From Bidens hawaiensis (Eukaryota > Streptophyta > Magnoliopsida > Asterales > Asteraceae): a DNA stretch of 64,000 bases. Position 1 is the first letter of the stretch, and each line of letters begins with the position of its first letter. The notes under the pieces are model-generated. The model was not told where the DNA came from. It saw nothing but the letters and a program-made list of their open reading frames with translations, and did not search any database. Shown in pieces: positions 1 through 64,000 of this stretch. The stretch is taken from positions 1 through 64,000 of the forward strand of contig JAIQDT010000226.1 of assembly GCA_021521415.1 (NCBI GenBank). The letters are read 5' to 3'. The position numbers and the translations under genes were made by a program.

Positions 1-420
1 TTACGCGCAGACGTTTCTGGAAAACTAGACTCGTCTATGCAAAGAGGCATTGCCCCTACGAGCTAAGGATACTGTCCCGCGGGTTACGCGCGAACAATTC
101 TGAGAAACTGTGCTCGTCCATGCAAAGAGGCATTGCCCCTACGAGCTAAGGATACTGTCCCGCGGGTTACGCGCGAACAATTCTGAGAAACTGTGCTCGT
201 CCATGCAAAGAGGCATTGCCCCTACGAGCTAAGGATACCGTCCCGCGGGTTACGCGCAGACGTTGTGCCGGGAAAACAAGGCGCTCGTCCATGCAAAGAG
301 GCGCGACCCCTACGAGCGGGCTCAACCCCATAGTACTGCCCCATGCCAGGCACTCGTCCATGCAAAGAGGTGCGACCCCTACGAGTGGGCGGATCAAACC
401 AGCAGTCCCTACCCTTAGAG
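1..420. repeat. 83-bp tandem array
   Basis: The word TTACGCGC starts at 1, 84, 167 and 250, an exact 83-bp period. Inside each unit the core CTCGTCCATGCAAAGAGG recurs at 30, 113, 196, 284 and 353, so the last two units are diverged in length (88 and 69 bp). The first three full units are nearly identical. Open frames crossing it on both strands simply follow the repeat and show no protein family. The array is cut by the window start. It could be a satellite fragment or the tandem part of a gypsy UTR; the sequence does not decide. Confidence 0.9.
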
Positions 421-1200
421 TTCCAATGGTAAAGTGATCACTTACTCGAGTTCTAGCGCACATACATTGAAAACCTTAGATAACCGTTTGCATTGCTCAT
501 CATGAAACATAACTTAAACACATAATCGCTTTCATAGCTTGTAAGTATACCATGATAAAACATTATTTAAGTACGTGTCCCTCGCCCCGAAAGCAGTTTA
601 AAACAGTGAAAACAGTGAAAATAGGGGCTGTGAGACTCACCTGAGGTTCTTGTTAAGGGATTAATCGAGATTCGGGTTTTCTTGGTGTTGGCCTCGGAAT
701 CGAAGGTCTAGAATACGATTAAATAACAAGTATATATATTAAGATCAAGAAATAGGAGAATATAAGGGTTGGATAGTAGGTATCAAGGTTATATTCTCGG
801 CTTACCTAGTAACAGGATCGGAGCTGGAAACAACGGATGCTTGGGAAAGGATTAGTGCAAGTTTGTAGTTCTTTGAAGTGTGTTTTGGGTGATAATTTAG
901 GCTACAATTTTATAGGCAAACTCAAGGGAACACAATCCCTTGCTTTAGGGGATTGAAATCTTTTCATATCTAAATGTAATGATGATAAAGTATGGAAGTT
1001 ATTATTATTTACTTAAGAGTGGAGTGGTGGATAAAAGATTTTGATTTGATTTGGACAGAACATGCAGGTCTGGGGTTGGTGAGAATAGGGTGGCTGACAG
1101 TTGACTTTTCATGTTACAGTGTGCTTTTTCAGGTACTTTTGTCAGTGTACAGTAAAAAGTGGAAAATCTCTGAAACACGCTACTGTTTCCTTTCGGGCGG
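421..1200. other. Unassigned non-coding DNA
   Basis: AT-rich sequence without a convincing reading frame, LTR end, primer site or similarity to the other elements of the window. It may belong to an old LTR element whose ends I cannot place. The plus-strand frame at 992-1276 has no recognisable motif. Confidence 0.4.
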
Positions 1201-1711
1201 GAGTAATCTCCTTAACTGGAGAATAGACCAAGTGTTCTGCGCGTATAACTTGGTGCGCATAGCTTTCTGCGTATAGGACATGTCTTTGCTGCGGGTAGGT
1301 GCGTAACCTTCTCGCAGTTAGGGACATTTGAGTTTCATTTGTAGATTCTCCAGGTGGTCTTGGTATTTCAACATAGTGATCAGTCATGTTGAAGTCAATT
1401 CCATCTTGGAGCTTCGGACAAACTAGCTCTCAACGTTCCCGCCATGCGGGTAGGTTAGTTCCCTTCCGCACGCGCATAACGATGTAGGATGCACCCGCCT
1501 TAGCATCATGCGGGATGGTCAACCCATAGACAACATAATGTTTAAGTTACATAAAACATAAAGCCAAATCATTCACGCATGGCGCATATAACATATGCTC
1601 ACGCTGGTTCTTAACATGGTGCGCTCGCGCAGGTTGCACATAACAACTGCACGCGCTGACTAACATGGCGCGCTCGCGCAGGGCGCACATAACAAATGCA
1701 CGCGCTTAATA
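1200..1711. repeat. Degenerate GC-motif region with 49-bp tandem pair
   Basis: Short words of the TGCGCATA / TGCGGGTAGG / GCGCATAAC type recur many times between 1235 and 1711. A 49-bp unit beginning TAACATGG is repeated at 1612 and 1661 (cores GCGCTCGCGCAGG and GCACATAACAA), with a weaker third copy near 1576. The surrounding DNA is AT-rich, so the motif density is distinctive. It resembles the motif-dense non-coding regions of elements A, B and C in style but not in sequence. Confidence 0.6.
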
Positions 1712-1778
1712 TTTACAATCACCTAATTATTAGGTTGATTACTTAGCTTATGGGTTTGGGAAATTACCGGTTGTCACA

Positions 1779-2157
1779 CAATCACTTGGCTTCTTAGACT
1801 TTGTTAACCAAACCTTACTCGGAAGAGTAATATACCTGGCTCTGAATAATAGACTTGCTTGATAAAGTGAACCTTGCCCGGATTTAGATAAACTAGTGTA
1901 CCTTACTCGGCAATGCACTAATTTGCAAACCTTGCTCGAATATCCACTAAAGAACACTACTTGAAGTAAACCTTGCCCGGTAGGCAAAATATCGTACCCG
2001 GCTAAGTAAAAGCTTGCTCGGATGTCTAAGGTGTGCTCGGATCCATTACTTAGCGAATTCAGAGGAGGTTGAGAAGATTCCAATCTTCCATATACTTCAT
2101 TTAGGTCAAATCTTTGACTCAACAATCTCCCCCTTAGGTCAATTTCTTGACCCAACA
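1779..2157 (-). repeat. Truncated 3' LTR of element A
   Basis: This matches the right-hand third of the full LTR at 17958-19174, from the CAATCACTTGGC word to the terminal CCAACA. The match stops abruptly at about 1779, where unrelated DNA begins, so roughly 840 bp of LTR is missing. It contains about nine CTCGG/CCCGG motifs in the usual LTR arrangement. The end at 2157 is followed by ATCTCCCCCTAG, which on the element strand is a polypurine tract. Confidence 0.88.
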
Positions 2158-2169
2158 ATCTCCCCCTAG
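2158..2169 (-). promoter_or_regulatory. Polypurine tract of element A
   Basis: The minus strand reads CTAGGGGGAGAT directly before the LTR start TGTTGGGTC. This is the expected plus-strand priming site. A second CCCCCTTAGG word lies inside the LTR near 2130. Confidence 0.75.
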
Positions 2170-2333
2170 ATTGGAACACCTCAGCTGACCCAAAACATTT
2201 CTGTGGTTACTTACACTTAGCAAAAATACACATTAAATCAAAAATCAAAATTACATATTCAAATAACATAAGTAAATTACATAATCAGAAAGTTGTCCGA
2301 AGACATTACAAAACAAAGCCTATTCTATTAATC

Positions 2334-3353
2334 TTACCTTCTTCTTGCATCATGAACGGCTTGTCTTCTGTTGATTAGCTCTGAAGCAGCTTTCATCTTG
2401 AAGATATTAAGGGCTTGGTAATGAATGTGACTTTCTGGTAAAGCCAAGTCCCTTATATCCATGAGATCTTCACTGTGCAGATATGTCAAATCTTCATCTT
2501 CCTTGATGATCCCCAATATCTTTCCATCTGGGTTTCTCAGTAAGAAGTGATCGACATTCTCTTTGTATTCAATCTCAGCAATTATGCCATTCTTCAGTAC
2601 TGTGTAGTTGGGGCGTCTCATCCTTCTTCTCATACTTATGCAAGCATTCATGTTGGATAATGGATTCTGATCTCGGACATTCATTTGATAGTCTCTCTCG
2701 GTTATGTCCATTCTTCTCAACTTCGAAATCCTTCTTGATTTGTGAGACTGAATCAATCTCCAGCTCCTCTTTTCTTTTAGTAATTGGAATCCTTTATCAG
2801 CTTCTTCATGCAGGTACTTTGATTGATCATTCATTTGTCTACCTGCAGATTTGTTCCTGTTTCTGTTGTCTTTCAAATGGAGAGTGGCCATCCTTCTCAA
2901 CTGTTCTTCATTAAACACACGGAATTCACTTCTAACCACAATCTCTCTTAACAATCTGCTCTCCATAATCACCTTGAGGGTATCAGTGACAGAATCATAG
3001 TACAGTTCTCTTGGTTGATCCACATTAGAATGTGGTCTTGTTCTTTGTTGTGCTGAACTGCTTGATTCACCTCTTCCTCCTTGACCTCTTCCATCTCTTG
3101 GAAATTTTCTGTGAATTGGAGGTCTAAAAGGAATGAACTTCTTGGGCTTTTTAGGTCCCAAGTTGAAGACTTTTACATAAACAGCTTCAACCATCTTAGT
3201 AGGAAGATTAGCTAATTCAACAACATCATGTCCTGCTGCTTTAAGTTCTCTTAACATCTTTTCCATTCTAGGAGTTCTTGCCAATCCAGCAGGTACAAAC
3301 CTACCATCAGCGTAGTATCTTGTGTTCTCTCCTTCCTTAAAGCTTTTTCCCAC
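2334..3353 (-). pseudogene. Element A accessory ORF, C-terminal part
   Basis: 339 codons open from an in-frame stop; the first codon is GTG, so this is a fragment and not an independent gene. It is basic and has no signal peptide or membrane helix. A block near residues 115-170 (YYDSVTDTLKVIMES ... LRRMATLHLKD) aligns by eye with the B accessory ORF at 21818-22372 (FCDSRTEHLNVMMEN ... LKVIATLYLSD) and with the C frame at the window end (LYDEQLKLFVIKR ... VKDLARLGL). This points to a conserved C-terminal domain of unknown function. It lies in the same frame as the 4188-5357 segment but is separated from it by the inverted duplication. Function is not known to me. Confidence 0.7.
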
Positions 3354-3370
3354 TCAGCCTTTTGAAGGTA

Positions 3371-4601
3371 GATAATTCCTTAGCTATGGTGGTTAGCATG
3401 TTTCAACCCCAAAGTCAAACAAATGAAACTGCTGAACCAGCCAACTTGAATACTGATGTCATGATTGAAGAAGAGATTGGTGAGTCCATTGCTTCAATGG
3501 CTGCCAAGAAATGGGCAGAGTAAGTAAAGGAAGATCTGAAGAAGAATCCCACTGACAGCTGGTCAGAAAGGGTAAATATGCCTAAGCCTCATGAAACACT
3601 TAACCAGAAGAGAGAAAGACTTTCAAAACTCCATGAAGAATTTACTAAAAAAGTCAACAGGTTTGCCAAAACCTATATGAGGAGAAAAGGGACTTATGAG
3701 CAAACTGAAAATGAAAAAGATGCTAAGAGGGGGAAGTGGGATGATAAAAACCAGTATTTTGTTGAAACACCTGATGATGACTGAAGCAGACTTCTAGAAT
3801 ATGTGTGTTTATCTATAGATATGGACCATTTGGTGTCTTTATGTGTGTGTTTTCTAGGATGTGGGAACTCACCTTGGGTGGGATCGGTTTTCTAATTATA
3901 TCTCATATTTTATTACCGGTTATAGAATTGTTCACTATCCATGTTATCTTTATATTACTTTTTCGATCGTTTGACTTCACAGCACCCGTCTCGATCGTTT
4001 ATAACCAAGTCAAATCTGTTGAAATCCCTATTCCTCAAGAAGATGTGAAACCTGAGCCTGAAGATGAACCATTTCTGCCTTGAGAAAATGAAGAAATGAT
4101 AAACATCCTGAGAAACATAATGATAAATAAGAGAGGAAAGACTGAAGCAGACTTCAATCCTCTTTCTCCAAGACATTGAAGTCTGCTTCAGTCATCATCA
4201 GGTGTTTCAACAAAATACTGGGTTTTATCATCCCACTTCCCCCTCTTAGCATCTTTTTCATTTTCAGTCTGCTCATAAGTCCTTTTTCTCCTCATATAGG
4301 TTTTGGCAAACCTGTTGACTTTTTCAGTAAATTCTTCATGGAGTTTTGAAAGTCTTTCTCTCTTCTGGTTAAGTGTTTCATGAGGCTTAGGCATATTTAC
4401 CCTTTCTGACCAGCTGTCAGTGGGATTCTTCTTCAGATCTTCCTTTACTTGCTCTGCCCATTTCTTGGCAGCCGTTGAAGCAATGGACTCACCAATCTCT
4501 TCTTCAATCATGACATCTGTATTCAAGTTGGCTGGTTCAGCAGTTTCATTTGTTTGACTTTGGGGTTGAAACATGCTAACCACCATAGCTAAGGAATTAT
4601 C
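3371..4601. repeat. Large inverted duplication inside the A accessory ORF
   Basis: The left arm 3371-3794 and right arm 4178-4601 are each 424 bp, nearly identical and in opposite orientation, separated by 383 bp. The same protein segment (MPKPHETLNQKRERLSK...) is read plus-strand from 3578 and minus-strand to 4188. The spacer also carries plus-strand aORF-like coding (KSVEIPIPQEDVKPEPEDE near 4013-4078). At the right junction, 4141-4158 and 4175-4192 form an 18-bp inverted repeat (ACTGAAGCAGACTTCAAT and its complement) with a 16-nt loop. The structure looks like a fold-back or template-switch event. Confidence 0.92.
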
Positions 4602-5357
4602 AACTTCCTCAGCTCTATTCATCTTAATCAACTCCTCTATCACCTCTTGATCAGCCACATCATCAAGTATTTCTTTTGCTATGTTGGCTTCATTGATCAA
4701 GATCTCCTGCTCTGCTATTTCTTCATGAGTTAAGGATTGGGCTATTTTCTCCCTTTCCATTGACTCTTTGATAATTCTTTCTTGTTCTTTTAAGGCAGCA
4801 GCAGCATCATCTCTGAATAAAACATTCTTTTCAGGATATGCCTTAAGAGGCTCTTCTTCTGTAACTTTGGCCTTTCCCTTTTCCATCCTCTTCTTTAAGT
4901 TTTCTTCACTTTCAGGAGGAAAGTCATCAATTTCCTTTTCAAGGGCTTCCAGTTCTGAATCATGCTCTACCCTCTTGGAACTTTCTTCTTGGTCAGTTTC
5001 TGGTTTAGTGTATATAAATTCCTCAGTACCAGCATTTTCATCAATGAATTCTTCAGTTTGTGGATCAGTGACATCAGTCAGTACATCAGTAGCTAAGGAA
5101 TTAGTATCTTCCTCAGTTCTCCTCTCCTCACTTCTCTCCTCTCCATCACCAAACACATTCATAATCATATTCAATGCATTCATATTGTCACCTTCTACAC
5201 CTGAGACAGTTGGCATAGATTCATTCTCCCCCTGTTTTGGGGCTGCTGAGGTCTTCTCAGCCTCCTGCTCCAGGGACTGAACTTTCATTTTAGCTTCTAC
5301 CAGCCTCTGCAACAACATCACATTCTCTTGTGTTATTTCCTCATTCCTTCTTCTCAA
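4188..5357 (-). pseudogene. Element A accessory ORF, middle part
   Basis: 389 codons, very acidic and glutamate-rich, with heptad-like runs predicted to be coiled coil (NEEITQENVMLLQRLVEAKM near the start). The early block SLEQEAEKTSAAPKQGE matches the start of the B accessory ORF (EVEKISAAPKQGE, 23016-23354). It follows the N-terminal part (5380-6129) after a frameshift near 5365, where the A-rich run can be read through in another frame. The end at 4188 lies inside the right arm of the inverted duplication, so the true downstream junction has been altered. No catalytic motif was recognised. Confidence 0.72.
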
Positions 5358-5379
5358 CTCAGCATTTTTTTCATTAGGG

Positions 5380-6129
5380 TCAGAAGGTCAGTTTCAGTGT
5401 GTGGTGATGTAGGTGGTGTTGTGAAGAATTGTTCATAATCAGGTTGTTCTGTGGTGTGTGTTTGGAAAGTGGATGGTTGTGGTGATTGTATATGAGGTGG
5501 GCTAGAAATAATTGGTTCAATTTGAATTGGGCTATTTGTTGGTGGTGTTTGTGGTGTTGGTGATACCAGACCATTAAAATCATTTTTGAAAAATTAAAGG
5601 GCAGATCATACATAATCCCTACAGTGGCATTTGCTAGATCATGACTCATCAAATTCCATGATCGTTTTCTAGGAGAAAACCCCAGTATTACATGATGAAT
5701 GAGGAATCTGTACATCATTGGAAACATCCCCTTTTGAAACTGTCCATCATGCACAGTTCCCTGATAACCCATTGTTTCTTCAAATATTCTCATCAGGTGT
5801 GCAGTTTTGAAGTCTATATGGTTATGATCATCATCATTTAACCTCAAACATCTTCTAATCATCCTTTCTGTCACATGTATTTCCTGACCAGCAACAGATG
5901 CTTCAGTTCTTTTCCCATTGATGTCTTCTACAAGTTCTGCTGTTCTCCAGAAATCAAGTGAGTGATTTCTGTAGATGATAGGATTTTCAGTAAGAGCAGA
6001 GTTGACATTTAATCGAGCCATCCATCTGATCATTGGTGCCACAGGCTCATTGTCAGGTGTGACTTGCAGAAGTGCACACATATTATGTTTCTTTTCAAAG
6101 AAATACTTTGGCTGTTCTTCTTCTGCCAT
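5380..6129 (-). pseudogene. Element A accessory ORF, N-terminal plant-transposon-protein domain
   Basis: 249 codons starting at ATG 6127-6129, two bases after a CAG acceptor. Residues about 15-185 resemble the 'putative plant transposon protein' family often annotated beside plant retrotransposons: ALTENPIIYRNHSLDFWRTA, an EIHVTERMIRRCLRLND block, MGYQGT and FLIHHVILGFSPRK. The same domain occurs at 52239-52520 and 61501-62288. A frameshift near 5575, just after FNFSK, diverts the frame; the other frame gives a proline-rich linker (NGLVSPTPQTPPTNS). Function is unknown; it has been neither shown to be a transposase nor an envelope protein. Confidence 0.75.
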
Positions 6130-6131
6130 AT

Positions 6132-6361
6132 CTGAATCACATAATCAAACATATTCAAAGTGAAATTAGTCATAAAGTTCAGTACTTTAGATAATTTCAA
6201 GTTATCAAAATGAAGAAGAAAGAAAAGAGAGAAAATCATCAAGAACCTGTTCTTCGACAAATTTATAACCTACACACATAAACAGAGTATTAGTAATCAG
6301 ATACATAATCAAAGCCCATTATAGTTTAATCGTGATCGGAAAACACATTATTAATGCTTAC
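6132..6361 (-). other. Candidate leader intron of the A accessory ORF
   Basis: On the minus strand a donor CTC|GTAAGC at 6361 and an acceptor GATTCAG at 6132 bracket 230 nt, two bases before the ATG. The homologous D copy has CTCG|GTAAGC at 52016 and TTTTACAG at 52238 (223 nt), and C has GATGCAG|ATATGGCAG at the same place before its ATG. Conservation of both borders in two copies supports a real intron; RNA evidence is absent. Confidence 0.6.
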
Positions 6362-6479
6362 GAGTTGGAATTAGAGGGCTGATAAAAGTTAGGGTTAGGA
6401 ATAACAGAATGTGATAAGTCGGTTTGGGTTTCTTTGAGAGTAAGGATTTGCAGTGGAAGGAGAGAGAGGGAAATAATCT

Positions 6480-6530
6480 TGAAAAATTTGCCTAACTCCC
6501 TCTTATATACTTTTTGAAAGTGGGTTTTAA
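6480..6530 (-). promoter_or_regulatory. Internal promoter (TATA box) for the A accessory ORF
   Basis: The minus strand has TATATAAGAGGGAGT with its TATA at 6501-6509, about 375 nt before the ATG. Equivalent TATA boxes lie at the same position in B (23812-23821), D (51863-51874) and C (60770-60779). The surrounding 100 bp is also conserved between A, B and D (TTGACAGCTAATAA upstream, GAGAGAGG downstream). Confidence 0.65.
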
Positions 6531-6626
6531 ATGCTTTTTGTCATTTTGTGAATTATTAGCTGTCAACCAGTAACATTATCCACTTGATATATTAAAAACA
6601 TTTAATTTCATTTAAGTTCATAAGAC

Positions 6627-7955
6627 CTTACTCGAAAGATTAATATATCCAAAGTCTACTCGGTATACTTCCACTTACAAACCTTACCCGGTCAAACTTT
6701 GCTTGGAAAATTTTCAATTTGAATATACAAAGTTTGCCCGAATTCTTCTATTTTTAAACCTTGCTCGATCAAGCAAATTAATTTAAAGTTAAGAAATAAT
6801 GAAGAAAGCTTACCCGAAATACTAGATTTCTTGAGAAATTAATCACAAGACAAATAATCAAGTATAAACATCAAATGAACATCCTTACTAGGAATCAATT
6901 AAGATCCCCATATAGATTTCTCAATTTCAAATTAAAACTTATCTAGCATAAACCCTAATAAGAATCATAACCAATTTTATCATACTAACTAACAAATTCA
7001 ATCAAGCATACTTGAAAAACATAGTGTGCCCGAGCAACCATTTAAGAGAATAGTTTGCCCGAACACCTTTCTAATGCAAAGTATACCCGAATAACCTTCA
7101 TATAGTACAAAGTGTGCCCGGAAAGGATTTCCAGCAGACAGTGTACTCGGAAAGTTAAGTTTTGAAATTTGCCAAGTATATTTTGGGAACAAAAGTGTAC
7201 CCGAAATATAAAGTGTGCCCGGAAAACAAAGTTTGCCCGAAAACATTTGTAATTTCAAAGAAATCATAAACACACATATCACAGAGCATGCTTGGAATGA
7301 AATTAAAACAGATAAACATTTAAGTGTGCTATAGTCTAAAATTTCATAGAGCTTGTCCGAAAATCCTATGTTAGCACTAAGCTTGCTAGGATAAACACAT
7401 TCAATCATCAGGTATGCCCTTACCCGAGAGATTTCAACATGCCAAACCATACCCGAAAAATGACAAACTTAAATAGTAATATCTAAGCATGCCCGGAAAG
7501 ATTAACAAACCTTTCCTAACGACATATTCACACAAATCACAAAGCTTACTTGATGTACTTAACTAACTTCATAAAGTTTGCTTGGAATCACAATCAGCAT
7601 ATAACATGCATAGCCTGCCCGAAACAAGAGTTTCTTGTTAAAAGCTAGCTATAACAACACATAATCATCTAAAGACTTCAAGCTTGCTAGGGAAATGAGT
7701 ACAACAGTGTACTCTGTCTAGAGAGTGTAAACACTTCAAAACATGCCCGAAAATCATAAAGTTAGTCAAAAATGACTAAGCTTAGTCGGAAAGGTTGAAA
7801 AATTATCAAACCTTACCCGAAACAACATATTCACACATAATCAACTGTTTTGTACTCGGAAAGGTTGTAGTTCATTAAACCTTACCCGAAAATACATAAT
7901 CAAACAATTTGTGCTCGGGAAGGTTATAAGGTATCAAACCTTACCCGAACTTACA
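6627..7955 (-). repeat. CCCGA-motif cluster upstream of the A aORF promoter
   Basis: About 25 copies of a short word with consensus YNTRCYCGRAA (plus-strand reading, e.g. CCTTACCCGAAA, GTGTGCCCGGAAA, GTACTCGGAAA) occur in 1.3 kb of otherwise AT-rich DNA, spaced roughly 20-130 bp apart. The same word is dense in the LTR of A/B and is repeated in B at 23938-25300. It is not seen in gag, pol or aORF coding sequence. No reading frame with family motifs is present here. Confidence 0.85.
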
Positions 7956-8941
7956 TATTCAACCTATTTTAGGCAAAATGCAACACTTTTTGACTTAAAC
8001 CAATTTGTCAAAATATACTTTTCTTTTCAGATCATAGTTTAAGAGCAAATGGTGCATTTAGAGATCAAATTTCAGTTATATTTCTCTTCAAAATAGTTTC
8101 TTCCATTTACTGAAAAGATCTCAAGAATGGGATCATATTGACTAAGTAGCTTTCTAAATACTTCATTCTCAACATTATTATGACAACATAGATAGGTTAA
8201 CAGCAGGTATAAACTTAGCATGAATTTCATCTTTTTGGTGATATGATATAGGTTCATTTAAAGCATAATGCATTAATGGTCAACACTGTGCTATGATGCC
8301 TCATATCTCTTCTCAAAGCTTATTTGGCTTTCCCCAGATCACCCCAATTTGACTCCAACCGCCTGTATCTGGTCAAAAATAGTTTTTGTATGACAGAACT
8401 TATTGTATTTTTGTATTTTTAGATTCAAACATATATAGAGGTTGAACGTTGGACTTACAGTTAGCAACATGCCTTTCATTCAAGATGAGACAGATTTTGC
8501 CAACATCTTTGTAGTTCTTGTTGTAACCCTCTTGTTTGATAAAATATTTAAAACACATATCAACTTTTGGTTGATTTATTCATTCTTCCCCTTGTTTTTG
8601 ATATTTTCTCAAATTTTCTTAAAGTATGTTCCATGTCATATTTAAAGATGTTTCATTTTTGGTTGACTAAATAGCAACAGGCTCGTGTATGACTGGGTAA
8701 TCACTTTTCTGACTATCATTCGGAGAGATTTATCTTGAGACATGCAAAGACAACTATGTATCTCCACATAAAGATTAGCATATTCATTATGTTTATATCA
8801 CCTTAGATTTTGCATCATCATGGGAAAGCAACCATACATGTTAATTACTATACTAAGGTCTTTTTAGCCTATTAATTCCATATGATTAGCTTAGTAGTCA
8901 ATGTACTATCATTTCCCAATAAACACAGTTTAATATTCAAT

Positions 8942-9034
8942 CACCCCAATATCTCTTCATTGTCAGGTTAATGGCTATCCTGTTTGACCAAAAGTGGTCA
9001 ACAGGACCAAACATACATGTGAATATATGTCCTT
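8942..9034 (-). ncRNA. Conserved stem-loop module, copy 2 (A)
   Basis: On the minus strand: a hairpin AGGAC...GTCCT with inner ACATA/TATGT and a TTG bulge (9033-9003), then AGGATAGCCATTAACCTG (8981-8965), then TTGGGGTGATT. The same order occurs in the second A module and in both modules of B and C. Function is unknown; a cis-acting RNA signal is one possibility. Confidence 0.5.
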
Positions 9035-9088
9035 TCAAAGTCAGAGCTATTGACATAGTTTTAAGTGAAGGAATAAGAAACAAGTCAT

Positions 9089-9179
9089 AATTGCCCCATA
9101 TGCATTCAGTTTTCAGGTCAATGGCTATCCTTTGAATCTGAGAGATTTAAGGACCAAACATACGCAAGTGCATGTCCTT
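9089..9179 (-). ncRNA. Conserved stem-loop module, copy 1 (A)
   Basis: Minus strand: hairpin AAGGAC...GTCCTT with inner ACATGC/GCGTATGT pairing and TTG bulge (9179-9149), AGGATAGCCATTGACCTG (9132-9115), then ATATGGGGCAATT. It lies about 147 bp from the other copy. Confidence 0.5.
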
Positions 9180-9180
9180 C

Positions 9181-9715
9181 CAACTGGGCAAATGACATAG
9201 TTTTCAGTAAGAACAACTATTTGAGACTTTTCTAAAAAAAAATCCTTCTTTTAAGCTTCTTTAACGCTTGAACTGAATAATCTTATCATATCTCAACACC
9301 ATTAATCAACTTGCTCATGTTTTAACCAAAATAAAGTATTTATGCAAAATTCATTATAAGATTCATTAAATCACTTAATTTTGACATAAAATACATTTTA
9401 ACATAAACAGTTGCCTCACATAATCAAATCTTAATCATTCTTAACATCCTCAAGAAAACAGACTGTTCTAACATTCAATGTCTATCCTATCTTAACAACA
9501 TCAGAAGATCAGAAAAAGCACATATTCAAGTAACCATAAACATGTGATTACTCATGACATCAGATAAACATTCAATTTCACCCAAACAGATCAAACTACT
9601 TATCATAACATCAGATCAGTTAACTTGAGAGTCAAGAATTATCATCAATTTCAAACAAATTGCACATATATTTACTTAAGCACCTACCAGTTAACTTCAA
9701 ACCAGTGACATATTC
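9181..9715. other. AT-rich spacer, nothing recognised
   Basis: Shared with B at about 26530-27045 at high similarity, so part of the element, but without ORF, motif cluster or clear secondary structure. Confidence 0.5.
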
Positions 9716-10218
9716 AAAACATATTCAAGCAACATTCAGTTGAAACACATTCAAAACATATTCAAGAAACATTCAGTTGAAACATATTCAAAACATATTC
9801 AATCAACATCCAGTTGAAACATAGTCAAAACATATTCAATCAACATTCAGTTGAAACATACTCAAAACATATTCAATCAACATTCAGTTGAAACATATTC
9901 AAAACATATTCAATCAACATTCAGTTGAAACATATTCAAAACAAATTCAAACAACATTTAGTTGAAACATATTCAAAACATATTCAAACAACATTCAGTT
10001 GAAACATATTCAAAACAAATTCAAACAACATTTAGTTGAAACATATTCAAAACATATTCAAACAACATTCAGTTGAAACATATTCAAAACATATTAAAAC
10101 AACATTCAGTTGAAACATATTCAAAACATATTCAAACAACATTCAGTTGAAACATATTCAAAACTTATTCAAACGATATTCAGTTGAAACATATTCAAAA
10201 CATATTCAATCAACATTC
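9716..10218. repeat. 37-bp minisatellite downstream of RNase H (A)
   Basis: About 13 tandem units of 37 bp built on ACATTCAGTTGAAACATATT and CAAAACATATTCAA; TTCAGTTGA recurs at 9735, 9772 and onward. Each unit itself contains a doubled CATATTCAA. Element B has the same array at 27046-27470 with about 11 units, so copy number varies between copies. Confidence 0.92.
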
Positions 10219-10287
10219 AGTATATGTAATCTCTAACAAAATAATCAGTTATCATAGAGAGACACAAAACCATGCACACATCCTTAA

Positions 10288-11694
10288 TCAGATTTCATCA
10301 GAGTTGATCATTCCCAGGGCTTTCAGAAGAAAGTTGAACCTGGTTCTATCAAGTGGTTTGGTGAATAGGTCAGCCAAATTGTCACTTGTATCAACCCTTT
10401 GCATTTCAATTAAACCTTTTTCACTTCAGTCTCTGATGAAATGATTTCTGATTTCAATGTGCTTAGTTTTGGAATGTTGAACTAGATTTTTAACAGTAAA
10501 ATATGCAGCATTATTGTCAATAAGAATAGGGGTGTTCAAGAATTTCAAAACATAGTCCAGCATCTGATTTTGAATCCATAGAACTTGTGCACAACAGGCG
10601 GATGCAACAATATATTCAGCTTCTGCAGTAGAAATTGAGACTGTAGTCTGCTTTTTACATTGCCATGACACTAGTCTTTCACATAAAAATTGACATCCTC
10701 CTGAGGTTGACTTTCTACTCATGTTGCAACCATCATAATCACTGTCTGTATATGCAATCAGATTAAAAGCTTGGTTCTTTGGATACCAAATCCCTAAGTC
10801 TGGTCTTCCCTTCAAATATCTGAATATTCTTTTAACAGCATTCATGTGGGAAACTTTTGGACTTGATTGGAATCTTGCACACACACATACAACAAACATG
10901 ATATCGGGTCTTGTTGCAGTCAGATACATCATAGATCTAATTTTGGCTCTATATTCATGTTCATCTATAGGCTCCCCCTTTTCATCTGCAATCATCTTTT
11001 CTTTGGTGTCAATTGGAGTTGAAGTAGTCTTGTACTCTTGACAGTTGAACTTGTTCAGGATGTCCTGCACATATTTGCTTTGATGAATGAAAATCCCCTC
11101 AGCCTTCTGTTGAACTTGCAATCCTTGAAAGAAGTTCATTTCTCCCATATAACTCATGCTGTATTTGGACTTCATTACCCCTTCAAGCTCCATACACATT
11201 TGTTCATTTGTAGAACCAAAGATGATGTCATCCACATACACTTGTAACAGAAGCAAGTCTGATCCCTTTCTTTTGTAGAAGAGTGTCTTGTCAATGGCTC
11301 CTCTTTTGAAACCATTTTCAAGAAGATGATTTGACAGATCATCATACCATGCTCTAGGAGCCTGATGCAATTCATAAAGGGTTTTGTTTAACTTATACAC
11401 CCTGTTTGGATACATTGGATCCTCAAAACCTGGTGGTTGAGCAACATACACCTCTTCATCAATCTTTCCATTTAGAAATGCAGACTTAACATCAAGCTGG
11501 AACACTTTAATGTTCTTTGAGGCAGCATATGAAAGAAAAATCCTGATAGCTTCAAGTCTTGCAACTGGTGCAAAGACTTCCTCAAAGTCTATTCCTTCTT
11601 CTTGAAGACATCCCAGTGCTACAAGTCTAGCTTTATTCTTAATCACCAAACCCCTTTCATCCCTTTTGTTTCTAAAAACCCATTTGGTTCCAAT
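10288..11694 (-). pseudogene. pol: Element A reverse transcriptase-RNase H
   Basis: C-terminal half of a copia polyprotein. It begins at [11 protein letters not shown] motifs [19 protein letters not shown] and the [10 protein letters not shown] active site (plus strand near 11214-11240) are intact. RNase H follows with [17 protein letters not shown] and [13 protein letters not shown]-to-TGA stop at 10426-10428 truncates the last 46 codons, which otherwise run on to TGA at 10288-10290, matching the end of B at 27537. RT copies retroelement RNA in the virus-like particle and RNase H removes the template. Upstream, the reading frame is broken by a micro-inversion (11705-11758). Confidence 0.88.
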
Positions 11695-11704
11695 CCTATG
11701 CCAT

Positions 11705-11758
11705 TGGGTGGAAGCAATGCAAGAGGAATTGGCACAATTTAGACACCTGCATGTGTGG
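11705..11758 (+). other. Micro-inversion between integrase and RT in element A
   Basis: In element B the minus strand encodes [19 protein letters not shown] across this junction. In A the same roughly 54 bp (GGTGGAAGCAATGCAAGAGG...) are read on the plus strand inside a minus-strand gene. Short flanking segments that in B encode the preceding and following 10-14 residues are missing. The frame is destroyed here. Confidence 0.85.
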
Positions 11759-11759
11759 T

Positions 11760-12254
11760 TGGGAAAGAAAACAAGAGTAAAGACAAATGTTTGCAATTTC
11801 AGAATGACTTCTTGTAACTCTTTTATGCAAATCACCAATGATATTTTCAGAAGGATGATTCTTTTCCACATAAGGAGTTTGTACAATCATATTTGTAGAC
11901 AAATTTGCGTCAAGATTTGTTTCAATGAACTCTCTTTCTTCAATGATTAAATCAGCTTCTGCATCATGAAATTCTGGTGCTTCATCATTATGTTGTCCTG
12001 AAGTATATGCACCATTGTTTTCTAAGTTCAATCTTTGAAATAGATCTTGAAATCTTGCTGTAGATGCAGCTTCTTCTTCACTTGCTTGGTTGCTTGTATC
12101 ACCCTCATTCTGAACTTGATCATTTTGTGCATCTTGATTGTCTTGATTGTTCTCAGTATGATGATGTTCAACATTGTGATTGTTTTCTTGATTAGGTTCA
12201 CCAATATCACATGAGGAGTTCGTCACAAAAGTGTGTTCCTTTTCCTTTTCAGCA
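11760..12254 (-). pseudogene. pol: Element A integrase C-terminal / linker region
   Basis: Low-complexity linker between integrase and RT, rich in Asn, Glu and Asp, ending in the [20 protein letters not shown] block that precedes RT in copia polyproteins. It continues the frame that starts to the right of the 12260-14515 insertion; the target duplication tCCTT/aCCTT marks the break. It ends at the micro-inversion. Confidence 0.75.
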
Positions 12255-12259
12255 TCCTT

Positions 12260-12795
12260 TGTTGGTGCATTTTGTGACCGTCGCTATGCAATTCTGACCA
12301 GCGGAACGCCACAGGCGAAGTTAGAACAACTTCGCCATAGGCGAAGTTATAACAACTTCGCCATAGGCGAAGTTAGCACAACTTCTGCCATAGGCGAAGT
12401 TATATCAACTTCGCCATAACTTCGCCTACAGGCCCAAGCCCGTGAAGTTTATATATATATATATGTGTGTCGTGTTTAGGGTGAGTAATCCAGAAATTAG
12501 AGTATTGTGTGATAAGTTTATTTAGGTAGAGAGAAACCGAGAGAGTGAGCCGTGTGGGACGGCCCGAGGTAGAGCTCACCTCGGGTCGGCCGTGTCATTT
12601 GTTTTCATGTTTGGTATGTAAGTGTTTTGATTATTATATAAGAATCTGCAGATTTGATTATCCCGTTCTTGTATTTGTTCGTGTACGTGTTTGTGTTCTT
12701 CATCTTTACACCAATAAACGAGTCTAGGAGGATTCCGCACTCCTAGACCTCGTGCGGATCTCGTATCGATCGGCGACGCCCCGGGGGGACCTACA
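12260..12795 (+). repeat. 5' LTR of the non-autonomous element
   Basis: TG...CA repeat of 536 bp. It contains GGCGAAGTT/AACTTCGCC inverted pairs at 12314-12428 able to form 9-bp stems. A TATATATATA box is at about 12450-12462, which could be the LTR promoter. One arm has an extra base (AACTTCTGCC) in both LTRs. Confidence 0.88.
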
Positions 12796-12797
12796 TG

Positions 12798-12810
12798 TGG
12801 TATCAGATCC
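12798..12810 (+). promoter_or_regulatory. Primer binding site (initiator tRNA-Met type)
   Basis: TGGTATCAGATCC lies two bases after the LTR; one base differs from the usual TGGTATCAGAGCC. Confidence 0.75.
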
Positions 12811-13978
12811 TTAGGCTCTTATGCTATGGTTCGAGATCTGCGTTTTGGTGTTTCTGGCACGTTTCTGTGCGTTTCTGGCCGAACAGCGCCGCAGGCGAAG
12901 TTATTGTTCATCAGGCGAAGTTGCCGTCACTGTTCGTAGGGTTTCGGTTAAGATATAAGGTTAAGCGAAGTTATCCACAACTTCGCCAACCTTCTCAACT
13001 TCGCCTACCTCACAAGTTCGCTTATCAGCCAGGCGAAGTTATGGACAGGCGAAGTTATGGACAGGCGAAGTTAAAAAAAAAAAAAAAAAAAAAAAAAAAG
13101 TATTTTGGTGTTTTCGTCTGTATGGCCAGGTGTACACGATTATTGTGAGACCGGAGATGTTGTTCCGTCAACGAGTGAAACTTGTTATCTCTGGGTCTTA
13201 CGTGTGAACAAATACGTGTCAACTCTGGATATGGAGTTGAGTTTGTGAATGGGATATTGATTGAATCTGGATATTGACACATATTTGGGTGTTTGTGGGC
13301 AATGAAATTGTTGTTGTTCGAGGTTGACCAACTGAAGAAAGTCAAATTGAACTGAAGGTTTTTGTCATTACTGGATTGCGGTCAGAGCATATTATTTATG
13401 TTATTTTCAAGGCGTTCGAGAATTGGATCCTGAAACGTGATGCTTATTTATTAGAGTGAAAATTCTGGAACAAGTTGGATTTAATCGGGAACTAAAGTGT
13501 TTATGTTCTTGATCGTTATCCCTGGTGATTGAAGATGCTTCAGATTAATTAATGGTCATGTGTTAGATTCTGTCAAGGTGGTTTTGTGATGAAATTGATC
13601 ACTTGATGTTGAGTAGTTGAAGATTAAACCTTATCGTATGCCGACGAGTTGGTGAAGTTGTGGAGGAAGCCCAACTTCACGTGTTGGTGAAGTCAGATGG
13701 ACTCACGTGATTGGTTGAGATGATCTATTGGCACGAGGATGCATGCATTTCAAAGACCTCAATCGTTATAGTCGGAGAAGCTTACACTGAAGGGGAGATC
13801 TGATATGGAAGACGCTGGGTGATTGGTAAATTTGTGAAGCTACATGACAGTTTCAGACACGGCTGGTTGAAGGTCAAACAGAAGATCATCAGTTAAGAGG
13901 GAGTCTGTTGGTGCATGTTTTTGTAACAGATGATCTTTCGTGTTTGTTAGAATTGAGAGCAACGGTCAAAGGGGAGTC

Positions 13979-14515
13979 TGTTGGTGCATTTTGTGACCGT
14001 CGCTATGCAATTCTGACCAGCGGAACGCCATAGGCGAAGTTATAACAACTTCGCCATAGGCGAAGTTAGCACAACTTCTGCCATAGGCGAAGTTATATCA
14101 ACTTCGCCATAGGCGAAGTTGTAACAACTTTGCCTACAGGCCCAAGCCCGTGAAGTTTATATATATATATGTGTGTGTCGTGTTTAGGGTGAGTAATCCA
14201 GAAATTAGAGTATTGTGTGATAAGTTTAATTAGGTAAAGAGAAACCGAGAGAGTGAGCCGTGTGGGACGGCCCGAGGTAGAGCTCACCTCGGGTCGGCCG
14301 TGTCTTTTGTTTTCATGTTTGGTATGTAAGTGTTTTGATTATTATATAAGAATCTGCAGATTTGATTATCCCGTTCTTGTATTTGTTCGTGTATTTGTTC
14401 ATGTACGTGTTTGTGTTCTTCATCTTTACACCAATAAACGAGTCTAGGAGGATTCCGCACTCCTAGACCTCGTGCGGATCTCGTATCGATCGGCGACGCC
14501 CCGGGGGGACCTACA
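13979..14515 (+). repeat. 3' LTR of the non-autonomous element
   Basis: 537 bp, closely matching the left LTR apart from small indels in the GGCGAAGTT array (one hairpin pair more, 14094-14131) and a few substitutions. It ends in CCTACA directly before the target duplication. Confidence 0.88.
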
Positions 14516-14520
14516 ACCTT

Positions 14521-16110
14521 CTTCCATAATTCTTCCAAGTCCAATGATTTCTTCTTTTTCTCTTCAATTTCACTGGTCTTGTAGAAAGATTCATCAAAGT
14601 CTTCAGGATAAATCTTGAAAGACCTTATTAACTTCTCATGATCAAACAGCCATGCTGCACCATTAACTGTATTGAATTGATTCTCATTAAAGATGATGTC
14701 TGATGATTCTATAACACTCAAGTGATCTTTCACATAAACTCTGTAGGCTTTTGGGTGTGTAGAATATCCAACAAAGAAACAATCCAGGGACTTTGTTTGA
14801 AACTTGTTCAAATAGTCTCTCATGTTCAGTAGAAAACATTTGCATCCAAAGGGCTTGAAAAACTTAATGTAAGGCTTTCTGTTGTGAAATATTTCATATG
14901 GAGTTTTGTTATGCCTTTTGTTGACAAGTACCCTGTTCTGAACATAGCAGGCTGTATTTATAGCTTCAGCCCAGAAAGTGACAGGCAAATTAGCATCTGC
15001 TAACATGGTTCTTGCAGCTTCAATCAAAGTTCTATTTCTTCTTTCTGCAACACCATTTTGTTCGGGAGTTCTAGGAGCTGAGAATTGTTGTTGTATTCCT
15101 TTTGCTTCACAGAATTCTTGCATAACTCCATTCTTGAACTCAGTGCCATTGTCACTTCTCATCATTTTGACTGTCTTATTCAACTTGTTCTCAATCATTG
15201 TTACACAACCTTTAATCAACTCTGCAGTCTCATCCTTGGTACTTAGGAAATAAACCCAAATGTATCTTGAATAGTCATCAATGATCACCAGACAATATCT
15301 TTTCTTCCCAATACTTGCTACACTCACAGGACCAAAGAGATCCATGTGAAGTAATTCAAGTACTTGATCAATTGAGTTGATGAGTTTTGACTTATGAGTA
15401 GATTTGTGTTGTTTTCCCTTTTGACATGAATCACAATGATCTTCCAACTTGAATTCTCTTGTAGGTAAGCCTATGACATGCTCACCTTCGACAAGTCTAT
15501 TCATGTTCTTCAAGTTCACATGACATAGTTTCCTATGCCACAATTTTGACTCATTTTCAGTGGCTTTGGAAACAAAACATGCACCTCCTCTTGAAATAGC
15601 TTCTTTCATATTCAATTCATACAAATTACCATTTCTTGGTGCCATCATCAGAATCATTTCAGGTGGAATTACAAACTCAAGTTTTAAAATGAAACAGTGT
15701 GAATGATCAAAACTGACTTTGTAACCCTTATCACACATTTGTGATATACTCAGCAGATTGTACTGAAGACCTTCAACATGAAATTTATTATCAAATGAGA
15801 CTTTCCCATTTGTTAAGATTCCTTTTCCAACAATCTTTCCACCATTCTCATCACTCCCAAAATCTACTGGACCTTCATACTTTTCTTCATAGTTGACAAG
15901 AGATCTCTTGTCACAAGTCATGTGCCTAGAACAACCACTATCCATATACCATATGTCATTTAGAGGAGTGGATTGTTCCTGAGATGATGATCCTTTTTCT
16001 TTCTCAATTATGGCCATGAATGCCACATTTGCTTTCCTGATATCATCTGCAATGTCCTCTTCATGATTGCTCCAATCAAAATTTCCTTCATGCTGTGTAG
16101 TCACTGCCAC
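14521..16110 (-). pseudogene. pol: Element A protease-integrase
   Basis: The frame runs without a stop from 16110 and then into the inserted LTR element. Protease has the copia DSG motif (YMDSGCSRHM). Integrase has the HHCC zinc finger (LWHRKLCHVN ... CDSCQKGKQH) and the D,D,E core (MDLFGPV, RSDNGTEF, NGVAERRNRTLIE). Gag tail and protease are directly continuous here (EKGSSSQ|EQSTPLND, junction 15979/15978), whereas B has 1,951 bp between the same two residues. Protease cleaves the polyprotein and integrase inserts the cDNA. The frame is broken at 14520 by the insertion. Confidence 0.88.
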
Positions 16111-17652
16111 ATTTCCTTAATTTCTGATCTGATTTTGATTTGCTGGAACAGTGTTGTTTCGAACATTTTGAGCTGCTTGAAGGTTTTGATTGTTATTCAT
16201 TTGAAAACCTTGAGTCTGTTGCATACTTTGTTATTGATTATTCATTTGAGGCTGAAAGTTGTGGAAGTTGGGGTTGTAATTGTTGTTGGGATTGAAGTTG
16301 CTGTTGTTGAAGCAGATCATTTGATTGTTGTTGTTGTTGAATCTTGGCTGATTTTGTTGGTAATGCTGTTGCCCTCTTGGTTGATTTTGTTGATATTGCT
16401 ATTGACCTCCTGGTTGTTGATTCTGGAATTGATTCATTTGAAAGTTTCTTGGTTGATTGCATTCTCTTGCAAAATGACCAGGTTGCTGACAATTGTAACA
16501 TATTGCTTTTGACTTGTCAAATCCAATCCTGTCATTAGGAACAGAAACCAAAGACCTACCAGTTATGTTATACAGCCTTTTACTTCTCAAACCCAACATG
16601 GCAGCTTGCCACTTCAAATCCATGTCTTCCAAGTCATCTGCATCAATTTGCTCTAAATCATCTTGTACCACACTTGTGTGAATTAGGTTCTTTGCAACAA
16701 ATGCATTATATGACTCAGTAAACATAGACAGCAAAACCTGTGTTTCATTGCTTTGACCATGTCCTGTGCCAGTATGAGCAACATTTCCACTTGGCATAGA
16801 GGTGGAATCAGTGTCATCAATCAGTTGCACATTGAACCTCTGCTGATTTCCTTGATTACTTGTGATACCTCCAATGAAAGATTTTGGAGTAACAACATTA
16901 TGTTCAGCTGGTTCTTCAATAATGGGAATTTGCTGTTGATTCTTGGTAGACAGATTTCCCATGGGTGCAATCAATGCATTTGAAACATTGAAGCAGGGTC
17001 TGTCTTCCTTAATCATTTCATTTTCTATCATTTCAAGTTCTGCAGCCTGAAGAAAGCATACTACATCATCCAATTTCAATTCATTGAAATTATGCTTCTG
17101 AAGGATGAACTTGCAAGCAGTATACCATTCTTTTGGCATTGAGTTGAGTAACTTTGTATTCAAATCAAAATCAGTCATTACATAATCAGTTGTCCTCAAC
17201 TCATTAACAATACTTAGAAAACGTTCTAGTATTGATTTCAACCTTTCTCCTTCCTTATACTTGAACCTTTCCAATTGTTGCTTCAATCTTTGCTTCTTTA
17301 TGTTCTTTAGTTCAGTATTCCATTCATACATCTCAAGGATGGCATCATACATTTGCTTTGCAGTTGTGTGATGTGCCACCTTGATCAGAATCTCCCAAGA
17401 CAAACCTAGCTTAATCATAGCTAAGGCTTTGTCATCCACCTTTCTCATTCTTTCTCTTACAGCAGTAGTTGCAGCTGCATTTGCACCTTCTTCAACAGTA
17501 GTTTGTTGACCATTCTTGATGGAGTTCCACATATCAATATCATTGTAGCATACGGCTGCTTCAAAAAGTACTTTCCATTTGATAAAGTTTTCCTGTCCAT
17601 ACAACCTTGGTATCTTGTTAGTAGACACCTCTTGTTCCTCATATCCAGACAT
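16111..17652 (-). pseudogene. gag: Element A gag
   Basis: ATG at 17650-17652, about 290 nt after the PBS. A copia-type gag domain (GQENFIKWKVLFEAAV ... TKLLNSMPKEW) fills the first 230 residues. A CX2CX4HX4C zinc knuckle (CYNCQQPGHFAREC, residues about 385-398) follows. A Gln/Asn-rich tail then runs to protease. Stops break the tail at 16399-16401 and, against B, at two CAA-to-TAA changes near 16230 and 16118. Gag forms the particle and binds RNA. Compared with B and C, the second half of the Gag coding region (second knuckle) is absent. Confidence 0.85.
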
Positions 17653-17943
17653 TTTGAGAAATCAAAAAATCAGTTTCTTTGTAAAAACAGAGTTTCAAAA
17701 TAATCAGATCTGAAAACAGAATGCTCAGATCTGATGTGTCTGATGTGATTAGAACAAGATTTAGATATATAGATTAGAACTTTAATTGAAATAAGGAAGA
17801 GAAAACACCGGTAGATTGTAGATCTGGAAGAAAAATTAAAAACAGGGCTGCTGACGTCACAAATCAATCAAACAGTGGTCTGCTTACGTCATTCTTCTTC
17901 AAATCTTCAATCAGCAACAAATTTTCCAAAATAGCAGTAACAA
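17653..17943 (-). other. Leader between PBS and gag (A)
   Basis: Untranslated leader of 291 bp, closely matched in B (34607-34897). It contains TGCTGACGTCA and GCTTACGTCA-type words that look like bZIP sites in both copies, but no ORF. Confidence 0.5.
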
Positions 17944-17955
17944 GCTCTGATACCA
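17944..17955 (-). promoter_or_regulatory. Primer binding site of element A
   Basis: The minus strand reads TGGTATCAGAGC, complementary to the 3' end of initiator tRNA-Met, two bases inside the LTR end at 17958. Confidence 0.93.
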
Positions 17956-17957
17956 CT

Positions 17958-19174
17958 TGTCGAGTTCCTCGATTTCAGCTGGATCTTAATCAATCATGTC
18001 ATAACTCACATAGATTAATGTGTTGACCAGAGAGTTAATGACGGGTTGCTAAATTTAGAAAGATATCCGTTTGTTAAAGGCGGAATCAATAACAAACATA
18101 CGATTGCAAAGAATAATCAAAGGTAGAAAGCACACACAGGATTCACTCAAAAGATTTCCATCTATATAATTTTCATCATACAAAGTGGATAATCGATTTA
18201 GGGTTTTTAGGAATCCTAGGACAGCCGTCACACGATATATTCTATCTCAATAAATGTGTCTGTCTATCCTTTTTCGTGTGTATTTTGCGGCGTGCCCTAA
18301 AACATTCTATTTATAGGCCTGCCACCCTATGACAGCTGTCATTCCTTCAAGAAACACTAAATACAACGTACATATCCAAATTACATACTCAAAATAAACT
18401 AAGTGTAAAACAAGTCTTCCGGGTAGGCTTTGCATCAATCTTGTCTTTCCGAGTATGCTCGGCCATCCTTCATAACTTGGTGACATAGAAGTGTGCTCGG
18501 GATCAGTTTCCGGGTAGACATTACTTGAAGAGTATTTTACCAAGTAAAATACTCACCGAGTAGTATTCAGTCTTCTTGACTTTGCCAGACTTTGCCCGAC
18601 AACTCCTTACGAGCAACCTTGTTCTTCAATGATCCATTTCAGCTCCTTGCTATAAAATAACTTATTAGCAAAGCGTACTCGGGAGTACTGTTCCTTGCTT
18701 GAGCTGAACCTTGCCCGATATTACTTAGATATATTCCTTTAGATTATCAAGCATACTTGGATCATACTTATTAATGAATACCTTGCCCGGTCTTCCAATC
18801 ACTTGGCTTCTTGGACTTGGTTAACCAAACCTTACTCGGAAGAGTAATATACTTGGCTCTGAAGAACAGACTTGCTTGATAAAGTGAACATTGCCCGGAT
18901 TTACATAAACTAGTGTACCATACTCGGCAATGCACTAATTTGCAAACCCTACTCGGATATCCACTAAAGAAGACTACTTGAAGTAAACCTTGCCCGGTAG
19001 GCAAAATATCGTACCCGGCTAAGTAAAAGCTTGCTCGGATGTCTAAGGTGTGCTCGGATCCATTACTTAGCGAATTCAGAGGAGGTTGAGAAGATTCCAA
19101 TCTTCCATGTACTTCATTTAGGTCATATCTTTGACTCAACAACCTCCCCCTTAGGTCAATTTCTTTACCCAACA
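17958..19174 (-). repeat. 5' LTR of element A
   Basis: 1,217 bp with plus-strand ends TGTCGAG...CCAACA (element-strand TGTTGGG...CGACA). It carries about 18 CCCGG/CTCGG motifs. A TATAAATA box on the minus strand at 18308-18315 marks the probable core promoter. It is diverged from the LTRs of element B but clearly the same family. Confidence 0.92.
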
Positions 19175-20415
19175 AAACTAATTAAGTTATAGTAAAGGTA
19201 AGGTAAATAAAAGTTAAAATTAGGCTAGCCGTAATATTATATAATTAGTAATCAATAAAAACAAAACAAAATGAAAGTTAAAAATTTTTACAATTATAAA
19301 CAATGATTAAATTAAAACTTGGATCATTTTTAGAAACGTACGGTGTCCCTGGCAACGGGGCCAAAAACTTGATAGCGTGCTGCGTGTAGCTTTAAAATGT
19401 AATGGATTGGATATTTGGCTGTCGTACAAGATCGTGTTTTAAATTTATAAAAGTGATTTCTACAAATTCTAAACACACACAAAATATGCAAGTGTACCTA
19501 TCGTATATGTAGAATAATATTGGTAAGAACCAAGTATCGATCCGTGGACACAAATATTTCTAATAATAAATAGTTGTTTTACTTTAATCGGAGGTTTTAA
19601 ACATTTTGGGGTTAACTTATTGAACTTTTAAAAAAATATAAATACTTATATAATATATATAGGTGACCAAGATGAGAGATTCTAAACAAGTAGTTCAATT
19701 ATAGGAAGGTTACCATCTAAGATCAAGAATCCACTCCATTTTAGCATTGGTAATTAATATGTAAACATGTGGTAAACTTGCCATAATAATATATGATAGA
19801 TAGCTCCTTAAGCCTTAAGTGAGCATCTTTGACATAAAAGGAGTAACATGCGCATTTTAAAGTCCACCCTTTCCCAATGTTATGCTACCTCAAGAATGTC
19901 AATTTAAGTTGACAAGTAGTTTCGTAAAGTAGAAAGATTAGGATTGACTTCGATTTCTCAAATACCAATTCTAACAACTTCGGGTGGTTATAGTTCATCA
20001 CATAACCTCCCCTTGGTTGATTAAAGTAGGTTATAATTACACATTCAATTAACATATGGTTTCCTTAACTAGCATGATATCCTAAGCAATGCCATTTTCG
20101 GATTACCAAAGCGTAGAAAAATAGATCATAAATTATATCTCATCATTTCTAAGTACAATATAAGGATCCGTGTTTCGGTAAGTTATCAAAGTGTTTCTAT
20201 ATTTCAAGAACATGAATTGATCATGAACGATTGCCAATGGAATTGACAATCAACAACTTTGAATAGTAATTTAAGATGGTGAAACATTTCTCCTCAAAAG
20301 ATAATTGCAAAATAACCATGTACTTTACTAGACTACACCACATGTTTTATATAATTATCAAGTAAAACAAAACTTTTTCATAGATTTTAGATGGTGAATG
20401 GAGTTTAGCTCATAA
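19175..20415 (-). mobile_element. Athila/Tat-like gypsy fragment, inner part
   Basis: The minus strand shows TGGCCCCGTTGCCAGGGA at 19363-19346, close to the tRNA-Asp-type PBS of Athila/Tat elements, preceded by TATCAAGTTTTTGG. The probable LTR begins on the plus strand at 19370 (TGATAGCGTG) and runs to 20415, where element B was inserted. The target copy CATAA is at 20411-20415. The LTR resumes at 51085. The 195 bp left of 19370 would be PBS and leader, cut by element A. No coding sequence remains. Confidence 0.6.
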
Positions 20416-21616
20416 TGTCGGTCCCTTCGATTTCAGCTGGATCTTAATCAATCATGTCATAACTCACACGGATTAATCGTGTTGACAAGAGAGTTAATGA
20501 CGGGTTGCTATATTTAGAAAGATATCCGTTTGTTAAAGACAGAATCAATAACAAACATACGGTTGCAATGAATAATCAAAGATAGAAAGCACACTTAAGA
20601 TTCACTCAAAAGATTTCCATTTATATAATGTTAATCATACAAAAGGATAATCGATTTAGGGTTTTCTAGGAATCCTAAGACAACCGTCACAGAATATTCT
20701 CTCAATTAGTGTGTCGGTGTTATATCCGTATTGTGCTCTCTCTGGCGGCGTGCCCTAAATATTCTATTTATAGGCCTGCCAACCTAGGACAGCTGTCATT
20801 CCTTCTAGAAACCCTAAATACAATCATACATATTCAAAATAAACTATGTGTAAAACAAGTCTTCCGGGTAGGCTTTGCATCAATCTTGTCTCTCCTAGTA
20901 TGCTCGGCCATCCTTCATAACTTGGTAACATAGAAGTGTGCTCGGGATCAGTTTCCGGGTAGACTTTACTTAAAGAGTATTTTACCAAGTAAAATACTCA
21001 CCGAGTAGACTTCAGTCTTCTTGAATTTTCCAGACTTTGCCCGACAACTTCTTACGAGCAACCTTGTTCTTCAATGATCCATTTCAGCTCTTTGCTATAA
21101 AATAAATTATTTAGAAAAGTGTACTCGGGAGTACTGTTCCTTGCTCGAGCTGAACCTTACTCGATATTACTTAGAGATATTTCTTTAGATTATCAAGCAT
21201 ACTTGGATACTTATTAATGAATACCTTGCCCGGTCTTCCAATTTCTTGGCTTCTTGGACTAGGTTAACCAAACCTTACTCGGAAGAGTAAAATACTTGGT
21301 TCTGAAGAACAGACTTGCTTGATAAAGTGAACCTTACACAGATTTACACAAACTAGTGTACCTTACTCGGTAATGCACTAATTTGCAAACCCTTCTCGGA
21401 TATCCACTTAAGAAGGCTAAACGAAGTAAACCTTGCCCGGTAGGAAAAATACCGTACTCGGCCAAATAAAAGTTTGCTCGGAGGTCTAAGGTGTGCTCGG
21501 ATCCATTACTTAGCAAATTCAGAGGAGGTTGAGAAGATTCCAATCTCCCTTGTACTTCATTTAGGTCAAATCTTTGACTCAACAATCTTCCCTTAGGTCA
21601 ATTTCTTGACCCAACA
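20416..21616 (-). repeat. 3' LTR of element B
   Basis: 1,201 bp from TGTCGGTCCC to CCAACA. The TATAAATA box is at 20765-20772 (minus). ATCTCCCACTAG at 21617-21628 is the adjacent polypurine tract on the element strand. CCCGG/CTCGG motifs are dense throughout the right two thirds. Confidence 0.93.
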
Positions 21617-21817
21617 ATCTCCCACTAGATTGGAACACCTCAGCTTACCCAAAACATTTCTATGGTTACTTACACTTAGCAAAAATACACATCAAATCAA
21701 AAATCAAAATTACATATTCAAATAACATAAGCAAATTACATAATAAGAAAATTGTCCGAAGACATCACAAAACAAGGCCAAATCTTGAAATTTTTAATTT
21801 CAGCCAGATTTGCTTGT

Positions 21818-23354
21818 TTAATTTTCTTGCTCAACCAAGAACCTTAACAGTTCTGATTGCTTAGCACTTGTAGGCCTTTGCCTTTCTTTGTAATCAGAGA
21901 GATACAGTGTTGCAATCACCTTCAATTGACATAGATTGAATTTTCTGAAGTCATTTTTAGAGAAGATCTTCACAATCTCTCCATTTTCCATCATAACATT
22001 CAGATGTTCAGTCCTGGAGTCACAAAATATTCCGCTTGGCATAATATTATGGTTGACTGAAGGGTTTTTGGCTTTTACTGCAGTTTTGACAAAAGGTTTA
22101 TCCATCTTCAAGTGCATTTGCTTTGATTTTTCTTGCTTAGTTACAAACATCTTCCTTATCTTTGTATTGTTCTGTTTTGAGATCAAAGATGTTGTCTTTC
22201 TGCAGAATTCCTTTACTCTGGATTTTCCTTTAATTGTCATCTTTGATAGACTAGCCATCTTTTTGGATATTCCTTTGTTCATACCAACTAGAGTTTGAGC
22301 TGCTCCCTTCTTCATGTTCAGCTGTTGTCCTTTCATTTTCTTGAAGTTGCTCAAAATCTCTTTTCTTGTCATTATTTTTACTTAATCAAAGGGAATTCCA
22401 TTCTCAACTAAAAATCTTGATTTACCATCATATTCACTCAAGAACTTTTGAACTTCCATTTCTTGTTCCAAATCATCTTTCAATTTCAAATCTTTCACTT
22501 CATTGTCTTGAACAATCTTTTCTTCACTTAGTGTTTTTGAAATTTTATCAATAACAGTGTCTAGTTTCTCTTTCACATCTGTCTCTGGTTCTTCTTGTTT
22601 AATCAACTTGAGTAGAGATACTAGCACACCATTTGGAATTTCTTCATCATTTAAACAGTTTCCAATCAATTATTGTAGGACTTCTCTCTGATTATTCTTC
22701 ACTTCATCTCTTAGCTTTCTCTCATCTTCAAACATCTTCATCAAGTTTTCTTGTTCTTCAAAGTCTTTATCAGATATCATTTGAGAAAGAAATTCTCTGT
22801 CATAAATTTCTGTCATTCTTTGAACATAGACTCTTTTGGCTTCTGATTCAGATTCATTCATTTCTGAGTCCATTGTATTCTCCTTCTAAGAATTTAAAGA
22901 CTGAATTTCATCGTCCTCTTGAGCAATTTCTTTCCCTTTTAATTTCTTTCTTTCCTTAAGATCTTTCTTTTCATCTTCTGGAACATTGTCAGTTTCATCA
23001 TCTGAACTATTCTTTTCATAAATTGAGAGAAGCTTCAGCGAATTCTCCCCCTGTTTTGGTGATTTTATCGTCCTCTTGAGCAATTTCTTTCCCTTTTAAT
23101 TTCTTTCTTTCCTTAAGATCTTTCTTTTCATCTTCTGGAACATTGTCAGTTTCATCATCTGAACTATTCTTTTCATAAATTGAGAGAAGCTTTAGCGAAT
23201 TCTCATCCTGTTTTGTTGATTTCTCCCCCTGTTTTGGGGCAGCTGAGATCTTCTCAACCTCAGACATTAGGGCTTGAACTCGTTGCAATGCTTTCTTCAG
23301 TTCTTCAGAAAGATGATGTTTGTAGGAATTGGAATTACTAGGAGTTGGATCCAT
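21818..23354 (-). pseudogene. Element B accessory ORF (lacks N-terminal domain)
   Basis: Starts at ATG 23352-23354 (MDPTPSNSNSYK). The segment VEKISAAPKQGE corresponds to the middle of the A accessory ORF, so the plant-transposon-protein domain is absent. A 157-bp tandem duplication (22910 and 23067 are equivalent positions) shifts the frame. From 23083 the frame is constant to 21818 but has stops at 22886, 22670 and 22382. The C-terminal block FCDSRTEHLNVMMEN...VIATLYLSD is shared with A and C. The protein is acidic in the middle and lysine-rich towards the end. Function unknown. Confidence 0.7.
22910..23223. repeat. 157-bp tandem duplication in the B accessory ORF
   Basis: ATCGTCCTCTTGAGCAATTT starts at 22910 and again at 23067, and the following sequence is nearly identical through the AAGCTT(C/T)AGCGAATTCTC word. 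The unit is not a multiple of three, so it moves the reading frame by one. Confidence 0.9.
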
Positions 23355-23937
23355 TGCTGATTTTCTGTTATATCAATGAACACACAATTATCAGTTAGAT
23401 CTCAAAGTAAGTATAAAATAAATTAAGGTATAAATGATATTTCAATTCAAACCGTTGTCTTGAATGATGTAGAAATCTGCAAAAAACACAAATGTAAGTT
23501 ACTCTTGATGTGTGAAGTTTCAAATTTGAATCGCATATGCATGTCTTCTTTTAATGAAAGTTAAGACAAATGTAAAGTACATATCTGCAATTTTTTCTGC
23601 CAAAATTGCAGATAAAGTTCTTTTGTTTCTGCCTTTTTCTTTTACATGCCAGGTAAAGTGAGAAATTTGAAAAGTGTCTTGTATTTTAGCTTATAAATTC
23701 ATTATCTATTTAAAAGTATGTAAAGATAAGGTAAAGTGTCTTTCTTTGAGAGTAAGAATTTGTAGTGGGAGGAGAGAGAGGGAAATAATTTTGAAAAATT
23801 TGCCTAACTCCCTCTTTTATACCTTTTGAAATTGGGTTTTAAATGCTTTTTGTCCTTTTGTGAATTATTAGCTGTCAACCAGTAACATTATCCACTTGAT
23901 ATATTAAAAACATTTAATTTCATTTAAGTTCATAAGA
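23355..23937 (-). promoter_or_regulatory. Leader and internal promoter of the B accessory ORF
   Basis: The minus strand has TATAAAAGAGGG at 23812-23821 inside about 100 bp conserved with A (6480-6600) and D (51790-51930). The sequence between TATA and ATG differs from A after about 23720, consistent with replacement of the first domain and its leader. Confidence 0.55.
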
Positions 23938-25300
23938 TCTTACTTGAAAGATTAATCTATCCAAAGTCTACTCGGTTTACTTCCACATCAAACCTTACCC
24001 GGTCAAATTTTGCTTGAAAATTTTCATTTTTTAATATACAAAGTTTGCCCGAATTCGTCTATTAATAAACCTTGTTCGATCAAGTAAATTAATTTAAAGT
24101 TAAGACATGATGAAGAAAGCTTACCCGAAATACTAGATTTCTTGAGAAATTAATCACAAGGCAAATAATCAAGTATAATCATCAAATAAACATCCTTACT
24201 ATGAATCAATTAAGATCCCCACAGAGATTTCTCACTTTTAAATTAAAACTTATCTAGCATAAACCCTAATAAGAATCATAATCAATTTTATCATACTAAC
24301 TAACATATTCAAACAAGTAACACATTCATTCAAGTATGCTTGAAAACATAGTGTGCTCGAGCAATCTTTCTGGAGAATAGTGTGCCCGAACACCTTTCTA
24401 ATACAAAGTATACCCGAAAAGAATTCTAGCAGACAGTGTACTCGGAAAGTTAAGTTTTTGAAATTACCAAGTATATTGAGGGAACAAAAGTGTACCCGGA
24501 ATATAAAGTGTGCCCGGAAAACAAATTTTGCCTGAAAACACTTGTAATTTCAAAGAAATCATAAACACACATATCACAGAGCATGCTTGGAATGAAATTA
24601 AAACACATAGACATTTAGGTGTGCTATAGTCTAAAATTTCATAGATCTTGCCCGAAAATCCTATGTTAGCACTAATCTTATTAGGATAAACACATTCAAT
24701 CGTTAGGTATGCCCTTACCCAAGGGATTTCAACATGCCAAACCATACCCAAAAAATGACAAACTTAAATAGTAATATCTAAGCATGCCCGGAAAGATTAA
24801 CAAACCTTTCCTAATGACATATTCACAAAAATCACAAAGCTTACTTGATGTACTTGACTAAGTTCATAAAGTTCACTTGGAATCATAATCAGCATATAAC
24901 ATGCATAGCTTGCCCGAAACAAGAATTTCTTGTTAAAAGCTAGCTATAACAACACATAATCATCTCAAGACTTCAAGCTTGCTCGGGAAATGGGTACAAC
25001 AGTGTACTCTACCCGGAAAGTGTAAACACTTCAAAGCATGCCCGAAAATCATAAAGTTAGTCAAAAATGACTAAGCTTACTCGAAAATGTTGAAAATTAT
25101 CAAACCTTACCCGAAACAACATATTCACACATAATCAAGTCAAAAATGACTAAGCTTACTCGGAAAGGTTTTCAAACCTTACCCGAAACAACATATTCAC
25201 ACATGATCAAGTCAAAATGACTAAGCTTACTCGGAAAGGTTGAAAATTATCAAACCTTACCTGAAACAACATATTCAAACAGTTTACCCGAAACAACATA
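23938..25300 (-). repeat. CCCGA-motif cluster upstream of the B aORF promoter
   Basis: Same position and motif as the A cluster (6627-7955), e.g. CCTTACCCGAAAC, GTGTGCCCGGAAA, CTTACTCGGAAAG. B has a local triplication of GTCAAAA-TGACTAAGCTTACTCG near 25060-25240. No ORF. Confidence 0.85.
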
Positions 25301-25499
25301 TTCAACCTATTGTAGGCAAAATGCAACACTTTTTGACTTAAACCACTTTGTCAAAATATATTTTTCTTTTCAGATCATAGTTTAAGAGTAAATGGTGCAT
25401 TTAGAGATCAAATTTCAGTTATAATTCTCTTCAAAACAGTTTCTTCCATTTACTGAAAAGATCTCAAGAATGGGATCATATTGACTAAGTTGCTATCTC

Positions 25500-26530
25500 A
25501 ATACTTCACTCTCAGCATTATTATGACAACATAGATAGGTTAACAGCAGGTATAAACTTAGCATGAATTTCATCTCTTTGGTGATATGATTTAGGTTCAT
25601 TTAAAGCATAATGCATTAATGGTCAACACTGTGCTATGATGCCTCATATCTCTTCTCAAAGCTTATTTGGCTTTCCCCAGATCACCCCAATTTGACTCCA
25701 ACCTCCTGTATTTGGTCAAAAATAGTTTTTGTATGACATAACTTATTGTATTTTTGTATTTTTAGATTCAAACATATATAGAGGTTGAACGTTGGACTTA
25801 CAGTTAGCAAACATGCCTTTCATTCAAGATGAGACACATTTTGTCAACATCTTTGTAGTTCTTGTTATAACCCTCTTGTTTGATAAAATATTTAAAAACA
25901 CTTATCAACTTTTGGTTGAATTATTCATTCTTCTCCTTGTTTTTGATATTTTATCAAATTTTCTTAAAGCATTTTCTTTGTCATATTTAAAGATGTTTAA
26001 TTTTCGGTTGACCAAATAGCAACAGGCTCGTGTATGATTGGGTAATCACTTTTCTGCCATATCATTCGGAGAGATTTATCTTGAGACATGCAAAGACAAC
26101 TATGCATCTCCACATAAATATTAGCATATTCATTATGTTTATATCACCTTAGATTTTACATCATCATGGGAAAGCAACCATACATGTTAATGACTATACT
26201 AAGGTCTTTTTAGCCTATTAATTCCATGTGATCAGCTTAATATCATTTCCCATAAAACAAAGTTTAATATTCACTCACCCCAATATCTCTTCATTTTCAG
26301 GTTAATGGCTATCCTATTTGACCAAAAGTGGTCAACAAGACCAAACATACATGTGAATATATGTCCTTTCAAAGTCAGAGCTATTGACATAGTTTTAAGT
26401 GAAGGAATAAGAAACAAGTCATAATTGCCACAAATGCATTCAGTTTTCAGGTCAATGGCTATCCTTTGAATTTATAAAAATTTAAGGACCAAACATACAC
26501 AAGTGCATGTCCTTCCAACTGGGCAAATTA
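25500..26530 (-). other. Conserved non-coding region between pol and aORF (B)
   Basis: Collinear with A 8160-9180 and C 59430-60420. Stem-loop modules lie at 26275-26368 and 26425-26514. The GATTACCCAATCATACACGAGCC-type block is at 26021-26076 and the GGGGAAAGCC block at 25619-25700. In the distal module one stem base has changed so that the pair becomes G-U rather than being lost. Confidence 0.72.
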
Positions 26531-27045
26531 CATAGTTTTCAGCAAAAACAACTACTTGAGACTTCTATTTAAAAATCCTTCTTTTAAGCTTCTTAAAAGC
26601 TTGAACTGAATAATCTTATCATAACTCTACACCATTAATCAACTTGCTCATGTTTTGACCAAAATAAAGTATTTATGCAAATTCATTATAAAATTCATTG
26701 AATCACTTAATTTTGACATAAAACACATTTTGACATAAACAGTTGCATCACATAATCAAATCTTAATCATTCTTAACATCATCATGAAAAAACAGACTGT
26801 ACTAACATTCAATGTCTATCCTATCTTAACAACATCAGAAGATCAGATAAAGAACAACTTCAAGTAACCATAAACATGTGATTACTCATGACATCAGATA
26901 AGCATTCAATTTCACCCAAACAGATCAAACTACTTATCAAAACATTAGATCAGTTAACTTGATAGTCAATAATTATCATGAATTTCAAACAAATTGCACA
27001 GATAATTACTTAAGCACCTATCTGTTAACTTCATACCAATGACAT

Positions 27046-27470
27046 ACTCAAAACATATTCAATCAACATTCAGTTGAAACCTATTCAAAACATATTCAAT
27101 CAACATTCAGTTGAAACATATTCAAAACATATTCAATCAATATTCAGTTGAAACATATTCAAAACATATTCAATCAACATTCAGTTGAAACATATTCAAA
27201 ACATATTCAATCAACATTCAGTTGAAACATATTCAAAACATATTCAATCAACATTCAGTTGAAACATATTCAAAACATATTCAATCAACATTTAGTTGAA
27301 ACATATTCAAAACATATTCAATCAACATTCAGTTGAAACATATTCAAAACATATTCAATCAACATTCAGTTGAAACATAATCAAAACATATTCAATCAAT
27401 ATTCAGTTGAAACATATTAAAAACATATTCAATCAACATTCAGTTGAAATATATTCAAAACATATTCAAT
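27046..27470. repeat. 37-bp minisatellite downstream of RNase H (B)
   Basis: About 11 units of the ACATTCAGTTGAAACATATT / CAAAACATATTCAATCA type with a strict 37-bp period (TTCAGTTG at 27069, 27106 and so on). Units are more uniform than in A. Confidence 0.92.
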
Positions 27471-27536
27471 ATGTGTAATCTCTAATAAAATAATCAGTTA
27501 GCACACAGAGACACACAACCAGGCACACATCCTTAA

Positions 27537-29204
27537 TCAGATTTCATCAGAGTTGGTCATTCCCAGGGCTTTCAGAAGAAAGTTGAACCTGGTTCTATCA
27601 AGTGGTTTGGTGAATAGGTCAGCCAAATTGTCACTTGTATCAACCCTTTGCATTTTAATCAAACCTTTTTCACTGCAGTCTCTGATGAAATGATGTCTGA
27701 TTTCAATGTGCTTAGTTCTGGAATGTTGAACATGATTTTTAATAGTAAAATATGCAGCATTATTGTCAATAAGAATAGGGGTGTTCAAGAAATTCAAACC
27801 ATAGTCCAGCATCTGATTTTGAATCCATAGAACTTATGCACAGCAGGCAGATGCAGCAACATATTCAGCTTCTGCGGTAGAGATTGAAACTGTAGTCTGC
27901 TTTTTACATTGCCATGACACTAGACTTTCACCCAAAAATTGACATCCACCTGAGGTTGACTTTCTGCTCATGTTGCAGCCATCATAGTCACTGTCTGTAT
28001 ATGCAATCAGATCAAAAGCTTGGTTCTTTGGATACCAAATCTCTAAGTCTGGTCTTCCCTTCAAATATCTGAATATTCTTTTAACAGCATTCATGTGGGA
28101 GACTTTTGGACTTGCTTGGAATCTTGCACACACACAAACAACAAACATGATATCTGGTCTTGTTGCAGTCAAATACATCAGAGACCCAATTTTGGCTCTA
28201 TATTCATGTTCATCCATAGGCTCCCCCTTTTCATCTGCAATCATCTTTTCTTTAGTGTCCATTGGAGTTGAAGCAGTCTTGTACTCATGACAGTTGAACT
28301 TGTTCAAGATGTCCTGCACATTTTTGCTTTGATGAATGAAAATCCCCTCAGCTTTCTGTTGAACTTGCAATCCTAGAAAGAAGTTCATTTCTCCCATAGA
28401 ACTCATGTTGTATTTGGATTTCATTACCCCTTCAAACTCCATACACATTTGTTCATTTGTAGAACCATAGATGATGTCATCCACATACACTTGTAGTAGA
28501 AGCAAGTCTGATCCCTTTCTTTTGTAGAAGAGTGTCTTGTCAATGGCTCCTCTTTTGAAACCATTTTCAAGAAGATGATTTGACAGCTCATCATACCATG
28601 CTCTAGGAGCCTGATGCAATCCAAAAAGGGCTTTGTTTAACTTATACACCCTGTTTGGATACATTGGATCCTCAAAACCTAGAGGTTGAGCAACAGACAC
28701 TTCTTCATCAATCTTTCCATTTAGAAATGCAGACTTAACATCAAGCTGGAACACTTTAATGTTCTTTGAGGCAGCATATGCAAGAAAAATCCTGATAGCT
28801 TCAAGTCTTGCAACTGGTGCAAAAACTTCCTCAAAGGCTATTCCTTCTTCTTGAAGACATCCCAATGCTACAAGTCTAGCATTATTCTTAATCACTAAAC
28901 CCCTTTCATCCTTTTTGTTTCTGAACACCCATTTGGTTCCAATTGCATATCTGTCAAATGGCTTATCAACAAGATCCCACACATGCAGATCTCTAAATTG
29001 TGCCAATTCCTCTTGCATTGCTTCCACCCAACTATTATCTTTTAATGCTTGTGCTACGTTCTTTGGTTCTATTTGGGATAGAAAACAAGAGTAAAGACAA
29101 ATGTTTGCAATTTCAGAATGACTTCTTGTAACTCTTTCATGCAAATCACCAATGGTGTTTTCAGATGGATGATTCTTTTCCACATAAGGCGTTTGAACAA
29201 TCAT
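27537..29204 (-). pseudogene. pol: Element B reverse transcriptase-RNase H
   Basis: RT carries [20 protein letters not shown] and [10 protein letters not shown]. RNase H carries [23 protein letters not shown] and [15 protein letters not shown] and ends at TGA 27537-27539 after SDEI. One stop (CAA to TAA, about 27834-27836) splits RNase H just after SACCA; the remainder continues in 27537-27812. The segment [19 protein letters not shown] that is inverted in A is in normal orientation here. Confidence 0.88.
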
Positions 29205-31031
29205 ATCTGTAGAAATAGTAGTGTCAAGATTTGACTCATTGAGTTCTGGTTCTTCAATGATAAAATCAGTCTCTGCATCATGAAATTATGGTGCTTCGTC
29301 ATTATGTTGAGTTGAAGTAGATGCACCATTATTTTCTAAGTTCAATCTTTGAAATAGATCTTAAAATCTTGCTGTAGATGCAACTTCTTCTCCACTTGCT
29401 TGGTTGCTTGTGTCACCCTCATTCTGAACTTGATCATCCTGTTCATCGTGATTGTCTTGATTGTTCTCAGTATGATCATGTTCAACATTGTGATTGTTTT
29501 CTTGATTAGGTTCACCAATATCACATGAGGAGTTCTTCACAAAAGTATATTCCTTTTCCTTTTCAGCAACCTTCTTCCATAATTCTTCCAAGTCCAATGA
29601 CTTCTTCTTTTTCTCTTCAATTTCACTAGTCTTGTAGAAAGATTCATCAAAGTCTTCAGGATAAATCTTAAAAGACGTTATTAACTTCTCAAGATCAAAC
29701 AGCCATGCTGCACCATCAACTGTATAGAATTGATTCTCATTAAAAATGATGTCAGAAGATTCTATAACACTCAAGTGATCTTTTACATAGACTCTGTAGG
29801 CTTTTGAATGTGTAGAATATCCAACAAAGAAACAATCCAGGGACTTTGTTTGAAACTTTTTCAAATAGTCTCTAGTGTTTAGTAGAAAACATTTGCAACC
29901 AAAGGGCTTGAAAAACTTAATGTAAGGCTTTCTGTTGTGAAATATTTCATATGGAGTTTTGTTAAGCCTTTTGTTGACAAGTACCCTGTTCTGAACATAG
30001 CAGGCTGTATTTATAGCTTCAGCCCAAAAAGTGACAGGCAGATTAGCATCTGCTAACATGGTTCTTGCAGCTTCAATAAGTGTTTTGTTTCTTCTTTCTG
30101 CTACACCATTTTGTTCAGGAGTTCTAGGAGCTGAGAATTGTTGTTGTATTCCTTTTCCTTCACAGAATTTTTGCATAACTCCATTCTTGAACTCAGTGCC
30201 ATTGTCAATTCTGATCATCTTGACTGTCTTATTCAACTTATTCTCAATCATTGTTACACAACCTTTAATCAACTCTGTAGTCTCATCCTTGGTACTTAGG
30301 AAATAAACCCAAGTGTATCTTGAATAGTCATCAATGATCACCAGACAATATCTTTTCTTCCCAATACTTGGTACACTCACTGGACCAAAGAGATCCATGT
30401 GAAGTAATTCAAGTATTTGATCAATTGAGTTGATGAGTTTTGACTTATGAGTAGATTTGTGTTGTTTTCCCTTTTGACATGAATCACAATGATCTTCCAA
30501 CTTGAAGTCTCTTGTAGGTAAGCCGATGACATGGTCACCTTTGACAAGTCTATTCATGTTCTTCAAGTTCACATGACACAGTTTCCTATGCCACAATTTT
30601 GACTCATTTTCAGTGGCTTTGGAAATAAAACATGCACATCCTCTTGAAATAGCTTCTTTCATATTCAATTCATACAAGTTACCATTTCTAGGTGCCATCA
30701 TCATAATCATTTCAGGTGGAATTACAAACTCAGGTTTTAAAATGAAACAGTGTGAATCATCAAAACTGACTTTGTAACCCTTATCACATATTTGTGATAT
30801 ACTCAGCAGATTGTACTGAAGACCTTCAACTTGAAATACATTATCAAATGAGACTTTCCCATTTGTTAAGATTCCTTTTCCTACAATCTTTCCACCATTC
30901 TCATCTCTCCCAAAAGCTACTGGACCTTCATACTTCTCTTCATAATTAGCAAGAGATCTCTTGTCACAAGTCATGTGCCTAACACAACCACTATCCATAT
31001 ACCATATGTCATTTAGAGGAGTGGACTGTTC
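29205..31031 (-). pseudogene. pol: Element B protease-integrase (second exon of gag-pol)
   Basis: The first residues after the candidate acceptor are EQSTPLNDIWYMDSG, with protease motif DSGCVRHM. Integrase has LWHRKLCHVN...CDSCQKGKQH, MDLFGPV, the second Asp in RIDNGTEF (the usual Ser is Ile) and the Glu in NGVAERRNKTLIE. Two nonsense changes lie in the linker before RT, at 29361-29363 (CAA to TAA) and near 29287 (GAA to TAA). Frame arithmetic shows that this frame joins gag only if 31032-32982 is removed. Confidence 0.87.
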
Positions 31032-32982
31032 CTGCACATACAAAAAAAATTTGATTAGTTAAGTGATGAAGTGCAAGCCTTATCAACTTGCAGTTCATCA
31101 GATTCAGTTTCAGACACAGCTTGGGAAGTGAGTGTTGTCGGTTTAGGATCTTCATGAGCCAATTCTAAGTTGTCTGAATGATCAGTTTTATAACCACACT
31201 CTCTTGGAGTTTTGACAAGTGAGGTTGGGTAATGGTATTCACCTGAGTCAGTGGCATACTCCTTTAACACATAGTCCTTTTTCTCAGAGTAGTCTCTCAC
31301 ATCAGCAACTTGCTCAACCTTACTCTCAGTCTTAGGTTTCCAAAGGAAACCATGTGGTTCATATCCATGTATTAATAGAAACTTCTCATCACCAGTGAGT
31401 TCTGTTGGTTTATTTCTTGTATGTGTATCTTTTCTTCTTGTCTTCTCACTGCTTGACGATCCTTGAGAGCTATCAGATTTGACTGATTGAGTATCTTGCT
31501 TGATTCTCACAGACTGATAGTTCTTATTGGTCAATTTCTCATGCTTCTTAGTAGATTTACTTCTTCTTGCTAGTTCAGCCACTTTCTTTTCAATCCTTGT
31601 CTCCTTTTCTGATTTCTTCTTCTCTTTGTTCATGGTTTCATTTCCACACACCTTTCCTTTTCCTAGATATTCATCATACTTCTGTTTGTACAGGACAAAG
31701 TCTTGGCCATACTTTGTTCCATCTGGTACATGAAATGGTTTGAATTTGGATCTTTCATTACATGAATCTGTGTGGTGACCATATTCATCACACCTTTTGC
31801 ACCAAACCTTGCCTTTGAATATTTCATTTTCTTTTGGTTTTTTGTATCTTTCACTTGGCTTAGTTGTCTTGACTCCTAGAGTCTTCTGATTCTTTAAACC
31901 ATCAAAATCAATTGAAAAAGGAACAAATTCCTCAATCTTGATGTCTTGTCTTTCAAGTTTGCTTTTGACAAAGACAATCTTCTCCATAATCATAGATTCT
32001 TCATTACTGCTTTCTCTAACCCTTGACTGTCTTTTCTCATACTCTTCCATAGTTTCCACTTCTCCAACATCCAACACCTCAGACTAGAAAAGATTGGATA
32101 AACTGGGATAAAATTTTCTGTATCAACCTTTTCAGTCACCATCTTCTTTTTGTTGTTCTGCTTTATCTTACCCAATACAGCCTTGCTTGGTGGTCTGACT
32201 GCATTGTAGTTTATCTTCCTCCTTTCACAAATATCAAAAGAAACATGTTATCTTTTCATTTTATCATTCTGTTTCTTCAATCTTGGTGGGACTGGTGGAT
32301 ACTTTGGAAGTTTATCAACAGATTCAGGTTTCTTATATTTTCTTCCTCTTTCAGCAGCTTTGATTTCCTTTTCAGTAATTTGATCACTCAAATCATCTTG
32401 ATCCAACTCAACTGAATCAAAGTCATCCTTAGAGACTTGAACTCCAATTGACTTATTCTCTTTTACTTCTTTCTTACTCACAAACTCTCCTTCTTCATTC
32501 ACTTCTACCTTTTTGTACAAATCAACAAATTCTTCCTTGTCTTGAAAGACATCTCTGAATTGTTGCAAGTATGCATCTCTTTTCTCTTTGTCAACTTTTG
32601 GCATGAAATTGTTGTTGAATGGAGGTGGTACTGTTTTGTCTTTGTCTTGTTCTTTCACCTGATTCAGTATACCACATATGTTGCCTGTTGAGACCAAATT
32701 CTTCAGAAATTCAGTTTCAACCTTCAGTCTTGTGTTTTGCACCTTTTCTTCAACCAACATCTTCTTTAATCCATCAATCTCAGTGGTGTATCTGGTTTAA
32801 GTTCTGTAAATGATCATGCAATCATCTTCAAGGCTTTTAATCTTTTCATCCCTGATCATCTCACTTGCCTCATACTCATTGATGATACTTTGTTTTCTAA
32901 AACACTCACTTTCCAGCTTGCCTACTTTTGTTTTCAATTCAATGATAAGTTCATTTAAATCAACTGTAGGAGCAGAGTGTAC
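31032..32982 (-). other. Candidate 1,951-nt phase-0 intron between gag and protease (B)
   Basis: On the minus strand the donor is TCTCAG|GTACAC (GT at 32982-32981). The acceptor is a run of eight T, then GTATGTGCAG|GAACAG (AG at 31033-31032), preceded by an ACTAAT branch-like word. Element A lacks precisely this interval and joins TCTCAG directly to GAACAA. The intron length is 3n+1, and the gag and protease frames differ by exactly that, so splicing restores one frame. The intron body encodes the Gag extension described separately. Confidence 0.75.
31055..32982 (-). pseudogene. Gag extension encoded inside the candidate intron (B)
   Basis: Reading on from gag without splicing gives a coiled-coil-like segment (LNELIIELKTKVGKLESEC), then charged sequence (32248-32760) and, after a frameshift near 32085, a second zinc knuckle WCKRCDEYGHHTDSC (CX2CX4HX4C) in a basic region (31055-32077). 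It ends with TAA at 31055-31057, 22 nt before the acceptor; that TAA overlaps the ACTAAT branch-like word. A stop at 32797 and one at 32248 are decay. Element C has the equivalent coding (54869-56044). The product would be an alternative, longer Gag without Pol. Confidence 0.65.
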
Positions 32983-34606
32983 CTGAGATGATGATCCCTT
33001 TTCTTTCTCAATTATGGCCATGAATGTCACATTTGCTTTCCTGATATCATCTGCAATGTCCTCTTCATAATTGCTCCAATCAAAATTTCCTTCATGTTGT
33101 GTAGTCACTGCCACATTTCCTTGATTTCTGATCTGATTTTGATTTGCTGGAACAGTGTTGTTTGGAACATTTTGAGCTGCTTGAAGGTTTTGACTGCTAT
33201 TCATTTGAAAACCTTGAGTATGTTGCATACTTTGTTGTTGATTATTCATTTGAGGCTGAAAGTTGTTGAAGTTTTGGTTGTAATTGTTGTTGTTATTGAA
33301 GTTGTTCATTTGATTGCTGTTGTTGTTGAATCTTGGCTGATTTTGTTGGTAATGCTGCTGACCTCTTGGTTGATTTTGTTGATATTGATGATGACTTCCT
33401 GGTTGTTGATTCTGGAATTGATTCATTTGAAAGTTTCTTGGTTGATTGCATTCTCTTGCAAAATGACCAGGTTGCTGACAATTGTAGCATATTGCTTTTG
33501 ACTTGTCAAATCCAATCCTATCATTAGGACCAGAAACCAGAGACCTACCAGTTCTGTTATACAGCCTTTTACTTCTCAGACCCAACATGGCAGCTTGCCA
33601 CTTCAAATCCATGTCTTCCAAGTCATATGCATCAATTTGTTCTAAATCATCTTGTACCACACTTGTGTGAATTATATTCTTTGCAACAAATGCATTATAT
33701 GACTCAGTAAACATAGACAACAAAGATTGTGTTTCATTGCTTTGACCAAGTCATGTGCCAGTATTAGGAACATTTCCACTTGGCTTGGAGGCAGAATCAG
33801 TATCATCAATTAGTTGCACATTGAACCTCTGCTGATTTCCTTGATTACTTGTGCTACCTCCAATGAAAGATTTTGGAGTAACAACATTATGTTCAGCTGG
33901 TAGACAGATTTCCCATGGGTGCAATCAATGCATTTGAAACATTGAAGCATGGTCTATCTTCCTTAATCATCTCATTCTCGATCATTTCAAGTTCTGCAGC
34001 CTGAAGAAAGCATACCACATCATCCAATTTCAATTCAATGAAATTTTGCTTCTGAATGATGAATTTGCAAGCAGTATACCATTCTTTTGGCATTGAGTTG
34101 AGTAACTTTGTATTCAAATCAAAGTCAGTCATTACATAATCAGTTGTCCTCAACTCATTCACAATACTTAGAAAACGTTCTAGTATTGATTTCAACCTTT
34201 CTCCATCCCTATACTTGAACCTTTCTAACTGTTGCTTCAATCTTTGCTTCTTTATGTTCTTTAGTTCAGTATTCCCTTCATACATTTCAAGGATGGCATC
34301 ATACATTTGCTTGGTTGTTGTGTGATGAGCCACCTTGGTTAGAATCTCCCAAGACAAACCTAGCTTAATCATAGCTAAGGCTTTGTCATCCACCTTTCTC
34401 ATTTTTTCTCTTACAGCAGCAGTTGCAGTAGCATTTGCACCTTCTTCAACAGTAGTTTGTGGACCATTCTTGATGGAGTTCCACATATCAATATCATTGT
34501 AGCATACAGCTGCTTCAAAGAGTACCTTCCATTTAATAAAGTTTTCCTATCCATACAACCTTGGTATCTTGTTAGTAGACACCTCTTGTTCCTCATATCC
34601 AGACAT
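32983..34606 (-). pseudogene. gag: Element B gag core (first exon)
   Basis: ATG at 34604-34606 (MSGYEEQEVSTNK). Broken by CAG to TAG near 34549, by a deletion of about 34 bp at 33899 relative to A, and by a TGA near 33754. The knuckle CYNCQQPGHFAREC and the Gln/Asn-rich tail (repeated QNQ, NNN) are intact in 32797-33723. The last exon codons are SSSQ before the donor site at 32982. Leader and PBS follow to the right. Confidence 0.85.
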
Positions 34607-34897
34607 TTTTAGAAATTTAAAAAAAAATCAGTTTCTTTAAAAAAAGTTTCAAAATAATCAGATCTGAAAACAGAATGCTCAGATCTGTTGTGTCTGAAGT
34701 GATTAGAACAAGATTTAGATATAAATATTAGAACTTTAATTGAAATAAGGAAGAGAAAACACCGGTAGATTGTAGATCTGGAAGAAAATTGAAAAACAGG
34801 GCTGCTGACGTCACAAATCAATCGAACAGTGTCTGCTTACGTCATTCTTCTTCAAATCTTCAATCAGCAACAATCTTTCTAAAATAGCAGTAACACA

Positions 34898-34909
34898 GCT
34901 CTGATACCA
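34898..34909 (-). promoter_or_regulatory. Primer binding site of element B
   Basis: TGGTATCAGAGC on the minus strand, two bases inside the 5' LTR end at 34912. Confidence 0.93.
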
Positions 34910-34911
34910 CT

Positions 34912-35290
34912 TGTCGGTCCCTTCTATTTCAGCTGGATCTTAATCAATAATGTCATAACTCACACGGATTAATCGTGTTGACAAGAGAGTTAATGACGAG
35001 TTGCTATATTTAGAAAGATATCCGTTTGTTAAAGGTGGAATCAATAACAAACATACGGTTGCAATGAATAATCAAAGATAGAAAGCACACTTAAGATTCA
35101 CTAAAAAGATTTCCATTTATATAATGTTAATCATACAAATGGATAATCGATTTAGGGTTTTCTAGGAATCCTAAGACAGCCGTCACATAATATTCTCTCA
35201 ATTAATGTGTCGGTCTCATCCGTATTGTGCTCTCTCTGGCGGCGTGCCCAAAATATTCTATTTATAGGCCTGCCAACCTAGGACAGCTGT
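34912..35290 (-). repeat. 5' LTR of element B, inner part (R-U5 and core promoter)
   Basis: 379 bp from TGTCGGTCCC to GGACAGCTGT; the TATAAATA box is at 35259-35266. The next bases of the LTR are 15 kb away at 50260, because a gypsy element entered about 25 bp upstream of the TATA box on the element strand. Confidence 0.93.
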
Positions 35291-38200
35291 TGTAACGATT
35301 CCGACGAAACCAGGCATGCCCTAACCGGTAGACAATAGTTACGTTATATTTAATGTCGGTTACATTAATTACCATAGTAATTATACGAGAATACATGGTT
35401 CACTGTATCAATTGTACGTGAATATACAATTCATCGTATTGATTATGCGATTAATCGATCGATAGTTATTGAAACCCGAACGAATCGAGGGTTCAATTAT
35501 AGACGATATCTATAATATTTAGTGATTTTACGAAGCATTAATGCTTCAGGATAAGTAAAGTACGGCACAGAAAAATAATTTCGATTTAATGGTACGTCGG
35601 TGCGTTAAACGAAACCTTTAATACCAAACTGAGCAAGAGATGATCGATCAAGCCGAAAAAGATGCGCAATTATTAATAATATGATGTTTTTAAGTTAATG
35701 AAAGTCATGGTTTAAGTTTTTAAAGTTTTTAAAGTGGTTTTATATAAATTTCATTTTTAAGCCGAAAACGACCATTTTAGCCTCGTTTTAAGCCGAATTA
35801 AACATTTAACCGAAAAACGAACTGAACCAGATTATCCAAAACATTATCCGGATTCTCAATATCCAAATATGTTGCTAGAAATGGAGAGGTGGGTCCCACC
35901 CCACCCCGCTTTGAATTCCGATCGGAATAAGGGTTTTACACCCATTTCCTTTGTTATTTTTTTTAGCAATCATTCCCATGTATCTTCAATTCTCTCCACA
36001 ATATCATCTAAAAACCGAGATTTTAGCAAGAAAATCGAGGTAAAAAGTCGAGTTATTTACATTTCCATCTTCGTTTCTTGAGTTTATTTGCAAGAAAATG
36101 AGGTTTCAAAGATGAAAACCGATTCTTGCATGATCAAGTGATGTATACGGGTTATACAAGGGATCTTGGTCCAATAAAGGAGTTAAACGAACCAAAAACG
36201 AATTTTTACGGTTTAAACTTTAGTTTTGAAACAATAACCGAAACTAGAGTGTAAGAGGCTTGATCGTGAGTGTAACTTGCTTGGTATTGTGGTATGTTGG
36301 TTGTAGGTTCTGTATTTAGTGGTAGATAAGGCGGAAATACGAGTTTGTAGCTTGTAGTGGCGGAAAACTAAAGGTATATTCGGTTTATGTTCGGTATTGG
36401 ATTTTTTGACAGATTGTGGTAGGTTTAGAGTTAATTCATGAAATTTTACAGGGATGATCTACACATGAAAATACGTGTTCTGTGAATTTTTTGTAATTTT
36501 TGGGCAAAAGATGAATATTTGGTGAATTTAATGCTCGGTTTTGGCTAAAAATGGTGAAAATTAGTTAAATATCATGAACAATTCTGGAAAATTGTATATA
36601 AGCTTTTCATATCATTTAAAAGTTACACACAAAATTTTAGGTCAGTTGGAGAAGTCTAAGTAGGCTTTTCGGTTAAACGAGTTCTAGGGTTTTCTAGCTC
36701 GGTTTTAGTGAAAATAGCATGTAAAAGAGATTTTGGTTCTGGAAAAATTACAGGGGACTATGTGGATGGCAGGGGTCATCCAGGAAAAATTTGGGATTTT
36801 TCTAAGGTCGTTTGGTATTTACGACACATTTAGTGTTTAAATGGTGTTTAAAAATAGATAAATAAATTTTAAATATAAAAATTAATTCTGGAAATATTTT
36901 TATAAAATTCCCCACTGTCAAAAAGTGATTTGTGCAAAATTTCAAGATTCGAGATTAAACGGATAATTATTTGTGCAAAAACAAACTTTTAAGGTTTAAA
37001 AAGCGTAAACCGGTAAACTTCGCCTAAACGAGCCGACCGGTGTATAAAAACCCTAAAAATGAACTATTTTCATATAACTGAGTTAAACAAGTAAAAATAA
37101 ATCATTCAAAAATAATTCGGATGATTTGAGTAATTTTATCCGATAAAACAGTTTCCGGTGCACTAAAGACGGAAACGGGTCCCGCGGCCAAACGGGGCGT
37201 CTAAACCGAGCTCTAATTTCACAAATTTAATTAAATAATCAGTCAACAACTATTTTTGGGTCGTGTGTGACCAAACTGATTTTTGAAATGTAAAAACGGA
37301 TAACCGTGTTAGGCACGCAAAACGGGAAAAACGACTAATAGTAATTTTGACTAGTGAACTCTAAACGATATCACAATCTGAGTCCGGAGAAGTGTTTCTG
37401 GGTTAACATTGCCCCCGGAATGGGTACAGTACTGGGTTAACAGTGTCCCCAGATGTCCCTAGAAGTGTTTCTGGGTTAACATTGCCCCCGGAACGGGTAC
37501 AGTACTGGGTTAACAGTGTCCCCAGATGTACCGGTTAACACGGTTAAAGTTATATTAATAGTGATTGTATAGTAACGATCGTAGGGATCATATTACAGAT
37601 TGGACGTGTTAACTGATAATGACTGTTGTTACCTGCTTGCATGTGCTAAGGTGAGTTTCACGAGCCCCTTTTTCTGAATTGTTTTTAAATATTTTCCCGG
37701 GGCGGAAGCATGTTACTACTGAAATGTTTAAGTACATACTGAACGCATGGACTTGCGTGTATTTATATATATTTTATTGTACGGGAATCATACGGAAATG
37801 TACTAAGATGGTAATTGTCTGAGTTGCTAACATTCTAAGGCCCCGGAACACGAGTGATTAACTGAAAGCCGGTAGAGTGTGGATAGTACTATTAGTCTGA
37901 CAAACCCAACTGGTCCGGCATGGATTTGCTGATGTTTCCCAGCCAGTTGCACATGTTTATTTTGTTGTTATATATATTTTGCTATGTAATGTTAGACATA
38001 GCAGTTTGGGGCAGGTCCGTGGGAGGAGTATGCCACGGGGGTTGTGTGTGGATAGTCAGAGGTTTCACTTGTGGGCTCAGCATAATTACATCGATAATAT
38101 TATATTTTGATATGGATTTATCATGGTTTACTCAAATTGTGAAACTCACCAACTATTCGTAGTTGACCCGTTTTCTCACATGCTTTTCAGGTACAATTAA

Positions 38201-38454
38201 GATGAAGTGATTGCTTACGTGCTAAGTGCTTGATGTGTGTAAGATTTGCGTGCGGGATGTTAGGATACATTATAATAAATAGAATTATGTAACATATTGT
38301 ATGATGTGTGTATCACCTAGACGGTAATGAAATATGAGATAATGTAATTTGAAGTATATTAATGTATTCAGTTTTCTTTATAAACAATGTGGTTGATATC
38401 AGAGGTGTCTGTTGCATCCCGTTTACGTTTCCGCAGCGGTTACGGGGTGTTACA
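35291..38454 (+). repeat. 5' LTR of the gypsy element
   Basis: 3,164 bp. Contains two tandem 73-bp units starting at 37388 and 37461 (AGAAGTGTTTCTGGGTTAAC). Very similar to the 3' LTR: about 15 differences noticed by eye in the first 700 bp. The open frames at 35869 and 37920 recur in both LTRs and show no protein family. Confidence 0.93.
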
Positions 38455-38459
38455 GAAGT

Positions 38460-38473
38460 TAGTATCAGAGCCA
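38460..38473 (+). promoter_or_regulatory. Primer binding site of the gypsy element
   Basis: TAGTATCAGAGCCA, one base different from the initiator-Met PBS, five bases after the LTR. Confidence 0.8.
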
Positions 38474-40189
38474 TTGGTTATAAAGATTTAGGATGTCTTT
38501 AAAAGATACCTAAAATATAACCAGTAGCTCAAGTATTATAGGATCTGAATATCAACTAATAATTTATAGTGACGAGATCTGGATGAACTTGGATGGACAA
38601 GTGAGTTATTATGGTCCGGAACATAATAACAGACTTGTCCGCACGAGGGAATTCAGGGGAAGTCACGGGGAACGTTAATAGGTAAAAATGGCAACATATA
38701 TGTAAAGTATATAATATTATTTATGCGTGCCAATGTGTATACATATATATGTGTACATATCTTGTGGGTACATGTATTGAGAAATAGGACCCGGATAAGG
38801 AACCGGGGGATGAAATAATAAAAGTACCGAGGATGCTGAAATTTCTAGATCATCGGTTGATGATAAGTCTGACTTATCGGGCCATAGTTATGATAGTACC
38901 AAGTTAGATCTCCCGTTTGACATTAACCAGAAATATCTAGTAACCGTCACTCCCAACCAAAATTAATAAATCCCTTACCATACCAATACCGGTACCGTAT
39001 ATCTTAATAACCCCCTATGTTCACCCGAACCGCCGACCCTCACGTACGGACGGACCTGTACATGAACCCATTCTTATCCCATTAAGGTAAATAAATAAAT
39101 AAATAAAATAAATAATAATAATAAATTTGATAATAAATGAGCAGATAAAAATAATATATAGAAATATATATGTGTATTTCTCACTCTCAAACATATGAGA
39201 CATACCACCTCCAGGTCGAGAATTACCGATTTTAGCGAACCTAGAACGTCGGAGGACATTGACTGAGCAAGCGATAGAGTTTCCCATAATAGTAATTGAT
39301 AATATTTTAAGGCAACATGGGTTGCGCGATTACCTTGAACCTTGCAACTCCCTATGTTAACCTTACATCCGTTAGAGGCCTATACCCATGTATACTCGAA
39401 TAGAATGATTACCCATACACAAAGAGGTGTTGGAATCATTATAGCATAGTTGGTTGTCCGTTTGTAGGTGGTATACCGTGTATGCCGGATATACAAATAG
39501 ACACGGATATTATAACTCCGTGGTACGTAATCGTTTGGTGCTCACGGTGAGCATGTATCGGTTATGCTGACATGCAGAAGGATATTGAAATCAAGCATAT
39601 TAAACATTAATCTTTCTTGAGAAAGATCTATATGTCAGTTGGTGACAAGGGTTATGAAACATATTTAAACGTTAACCGATGTCAGGTTAAGTCCCTATGT
39701 TATTATATTTGTGGGACATATATACTAGATACTGGTATGTGTAATATGTATGATAATATTTGGTGTGTATGTGTACCTGCTGTTATGATTGAGCTGGTAA
39801 CGAGTTATACGGTGAGATTAGTATTGATTACAGCGTACGGGATGGGTACGGCAGAATGACATAAAGAGAGTAACTCCAATGATGGAGATTGATATGATTA
39901 AGTTGATTGCTCAAAGATAGCAGATGATGATACCGAATGTCGTATCACAGATCACTGCTAGGGTTGATGCAAATGTGATCGCAGAATTATAGATCGAGCA
40001 ATCACATGATTATGAATATTTCAATTCTTATTGTTATTACTAAGAGTGATAATGTCCCACCGAATACTATTATGACTACAAGTATTAGTTATAAACTAAA
40101 CATGAATAGTAGTCGTAATGAATTAGATCCGGTATGAAGGATATGTTTGTTCGTTGTGTTAAGGAAATTATTAATAGTTTACTGATGGT
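38474..40189 (+). other. Gypsy leader and 5' gag region, decayed
   Basis: No surviving frame. An AAATAAATAAAT-type simple repeat is at about 39088-39128. The short frames here have no family similarity. It corresponds in position to the leader and the start of gag. Confidence 0.45.
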
Positions 40190-40650
40190 AAAGGGAGGAA
40201 TAGATTAGCGAGGGGATAGAAAAGATCGAAATGGTTAAGGATATTGGTAAGAGTCTAGAACATTGTGTAGTGAAATATGCTACAGATATGTTGGTAGATT
40301 ATGTTGTATCGTGATGGAACACAATGGTACAAAATTATAGTTAGAAAATTATTACTCTGATGATATGGTCAGAATTTAAAATTCTTGTGCTAGAGCACTT
40401 TTATTCGAATAATTAAGTTCAGAGGCTGGAAACTGAGCTATGGAAGATAGAAATGTTGTGTGCTGATCACTTAGAACGCGCTAATCGTTTAAAGGAATTT
40501 TCATGTCTGTTAACATGGCTAATTACTCCTGAAACTAAGCGAAGTGAGCGCTATATTGGGGACTAACTCCATCGATAAGGAGTATAGTCAATCCTGTAAA
40601 ATATACAACCTTTGTAAGGGTTGTGTCACAAGCCAGCATTGATATATTTA
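40190..40650 (+). pseudogene. gag: Gypsy gag remnant
   Basis: Broken frames give VKYATDML, a W in the place of the usual WW, FKILVLEHFYS and RLETELWKIEML...DHLERANRLKEF, in the order of the plant gypsy retrotransposon gag domain. Multiple stops and frameshifts. It ends about 100 bp before the inserted solo LTR. Confidence 0.6.
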
Positions 40651-40757
40651 ACGCTATGGGAAGCGGACTGGAAGGACGTTAGGTGAGACGTCGAGTGTTA
40701 AAGAAGAGAAATGATAAACGGATAGTGCAAGATAGGCTTTTGAATAAGTAGGTATGC

Positions 40758-43700
40758 TGTAACGATTCCGGCAAATTCAGGTATACCCTAGCCGGAATAT
40801 ACTATTTACGTGTTATTTAATACTGAATATACAAATTATAATGTGTTTATACGAGTATATAAGATTCACAGTACGAATTATACTCAAATGTACAACTAGT
40901 CGTATCGGAATTACGATTAACCGATGAACGGTTATTGAAACTCGAACGAATCGGGGATTACATTATAGACGAAATATATAGTGTTTAGTGATGTTTACGA
41001 AGTATTAAAGCTTCGGGATAAGTGAATTATAGCACAGAAAAAGGATTTCGATTTATTAGTACGTCGGTACGATAAACGAAACCTTTAACATCAAACCAAG
41101 CAAGAGACGATCGATCAAGCCGAAAAAGATGCACAATTACCGACAATATGATGTGTTAAGTCAATAAATGTCATGGTTTAAGTTTTTTAAAGTTTTTAAA
41201 TCGGTTTTATATAAATTTAAATTTTAAGCCGAAAAACGACCGTTTTGGCCTCGTTTTGAGCGGAATTAAACGTTTAACTGAAAAACGAATTGAACCAGAT
41301 TATCCACAACATTATCCAGATTGCGTAATCTGAATGTGTGGCCAAGAATGAAGGTGTGGGCCCCACCCCACACCCTTTAATGGACCAATCGGCCAAGGGG
41401 TTACAACCCTTGGCTTTCTTTTTCTTTTTTCACAAACAACAAACTCTTGATCATCATCCTCTCTTCAACAATCATCCAAAGATCCAAGTTTTTAAGCAAG
41501 AAAACGAGGTATAGACCGAGTTATAATCGTGTTATTCTTCTTTTCTTGATTCATTTACAAGGAAATGAGGTTTCAAATGAAAAATGGGTGAAAACCTGAG
41601 ATGAAACCGATTCTTGGAGGATCAAGTGATGTATACAAGTTATACAAAGGATCTTGGTCCGAGAAAGTAGTTAAAAGAGTCAAAAACGAATTTTTACGGT
41701 CAAAATCTTTGTTTTGATGCTTTAATCGAAACCATGAAAGAAATGGCTTGATTGTGGGTATAACTTTCTTGGTGTGGTGTTGTTGTGCTTGTAAGTGTTG
41801 TATCTAGTGGCTAGCAAAGGCTAGAAACCAAGATCTTTGCGATCTAACGCTAGAAAACACAAAGTAGTTCGGTTTTCGTATGATTTAGTTATTTTGGACA
41901 GATTGTGATAGACCTAGAGTTGGGTCACGAAATTTCACAGAGATGATCTACACATGAAAATATGAGATCTGTGAATTTTTGGTAATTTTTGGATAATGGA
42001 TGAATATTTGGTGAATTTAATGCTCGGTTTTGGCCAAAAATGGTGAAAAATAGCTAAACACATGAAAAATTCTGGAAAATTTAAGATAATCTTTTTATAA
42101 CATTTAAAAGTCACACACAAAATTTCAGGTTCATTGGAGAAGTCTAAGTAGGCTTTTCGGTAAAACGAGTTCTAGGGATTTCTAGCTCGGTTTTGGTAAA
42201 AATGGCATGAAAAATAAGTTTTTGGTTCTGGAAAAATTACAGGGAACTATGTCGGTGACAGGGGTCATCCCAGAAAAATTTGGGATTTTTCGAAGGTCGT
42301 TTGGTATTTTCGTCATATTTGGTGTTTAAATGACGTTTAAAAATGGTTAAATAAATTTAGATATAAAAATTAATTCTGGAAAAATTTTATAAAATTCCTT
42401 ACTGTCAAAATATGGTTTGTACAAAATTTCAAGGTCCGAGACTAAACGGATATTTATTTGTGCTAAATGGAACTTAAAAACAAACTTTTAAAGTTTAAAA
42501 CGAGTAAACCGGCGAAGTTCGCCTAAGCGAGCTGAATGGTGTTTGAATACCTTAAAAATGGATGATTTTTATGAAACTAAGTTAATTAAGTAAAAATAAA
42601 TCATCCGAAAATAATTCGGATGATTTGGGTAATTTTACCCGATTTAACCGTTTCCGGTGTATTAAAGACGGAAACGGGCCCCGCGGCCAAACGGGGTGTC
42701 TAACCGAGCTCTAATTTCACCACTTTAATGAAAATATCAATAATAACTATTTTCGGGTCGTGTGTGGTCAAACTTATTTTTGTAAACATAAAGACGGATA
42801 ACCGTGCTAGGCACGCAAAACGAGAAAACAAACTAACGGTAGTTTTGACTAAAGAACTCTAGGTGATATCACAATCTAAGTCCTGAAAAGTATTTCGGGG
42901 TTAACATTGTCCCCGGATCGTGTACGGTACTGGGTTAGCAGTGTCCCCAGACGTACCGGTTAACACGAATTTAAGTTATATTGATAGAAATTGTGTAGTA
43001 ACGATTTGGGGATCGCATTACAGATCTGTACCAGTAGCCGTGCACCGTAGTACATCTTGCTCACAAGAAGGTGAGTTTTCACGAGCCCCTTTTACTGAAC
43101 TGTTTTAAATATTTTCCCGGGGCGGAAAGCATGTTTATCAAAGTGTTTAAGTACATGCTGATCGCGTGGAAATGAATGTATTTATATAATGTTTATTGTA
43201 CGGGAATCGTACGGTAAAGAATTAAGATGGTAATTGTCTGAGTTGCTAACAGTGTAAGGCCCGAAACAGTGTTCTGGGGTAACCGAGTTCCCAGAGGTTA
43301 TTAAATGTGTTCTGGGGTAACCGAGTTTCCAGAGGTTATTAAATGTGTTTCTGGGGTAACAGAGTTCCCAGAGGTTATTAAATGTGTTTCTAGGGTAATA
43401 GAGTTCCCAGAGGTTATTGGAACTATTCTGGGGTAACAGAGTTCCCAGAGGTTAATCGATATGTTTTGGGGTTAATAGAGTTTTCACTTGTGAACTCAGT
43501 ATAATTACATCACTTATTTGTGATTTTTATAATGATTTGTCATGGTTTATTTAAATTAGTGAAACTCACCAACTATTCGTAGTTGACCCGTTTTCTTTAC
43601 ATGCTTTCTAGGTACACTCAAATTGGAATGAGTGATATGTGTTCGATGCTGTGTGCTATTTTGTGGAAGTCTAGAGATCTATATTTTGCATTAAATATGT

Positions 43701-43872
43701 TAATGTACTATCGGTAACACTTATGTTATAACGCTTAGATGGTTATGAAACTCAGAACAATGTAATACGTTTAAATTAATGTAGTGGTGTTTTCTTTATA
43801 AACAATGCTGTTGATATCAGATGTGTCTGTTGCATCCCGTGTACGTTTCCGCTGCGGTTACGGGGTGTTACA
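40758..43872 (+). repeat. Solo LTR of a related gypsy subfamily
   Basis: 3,115 bp with TGTAACGATTCCGG...GGTGTTACA ends, clearly related to but well diverged from the flanking LTRs. The flanks TATGC (40753-40757) and TATGT (43873-43877) form a 5-bp duplication with one mismatch. No internal domain or PBS follows, so it is a solo LTR, as left by unequal recombination between two LTRs. Confidence 0.88.
43272..43490. repeat. 38/39-bp tandem repeat in the solo LTR
   Basis: TTCTGGGGTAAC words start at 43272, 43310, 43349, 43388, 43426 and 43464, each followed by GAGTTCCCAGAGGTTATT. The flanking LTRs have one related GGGTTAACAGTGTCCCCAG unit pair instead, so the array expanded in this subfamily. 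Confidence 0.85.
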
Positions 43873-43877
43873 TATGT

Positions 43878-44700
43878 CCTACAACCCAGGATTATACTAA
43901 GACTAGTTCTGGTGTGAAACATGAACCGCATGAAGGGTCCTTCCCTAAATGTGGAAAATATGGTTATCGGCAGGAAGAAGAATGTCGAGTGATAGTAGGC
44001 CACAGGTGTGGTAAAGATGGACGTAATGCCCCAATTGTAGAACCAATTGAAGCCATGTGAACCGGCAACCCCAACCCATTCGTGTACAACCACTCCGAAC
44101 CCAACAACTTCAATAACAATCCATCCAAAGAAATCAAATTATACCAAACAGTTGTACTTGCTATGAATGTGGCAGTACAGAACGTTCCCAGAGAAATGGA
44201 CCAAAGTTGAACCAAGTTGTCGTTGGAAGACGAACCTCATGACAAGCATCAACCTCTGATCAAGCAAGGAGCCGTGCTTTTGTGAGTAATCCGAATAAAG
44301 CACGTCATGATCCAAAGGTGGTACTAAGTATGTTGTAGTTTTAAATCAATAGGCTTCAGTGATATTTTTACAGTCGTCGATAGAAGTTAGTTCCTGTTAA
44401 CCTCCTATCATTTGGAAAGATACTGATTAGTGAAACTATAGAACCCTATACTGTAGAATCGCTAACGGTAAACCCCTAATGGTTAACTAAATTGTTCGGA
44501 ATTGTCCTATTATTCTGAACGATTAACCTTTCCTTATTAACCTACGACCAGTAAAGTTAAGAAGTTTTGACGTAATAGTTAACATGGATTGGCTAACTCA
44601 ACATGAAGCTGAAATCAAATATGAAAAGAAGATGATTAGAAGCTCTCTTTCGGACGATGAAGCGATTAGATACAGAGAAAAGTGTACGATTTAAAAGAAA
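43878..44700 (+). pseudogene. pol: Gypsy gag knuckle and protease remnants
   Basis: Frame 43821-44060 reads FPKCGKYGYRQEEEC, a decayed zinc knuckle (first Cys and His lost). Near 44570-44640 the fragments FDVIV-like and MDWL...HEAEIKYEKKM match the end of gypsy protease. Everything between is interrupted. Confidence 0.5.
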
Positions 44701-44729
44701 ACATATAGAAGATGTTCCGGTGATACGTA

Positions 44730-45420
44730 AAAGTCCACAAGTTTTCCCAGAAGAACTTCCTGGATTACCGCCAACCCGACAGGTCTAATTCAGAATCGAT
44801 TTATTACCTCAAGCTGGCCCTGTTACTTAGGCACCCTACCGACTTGCACCGTCCGAGATGCAAGAATTATCCAATCAGTTGCAAGAATTATTGGATAAGG
44901 TTTTATACGACCTAGTTAGTCACCATGGGGTGCACCAGTGTTATTTGGGAAATGAAGGACGGAAGTGTTAGGATATGTATTGATTAGGGAGGATTGAATA
45001 AAGTAACGATCAAGAATAGGTATTCACTTCTTCGAAGTAAATGATCTGTTTAACCAACTGCAAGGGGCGATTTATTTTTAGAAATTTTATCTTAGATATA
45101 GTTATCACCAAATGAGAAACCCAAGAGGAGGACGTTGCAACAACAGCGTTTCGGACTCGTTACGGCCATTATGAATTCTTATTTATGCCTTTCGGGCTAA
45201 CAAATGCGCCGGCAGTGTTCATGGACCTCATGAATCGAGTCTGTAAACCCTACCTCGACAAATTTGTCATCGTGTTTATTGACGATATTTTGATCTACTC
45301 GAAAAGTAAAGAAGAGCACGAGCAACACTTAAGAATAATTTTAGAACTTCTGAATCAGGAGAAGTTGTATGCAAAATTCCCCAAGTGTAACTTCTGGTTT
45401 TAAGAAGTGCAATTCCTCGG
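44730..45420 (+). pseudogene. pol: Gypsy reverse transcriptase remnant
   Basis: VFPEELPGLPPTRQV, APYRLAPSEMQEL and SPWGAP precede the best-preserved part, 45185-45403, with [19 protein letters not shown] and the active-site [11 protein letters not shown] (the F/Y-x-DD box). Frameshifts lie between these blocks. Typical plant gypsy RT. Confidence 0.8.
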
Positions 45421-45659
45421 TCACGCTGTAAACCATCAAGGAATACACGTTGATCCGAGTAAGGTAGAAACCATTAAAATTGGCAGTCACCCAAGGCGCC
45501 AAAGGAAATGCGCCAATTTTTAGGACTAGCCGGAGACTATCAGCGATTTATTGAAGAATTTTTAGCATTACCCAACTCATAATCCATTGTACGACGCAAA
45601 TGTACAAATTTTATAGATGATAAGAGACCGCAGTCTCATATTTAACGAAGATGGGTCGA

Positions 45660-46015
45660 GTTGTTAAGCGATTATGACTGTGACATCCGTTATCACCCCG
45701 GCAAGGCTAACGTGTAGCCGATGCCTTGAGTAGGAAAGATCGGGTTAAGCCATTGCGAGTGCGAGCGCTGGGGGTGATAGTCCAGTCGAACCTTTCGGAC
45801 CTGATTCGAGTCGCTCAACGTGAGGCGTTGAAAGAGGAACAATTGGAAAAGGAGGGACTTTACGGCAATGAGAAGAATTTCGAACAGCACGTGGACGAGA
45901 TTCTCTATTTCAAAAATCGGGTTTGGATCCCGACCCTCCATGACCTTCGTGAATTAATCATGAACGAAGCGCATAGATCGAAGTATTCCATACATCCGGG
46001 ATCGGATTAGACTAT
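45660..46015 (+). pseudogene. pol: Gypsy RNase H end and integrase zinc-finger start
   Basis: Before 45726 the frame gives YDCDIRYHPGKAN and then ADALSRKDRVK, the end of RNase H. 45726-46010 continues with FKNRVWIPTLHDLRELIMNEAHRSKYSIHPGS, the start of the integrase HHCC region. Two breaks separate it from RT. Confidence 0.75.
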
Positions 46016-46930
46016 TGATGATACGAATATCTGAAAGGATTTTATTAATGGCCGAGTTTGGAGAAAGATATGGTTAGGTATGTTGGCGAATATTTAAGTT
46101 ATGCAAGAGATAAGGCTGCACACCGAAAACCCTAGGGAACGCCACAACGACAGAAAATTCGCCAATGATAGTGGGATTAGATTACAATGGATTTCGGGAC
46201 GCAAATTCCCAAGGTATATCAAAGGCATGATGTAAATTGGGTAATCGCGGATCGATTAACCAATCCTCACATTTTATCCCAATCCATGACGATTACCACA
46301 ATGAATTCTCGCCCAAATTCATGATGATGAAATGGTATCTCGTCGTGGAGTACCATTTTCAATTATCTCAGATCGAAATAGTCATCCTACTTCCATTATT
46401 GGAAGGCGGGGAAGGAAGCATCGAGAGCTTGAAGCTTTCTATGGGTGAAGTAATTATCACCAATTTGTTAAATTGAAAATGGGCGTCAATCAAGCCATAA
46501 GATTTGAATTGATTCGAGAAACAACCAATCGGATTTATAATATTTAAGATAAGTTGAAAGCAGCGCGAGATTGGCAAAGGATTTATGCCAACATTCATAG
46601 GAAACCGTTGTCACTGGAAGGAGGTGACAAGGCATTTTAAGGCATCACCTTAGAGAGGTGATATGAGGTTTGGCAAAACCGAAAATAGCTCCTTAATATA
46701 TTGAACCTCATGAGACTATCTCCATGATTGGTCATTTAGTTTATCGATTAAAGTACTCCAGGGGCGAAGTATTATACATGATGTTTTGCCATGTATACGG
46801 ATTGAAAAGTACCTAGGCGATGAGGCAACGAAAGTACCAGTAATGGAGGTACTCATAGAAGACATGCTTGATATCACAAATAATTCGGTAGAGATAGTAG
46901 ACGGGAAAACTAAACAGTTTGGACATACCA
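46016..46930 (+). pseudogene. pol: Gypsy integrase and chromodomain-like remnant
   Basis: Scattered integrase-like stretches (an ENSPMIVGLDYNGF-like run near 46158, then ISDR, WASNLWG-like decay) contain many stops. YLGDEATKVPVMEVLIEDML and VEIVDGKTKQF (46800-46920) resemble the segment just before and within the chromodomain of Tekay/Del elements. Identification of the chromodomain is tentative. Confidence 0.45.
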
Positions 46931-47077
46931 AGCTTTAATGATTAAGATTAAGAGGAATTCACAGCGAGGACCAGATTATACCTGGTAACGCGAGGGTGAA
47001 TTCTGAAGGAAAAACCCCCACCTTTCTCTCGGAAGGGGATAGTGGGCGTGTAAAATTTCGAGGACGAAATTTCTTAA

Positions 47078-47089
47078 CGGGGGGGAGAA
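47078..47089 (+). promoter_or_regulatory. Polypurine tract of the gypsy element
   Basis: CGGGGGGGAGAA immediately before the 3' LTR start at 47090. Confidence 0.85.
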
Positions 47090-50000
47090 TGTAACGATTC
47101 CGACGAAACCAGGCAAGCCCTAACCGGTAGACAATAGTTACGTTATATTTAATGTCGGTTACATTAATTACCATAGTAATTATACGAGAATACATGGTTC
47201 ACTGTATCGATTGTACGTGAATATACAATTCATCGTATTGATTATGCGATTAATCGATCGATAGTTATTGAAACCCGAACGAATCGAGGGTTCAATTATA
47301 GACGATATCTATAATATTTAGTGATTTTACGAAGCATTAATGCTTCAGGATAAGTAAAGTACGGCACAGAAAAAGAATTTCGATTTAATGGTACGTCGGT
47401 GCGTTAAACGAAACCATTAATACCAAACCGAGCAAGAGACGATCGATCAAGCCGAAAAAGATGTGCAATTATTAATAATATGATGTTTTTAAGTTAATGA
47501 AAGTCATGGTTTAAGTTTTTAAAGTTTTTAAAGTGGTTTTATATAAATTTCATTTTTAAGCCGAAAACGACCGTTTTAGCCTCGTTTTAAGCCGAATTAA
47601 ACATTTAACCGAAAAATGAACTGAACCAGATTATCCAAAACATTATCCGAATTCTCAATATCCAAATATGTGGCTAGAAATGGAGAGGTGGGTCCCACCC
47701 CACCCCCCTTTGAATTCCGATCGGAATAAGGGTTTTACACCCATTTCCTTTGTTATTTTTTTTAACAAGCATTCCCATGTATCTTCAATTCTCTCCACAA
47801 TATCATCTAAAAACCGAGATTTTAGCAAGAAAATCGAGGTAAAAAGTCGAGTTATTTACATTTCCATCTTCGTTTCTTGAGTTTATTTGCAAGAAAATGA
47901 GGTTTCAAAGATGAAAACCGATTCTTGCATGATCAAGTGATGTATACGGGTTATACAAGGGATCTTGGTCCAAGAAAGGAGTTAAACGAACCAAAAGCGA
48001 ATTTTTACGGTTTAAACTTTAGTTTTGAAACAATAACCGAAACTAGAGTGTAAGAGGCTTGATCGTGAGTTTAACTTACTTGGTATTGTGGTATGTTGGT
48101 TGTAGGTTCTGTATTTAGTGGTAGATAAGGCGGAAAGACGAGTTTGTAGCTTGTAGTGGCGGAAAACAAAAGGTATATTCGGTTTATGTTCGGTATTGGA
48201 TTTTTGGACAGATTGTGGTAGGTTTAGAGTTAATTCATGAAATTTTACAGGGATGATCTACACATGAAAATATGAGTTCTGTGAATTTTTGGTAATTTTT
48301 GGGCAAAAGATGAATATTTGGTGAATTTAATGCTCGGTTTTGGCTAAAAATGGTGAAAAATAGTTAAATATCATGAAAAATTCTGGAAAATTGCAGATAA
48401 GCTTTTTATATCATGTAAAAGTCACAAAAAAAATTTTAGGTTAGTTGGAGAAGTCTAAGTAGGATTTTCGGTTAAATGAGTTCTAGGGTTTTCTAGCACG
48501 GTTTTAGTGAAAATGGCATGTAAAAAGAGATTTTGGTTCTGGGAAAATTGCAGGGGACTATGTGGATGGCAGGGGACATCCAGGAAAAATTTGGGATTTT
48601 TCTAAGGTCGTTTGGTATTTACGATATATTTAGTGTTTAAATGGTGTTTAAAAATAAATAAATTAATTTTAAATATAAAAATTATTTATGGAAATATTTT
48701 TATAAAATTCCCCACTGTCAAAAAGTGATTTGTGCAAAATTTCAAGATTCGAGATTAAACGGATAATTATTTGTGCAAAAACAAACTTTTAAGGTTTAAA
48801 ACGCGTAAACCGGTAAAGTTCGCCTAAACGAGCCGACCGGTGTATAAAAACCCTAAAAATGAACTATTTTCATATAACTGAGTTAAACAAGTAAAAATAA
48901 ATCATCCGAAAATAATTCGGATAATTTGAGTAATTTTATCCGATAAAACAGTTTCCGGTGCACTAAAGACGGAAACGGGTCCCGCGGCCAAACGGGGCGT
49001 CTAAACCGAGCTCTAATTTCACAACTTTAATTAAATAATCAGTCAACAACTATTTTTGGGTCGTGTGTGACCAAACTCATTTTTGAAACGTAAAAACGGA
49101 TAACCGTGTTAGGCACGCAAAACGGGAAAAACGACTAATAGTAATTTTGACTAGTGAACTCTAAACGATATCACAATCTGAGTCCGGAGAAGTGTTTCTG
49201 GGTTAACATTGCCCCCGGAATGGGTACAGTACTGGGTTAACAGTGTCCCCAGATGTCCCTAGAAGTGTTTCTGGGTTAACATTGCCCCCGGAACGGGTAC
49301 AGTACTGGGTTAACAGTGTCCCCAGATGTACCGGTTAACACGGTTAAAGTTATATTAATAGTGATTGAATAGTAACGATCGTAGGGATCATATTACCGAT
49401 TGGACGTGTTAACTGATAATGACTGTTGTTACCTGCTTGCATGTGCTAAGGTGAGTTTCACGAGCCCCTTTTTCTGAATTGTTTTTATATATTTTCCCGG
49501 GGCGGAAGCATGTTACGACTGAAATGTTTAAGTACATACTGAACGCATGGACTTGCGTGTATTTATATATATTTTATTGTGCGAGAATCGTACGGAAATG
49601 TACTAAGATGGTAATTGTCTGAGTTGCTAACATTCTAAGGCCCCGGAACACGAGTGATTAACTGAAAGCCGGTAGAGTGTGGATAGTACTATTGGTCTGA
49701 CAAACCCAACTGGTCCGGCATGGATTTGCTGATGTTTCCCAGCCAGTTGCACATGTCTATTTTGTTGTTATATATATTTTGCTATGTAATGTTAGACATA
49801 GCGGTTTGGGGCAGGACGGTGGGCGGAGTATGCCACGGGGGTTGTGTGTGGATAGTCAGAGGTTTCACTTGTGGGCTCAGCATAATTACATCGATAATAT
49901 TATATTTTGATATGGATTTATCATGGTTTACTCAAATTGTGAAACTCACCAACTATTCGTAGTTGACCCGTTTTCTCACATGCTTTTCAGGTACAATTAA

Positions 50001-50254
50001 GATGAAGTGATTGCTTACGTGCTAAGTGCTTGATGTGTGTAAGATTTGCGTGCGGGATGTTAGGATACATTATAATAAATAGAATTATGTATCGTATTGT
50101 ATGATGTGTGTATCACCTAGACGGTAATGAAATATGAGATAATGTAATTTGAAATATATTAATGTATTCAGTTTTCTTTATAAACAATGTGGTTGATATC
50201 AGAGGTGTCTGTTGCATCCCGTTTACGTTTCCGCTGCGGTTACGGGGTGTTACA
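47090..50254 (+). repeat. 3' LTR of the gypsy element
   Basis: 3,165 bp, same ends and tandem 73-bp pair (near 49188 and 49261) as the 5' LTR. Confidence 0.93.
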
Positions 50255-51079
50255 GCTGTCATTCCTTCTAGAATCCCTAAATACAATCATACATATTCAA
50301 AATAAATTAAGTGTAAAACAAGTCTTCCGGGTAGGCTTTGCATCAATCTTGTTCTTCCGAGTATGCTCGGTTATCCTTCATAACTTGGTAACATAGAAGT
50401 GTGCTCGGGATCAGTTTCCAGGTAGACTTTACTTAAAGAGTATTTTACCAAGTAAAATACTCACCGAGTAGACTTCAGTCTTCTTGAATTTGCCAGACTT
50501 TGCCCGACAACTTCTTACGAGCAACCTTGTTCTTCAATGATCCATTTAAGCTCTTTGCTATAAAATAACTTATTTAGCAAAGTGTACTCGGGAGTACTGT
50601 TCCTTGCTCGAGCTGAACCTTACTCGATATTACTTAGAGATATTTCTTTAGATTACCCAGCATACTTGGATACTTATTAATGAATACCTTGCCCGGTCTT
50701 CCAATTTCTTGGCTTCTTGGACTAGGTTAACCAAACCTTACTCGGAAGAGTAAAATACTTGGTTCTGAAGAACAGACATGCTTGATAAAGTGAACCTTAC
50801 CCGGATTTACATAAGCTAGTGTACCTTACTCGGCAATGCACTAATTTGCAAACCCTGCTCGGATATCCACATAAGAAGCCTAAACGAAGTAAACCTTGCC
50901 CGGTAGGCAAAATATCGTACTCGGCCAAATAAAAGCTTGCTCGGAGGTCTAAGGTGTGCTCGGATCCATTACTTAGCAAATTCAGAGGAGGTTGAGAAGA
51001 TTCCAATCTCCTATGTACTTCATTTAGGTCAAATCTTTGACTCAACAATCTTCCCTTAGGTCAATTTCTTGACCCAACA
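50255..51079 (-). repeat. 5' LTR of element B, outer part (U3)
   Basis: GCTGT duplication followed by the remaining 820 bp of the LTR, ending CCAACA at 51079. Dense CCCGG/CTCGG motifs. It is separated from its own core promoter by the gypsy insertion. Confidence 0.93.
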
Positions 51080-51784
51080 CATAATGAGCATGCTTATGAA
51101 CATTATGATGGATGATAATAACAAACACATGATTAAACTAGAATAATCTAACCAAATGTAGATGAATCTTCCTTCTTAATGATACTGATGATGGTTAATG
51201 ATGATGGTTGATGGTGATGACCTCCAAGCCTTCAAACTCTTTGCTAGATCTTCAATGTGAGTGTTAGTGTGTGTTTTTATAAGTGAAAACCTGATAGAAC
51301 TCTCTTCAAGCACACCAAATGAGTGCAACATGAGCCACTATTTATAGGCAATCCGGAGTGTGAAGCACGGCCCCGTGCATTTTTATGACATGTGCCAAAT
51401 TCTTTTTGTCTTTTCTTGTAGACGACCACGTCCCCGTGGTTGAGGGGCACAACCCGGTGCTTTTGTTCCCAGTTCTTGTCTTTTCTTGTAGATTTTTATC
51501 TTTTCTTGTGTTCTAAAGCATGGGGCGCGTTTCTTGAGGCATGGAAGCGTGTTTCTTGTTTTCCTTGTATTTTCTTCCTTTTTTCTTCGTCTTTTCGCTT
51601 GTTTCTTCATTTGGGGCTTGGTTTTACCTGAAATTACATTTTATTATGATAAGTAGCCTTTTGTGCTAGGTTATTTGATAGAAATTGCAGTTTTTAGAGA
51701 TTATTTGATGCCGAAAGATGTATAATTTTATGTACATCAGGCCGTTTCTTTATTGATTATCATGTTAAAGCCGGGACTTTGACA
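51080..51784 (-). mobile_element. Athila/Tat-like LTR, outer part
   Basis: Starts with the CATAA duplication of element B and continues the LTR interrupted at 20415. The proposed outer end is ...GACTTTGACA (element-strand TGTCAAAGTCCCGGC) at 51784, giving a LTR of about 1.75 kb. It contains the CACGTCCCCGTGG and CACGGCCCCGTGC palindromic words. The end is inferred from TG...CA logic and from the start of homology to the copia leader after it. Confidence 0.5.
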
Positions 51785-52520
51785 TTGAAGGGGTAAGATT
51801 ACTGTTTGACAGCTAATAACTCACTAAACGACAAAAAACATTTAAAACCCACTCTCAAAAGGTATATAAGAGGGAGTGAGAGAAATTTTTCAACGTTATT
51901 TTCCCCCTCTCTCTCTCTCTCTCTCCTTCCACTGATTGCTCAAAGAAACCCAAACCGACTCATCGCATTCACCTTAATCCAAACCCTAACTTACCAGCCC
52001 TCTAATTCCGACTCGGTAAGCAGTAATTATATGTTTTCAGACCATGGTTAGATGATAATGGGCTTTGAATATGTATTTTTGCTAACCCTCTCTTTTGTGT
52101 GTTGGTTATAAATTTGTCGAAGAAAAGGTTCTTAATGACGTTTCTTTCTTTCTTCTTCAATTTTATAACTTGAGATTGCTTAAAGTAGTGAACTTTAGGA
52201 CTAATTTCACTTTGAATATGTTTGATTATGTTTTACAGATATAGGGTACGAAGATCAACCGACATATCCATTTGAGCATAAGCACAATACATGCGCTCTA
52301 TTGTAAGTTACGCCTGATAATGAAGAAATTGCACCGATTATACAATGGTTTCAACGATCGAACATCCGATTTTCTTTAACAGAGAATCCGGTTATATACA
52401 GAAACCATTCGCTAGACTTTTGGAGGTAAGCTAGGTTGTTTGATGATGTAAATGGAAGAAGGATTGAAGCAATAGCTGCAAATCAAGAAATATGGGTGAG
52501 TGAAGCAATGATTCGAAGAT
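51785..52520 (+). pseudogene. Element D remnant: promoter, leader and N-terminus of a copia accessory ORF
   Basis: Plus-strand copy of the A aORF 5' region. The TATA box TATATAAGAGGG is at 51863-51874, then a (CT)n tract at 51905-51925, a donor CTCG|GTAAGC at 52016 and an acceptor TTTTACAG at 52238. The start codon is lost (ATA for ATG at 52241). The frame then reads HKHNTCALL, VTPDNEEIAP, SLTENPVIYRNHSLDFWR and EAMIRR with stops (one CAA to TAA). It is cut at 52520 by the LTR of element C. Further left the same element is interrupted by the Athila-like LTR. Confidence 0.8.
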
Positions 52521-52924
52521 TGTTGGTACATGATGTCAGTAGTTCAGTATCGAGTGTCTGTAATAATATTAGTTTGGTTTGTATTGGTGTTTAAGCGAAG
52601 TTGTCTCACAAGTTCGCCTGTTATAAGCGAACTTGTGGACAAGCGAAGTTATCAACAACTTCGCCTAGTCTGTTAGGCGAAGTTGTCGATAACTTTATAT
52701 ATTAGGTTTACGGCTTATTTTGTATTAACGATTTTGGAAGAACGTGTAATCGGTGATTGAATATCACGTGTTATTAGTTGCAATACAACGTGTTCTTTGT
52801 TTATTGTAACGTGTGTTTGCTTGTGTTTAACGTATATCGCTTCTACGCTTGTATCGTCTTACGTAGGGATTCCGCACCTACGTAGAACGAGATATTTCCG
52901 TGTAGATCCGGCTAGGAACCTACA
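52521..52924 (+). repeat. 5' LTR of element C
   Basis: Begins TGTTGGTACATGATG and ends GGAACCTACA, sharing end sequences with the non-autonomous element at 12260. GGCGAAGTT/AACTTCGCC words lie at 52592-52690, followed by a TTTATATATTAGG box near 52692-52704. Confidence 0.75.
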
Positions 52925-52926
52925 AT

Positions 52927-52938
52927 TGGTATCAGAGC
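52927..52938 (+). promoter_or_regulatory. Primer binding site of element C
   Basis: TGGTATCAGAGC two bases after the LTR end, complementary to initiator tRNA-Met. Confidence 0.93.
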
Positions 52939-53407
52939 ACGTGATTGTGTGGTTCGGGATTATCACGCGGGTGTAGAAGTCGTTCCGTTTGACTAATCGC
53001 GGGACGAGTTTACGTTGAAATACCAAGTTTTTGTGTCCTACTAACCTCCCTCCATCAAAAACAACCCATTACACTCTAGAATACCTCGCAATACGTCAAA
53101 ATCAAACCTGCAAAAACGTTGTGTTCATCAGGCCAAGTTGCCGCCACTGTTTGTATGGTTTAGGCGAAGATATAAGTTTAAGCAAAGTTATTAACAACTT
53201 CGCCTAACTCACAAGTTCGCTTAACTTAAGCGAAGTTGTCAACAAGCGAAGTTAACATCAGGCGAAGTTGGGAAGACAGTGAAGTTGTGTTTTCAAGCGA
53301 AGTTACTCTTGAGCGAAGTTAAGAATAACTTCGCCTACAGTACTGTTCAGAATAATAAATTATTTTTTTTTGGTTTCTTTGAGTGCTCGTTTGTATTTCT
53401 TCCAAAG
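52939..53407 (+). other. Leader of element C with GGCGAAGTT motifs
   Basis: 469 bp without a gene; about ten GGCGAAGTT-type words in both orientations between 53110 and 53335. The long frame open from 53279 reads through part of this motif array, so I prefer the ATG at 53408 as the gag start. Confidence 0.7.
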
Positions 53408-54868
53408 ATGACTTCTATAAATATTACGGAACTGGTGAAAATGGAGGTGGAAGCAGGTTCAGCTACTAAGGCTCCGAAAATGCTGAAGGGTACCGATTTC
53501 GTGGCTTGGAAGGATCGGTTTGAACAATATGTTAAATATCAAGATGCTAAGATGTGGGTGTGCATTCAAGATGGATACATTCCACCAACAACTCTGTTTG
53601 AGGGTCGTGAACAAATAAAGAAATACAATAAGATGGAAGAGGAAGAAAAAAAGATGTATGAGGCAGAAAGCAAAGCTCATGCTGCGATAACAATGGCTCT
53701 TCCACAAGAAATTCTTCACACATTCAGGAAATACAAAACCGCCAGTGAGCTGTGGGAAGCTCTTGAAAATCGATATGAGGGTAATGTGGGGATACGTGCA
53801 TCCAAGATTAAGCTTCTCAAAACCCAATTCTCGGTGTTCACGTATCTGAAGAATGAGTCACTTGATGATATCATCACAAGGTATTACCACTTGATGACCG
53901 AACTCAGAAATTATTCAATTGACTATAAAGAAGAAGAGATCGTAGAAAAACTTCTTGATGCTCTCCCACCAAAATGGGAAATGTACACTGTCTTGATGAG
54001 AGAAGATAAAGAGTTTGCAAACATCGACTTGGAAACTGCAGTCAATAAACTACGAACTTTTGAACTGAACATGGTTCAAAAAGAGACACCAACTGATCAG
54101 GTTCAGGATCCGGGAATGTATGGTGCGAAAGTTACTACAAATTCAAGTTCAAAGTCAGAATCATCTGCTTACTACTCAAAGGGAGAACCGAGTTCTAACT
54201 CAACTCAAGATGGTCATGTAACTCTCAACATGGATGGTGATGTGTGTTTCGTAGTTGGTCGAAAAAATTCTTCTAAACCTAAAGCAACAACTGGTAGTTT
54301 TTCCTCAAATGTTCCGAACAACAACTACTCTCAGATGCCCATGAGTGTTAAGTCTGCAGAACAGCAGTTTTCTCTCTATGCATCTTTCATAGCTTCTTAC
54401 GAAAATTACATCAAAGGTAAATTTGTCGACCCTGCTACTTTAGACGAAGACTATGATCAGATCGATGCTGATGATCTGGAAGAGATGGACCTGCAGTGGC
54501 AGATGGCGATGATAGTAAGAAGAGTCAAAAGGTTTATGAAGAAAACTGGTAGAAAGTTTGTTGGCGAAAGACCAGGGTTTGATAAGTCAAAGGTTCGGTA
54601 TTATAACTGTCAACAGAATGGACACTTTGCTAAAGAATGCACAAATGAACGAGTAGAACGTAGTCAGAATAGGCCAGCACAACCGAATGGGGGAAGTAAT
54701 GAGAATAGGGCGATGGTATCCAGACAAAACGGGGGATACAATTGGAATCTGGAGGTTGAGGAAGTGTTCGAACAGGCCAACTTGGTTAACATCGAAACTG
54801 AAGAAAACGGCAGAGAAACAAGAAAAGATCAAGCTTATATGGCAGAGGTGAATGATCATCTCTCTAAG
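53408..54868 (+). CDS. gag: Element C gag core (first exon)
   Basis: 487 codons from ATG 53408 (MTSINITELVKMEVEAG), uninterrupted. Residues about 20-235 form the copia gag domain (KGTDFVAWKDRFEQYV ... LLDALPPKWEMYT). The zinc knuckle near residue 397 reads YYNCQQNGHFAKEC, with the first Cys replaced by Tyr, so metal binding is probably impaired. The exon ends DHLSK at a perfect donor AAG|GTAAGT (54866-54871). Without splicing the frame continues into the Gag extension. Gag would build the particle and bind RNA. Confidence 0.82.
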
Positions 54869-56044
54869 GTAAGTTCTGAACTCCCTTGTATGCAATGTGA
54901 AAATCTGTCTGAACAATTGAAAACATTAACTGATCAATTTGTTAGTTTGGACTCTCAATTTAAAACGTTAAAAGATGATCATTATTACACTAAAACTAGA
55001 GAAAATAGTTATTCAGTAAAGATTAAGGCTAGTGAAAAAGATATCAGAAGTCTTAAAGCAAGTCTTGCTGAAAAAATACAAGTAATTGATCTTAGCTATG
55101 AAGTGTTAGAAGAGAAAACCAAACTAATTGCTGAAAGGGATAAACAGATAGCTGATTACCAGGAGAAAGTGGTGGAACTAAACAGAAAGCTTGAGCAATT
55201 TAAAAATTCCTCTGCAATACTTGATCACCTCGTAAGTGATCAACGTTCCCCAGTTAAAAGGGGAGGAATTGGATATTCTTAAGTTCCACCACCTTATAAT
55301 CATAACTATACTTATCATCCTAGTAATCAGAAATCCGTTGATGTTGAGATAAGTCAGACAGTTCCTGTCAAAGTTTCAATTAAAAAACCTGAATCGAGTA
55401 AAAAGGAAACGAGTAAGCCTGTTTCGAGTGTTAAGATTTCTGTTCCAAATTCTGTCTCATCAATTTCGGACCAGACATCCGAATCTAGTGAGACAACAGA
55501 AGAGGTAGTGTTACTAAGACGTGAGGAGGAATTTAAACCTACTGAAAAGAAGTCGCCTCCAAACCCGTATGTCCCACCATATGTTAGGCAAACAGGTAGT
55601 AATGCAACCTCAACATCTGGAACAAATGTTGAGACGAAGGTTGAACACAGGAGTTGTTTCAGATGTAATCAAATAGGACACCTGATTGCTGATTGCCGTC
55701 TTAATCAGAGATTCAGAGGTATGAGGCCTCCGAAAACTGAGAATAGAGCTAACAGTAATTACTATAATCGTAAGAATGCAAACTCATCAAAATTCAGATA
55801 TTGGACGAATCCAGGTTTTCAAAGAAATCGATTTCAGTTTTTCCCTGTTAAAAACCAAACCACTAGTTATAATTCATTTAATTCACGAAGGTTTGGATGG
55901 CCTCAAAGTCATTCCACAAGAAGGTATCCTTTCAGAACTTACAGAAGTCATTCTCAGAGTAACTTTAGACAATCAATGGACGGGATGCAGTTTAACAGGT
56001 TTAATCGACCCAAGACCAATAGGTCTTGGGTCCTAAGATTTTAA
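54869..56044 (+). pseudogene. Gag extension inside the candidate intron (C)
   Basis: Continues the gag frame with a long coiled-coil-like region (LSEQLKTLTDQFVSLDSQFK ... KDIRSLKASLAEKIQVIDL), a Ser/Lys-rich part, a second zinc knuckle SCFRCNQIGHLIADC (CX2CX4HX4C) and a basic Arg/Asn-rich tail. One stop at 55280-55282 breaks it. It ends in TAA at 56042-56044, 20 nt before the 3' border of the intron, as in B. In this copy only the second knuckle has all four ligands. Confidence 0.72.
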
Positions 56045-56064
56045 TCTTTTCTTTAATCGTGCAC
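54869..56064 (+). other. Candidate 1,196-nt phase-0 intron between gag and protease (C)
   Basis: Donor CTCTCTAAG|GTAAGTTCTG at 54869. The 3' border is TCTTTTCTTTAATCGTGCAC then GAACAGTTG, aligned with TGTGCAG|GAACAGTCC of element B, so the acceptor AG has mutated to AC or an AG six bases on is used (still in frame). Length 3n+2 matches exactly the frame difference between gag and protease. It sits at the same residue boundary as in B. Confidence 0.68.
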
Positions 56065-58090
56065 GAACAGTTGAACAGGGCTGCAAACAATCTATGGGTT
56101 GTGGATAGCGGCTGTTCCCGGCACATGACTGGTAACAAGAATTTGTTACAAGAATGGAAACCTGTTCAGGGAGGTAGAGTAAGTTTTGCTGGAGAGAGTG
56201 GTGGTAGAATTACTGGAATTGGGATGGTGACAAATGGTAAAATGAAGCTAGAAAAAGTGAATTTCGTTGAAGAGCTGAAGCATAATTTGCTGAGTGTGTC
56301 TCAGATCTGTGACAAAGATTACACTGTGCACTTTACCAAAAATGAAGCGATTGTACTATTTCCTGGTTTCAAGATACCAGAGGCATGGATAGTGATGAAG
56401 GCTCCAAGGGAAAAGATTACATATGTAATGGACATGAGGTCGACTGCGACGGCAACAGAAGAATCATGTCTTCTGTCAAAAGCAACTGAATCGGAGTCCG
56501 AGCTATGGCATCGAAGAATGGGGCATATATATCTTTGAAAAATGAACTACATTGTCAAGAATGGGCTGGTGCTATGTGTTCCCTTAAAAAATTTCAACTT
56601 TCATGACCAATGCTTGTCATGCAAAAGGGAAACCAACACAAGAAACCTCATCACACTAAGAAGATCAATTCAATAGTCAGTACCCTAGACCTACTTCACA
56701 TGGACCTATTCGGTCCCGTGAATGTAAAAAGCCTAGGTGGAACTTCTTACTGCTTGGTGATACCTGATGATTTCTCTCGATATTCTTGGGTATATTTCCT
56801 GAGGACAAAAGATGAAATGGTTCAGTTGGTAATTAACTTGATTACCAAGGTTGAGAACATCGTGGGGAGAAAGGTTAAATATATCAGGAGTGACAATGGG
56901 ACAGAGTTCAAAAACTACCAGATGGAGATGTTCTGCCTACAGAAAGGGATAGACCACCAGTACAGCGCCCCGTATACTCCGCAACAAAATGGGGTGGCTG
57001 AGAGGAAGAACAGGACGTTAATTGAAGGAGCCAGAACAATGCTGGCTGATGCTAAACTTCCTGTGGTGTTATGGGCTGAAGCTGTTGCAACAGCCTGTTA
57101 TATCCTTAATCGAGTTTTAACTGTTAAAAGATTGAATAAAACATGTTATGAACTTATGCATGGTAGAAAGCTTAACTTGAATGGTCTCGAACCATTCGGG
57201 TCCCCGTGTTCGATATTAAAGACGAACTCAAAATTTGGTGAAAAAGCCGACGAAGGTATTTTAGTCGGATATGTTGTTGGGACACCCAACAGACGAGTCT
57301 TTAATCTATCGACCAGCAAGGTTAAGGTGGTGTGTAACACTGACATCACAAGTTACAAACCACCAAAACCAAGCACGGGACCCGCTGAGGCTTTCGACTA
57401 TGATAAGCTTTTTAAATCTTTTAATCTGCCTTACTTGGATTGTGCAGAAGTTGATGAGAGAATAGCTACGCAGATTCTTTATGATGAGGAAGAAAATTTT
57501 GTGCAACGACCGCAGTACGATGAATGTCACCCTTCCTCGTCAACAGCTGTCGACACCCCTGCTGCCTCTACTGAAGACGAATTCTTCAATACTTTTCACT
57601 CTCAACAACAATCGTCCATTGATGAACTATCTTCGAACCTGGAAGACAATCTGCAAGTCAGTTCGGTTCCGACTACTGGAGTTCATAAATATCACCCTTT
57701 GGAGAATGTGATAGGTGATCTGTCTGATGGTGTACAAACAAGACGAAACTTGAATGAGGACACCTGTGTTTACGCAAGCATCAAAGAAACAGGTATCATT
57801 AACGAGTGCTTGTACACCTGCTTCATTAGTCAGATTGAACCAAAGAACTATCAAATGGCTCTAAAGGACACCTCGTGGGTCGAAGCCATGCAAGAAGAGT
57901 TAGCCCAGTTCGAGAAGATGGAGGTTTGGAAATTGGTTGCAAAACCAAAGAATGTGCATGCGATTGGCACAAAATGGGTTTTCAAATGCAAGAGAGATGA
58001 AAAAGGGATAATTATCAGGAACAAGGCAAGGCTGGTTGTAAAAGGTTTTAATCAGCAAGAAGGGATCGACTACAATGAAGTGTTTGCTCC
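56065..58090 (+). pseudogene. pol: Element C protease-integrase (second exon of gag-pol)
   Basis: Begins EQLNRAANNLWVVDSGCSRHM, the protease. The integrase finger has LWHRRMGH with a TGA at 56536-56538 after HIYL and a frameshift near 56625 at CLSC. The core reads HMDLFGPV, RSDNGTEF and NGVAERKNRTLIE, so D,D,E is present. The linker and the [25 protein letters not shown] block then lead into RT. Confidence 0.85.
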
Positions 58091-59357
58091 TGTGGCGAGC
58101 GATTCCTTTGTTTTTGGCATTTGCTGCACACAAGGAGATGAAGGTGTTCCAGTTAGACGTGAAAAGTGCGTTTCTTAACGGTAAAGTCGACGAGGTTGTG
58201 TACGTTGAGCAACCTCCGGGTTTTCCTGACCCGGACTTTCCTGATCACGTGTACAAGCTAAATAAAGCGCTATATGGGCTACATCAGGCCCCTCGTGCCT
58301 GGTATGCAACTCTATCCGATTACTTTCTTGAGAATGGGTTTGAAAGGGGAAAGATCGATAGCACACTGTTCGTTAAGAGAAAAGGAGGAGACTTTTTTCT
58401 GGTTCAAGTCTACGTGGACGACATCATCTTTGCTGCATCAAAAGTCGCCATGTGTCAGGAATTTGAAGAAGTCATAAAGAAGAGGTTTGAAATGAGTGCA
58501 ATGGGTGAACTAACTTTCTTTCTAGGATTGCAGGTTGATCAGAAGAAGGATGGGATGTTCATCCATCAGACTAAATATGTCCAAGACGTTCTCAAACGCT
58601 TCAAGATGGAGGACAGCACTCCATTGACACTTCAGTCTGCGTCAATCACAAATTGGGTGCTGATTCAGACAGTGATGCAAACGTGGACCCCACCCAGTAT
58701 CGAGCAATAATAGGTTCTTTAATGTATTTAACTGCATCTAGACCTGAAATTACGTTTGCAGTTTGTCTTTGTGCTCGTTTTCAGGCAAACCCAAAGGAAT
58801 CACACATGAAGGGTGTGAAGAGGATATTGCGGTATCTCAAAGGCAAGCCTAAGCTGGGGTTGTGGTACAAGAAAGGGAGAGACTTGGAATTAGTCGCTTA
58901 CACGGATTCTGACTATGGAGGATGCAATCAGAATCGGAAGTCGACAACAGGTGGATGCCAATTTCTTGGAGGCAGATTAGTGTCATGGCAGTGCAAGAAG
59001 CAGACCTTAGTCGCCATCTCTACCTGTGAAGCAGAGTACATGGCAGCATCGAACTGCTGCTCCCAGGTTCTGTGGATACAACAGCAATTGCGCGATTACG
59101 GTCTGAATTTCACTCATACTCCTATTTGCATAGATAACACTGCTGCTATCTCAGTAACTAACAATCCCGTAAAGCATAGCAAAACTAAACACATTGACAT
59201 TCGTCATCATTTTATACGGGATTGTGCTGAAAAGAAATTAATATTGCTCGTAAAGGTTGATTCGTTAGATAATTTCGCTGATTTGTTTACTAAAGCGTTT
59301 GACAGAACTCGTTTTCAAAACCTTGTTGAGCTTAATGGGATGATCAATCCCGAGTAA
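58091..59357 (+). pseudogene. pol: Element C reverse transcriptase-RNase H
   Basis: RT frame resumes after a small deletion near 58095 (the usual block after EVFAPVA is missing). [19 protein letters not shown] and [11 protein letters not shown] are intact. A frameshift near 58620 shifts to 58653-59357, which carries SLMYLTASRPEITF, AYTDSDYGGC, STCEAEYMAAS, IDNTAA and SKTKHIDIRHHFIRD and ends TAA at 59355-59357 after GMINPE. Confidence 0.87.
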
Positions 59358-59433
59358 CCGTATTTCTTGTTTTTATTTAAAAAAAAAAAAAAACGTCACT
59401 ATCGCTTAGAATTATGTCGGTTGCTTCAGTTTG

Positions 59434-59530
59434 AAGGACATATTTTCGGATGTGTTTGGTCCTCACTTCTACAAGTAGATTATGAGGATAGCCATTAACC
59501 AACTGACTGAAAGTGACCGGGGCGGTTTAT
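59434..59530 (+). ncRNA. Conserved stem-loop module, copy 1 (C)
   Basis: Hairpin AAGGACAT...ATGTGTTTGGTCCT (59434-59463), then AGGATAGCCATTAACC (59485-59500), then GACCGGGGCGGTTT. Outer AGGAC/GTCCT pairing is retained as in A. Confidence 0.5.
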
Positions 59531-59580
59531 GATGTGTTTTTATTCTTTCGCTGAAAAATTAGTCGTTCATACGTAGTTAG

Positions 59581-59675
59581 AAGGACACATACTTGTATGT
59601 GGTCGGTCCAGCTGATCCATTGGATCATCAGGATAGCAGTTTACCTGAAGACTTTGACTTGATCGGGGCGATAGA
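59581..59675 (+). ncRNA. Conserved stem-loop module, copy 2 (C)
   Basis: Hairpin GGACACATACTTGTATGTGG...GTCC (59583-59609): the inner stem CACATAC/GTATGTG is perfect although its sequence differs from module 1. AGGATAGCAGTTTACCTG (59630-59647) and ATCGGGGCGATAG follow. Confidence 0.5.
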
Positions 59676-60683
59676 ATTTAAAATATTTTTTTTAGGGAGA
59701 TGAAATAAGTTTTCAAGTCTTCTACTTCGTAAGAAGTGTCTATACAATGTTTATATGAAAATTGATCCAACCTTGGAAAATGATACATAAACTATTTCTG
59801 TGTGCTTAACTAGTGAAGTTATTAGGCCTAAAAGACTTTAGAACAGTCATTGCATGTTATGGTAGCTTCCTATGGTGCGTAAAGGTAGAAGTGATACTAA
59901 CTAAAATTCATCGATTTTAAGTGGAAACTCATTAAGAGTTGTGTATGTCTCCATATATATCTTTCTGAATGATAGGCAGAAAAGCGATTACCCAGTTATA
60001 CACGAGCCCGTGAGTGTTCTGATTCCCGTGAAGATAGTGTGTCAAGTAACTGCAGTGATCCAGATTCGGGACTTGCAGTCGTCTACGGTTTGAAGCTATG
60101 TAAATCATTATTATTATAAAAAAAAGGGTGTAAGCTTATATTGTTATACTTATCATCAAGAGGCAAGAAAGAGAACGGGAAGAAGAGTGTAAAGATCGAA
60201 GAGTACTTACTATTTAATCAGACACTACGGGTCGAGGTCGACTCGGGGTGACTTGGGGAAAGCCAAAAACGCTTTGAGAATAGATAGGAGACATCATAAT
60301 CTCTGATGTGTTGCCCATTTATATTTTGAGCTTAATTGAACCTATTCCGTATCACAGAAGCGATGAAAACCATACTAAGTTTGTTTACCTGCATACAACC
60401 TGTCTCTTTATGTCATAATACAGCTGAACATGGATCTGTGTGACAATCACTTAATTAGTCTGATTCCTGTTCGGATCTTTTCTAAAACTTGGTAGTCCCT
60501 GTCGAGACTGAAATTTGATCCCGTGTACTTTATTTCTAAATCTTATTCTACTTATGTCGTTTTATGATCTTATACCTGGTTACTTGGTTTTTGATCGCAA
60601 CATCTAACTCTTTAAAGGAAGTTTTATAAGTTAATTGCATAATGCTAAATTCTTAAGGGTTAGTTATGTAAATTTTATTACTA

Positions 60684-61460
60684 AGCGAAGTTCAAGGCGA
60701 ACTTGTTAAACAGGCGAAGTTAAGGGGTAAGCAAAGTTAACCCTAACTTCGCCCGTATAATATAAACAGTATATAAAGAAGACTTATAGTTAAACACTTT
60801 TTACTTTTCACTTTTCTTTAAACCCGGCGAATTTATCATCCATTAACTTCGGCGAAGTTATATCTCAAATCACATCTTGTTGTTTTTCTCAGTTTTTAAT
60901 CCGATTTAAAGGTGTGTAGTGTCGTCATATCGTATAATCTATGACAATGACGTTAATCAAGGTCGTTTCGACCCGATTTGTGACCCCGTTCATTCAAACC
61001 CTCAACACCCGCTTTTCAAACATACTTTCACGTGGTCGTAATCATCTTGATCGTCTAGATATCCATAAAATCATGTGTTTAAGAGTCCACAATCATCGAA
61101 TTATCCAAACGACATCTCGTTTGACCGTTTAAACTGTTGCCGCTTCAGTTCAGGCGAAGTTACAGTTTAGACGAAGTTATCCTTAACTTCGCCTAAGGCT
61201 TAACTTCGCCTGTACTTTATTATTTAACTAATCTTATGCGATGTTGTTCAATGGCGAAGTTATGTTTAGGCGAAGTTGTCCATAACTTCGCCTCAGACCT
61301 AACTTCGCCTGTTTAATTATTCCATTTAAAATTATATTAACTGTTATCAGGCGAAGTTGTGGTAAAGGCGAAGTTATTATCAACTTCGCCCTTTCCCTAA
61401 CTTCGCCTATACAGTATAAATCATAACTTCGCTTATGGTAATAGGCGAACTTGTGATTTG
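60684..61460 (+). repeat. GGCGAAGTT-motif cluster upstream of the C accessory ORF
   Basis: About 18 copies of GGCGAAGTT or AACTTCGCC, many as inverted pairs separated by 5-20 nt. The same word is in the C LTR and leader and in the non-autonomous element at 12260-14515. It takes the position held by the CCCGA cluster in A and B. The frame at 60941-61132 lies between motifs and has no family similarity. Confidence 0.88.
60770..60780 (+). promoter_or_regulatory. Internal promoter (TATA box) for the C accessory ORF
   Basis: TATATAAAGAA about 730 bp before the ATG, within the motif cluster. A leader intron from about 60911 (AAAG|GTGTGT) to the CAG at 61496-61498 is possible; the acceptor context GATGCAG|ATATGGCAG matches A. 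Confidence 0.5.
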
Positions 61461-61500
61461 ACTCGACATTTCTCTAACTTAGACCGTTTGTGATGCAGAT

Positions 61501-64000
61501 ATGGCAGCAGTGGCGGGAGCCGGTGGTGCTGGTGGTGATGATGGAGGAGATAACAACCGTCAGTTTTTCCCGGGGCATAATATGTATATTACTTTGGACC
61601 CGGATGCGAGCGGAGTTGATGATTTTCGCGAGATCATAACTTTTCTTATCCGCTCGCGTATCTTCCACGCTATTACTACAACCCTGCCCATCTCGTTACC
61701 TAACATAGAAGATTTCTGGCAGACGGTTGAGTATGATTGCAAGAGCCCCCAGTTATGCGTGCAACATTTAACAATCAGGAAGTGCAGTTCTCTTCTGAGC
61801 AGATAAGGGTTGCTCTGCAGTTTGGGGATGAAACGAGAGATGATCCTACAGACTTCGTGGCTCCATTCAGGGATGGTGCCTTTCTAAGGATGGGCTATTC
61901 TGGTCCATTGGGGGATACACAGAGACGAAAGGGTTTCTTGTTAGATCAATGGCGCTTTCTCATGCACGTGATGATCGTGTGCATGTCAGGTAGAAAGGCT
62001 GGTACGGATGGAATGGGTGCGACGATGCGGTCGGCGATGACAGCACTGACTTACAATAAGCGTTATAGCTTTAGTCAAATGGTGTTCTACGAGATAGACC
62101 GTCAAAGACGAGCGGTGGCGCTTAAGAGATTCTTAATGTACCCAAGATTCCTTCAAATGATCTTGAATCACGTGGCTCCCTCGTTACCTCAGCGACGTCC
62201 GATTCGGTATGTGGAAAGTGTCAGCAAGCGAATCTTCACCCAGTGTAGATCATCAAGTGCGAGGAGTAAACCAGAGCTCCGTCCTTGACATACTCCGTTG
62301 TTTGGGTACTTGATCAATCTAGAGTATGTTGCAGCTCGTGGGGACGAGTTTCGGGATCCGGCACCACAACAGGCTGGAGCACCTCAACCACCACCTGAGG
62401 TACAACAATCTCCGCCTACTGCACCTGTTGTGGCACCGGAGGAACACGTCGACCTTGAAGCTGCTTTCGACGGTCAAGGATTTTTCAATATGGAACGTGT
62501 TGATCCAGCGGAAGAGGTACAGGTCTCGGCTGCACAGGATTCTAGTGTGGGTGTGTCAAAGGCAGCTACTACCGTGACTGATACGGAAAGAGCTGATTCT
62601 GATTCTTCAAATGATGATGTGGCTGAAGCTAGACAGATTTTGATCACTCAAGAAAGAATTCATGGGAAGAGAAAGAGAGACACCGATGACAGTGATTCGG
62701 ATTTGAAGAAGATTTACATCAGTTGGTTCATAGAGCGAGAAGGGAAAGAGCGGGTGCAGGTTCGGGAGCTGGTGAGAGCTCAAGGGTGGTTCGTTTTTCG
62801 CCACCCGCACTGTCTGGTATGACTATGGTCCCTACATCATTGACAGTTACAGGGCCAAGCGCCGCGGATGTTACCGTGGTGACTACCTCATCCTCCTTTG
62901 GCATACCACCCACTACATTTCAACTCCCAGCTCCGGAGATTGTGTCCTTGCCCCCTCCAACTCTTACTCCATCGGAGGTCGTTGCAAGGTTTGTTGAGTC
63001 GACGGTTGTTGCCACTGCAGGGTTGTCTGTTACGATACCACCTGCGGTTACGTTTCCACCTGTTTCTGAGGTGCCTGTTACCTTGGGAATCCCTCCTCCG
63101 TACGCTCAAGACATATCACATATGAGGTTTGATATCGATGCAACCTTATCCGACTCAGAAAGAATAGCAGCTCTTGAAAGGGTCGTGGCTGAACAGTCAA
63201 GAGTAAATCTAATCCAGACTCACGCTATTCAGCGCCTCGTTGCAGAGAATCAAATTCAGTCGTCCCTCCTGATTGAGCACGGTAAAATTTTTGATGCCTT
63301 GAAGCAGTTCTTGGCATCTCAGGGGGAGACAAGCTGCAAGGGCGATGAGCTGAGGACGAAGAAGCGTAACGATCGAGACGATGATCCCAATGCATCGAAA
63401 GGTGCAGGTGGTGAGTTGCCTAGAACTGAACAAGCTCTTGGGGCTTCCACATCTCAGGGTGAGTCAACGAATGTAGCTGGTGGTTCAGGGGGTGATGATG
63501 TGGTGGTAGTGGATGCTGAGGAGGTATTGAATGATGATGTTACAGGTGATGATGATGTGTTACCATTGGAAAAGATCGAGAAGATAGGAGCTGAGATCGT
63601 GATTGACAATGAAGTTGAAGAAGGAGAGATTGTGGAGGAGAACATTGAGCATGAAATTCCAGCAGTTGAAAAGTCAGATTTGGGTCAAGATACGGGATGT
63701 GATGAGACAGAATGGGAAGAGTAGCCAAGATGGAAAGAAGGCTACGCTCAGTGGTTCGTAAAGACTAAAAAACCGGCGGTCCCTACTATGTTCAAGAAAA
63801 GTTACAACATCAAACGGTATGCTGAATCGAAAAAGGGGATAATATGCTGGTTATATGATGAACAGTTGAAACTTTTTGTGATTAAACGTTATGATGGGGT
63901 TCAGTATTTCAAGAGATTGTTGAGGTCGTTGAATACCTTGCCTGAGTGTGAGGTGAAGGACTTAGCCAGGTTGGGGTTGATAAACAGGAGTGATGATAAC
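61501..64000 (+). pseudogene. Element C accessory ORF (continues past the window)
   Basis: ATG at 61501 (MAAVAGAGGAGGDDGGDN). The plant-transposon-protein domain spans 61555-62215 (FREIITFLIRSRIFHAIT ... VQFSSEQIRVALQFGDE ... LDQWRFLMHVMIVCMSGRK). A frameshift lies near 61737, TGA at 62286-62288, a frameshift near 62720 and TAG at 63722-63724. The middle is Pro/Thr-rich with acidic stretches and a coiled-coil-like part (SERIAALERVVAEQSRVNLI). After 63724 the frame is open to 64000 with the domain shared with A and B (LYDEQLKLFVIKRYDGVQYF). Function unknown. Confidence 0.75.

Follow-up and report, generated by a model that had tools for sequence, protein, structure and literature searches.

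The window, a stretch of 64,000 nucleotides of Bidens hawaiensis DNA, contains two related copies of a Ty1/copia retrotransposon, here called A and B, both on the minus strand. They differ by a segment of 1,951 nt, which in element B lies between gag and protease and which copy A does not have. The following features were assigned:

20416..51079, minus strand: element B, a Sirevirus-like Ty1/copia insertion with the target-site duplication CATAA on both sides and LTR pairs identical at 365/379 and 798/828 positions
20416..21616, minus strand: 3' LTR of B (LTR pairing)
34912..35290, minus strand: inner part of the 5' LTR of B (LTR pairing)
50252..51079, minus strand: outer part of the 5' LTR of B (LTR pairing)
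32983..34606, minus strand: gag exon 1 of B with Retrotran_gag_2 and the first CCHC knuckle (Pfam, E 8.1e-22 and 1.3e-7)
31032..32982, minus strand: candidate coding intron of 1,951 nt, GT...AG, absent from copy A, with a homologous ORF in the Bidens proteins P0001, P0053 and P0045 and in the protein P0028
32981..32982, minus strand: donor GT (CAG/GTACAC), exon 1 ending at 32983
31059..31061, minus strand: TAA of the pol frame, immediately preceding the stop of Gag, so that the open frames of Gag and pol overlap by only about 4 nt
31054..31058, minus strand: branch-like CTAAT, overlapping the Gag-frame TAA at 31057-31055, its fourth base 23 nt from the intron end
31032..31033, minus strand: acceptor AG with T8 at 31049-31042, exon 2 starting at 31031
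29361..31031, minus strand: exon 2 of B with protease (Pol_BBD), pre-integrase and integrase (Pfam)
27834..29285, minus strand: reverse transcriptase part of B pol (RVT_2, E 4.5e-71)
21821..23372, minus strand: pieces of a 3' ORF (eORF) of B in the interval between pol and the 3' LTR, two of them with relatives in Bidens P0045
15979..17652, minus strand: gag exon 1 of copy A, ending in TCTCAG and containing three nonsense codons
14516..15978, minus strand: protease-integrase of copy A, in frame with gag and intronless (GAACAA...), from the comparison of A with B
2158..2167, minus strand: terminal polypurine tract of copy A, AGGGGGAG, followed by AT/TG (motif match)

The LTRs of element B are 1.2 kb long and its Pfam domains follow the order Retrotran_gag_2, Pol_BBD, gag_pre-integrs, rve and RVT_2, which is the copia order with the integrase before the reverse transcriptase. 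Nested in its 5' LTR is a large LTR element (about 35291-50255) with LTRs of 3.2 kb that are 97.7% identical; inside this element, a related stretch at 40755-43872 is 77-82% identical to the same LTRs.

Several features make the element Sirevirus-like. The polypurine tract and the primer binding site at the LTR junctions have been described as Sirevirus markers (cited passages of PMC2829016). Here, the tract AGGGGGAG stands directly before AT/TG, exactly in A and with one substitution in the octamer in B, where AT/TG is kept, and the primer binding site TATCAGAGC is found at the 5' LTR junction of both copies. Gag is large as well and has a CCHC knuckle followed by a putative coiled coil, the coil by structure prediction of the relative P0001 only. 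A forward-oriented ORF in the interval from pol to the 3' LTR, which according to the cited passages 74% of SIRE elements have, is represented by the pieces at 21821-23372, two with relatives in P0045. No cluster of polypurine octamers was found near the 3' LTR: the linker of B contains two exact octamers (23230 and 23052) and the linker of A also two (5233 and the terminal one), and within 600 nt upstream of the 3' LTR neither copy has a non-terminal octamer, even with one mismatch allowed. Furthermore, the 3' LTR of B, the sole LTR tested for palindromic CGG-CCG boxes, has no CGG-N0-6-CCG; for Tnd-1, an accepted Sirevirus member, boxes without the signature have been described in the cited passages.

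Element B is a decayed copy, unable to make a long Gag itself. Its exon 1 is broken by a nonsense codon near 34547 and a frame change near 33893-33924, and nonsense codons in pol are located near 29361, 29286 and 27834. The interior of the 1,951-nt segment contains stops at 32799-32797 and 32250-32248, and near 32090-32083 its reading passes out of frame 0 into frame 2.

On the minus strand, the segment is bordered by the donor TCTCAG/GTACAC and the acceptor TTTTTTTTGTATGTGCAG/GAACAG, and its removal joins the two sides in phase 0. These borders, the length and the join had been claimed in an earlier note on this DNA and were found as described, and the same is true for the TAA at 31057-31055, which precedes the acceptor and overlaps the branch-like site. 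The note had further read an unspliced Gag running to this TAA, which in B itself is prevented by the two stops and the frame change inside the segment. Its frame arithmetic (3n+1) is right insofar as the join in B is in frame. Since the unspliced frame of B is broken, little can be inferred from this length on intact members.

GT...AG borders, a branch site and a pyrimidine tract, the features asked of a spliceosomal intron, are all present in the sequence of B. Among the 17 CAG/G sites on the sense strand of 27541-34911, the acceptor is the sole one whose 22 upstream nucleotides contain a T run longer than five (T8), and a CTRAY-like branch site accompanies it. Three [CA]AG/GTA sites occur in the same interval, among them the donor, GTACAC being only a moderate match to the donor signal. 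The pyrimidine share before the acceptor is 0.59, which another CAG/G site equals, and the segment has no clear excess of U over its flanks (T 24% vs. 21% and 29%). Because no other CAG/G site matches the T run of the acceptor, few sites resemble the donor and the segment is exactly absent from copy A, the signals and borders are, as judged from the sequence, beyond chance.

Copy A is the intronless sister of B. Identity between the two amounts to 93-96% over the gag-to-integrase part and to 91-94% over the reverse transcriptase blocks, and copy A is without exactly the 1,951 nt, with the junction TCTCAG/GAACAA. This junction reads ...GGATCATCATCTCAG/GAACAATCCACTCC..., and its flanks are identical to those of B at 76/78 positions on the Gag side and 79/82 on the protease side. 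Gag and protease-integrase of copy A share one frame, which is open across the junction from 16116 to 14516; upstream of this open stretch, the Gag of A contains the three nonsense codons. The dN/dS values between A and B are 0.34, 0.16 and 0.27 for three pieces of gag and protease-integrase, as expected for lines under selection until insertion. A value of 0.80 for a reverse transcriptase piece was discarded, since this piece had been cut at guessed coordinates. Directly after the integrase domains, the pol of A is interrupted at 12260-14515 by an LTR-flanked insertion (repeats of ~536 nt, 93% identical, TGTTGG...ACA).

From this junction we infer that copy A derives from a spliced RNA that was reverse-transcribed. 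A chance deletion in the DNA between two CAGG words, whose match to splice signals would be a coincidence, might also have produced it. CAGG is indeed common to both ends of the segment, a microhomology of 4 nt, and of the 11 gaps of at least 15 nt between A and B in three compared blocks two can be placed as GT...AG, namely the segment and a 27-nt gap, i.e., one of the ten others. Due to this 27-nt gap, GT...AG alone is weak evidence. The weight rests on the coincidence of splice signals, frame and the junction in Bidens proteins: the ends of the segment fall on one of three donors and on the acceptor whose T run is the longest, the junction puts Gag and protease in one frame, and it recurs at the same residue in Bidens proteins from another subfamily. 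A chance deletion is therefore regarded as highly improbable. If the splice is real, the existence of copy A means that the spliced RNA can be reverse-transcribed and inserted.

The protein searches yielded 53 proteins, including six close relatives; one search scored no more than the 7,993 candidates with the highest number of shared words, and the other 47 proteins reach at most 51% identity to the query of one search. A pattern scan of IMG/VR with P0001 gave five matches without relatives among them and was set aside. Two Bidens hawaiensis proteins, P0002 and P0003, are fused and read ...FMAIDSASSSK/EQATPLNDIWYMDSGC (SSSK/EQATPLND). P0045 from the same species is unspliced and reads ...FMAIDSASSSK/VHSDPNAD, and P0001, likewise unspliced and from B. 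hawaiensis, reads ...TASSSK/VHSAPNVD. The Bidens protein P0053 and the protein P0028 are unspliced too, so that the unspliced forms show SSSK, SSQ or SSSQ before VH. The fused proteins P0002 and P0003 diverge from the unspliced P0045, P0001, P0053 and P0028 at one residue position. P0002 and P0003 may come either from intronless DNA or from gene models that bear the intron, and the splice fits both.

Phylogenetically, the two forms do not sort apart. A tree of exon-1 Gag was built with seven rows (A, B, P0002, P0003, P0045 with 35% filled, P0028 and P0053); P0001 was left out, as exon 1 is represented in it by 13 residues only. Here, A and B form a pair (96/94), and P0002, P0003 and P0045 a group (89/90). 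Three changes between the fused and the unspliced state are needed on this tree, and two are forced by the starred branches alone. The identical junction residue occurs in two subfamilies, A/B and the Bidens proteins. In a protease-integrase tree of 24 rows, A and B fall into a single clade with Bidens P0002 (99/97). The claim of the earlier note that splicing creates the Gag-protease fusion is supported by copy A, in which the DNA is fused, and by the identical junction in fused and unspliced Bidens proteins.

A further observation concerns P0045, in which the Gag extension runs straight into a 3' ORF of the B type, with 53/69 and 25/40 identical residues to the window at 22673-22885 and 23019-23372. 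This protein may stem from a copy with a deletion, or from a second splice between Gag and the 3' ORF.

The content of the segment is a C-terminal extension of Gag, comprising a putative coil, a PPPFNNNFMP stretch and a second knuckle. B and P0001 are identical at 154/234 and 137/185 residues in two parts of the segment and at 53/74 residues across the donor. The last open stretch of the segment in B has 342 codons, whereas none of 500 simple shuffles exceeded 131. These figures argue that the segment is coding and that the unspliced ORF is conserved. The longer Gag that had been read into B is supported by relatives, in that the ORF is open across the donor in P0053, P0028, P0045 and P0001; among the proteins and the DNA examined, no intact member was found whose unspliced Gag ends at the predicted stop. 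Gag and protease sharing a single frame throughout the segment in intact copies, the case named as refuting in the earlier note, was not encountered in this material, which held no readable intact DNA copy with the segment. The second zinc knuckle proposed at the same time is present as CKRCDEYGHHTDSC, with a weak Pfam match to CLIP1_ZNF (E 0.012) below the cut-off. As for the proposed coiled coil, AlphaFold predicts a helix pair in residues 22-111 of P0001, just past the donor, with block-mean pLDDT values of 54-81; the rest of this model is unreliable (overall mean pLDDT 44), and the coil is predicted from the structure of P0001 solely.

Sireviruses have been described with a large Gag in which a coiled coil lies downstream of a CCHC knuckle (cited passages of PMC2829016), so that the intron would match the Sirevirus-specific part of Gag. 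This bears on the question of which form is older. If the short fused form were ancestral, B would have gained the segment by insertion. Helianthus P0009, with a spacer of 152 residues from the first knuckle to the protease and no extension, would fit such an order of events, and P0007 looks similar. Against it speaks that the large Gag with a coil past the CCHC knuckle is a described trait of Sireviruses, and that in Tanacetum P0010 and P0011 the protease is preceded, in one frame, by a PPPYxxNFMP-like stretch and a knuckle; here, the profile comparison with the extension is weak (E 3.6e-4, probability 37%, two sequences). Taken together, we consider an ancestral short form quite improbable. 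A profile comparison of the extension using 25 sequences gave no match. Of the 41 proteins in which a protease motif could be recognised, seven have a PPxxxxxFMPP-like stretch, each of them from Tanacetum. Homology of the segment to the middle of Gag in other families was not adopted, as the order of parts is suggestive and the scores are weak (best hmmsearch E 0.014).

The reading that we prefer, with a probability of about 0.77 on the sequences compared, is that the segment is a coding spliceosomal intron, so that unspliced RNA would give a long Gag and spliced RNA a short Gag-Pol, with the spliced RNA reverse-transcribed at least once. On the unspliced RNA, the ribosome would read Gag with its capsid and first zinc knuckle past the donor into the Sirevirus-type extension, continue through the coil and the second knuckle and stop shortly before the acceptor. 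In the spliced RNA, extension and stop would be removed, and a shorter Gag would be fused in frame to protease, integrase and reverse transcriptase. Partial splicing would then replace ribosomal frameshifting or readthrough in setting the ratio of Gag to Gag-Pol. The spliced RNA would have been packaged, copied and inserted at least once, as copy A, and perhaps in Bidens too. Splicing in living tissue, the use of both isoforms and their roles would follow from this reading.

Frameshifting at the T8 run was considered and rejected, since the run lies past the Gag stop and the open frames overlap by about 4 nt. With stops at 31057-31055 (Gag) and 31061-31059 (pol), boundary frameshifting in B has almost no room at all. 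Nevertheless, the splice could be real and incidental, a by-product RNA that is sometimes reverse-transcribed, whereas intact members would obtain pol from the unspliced RNA through recoding, be it bypass, frameshift or internal initiation. Unexplained gag/pol frames have been recorded in Sireviruses, for which bypass or internal entry has been proposed (cited passages of PMC2829016 and PMC5009743). In B, however, stops close both frames at the boundary, the local RNA fold is no better than that of shuffles (z -0.16; equalled or surpassed by 81 of 200), and it is exactly at this boundary that the acceptor with the element's longest T run is located. An incidental splice is therefore judged unlikely, and the coding intron as the source of both Gag and Gag-Pol remains the preferred reading.

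The principle of a polyprotein built by splicing is already known. In the plant Ty3/gypsy elements Ogre, an intron between coding parts is spliced from a subset of transcripts, by which the whole polyprotein becomes translatable (PMC6317226). In contrast to B, Ogre belongs to another superfamily, and the cited passages do not mention an alternative Gag C-terminus in its intron. Within Ty1/copia, alternative splicing balances Gag and Pol in EVD/EVADE, BARE and Drosophila copia (PMC12786077, PMC8892269, PMC3735527), where the situation is the reverse of that in B: according to the cited passages, Gag alone is encoded by the spliced RNA, and Gag-Pol by the unspliced one. Cer1 of Caenorhabditis elegans and the sunflower elements Tyran and Varan likewise have spliced isoforms that alter the proteins made (PMC7730604; PMC10309623). 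Unlike in B, these are described there as encoding CERV, or truncated GAG or RT-RH pieces, and no Gag-Pol fusion. With Sireviruses, B shares the large Gag with CCHC knuckle and coiled coil as well as the polypurine tract and primer binding site junctions, and many Sireviruses have pol out of frame (cited passages of PMC2829016). For these, bypass or internal entry with a conserved stem at the boundary has been proposed, whereas in B the intron would remove the boundary; furthermore, pol of the decayed B is in the -1 frame relative to the end of Gag, in Sireviruses in the +1 frame. No Ty1/copia intron hiding an alternative Gag end was found among the matches listed in the open-licence PMC literature. 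The novelty suspected in the earlier note is thus narrowed: as far as the cited passages go, splicing that assembles a polyprotein has its precedent in Ogre, and the Ty1/copia version with an alternative Gag end is apparently new.

Sireviruses are an abundant group of plant retrotransposons, and the expression of their pol, when out of frame with gag, has been called a puzzle (cited passages of PMC5009743 and PMC2829016). The family of A and B offers a concrete and testable answer, namely splicing, with the Gag extension as the intron. Moreover, the BARE paper states that replication-competent retrotransposons must avoid the retrotransposition of spliced RNA (cited passages of PMC3735527), and copy A seemingly is retrotransposed spliced RNA of the element. 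Due to this apparent event, the balance between RNA for translation and RNA for the genome might be readable from genomic copies. A much bolder proposal, which is tentative and for which the odds are rather unfavourable, would be that splicing is the general Sirevirus route to Gag-Pol. The unexplained gag/pol boundaries would then be acceptors of introns in which the extension lies hidden, and short-Gag, single-frame copies or lineages living off their long-Gag relatives would arise whenever spliced RNA is reverse-transcribed, which would have happened repeatedly.

Repeats were additionally observed in both copies. The linker of copy A contains an inverted repeat (3364-3794 and 4178-4607) of ~430 nt, 98% complementary and 383 nt apart, which has no match of at least 150 nt to element B among the matches listed. 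In the 3' ORF region of B, a 157-nt unit is present twice at 22905-23223 with 96% matches. Arrays of a 37-nt unit occur in the linkers of both A and B, at 9708-10221 (13.9 copies, 94% matches) and 27042-27470 (11.6 copies, 96%), respectively.
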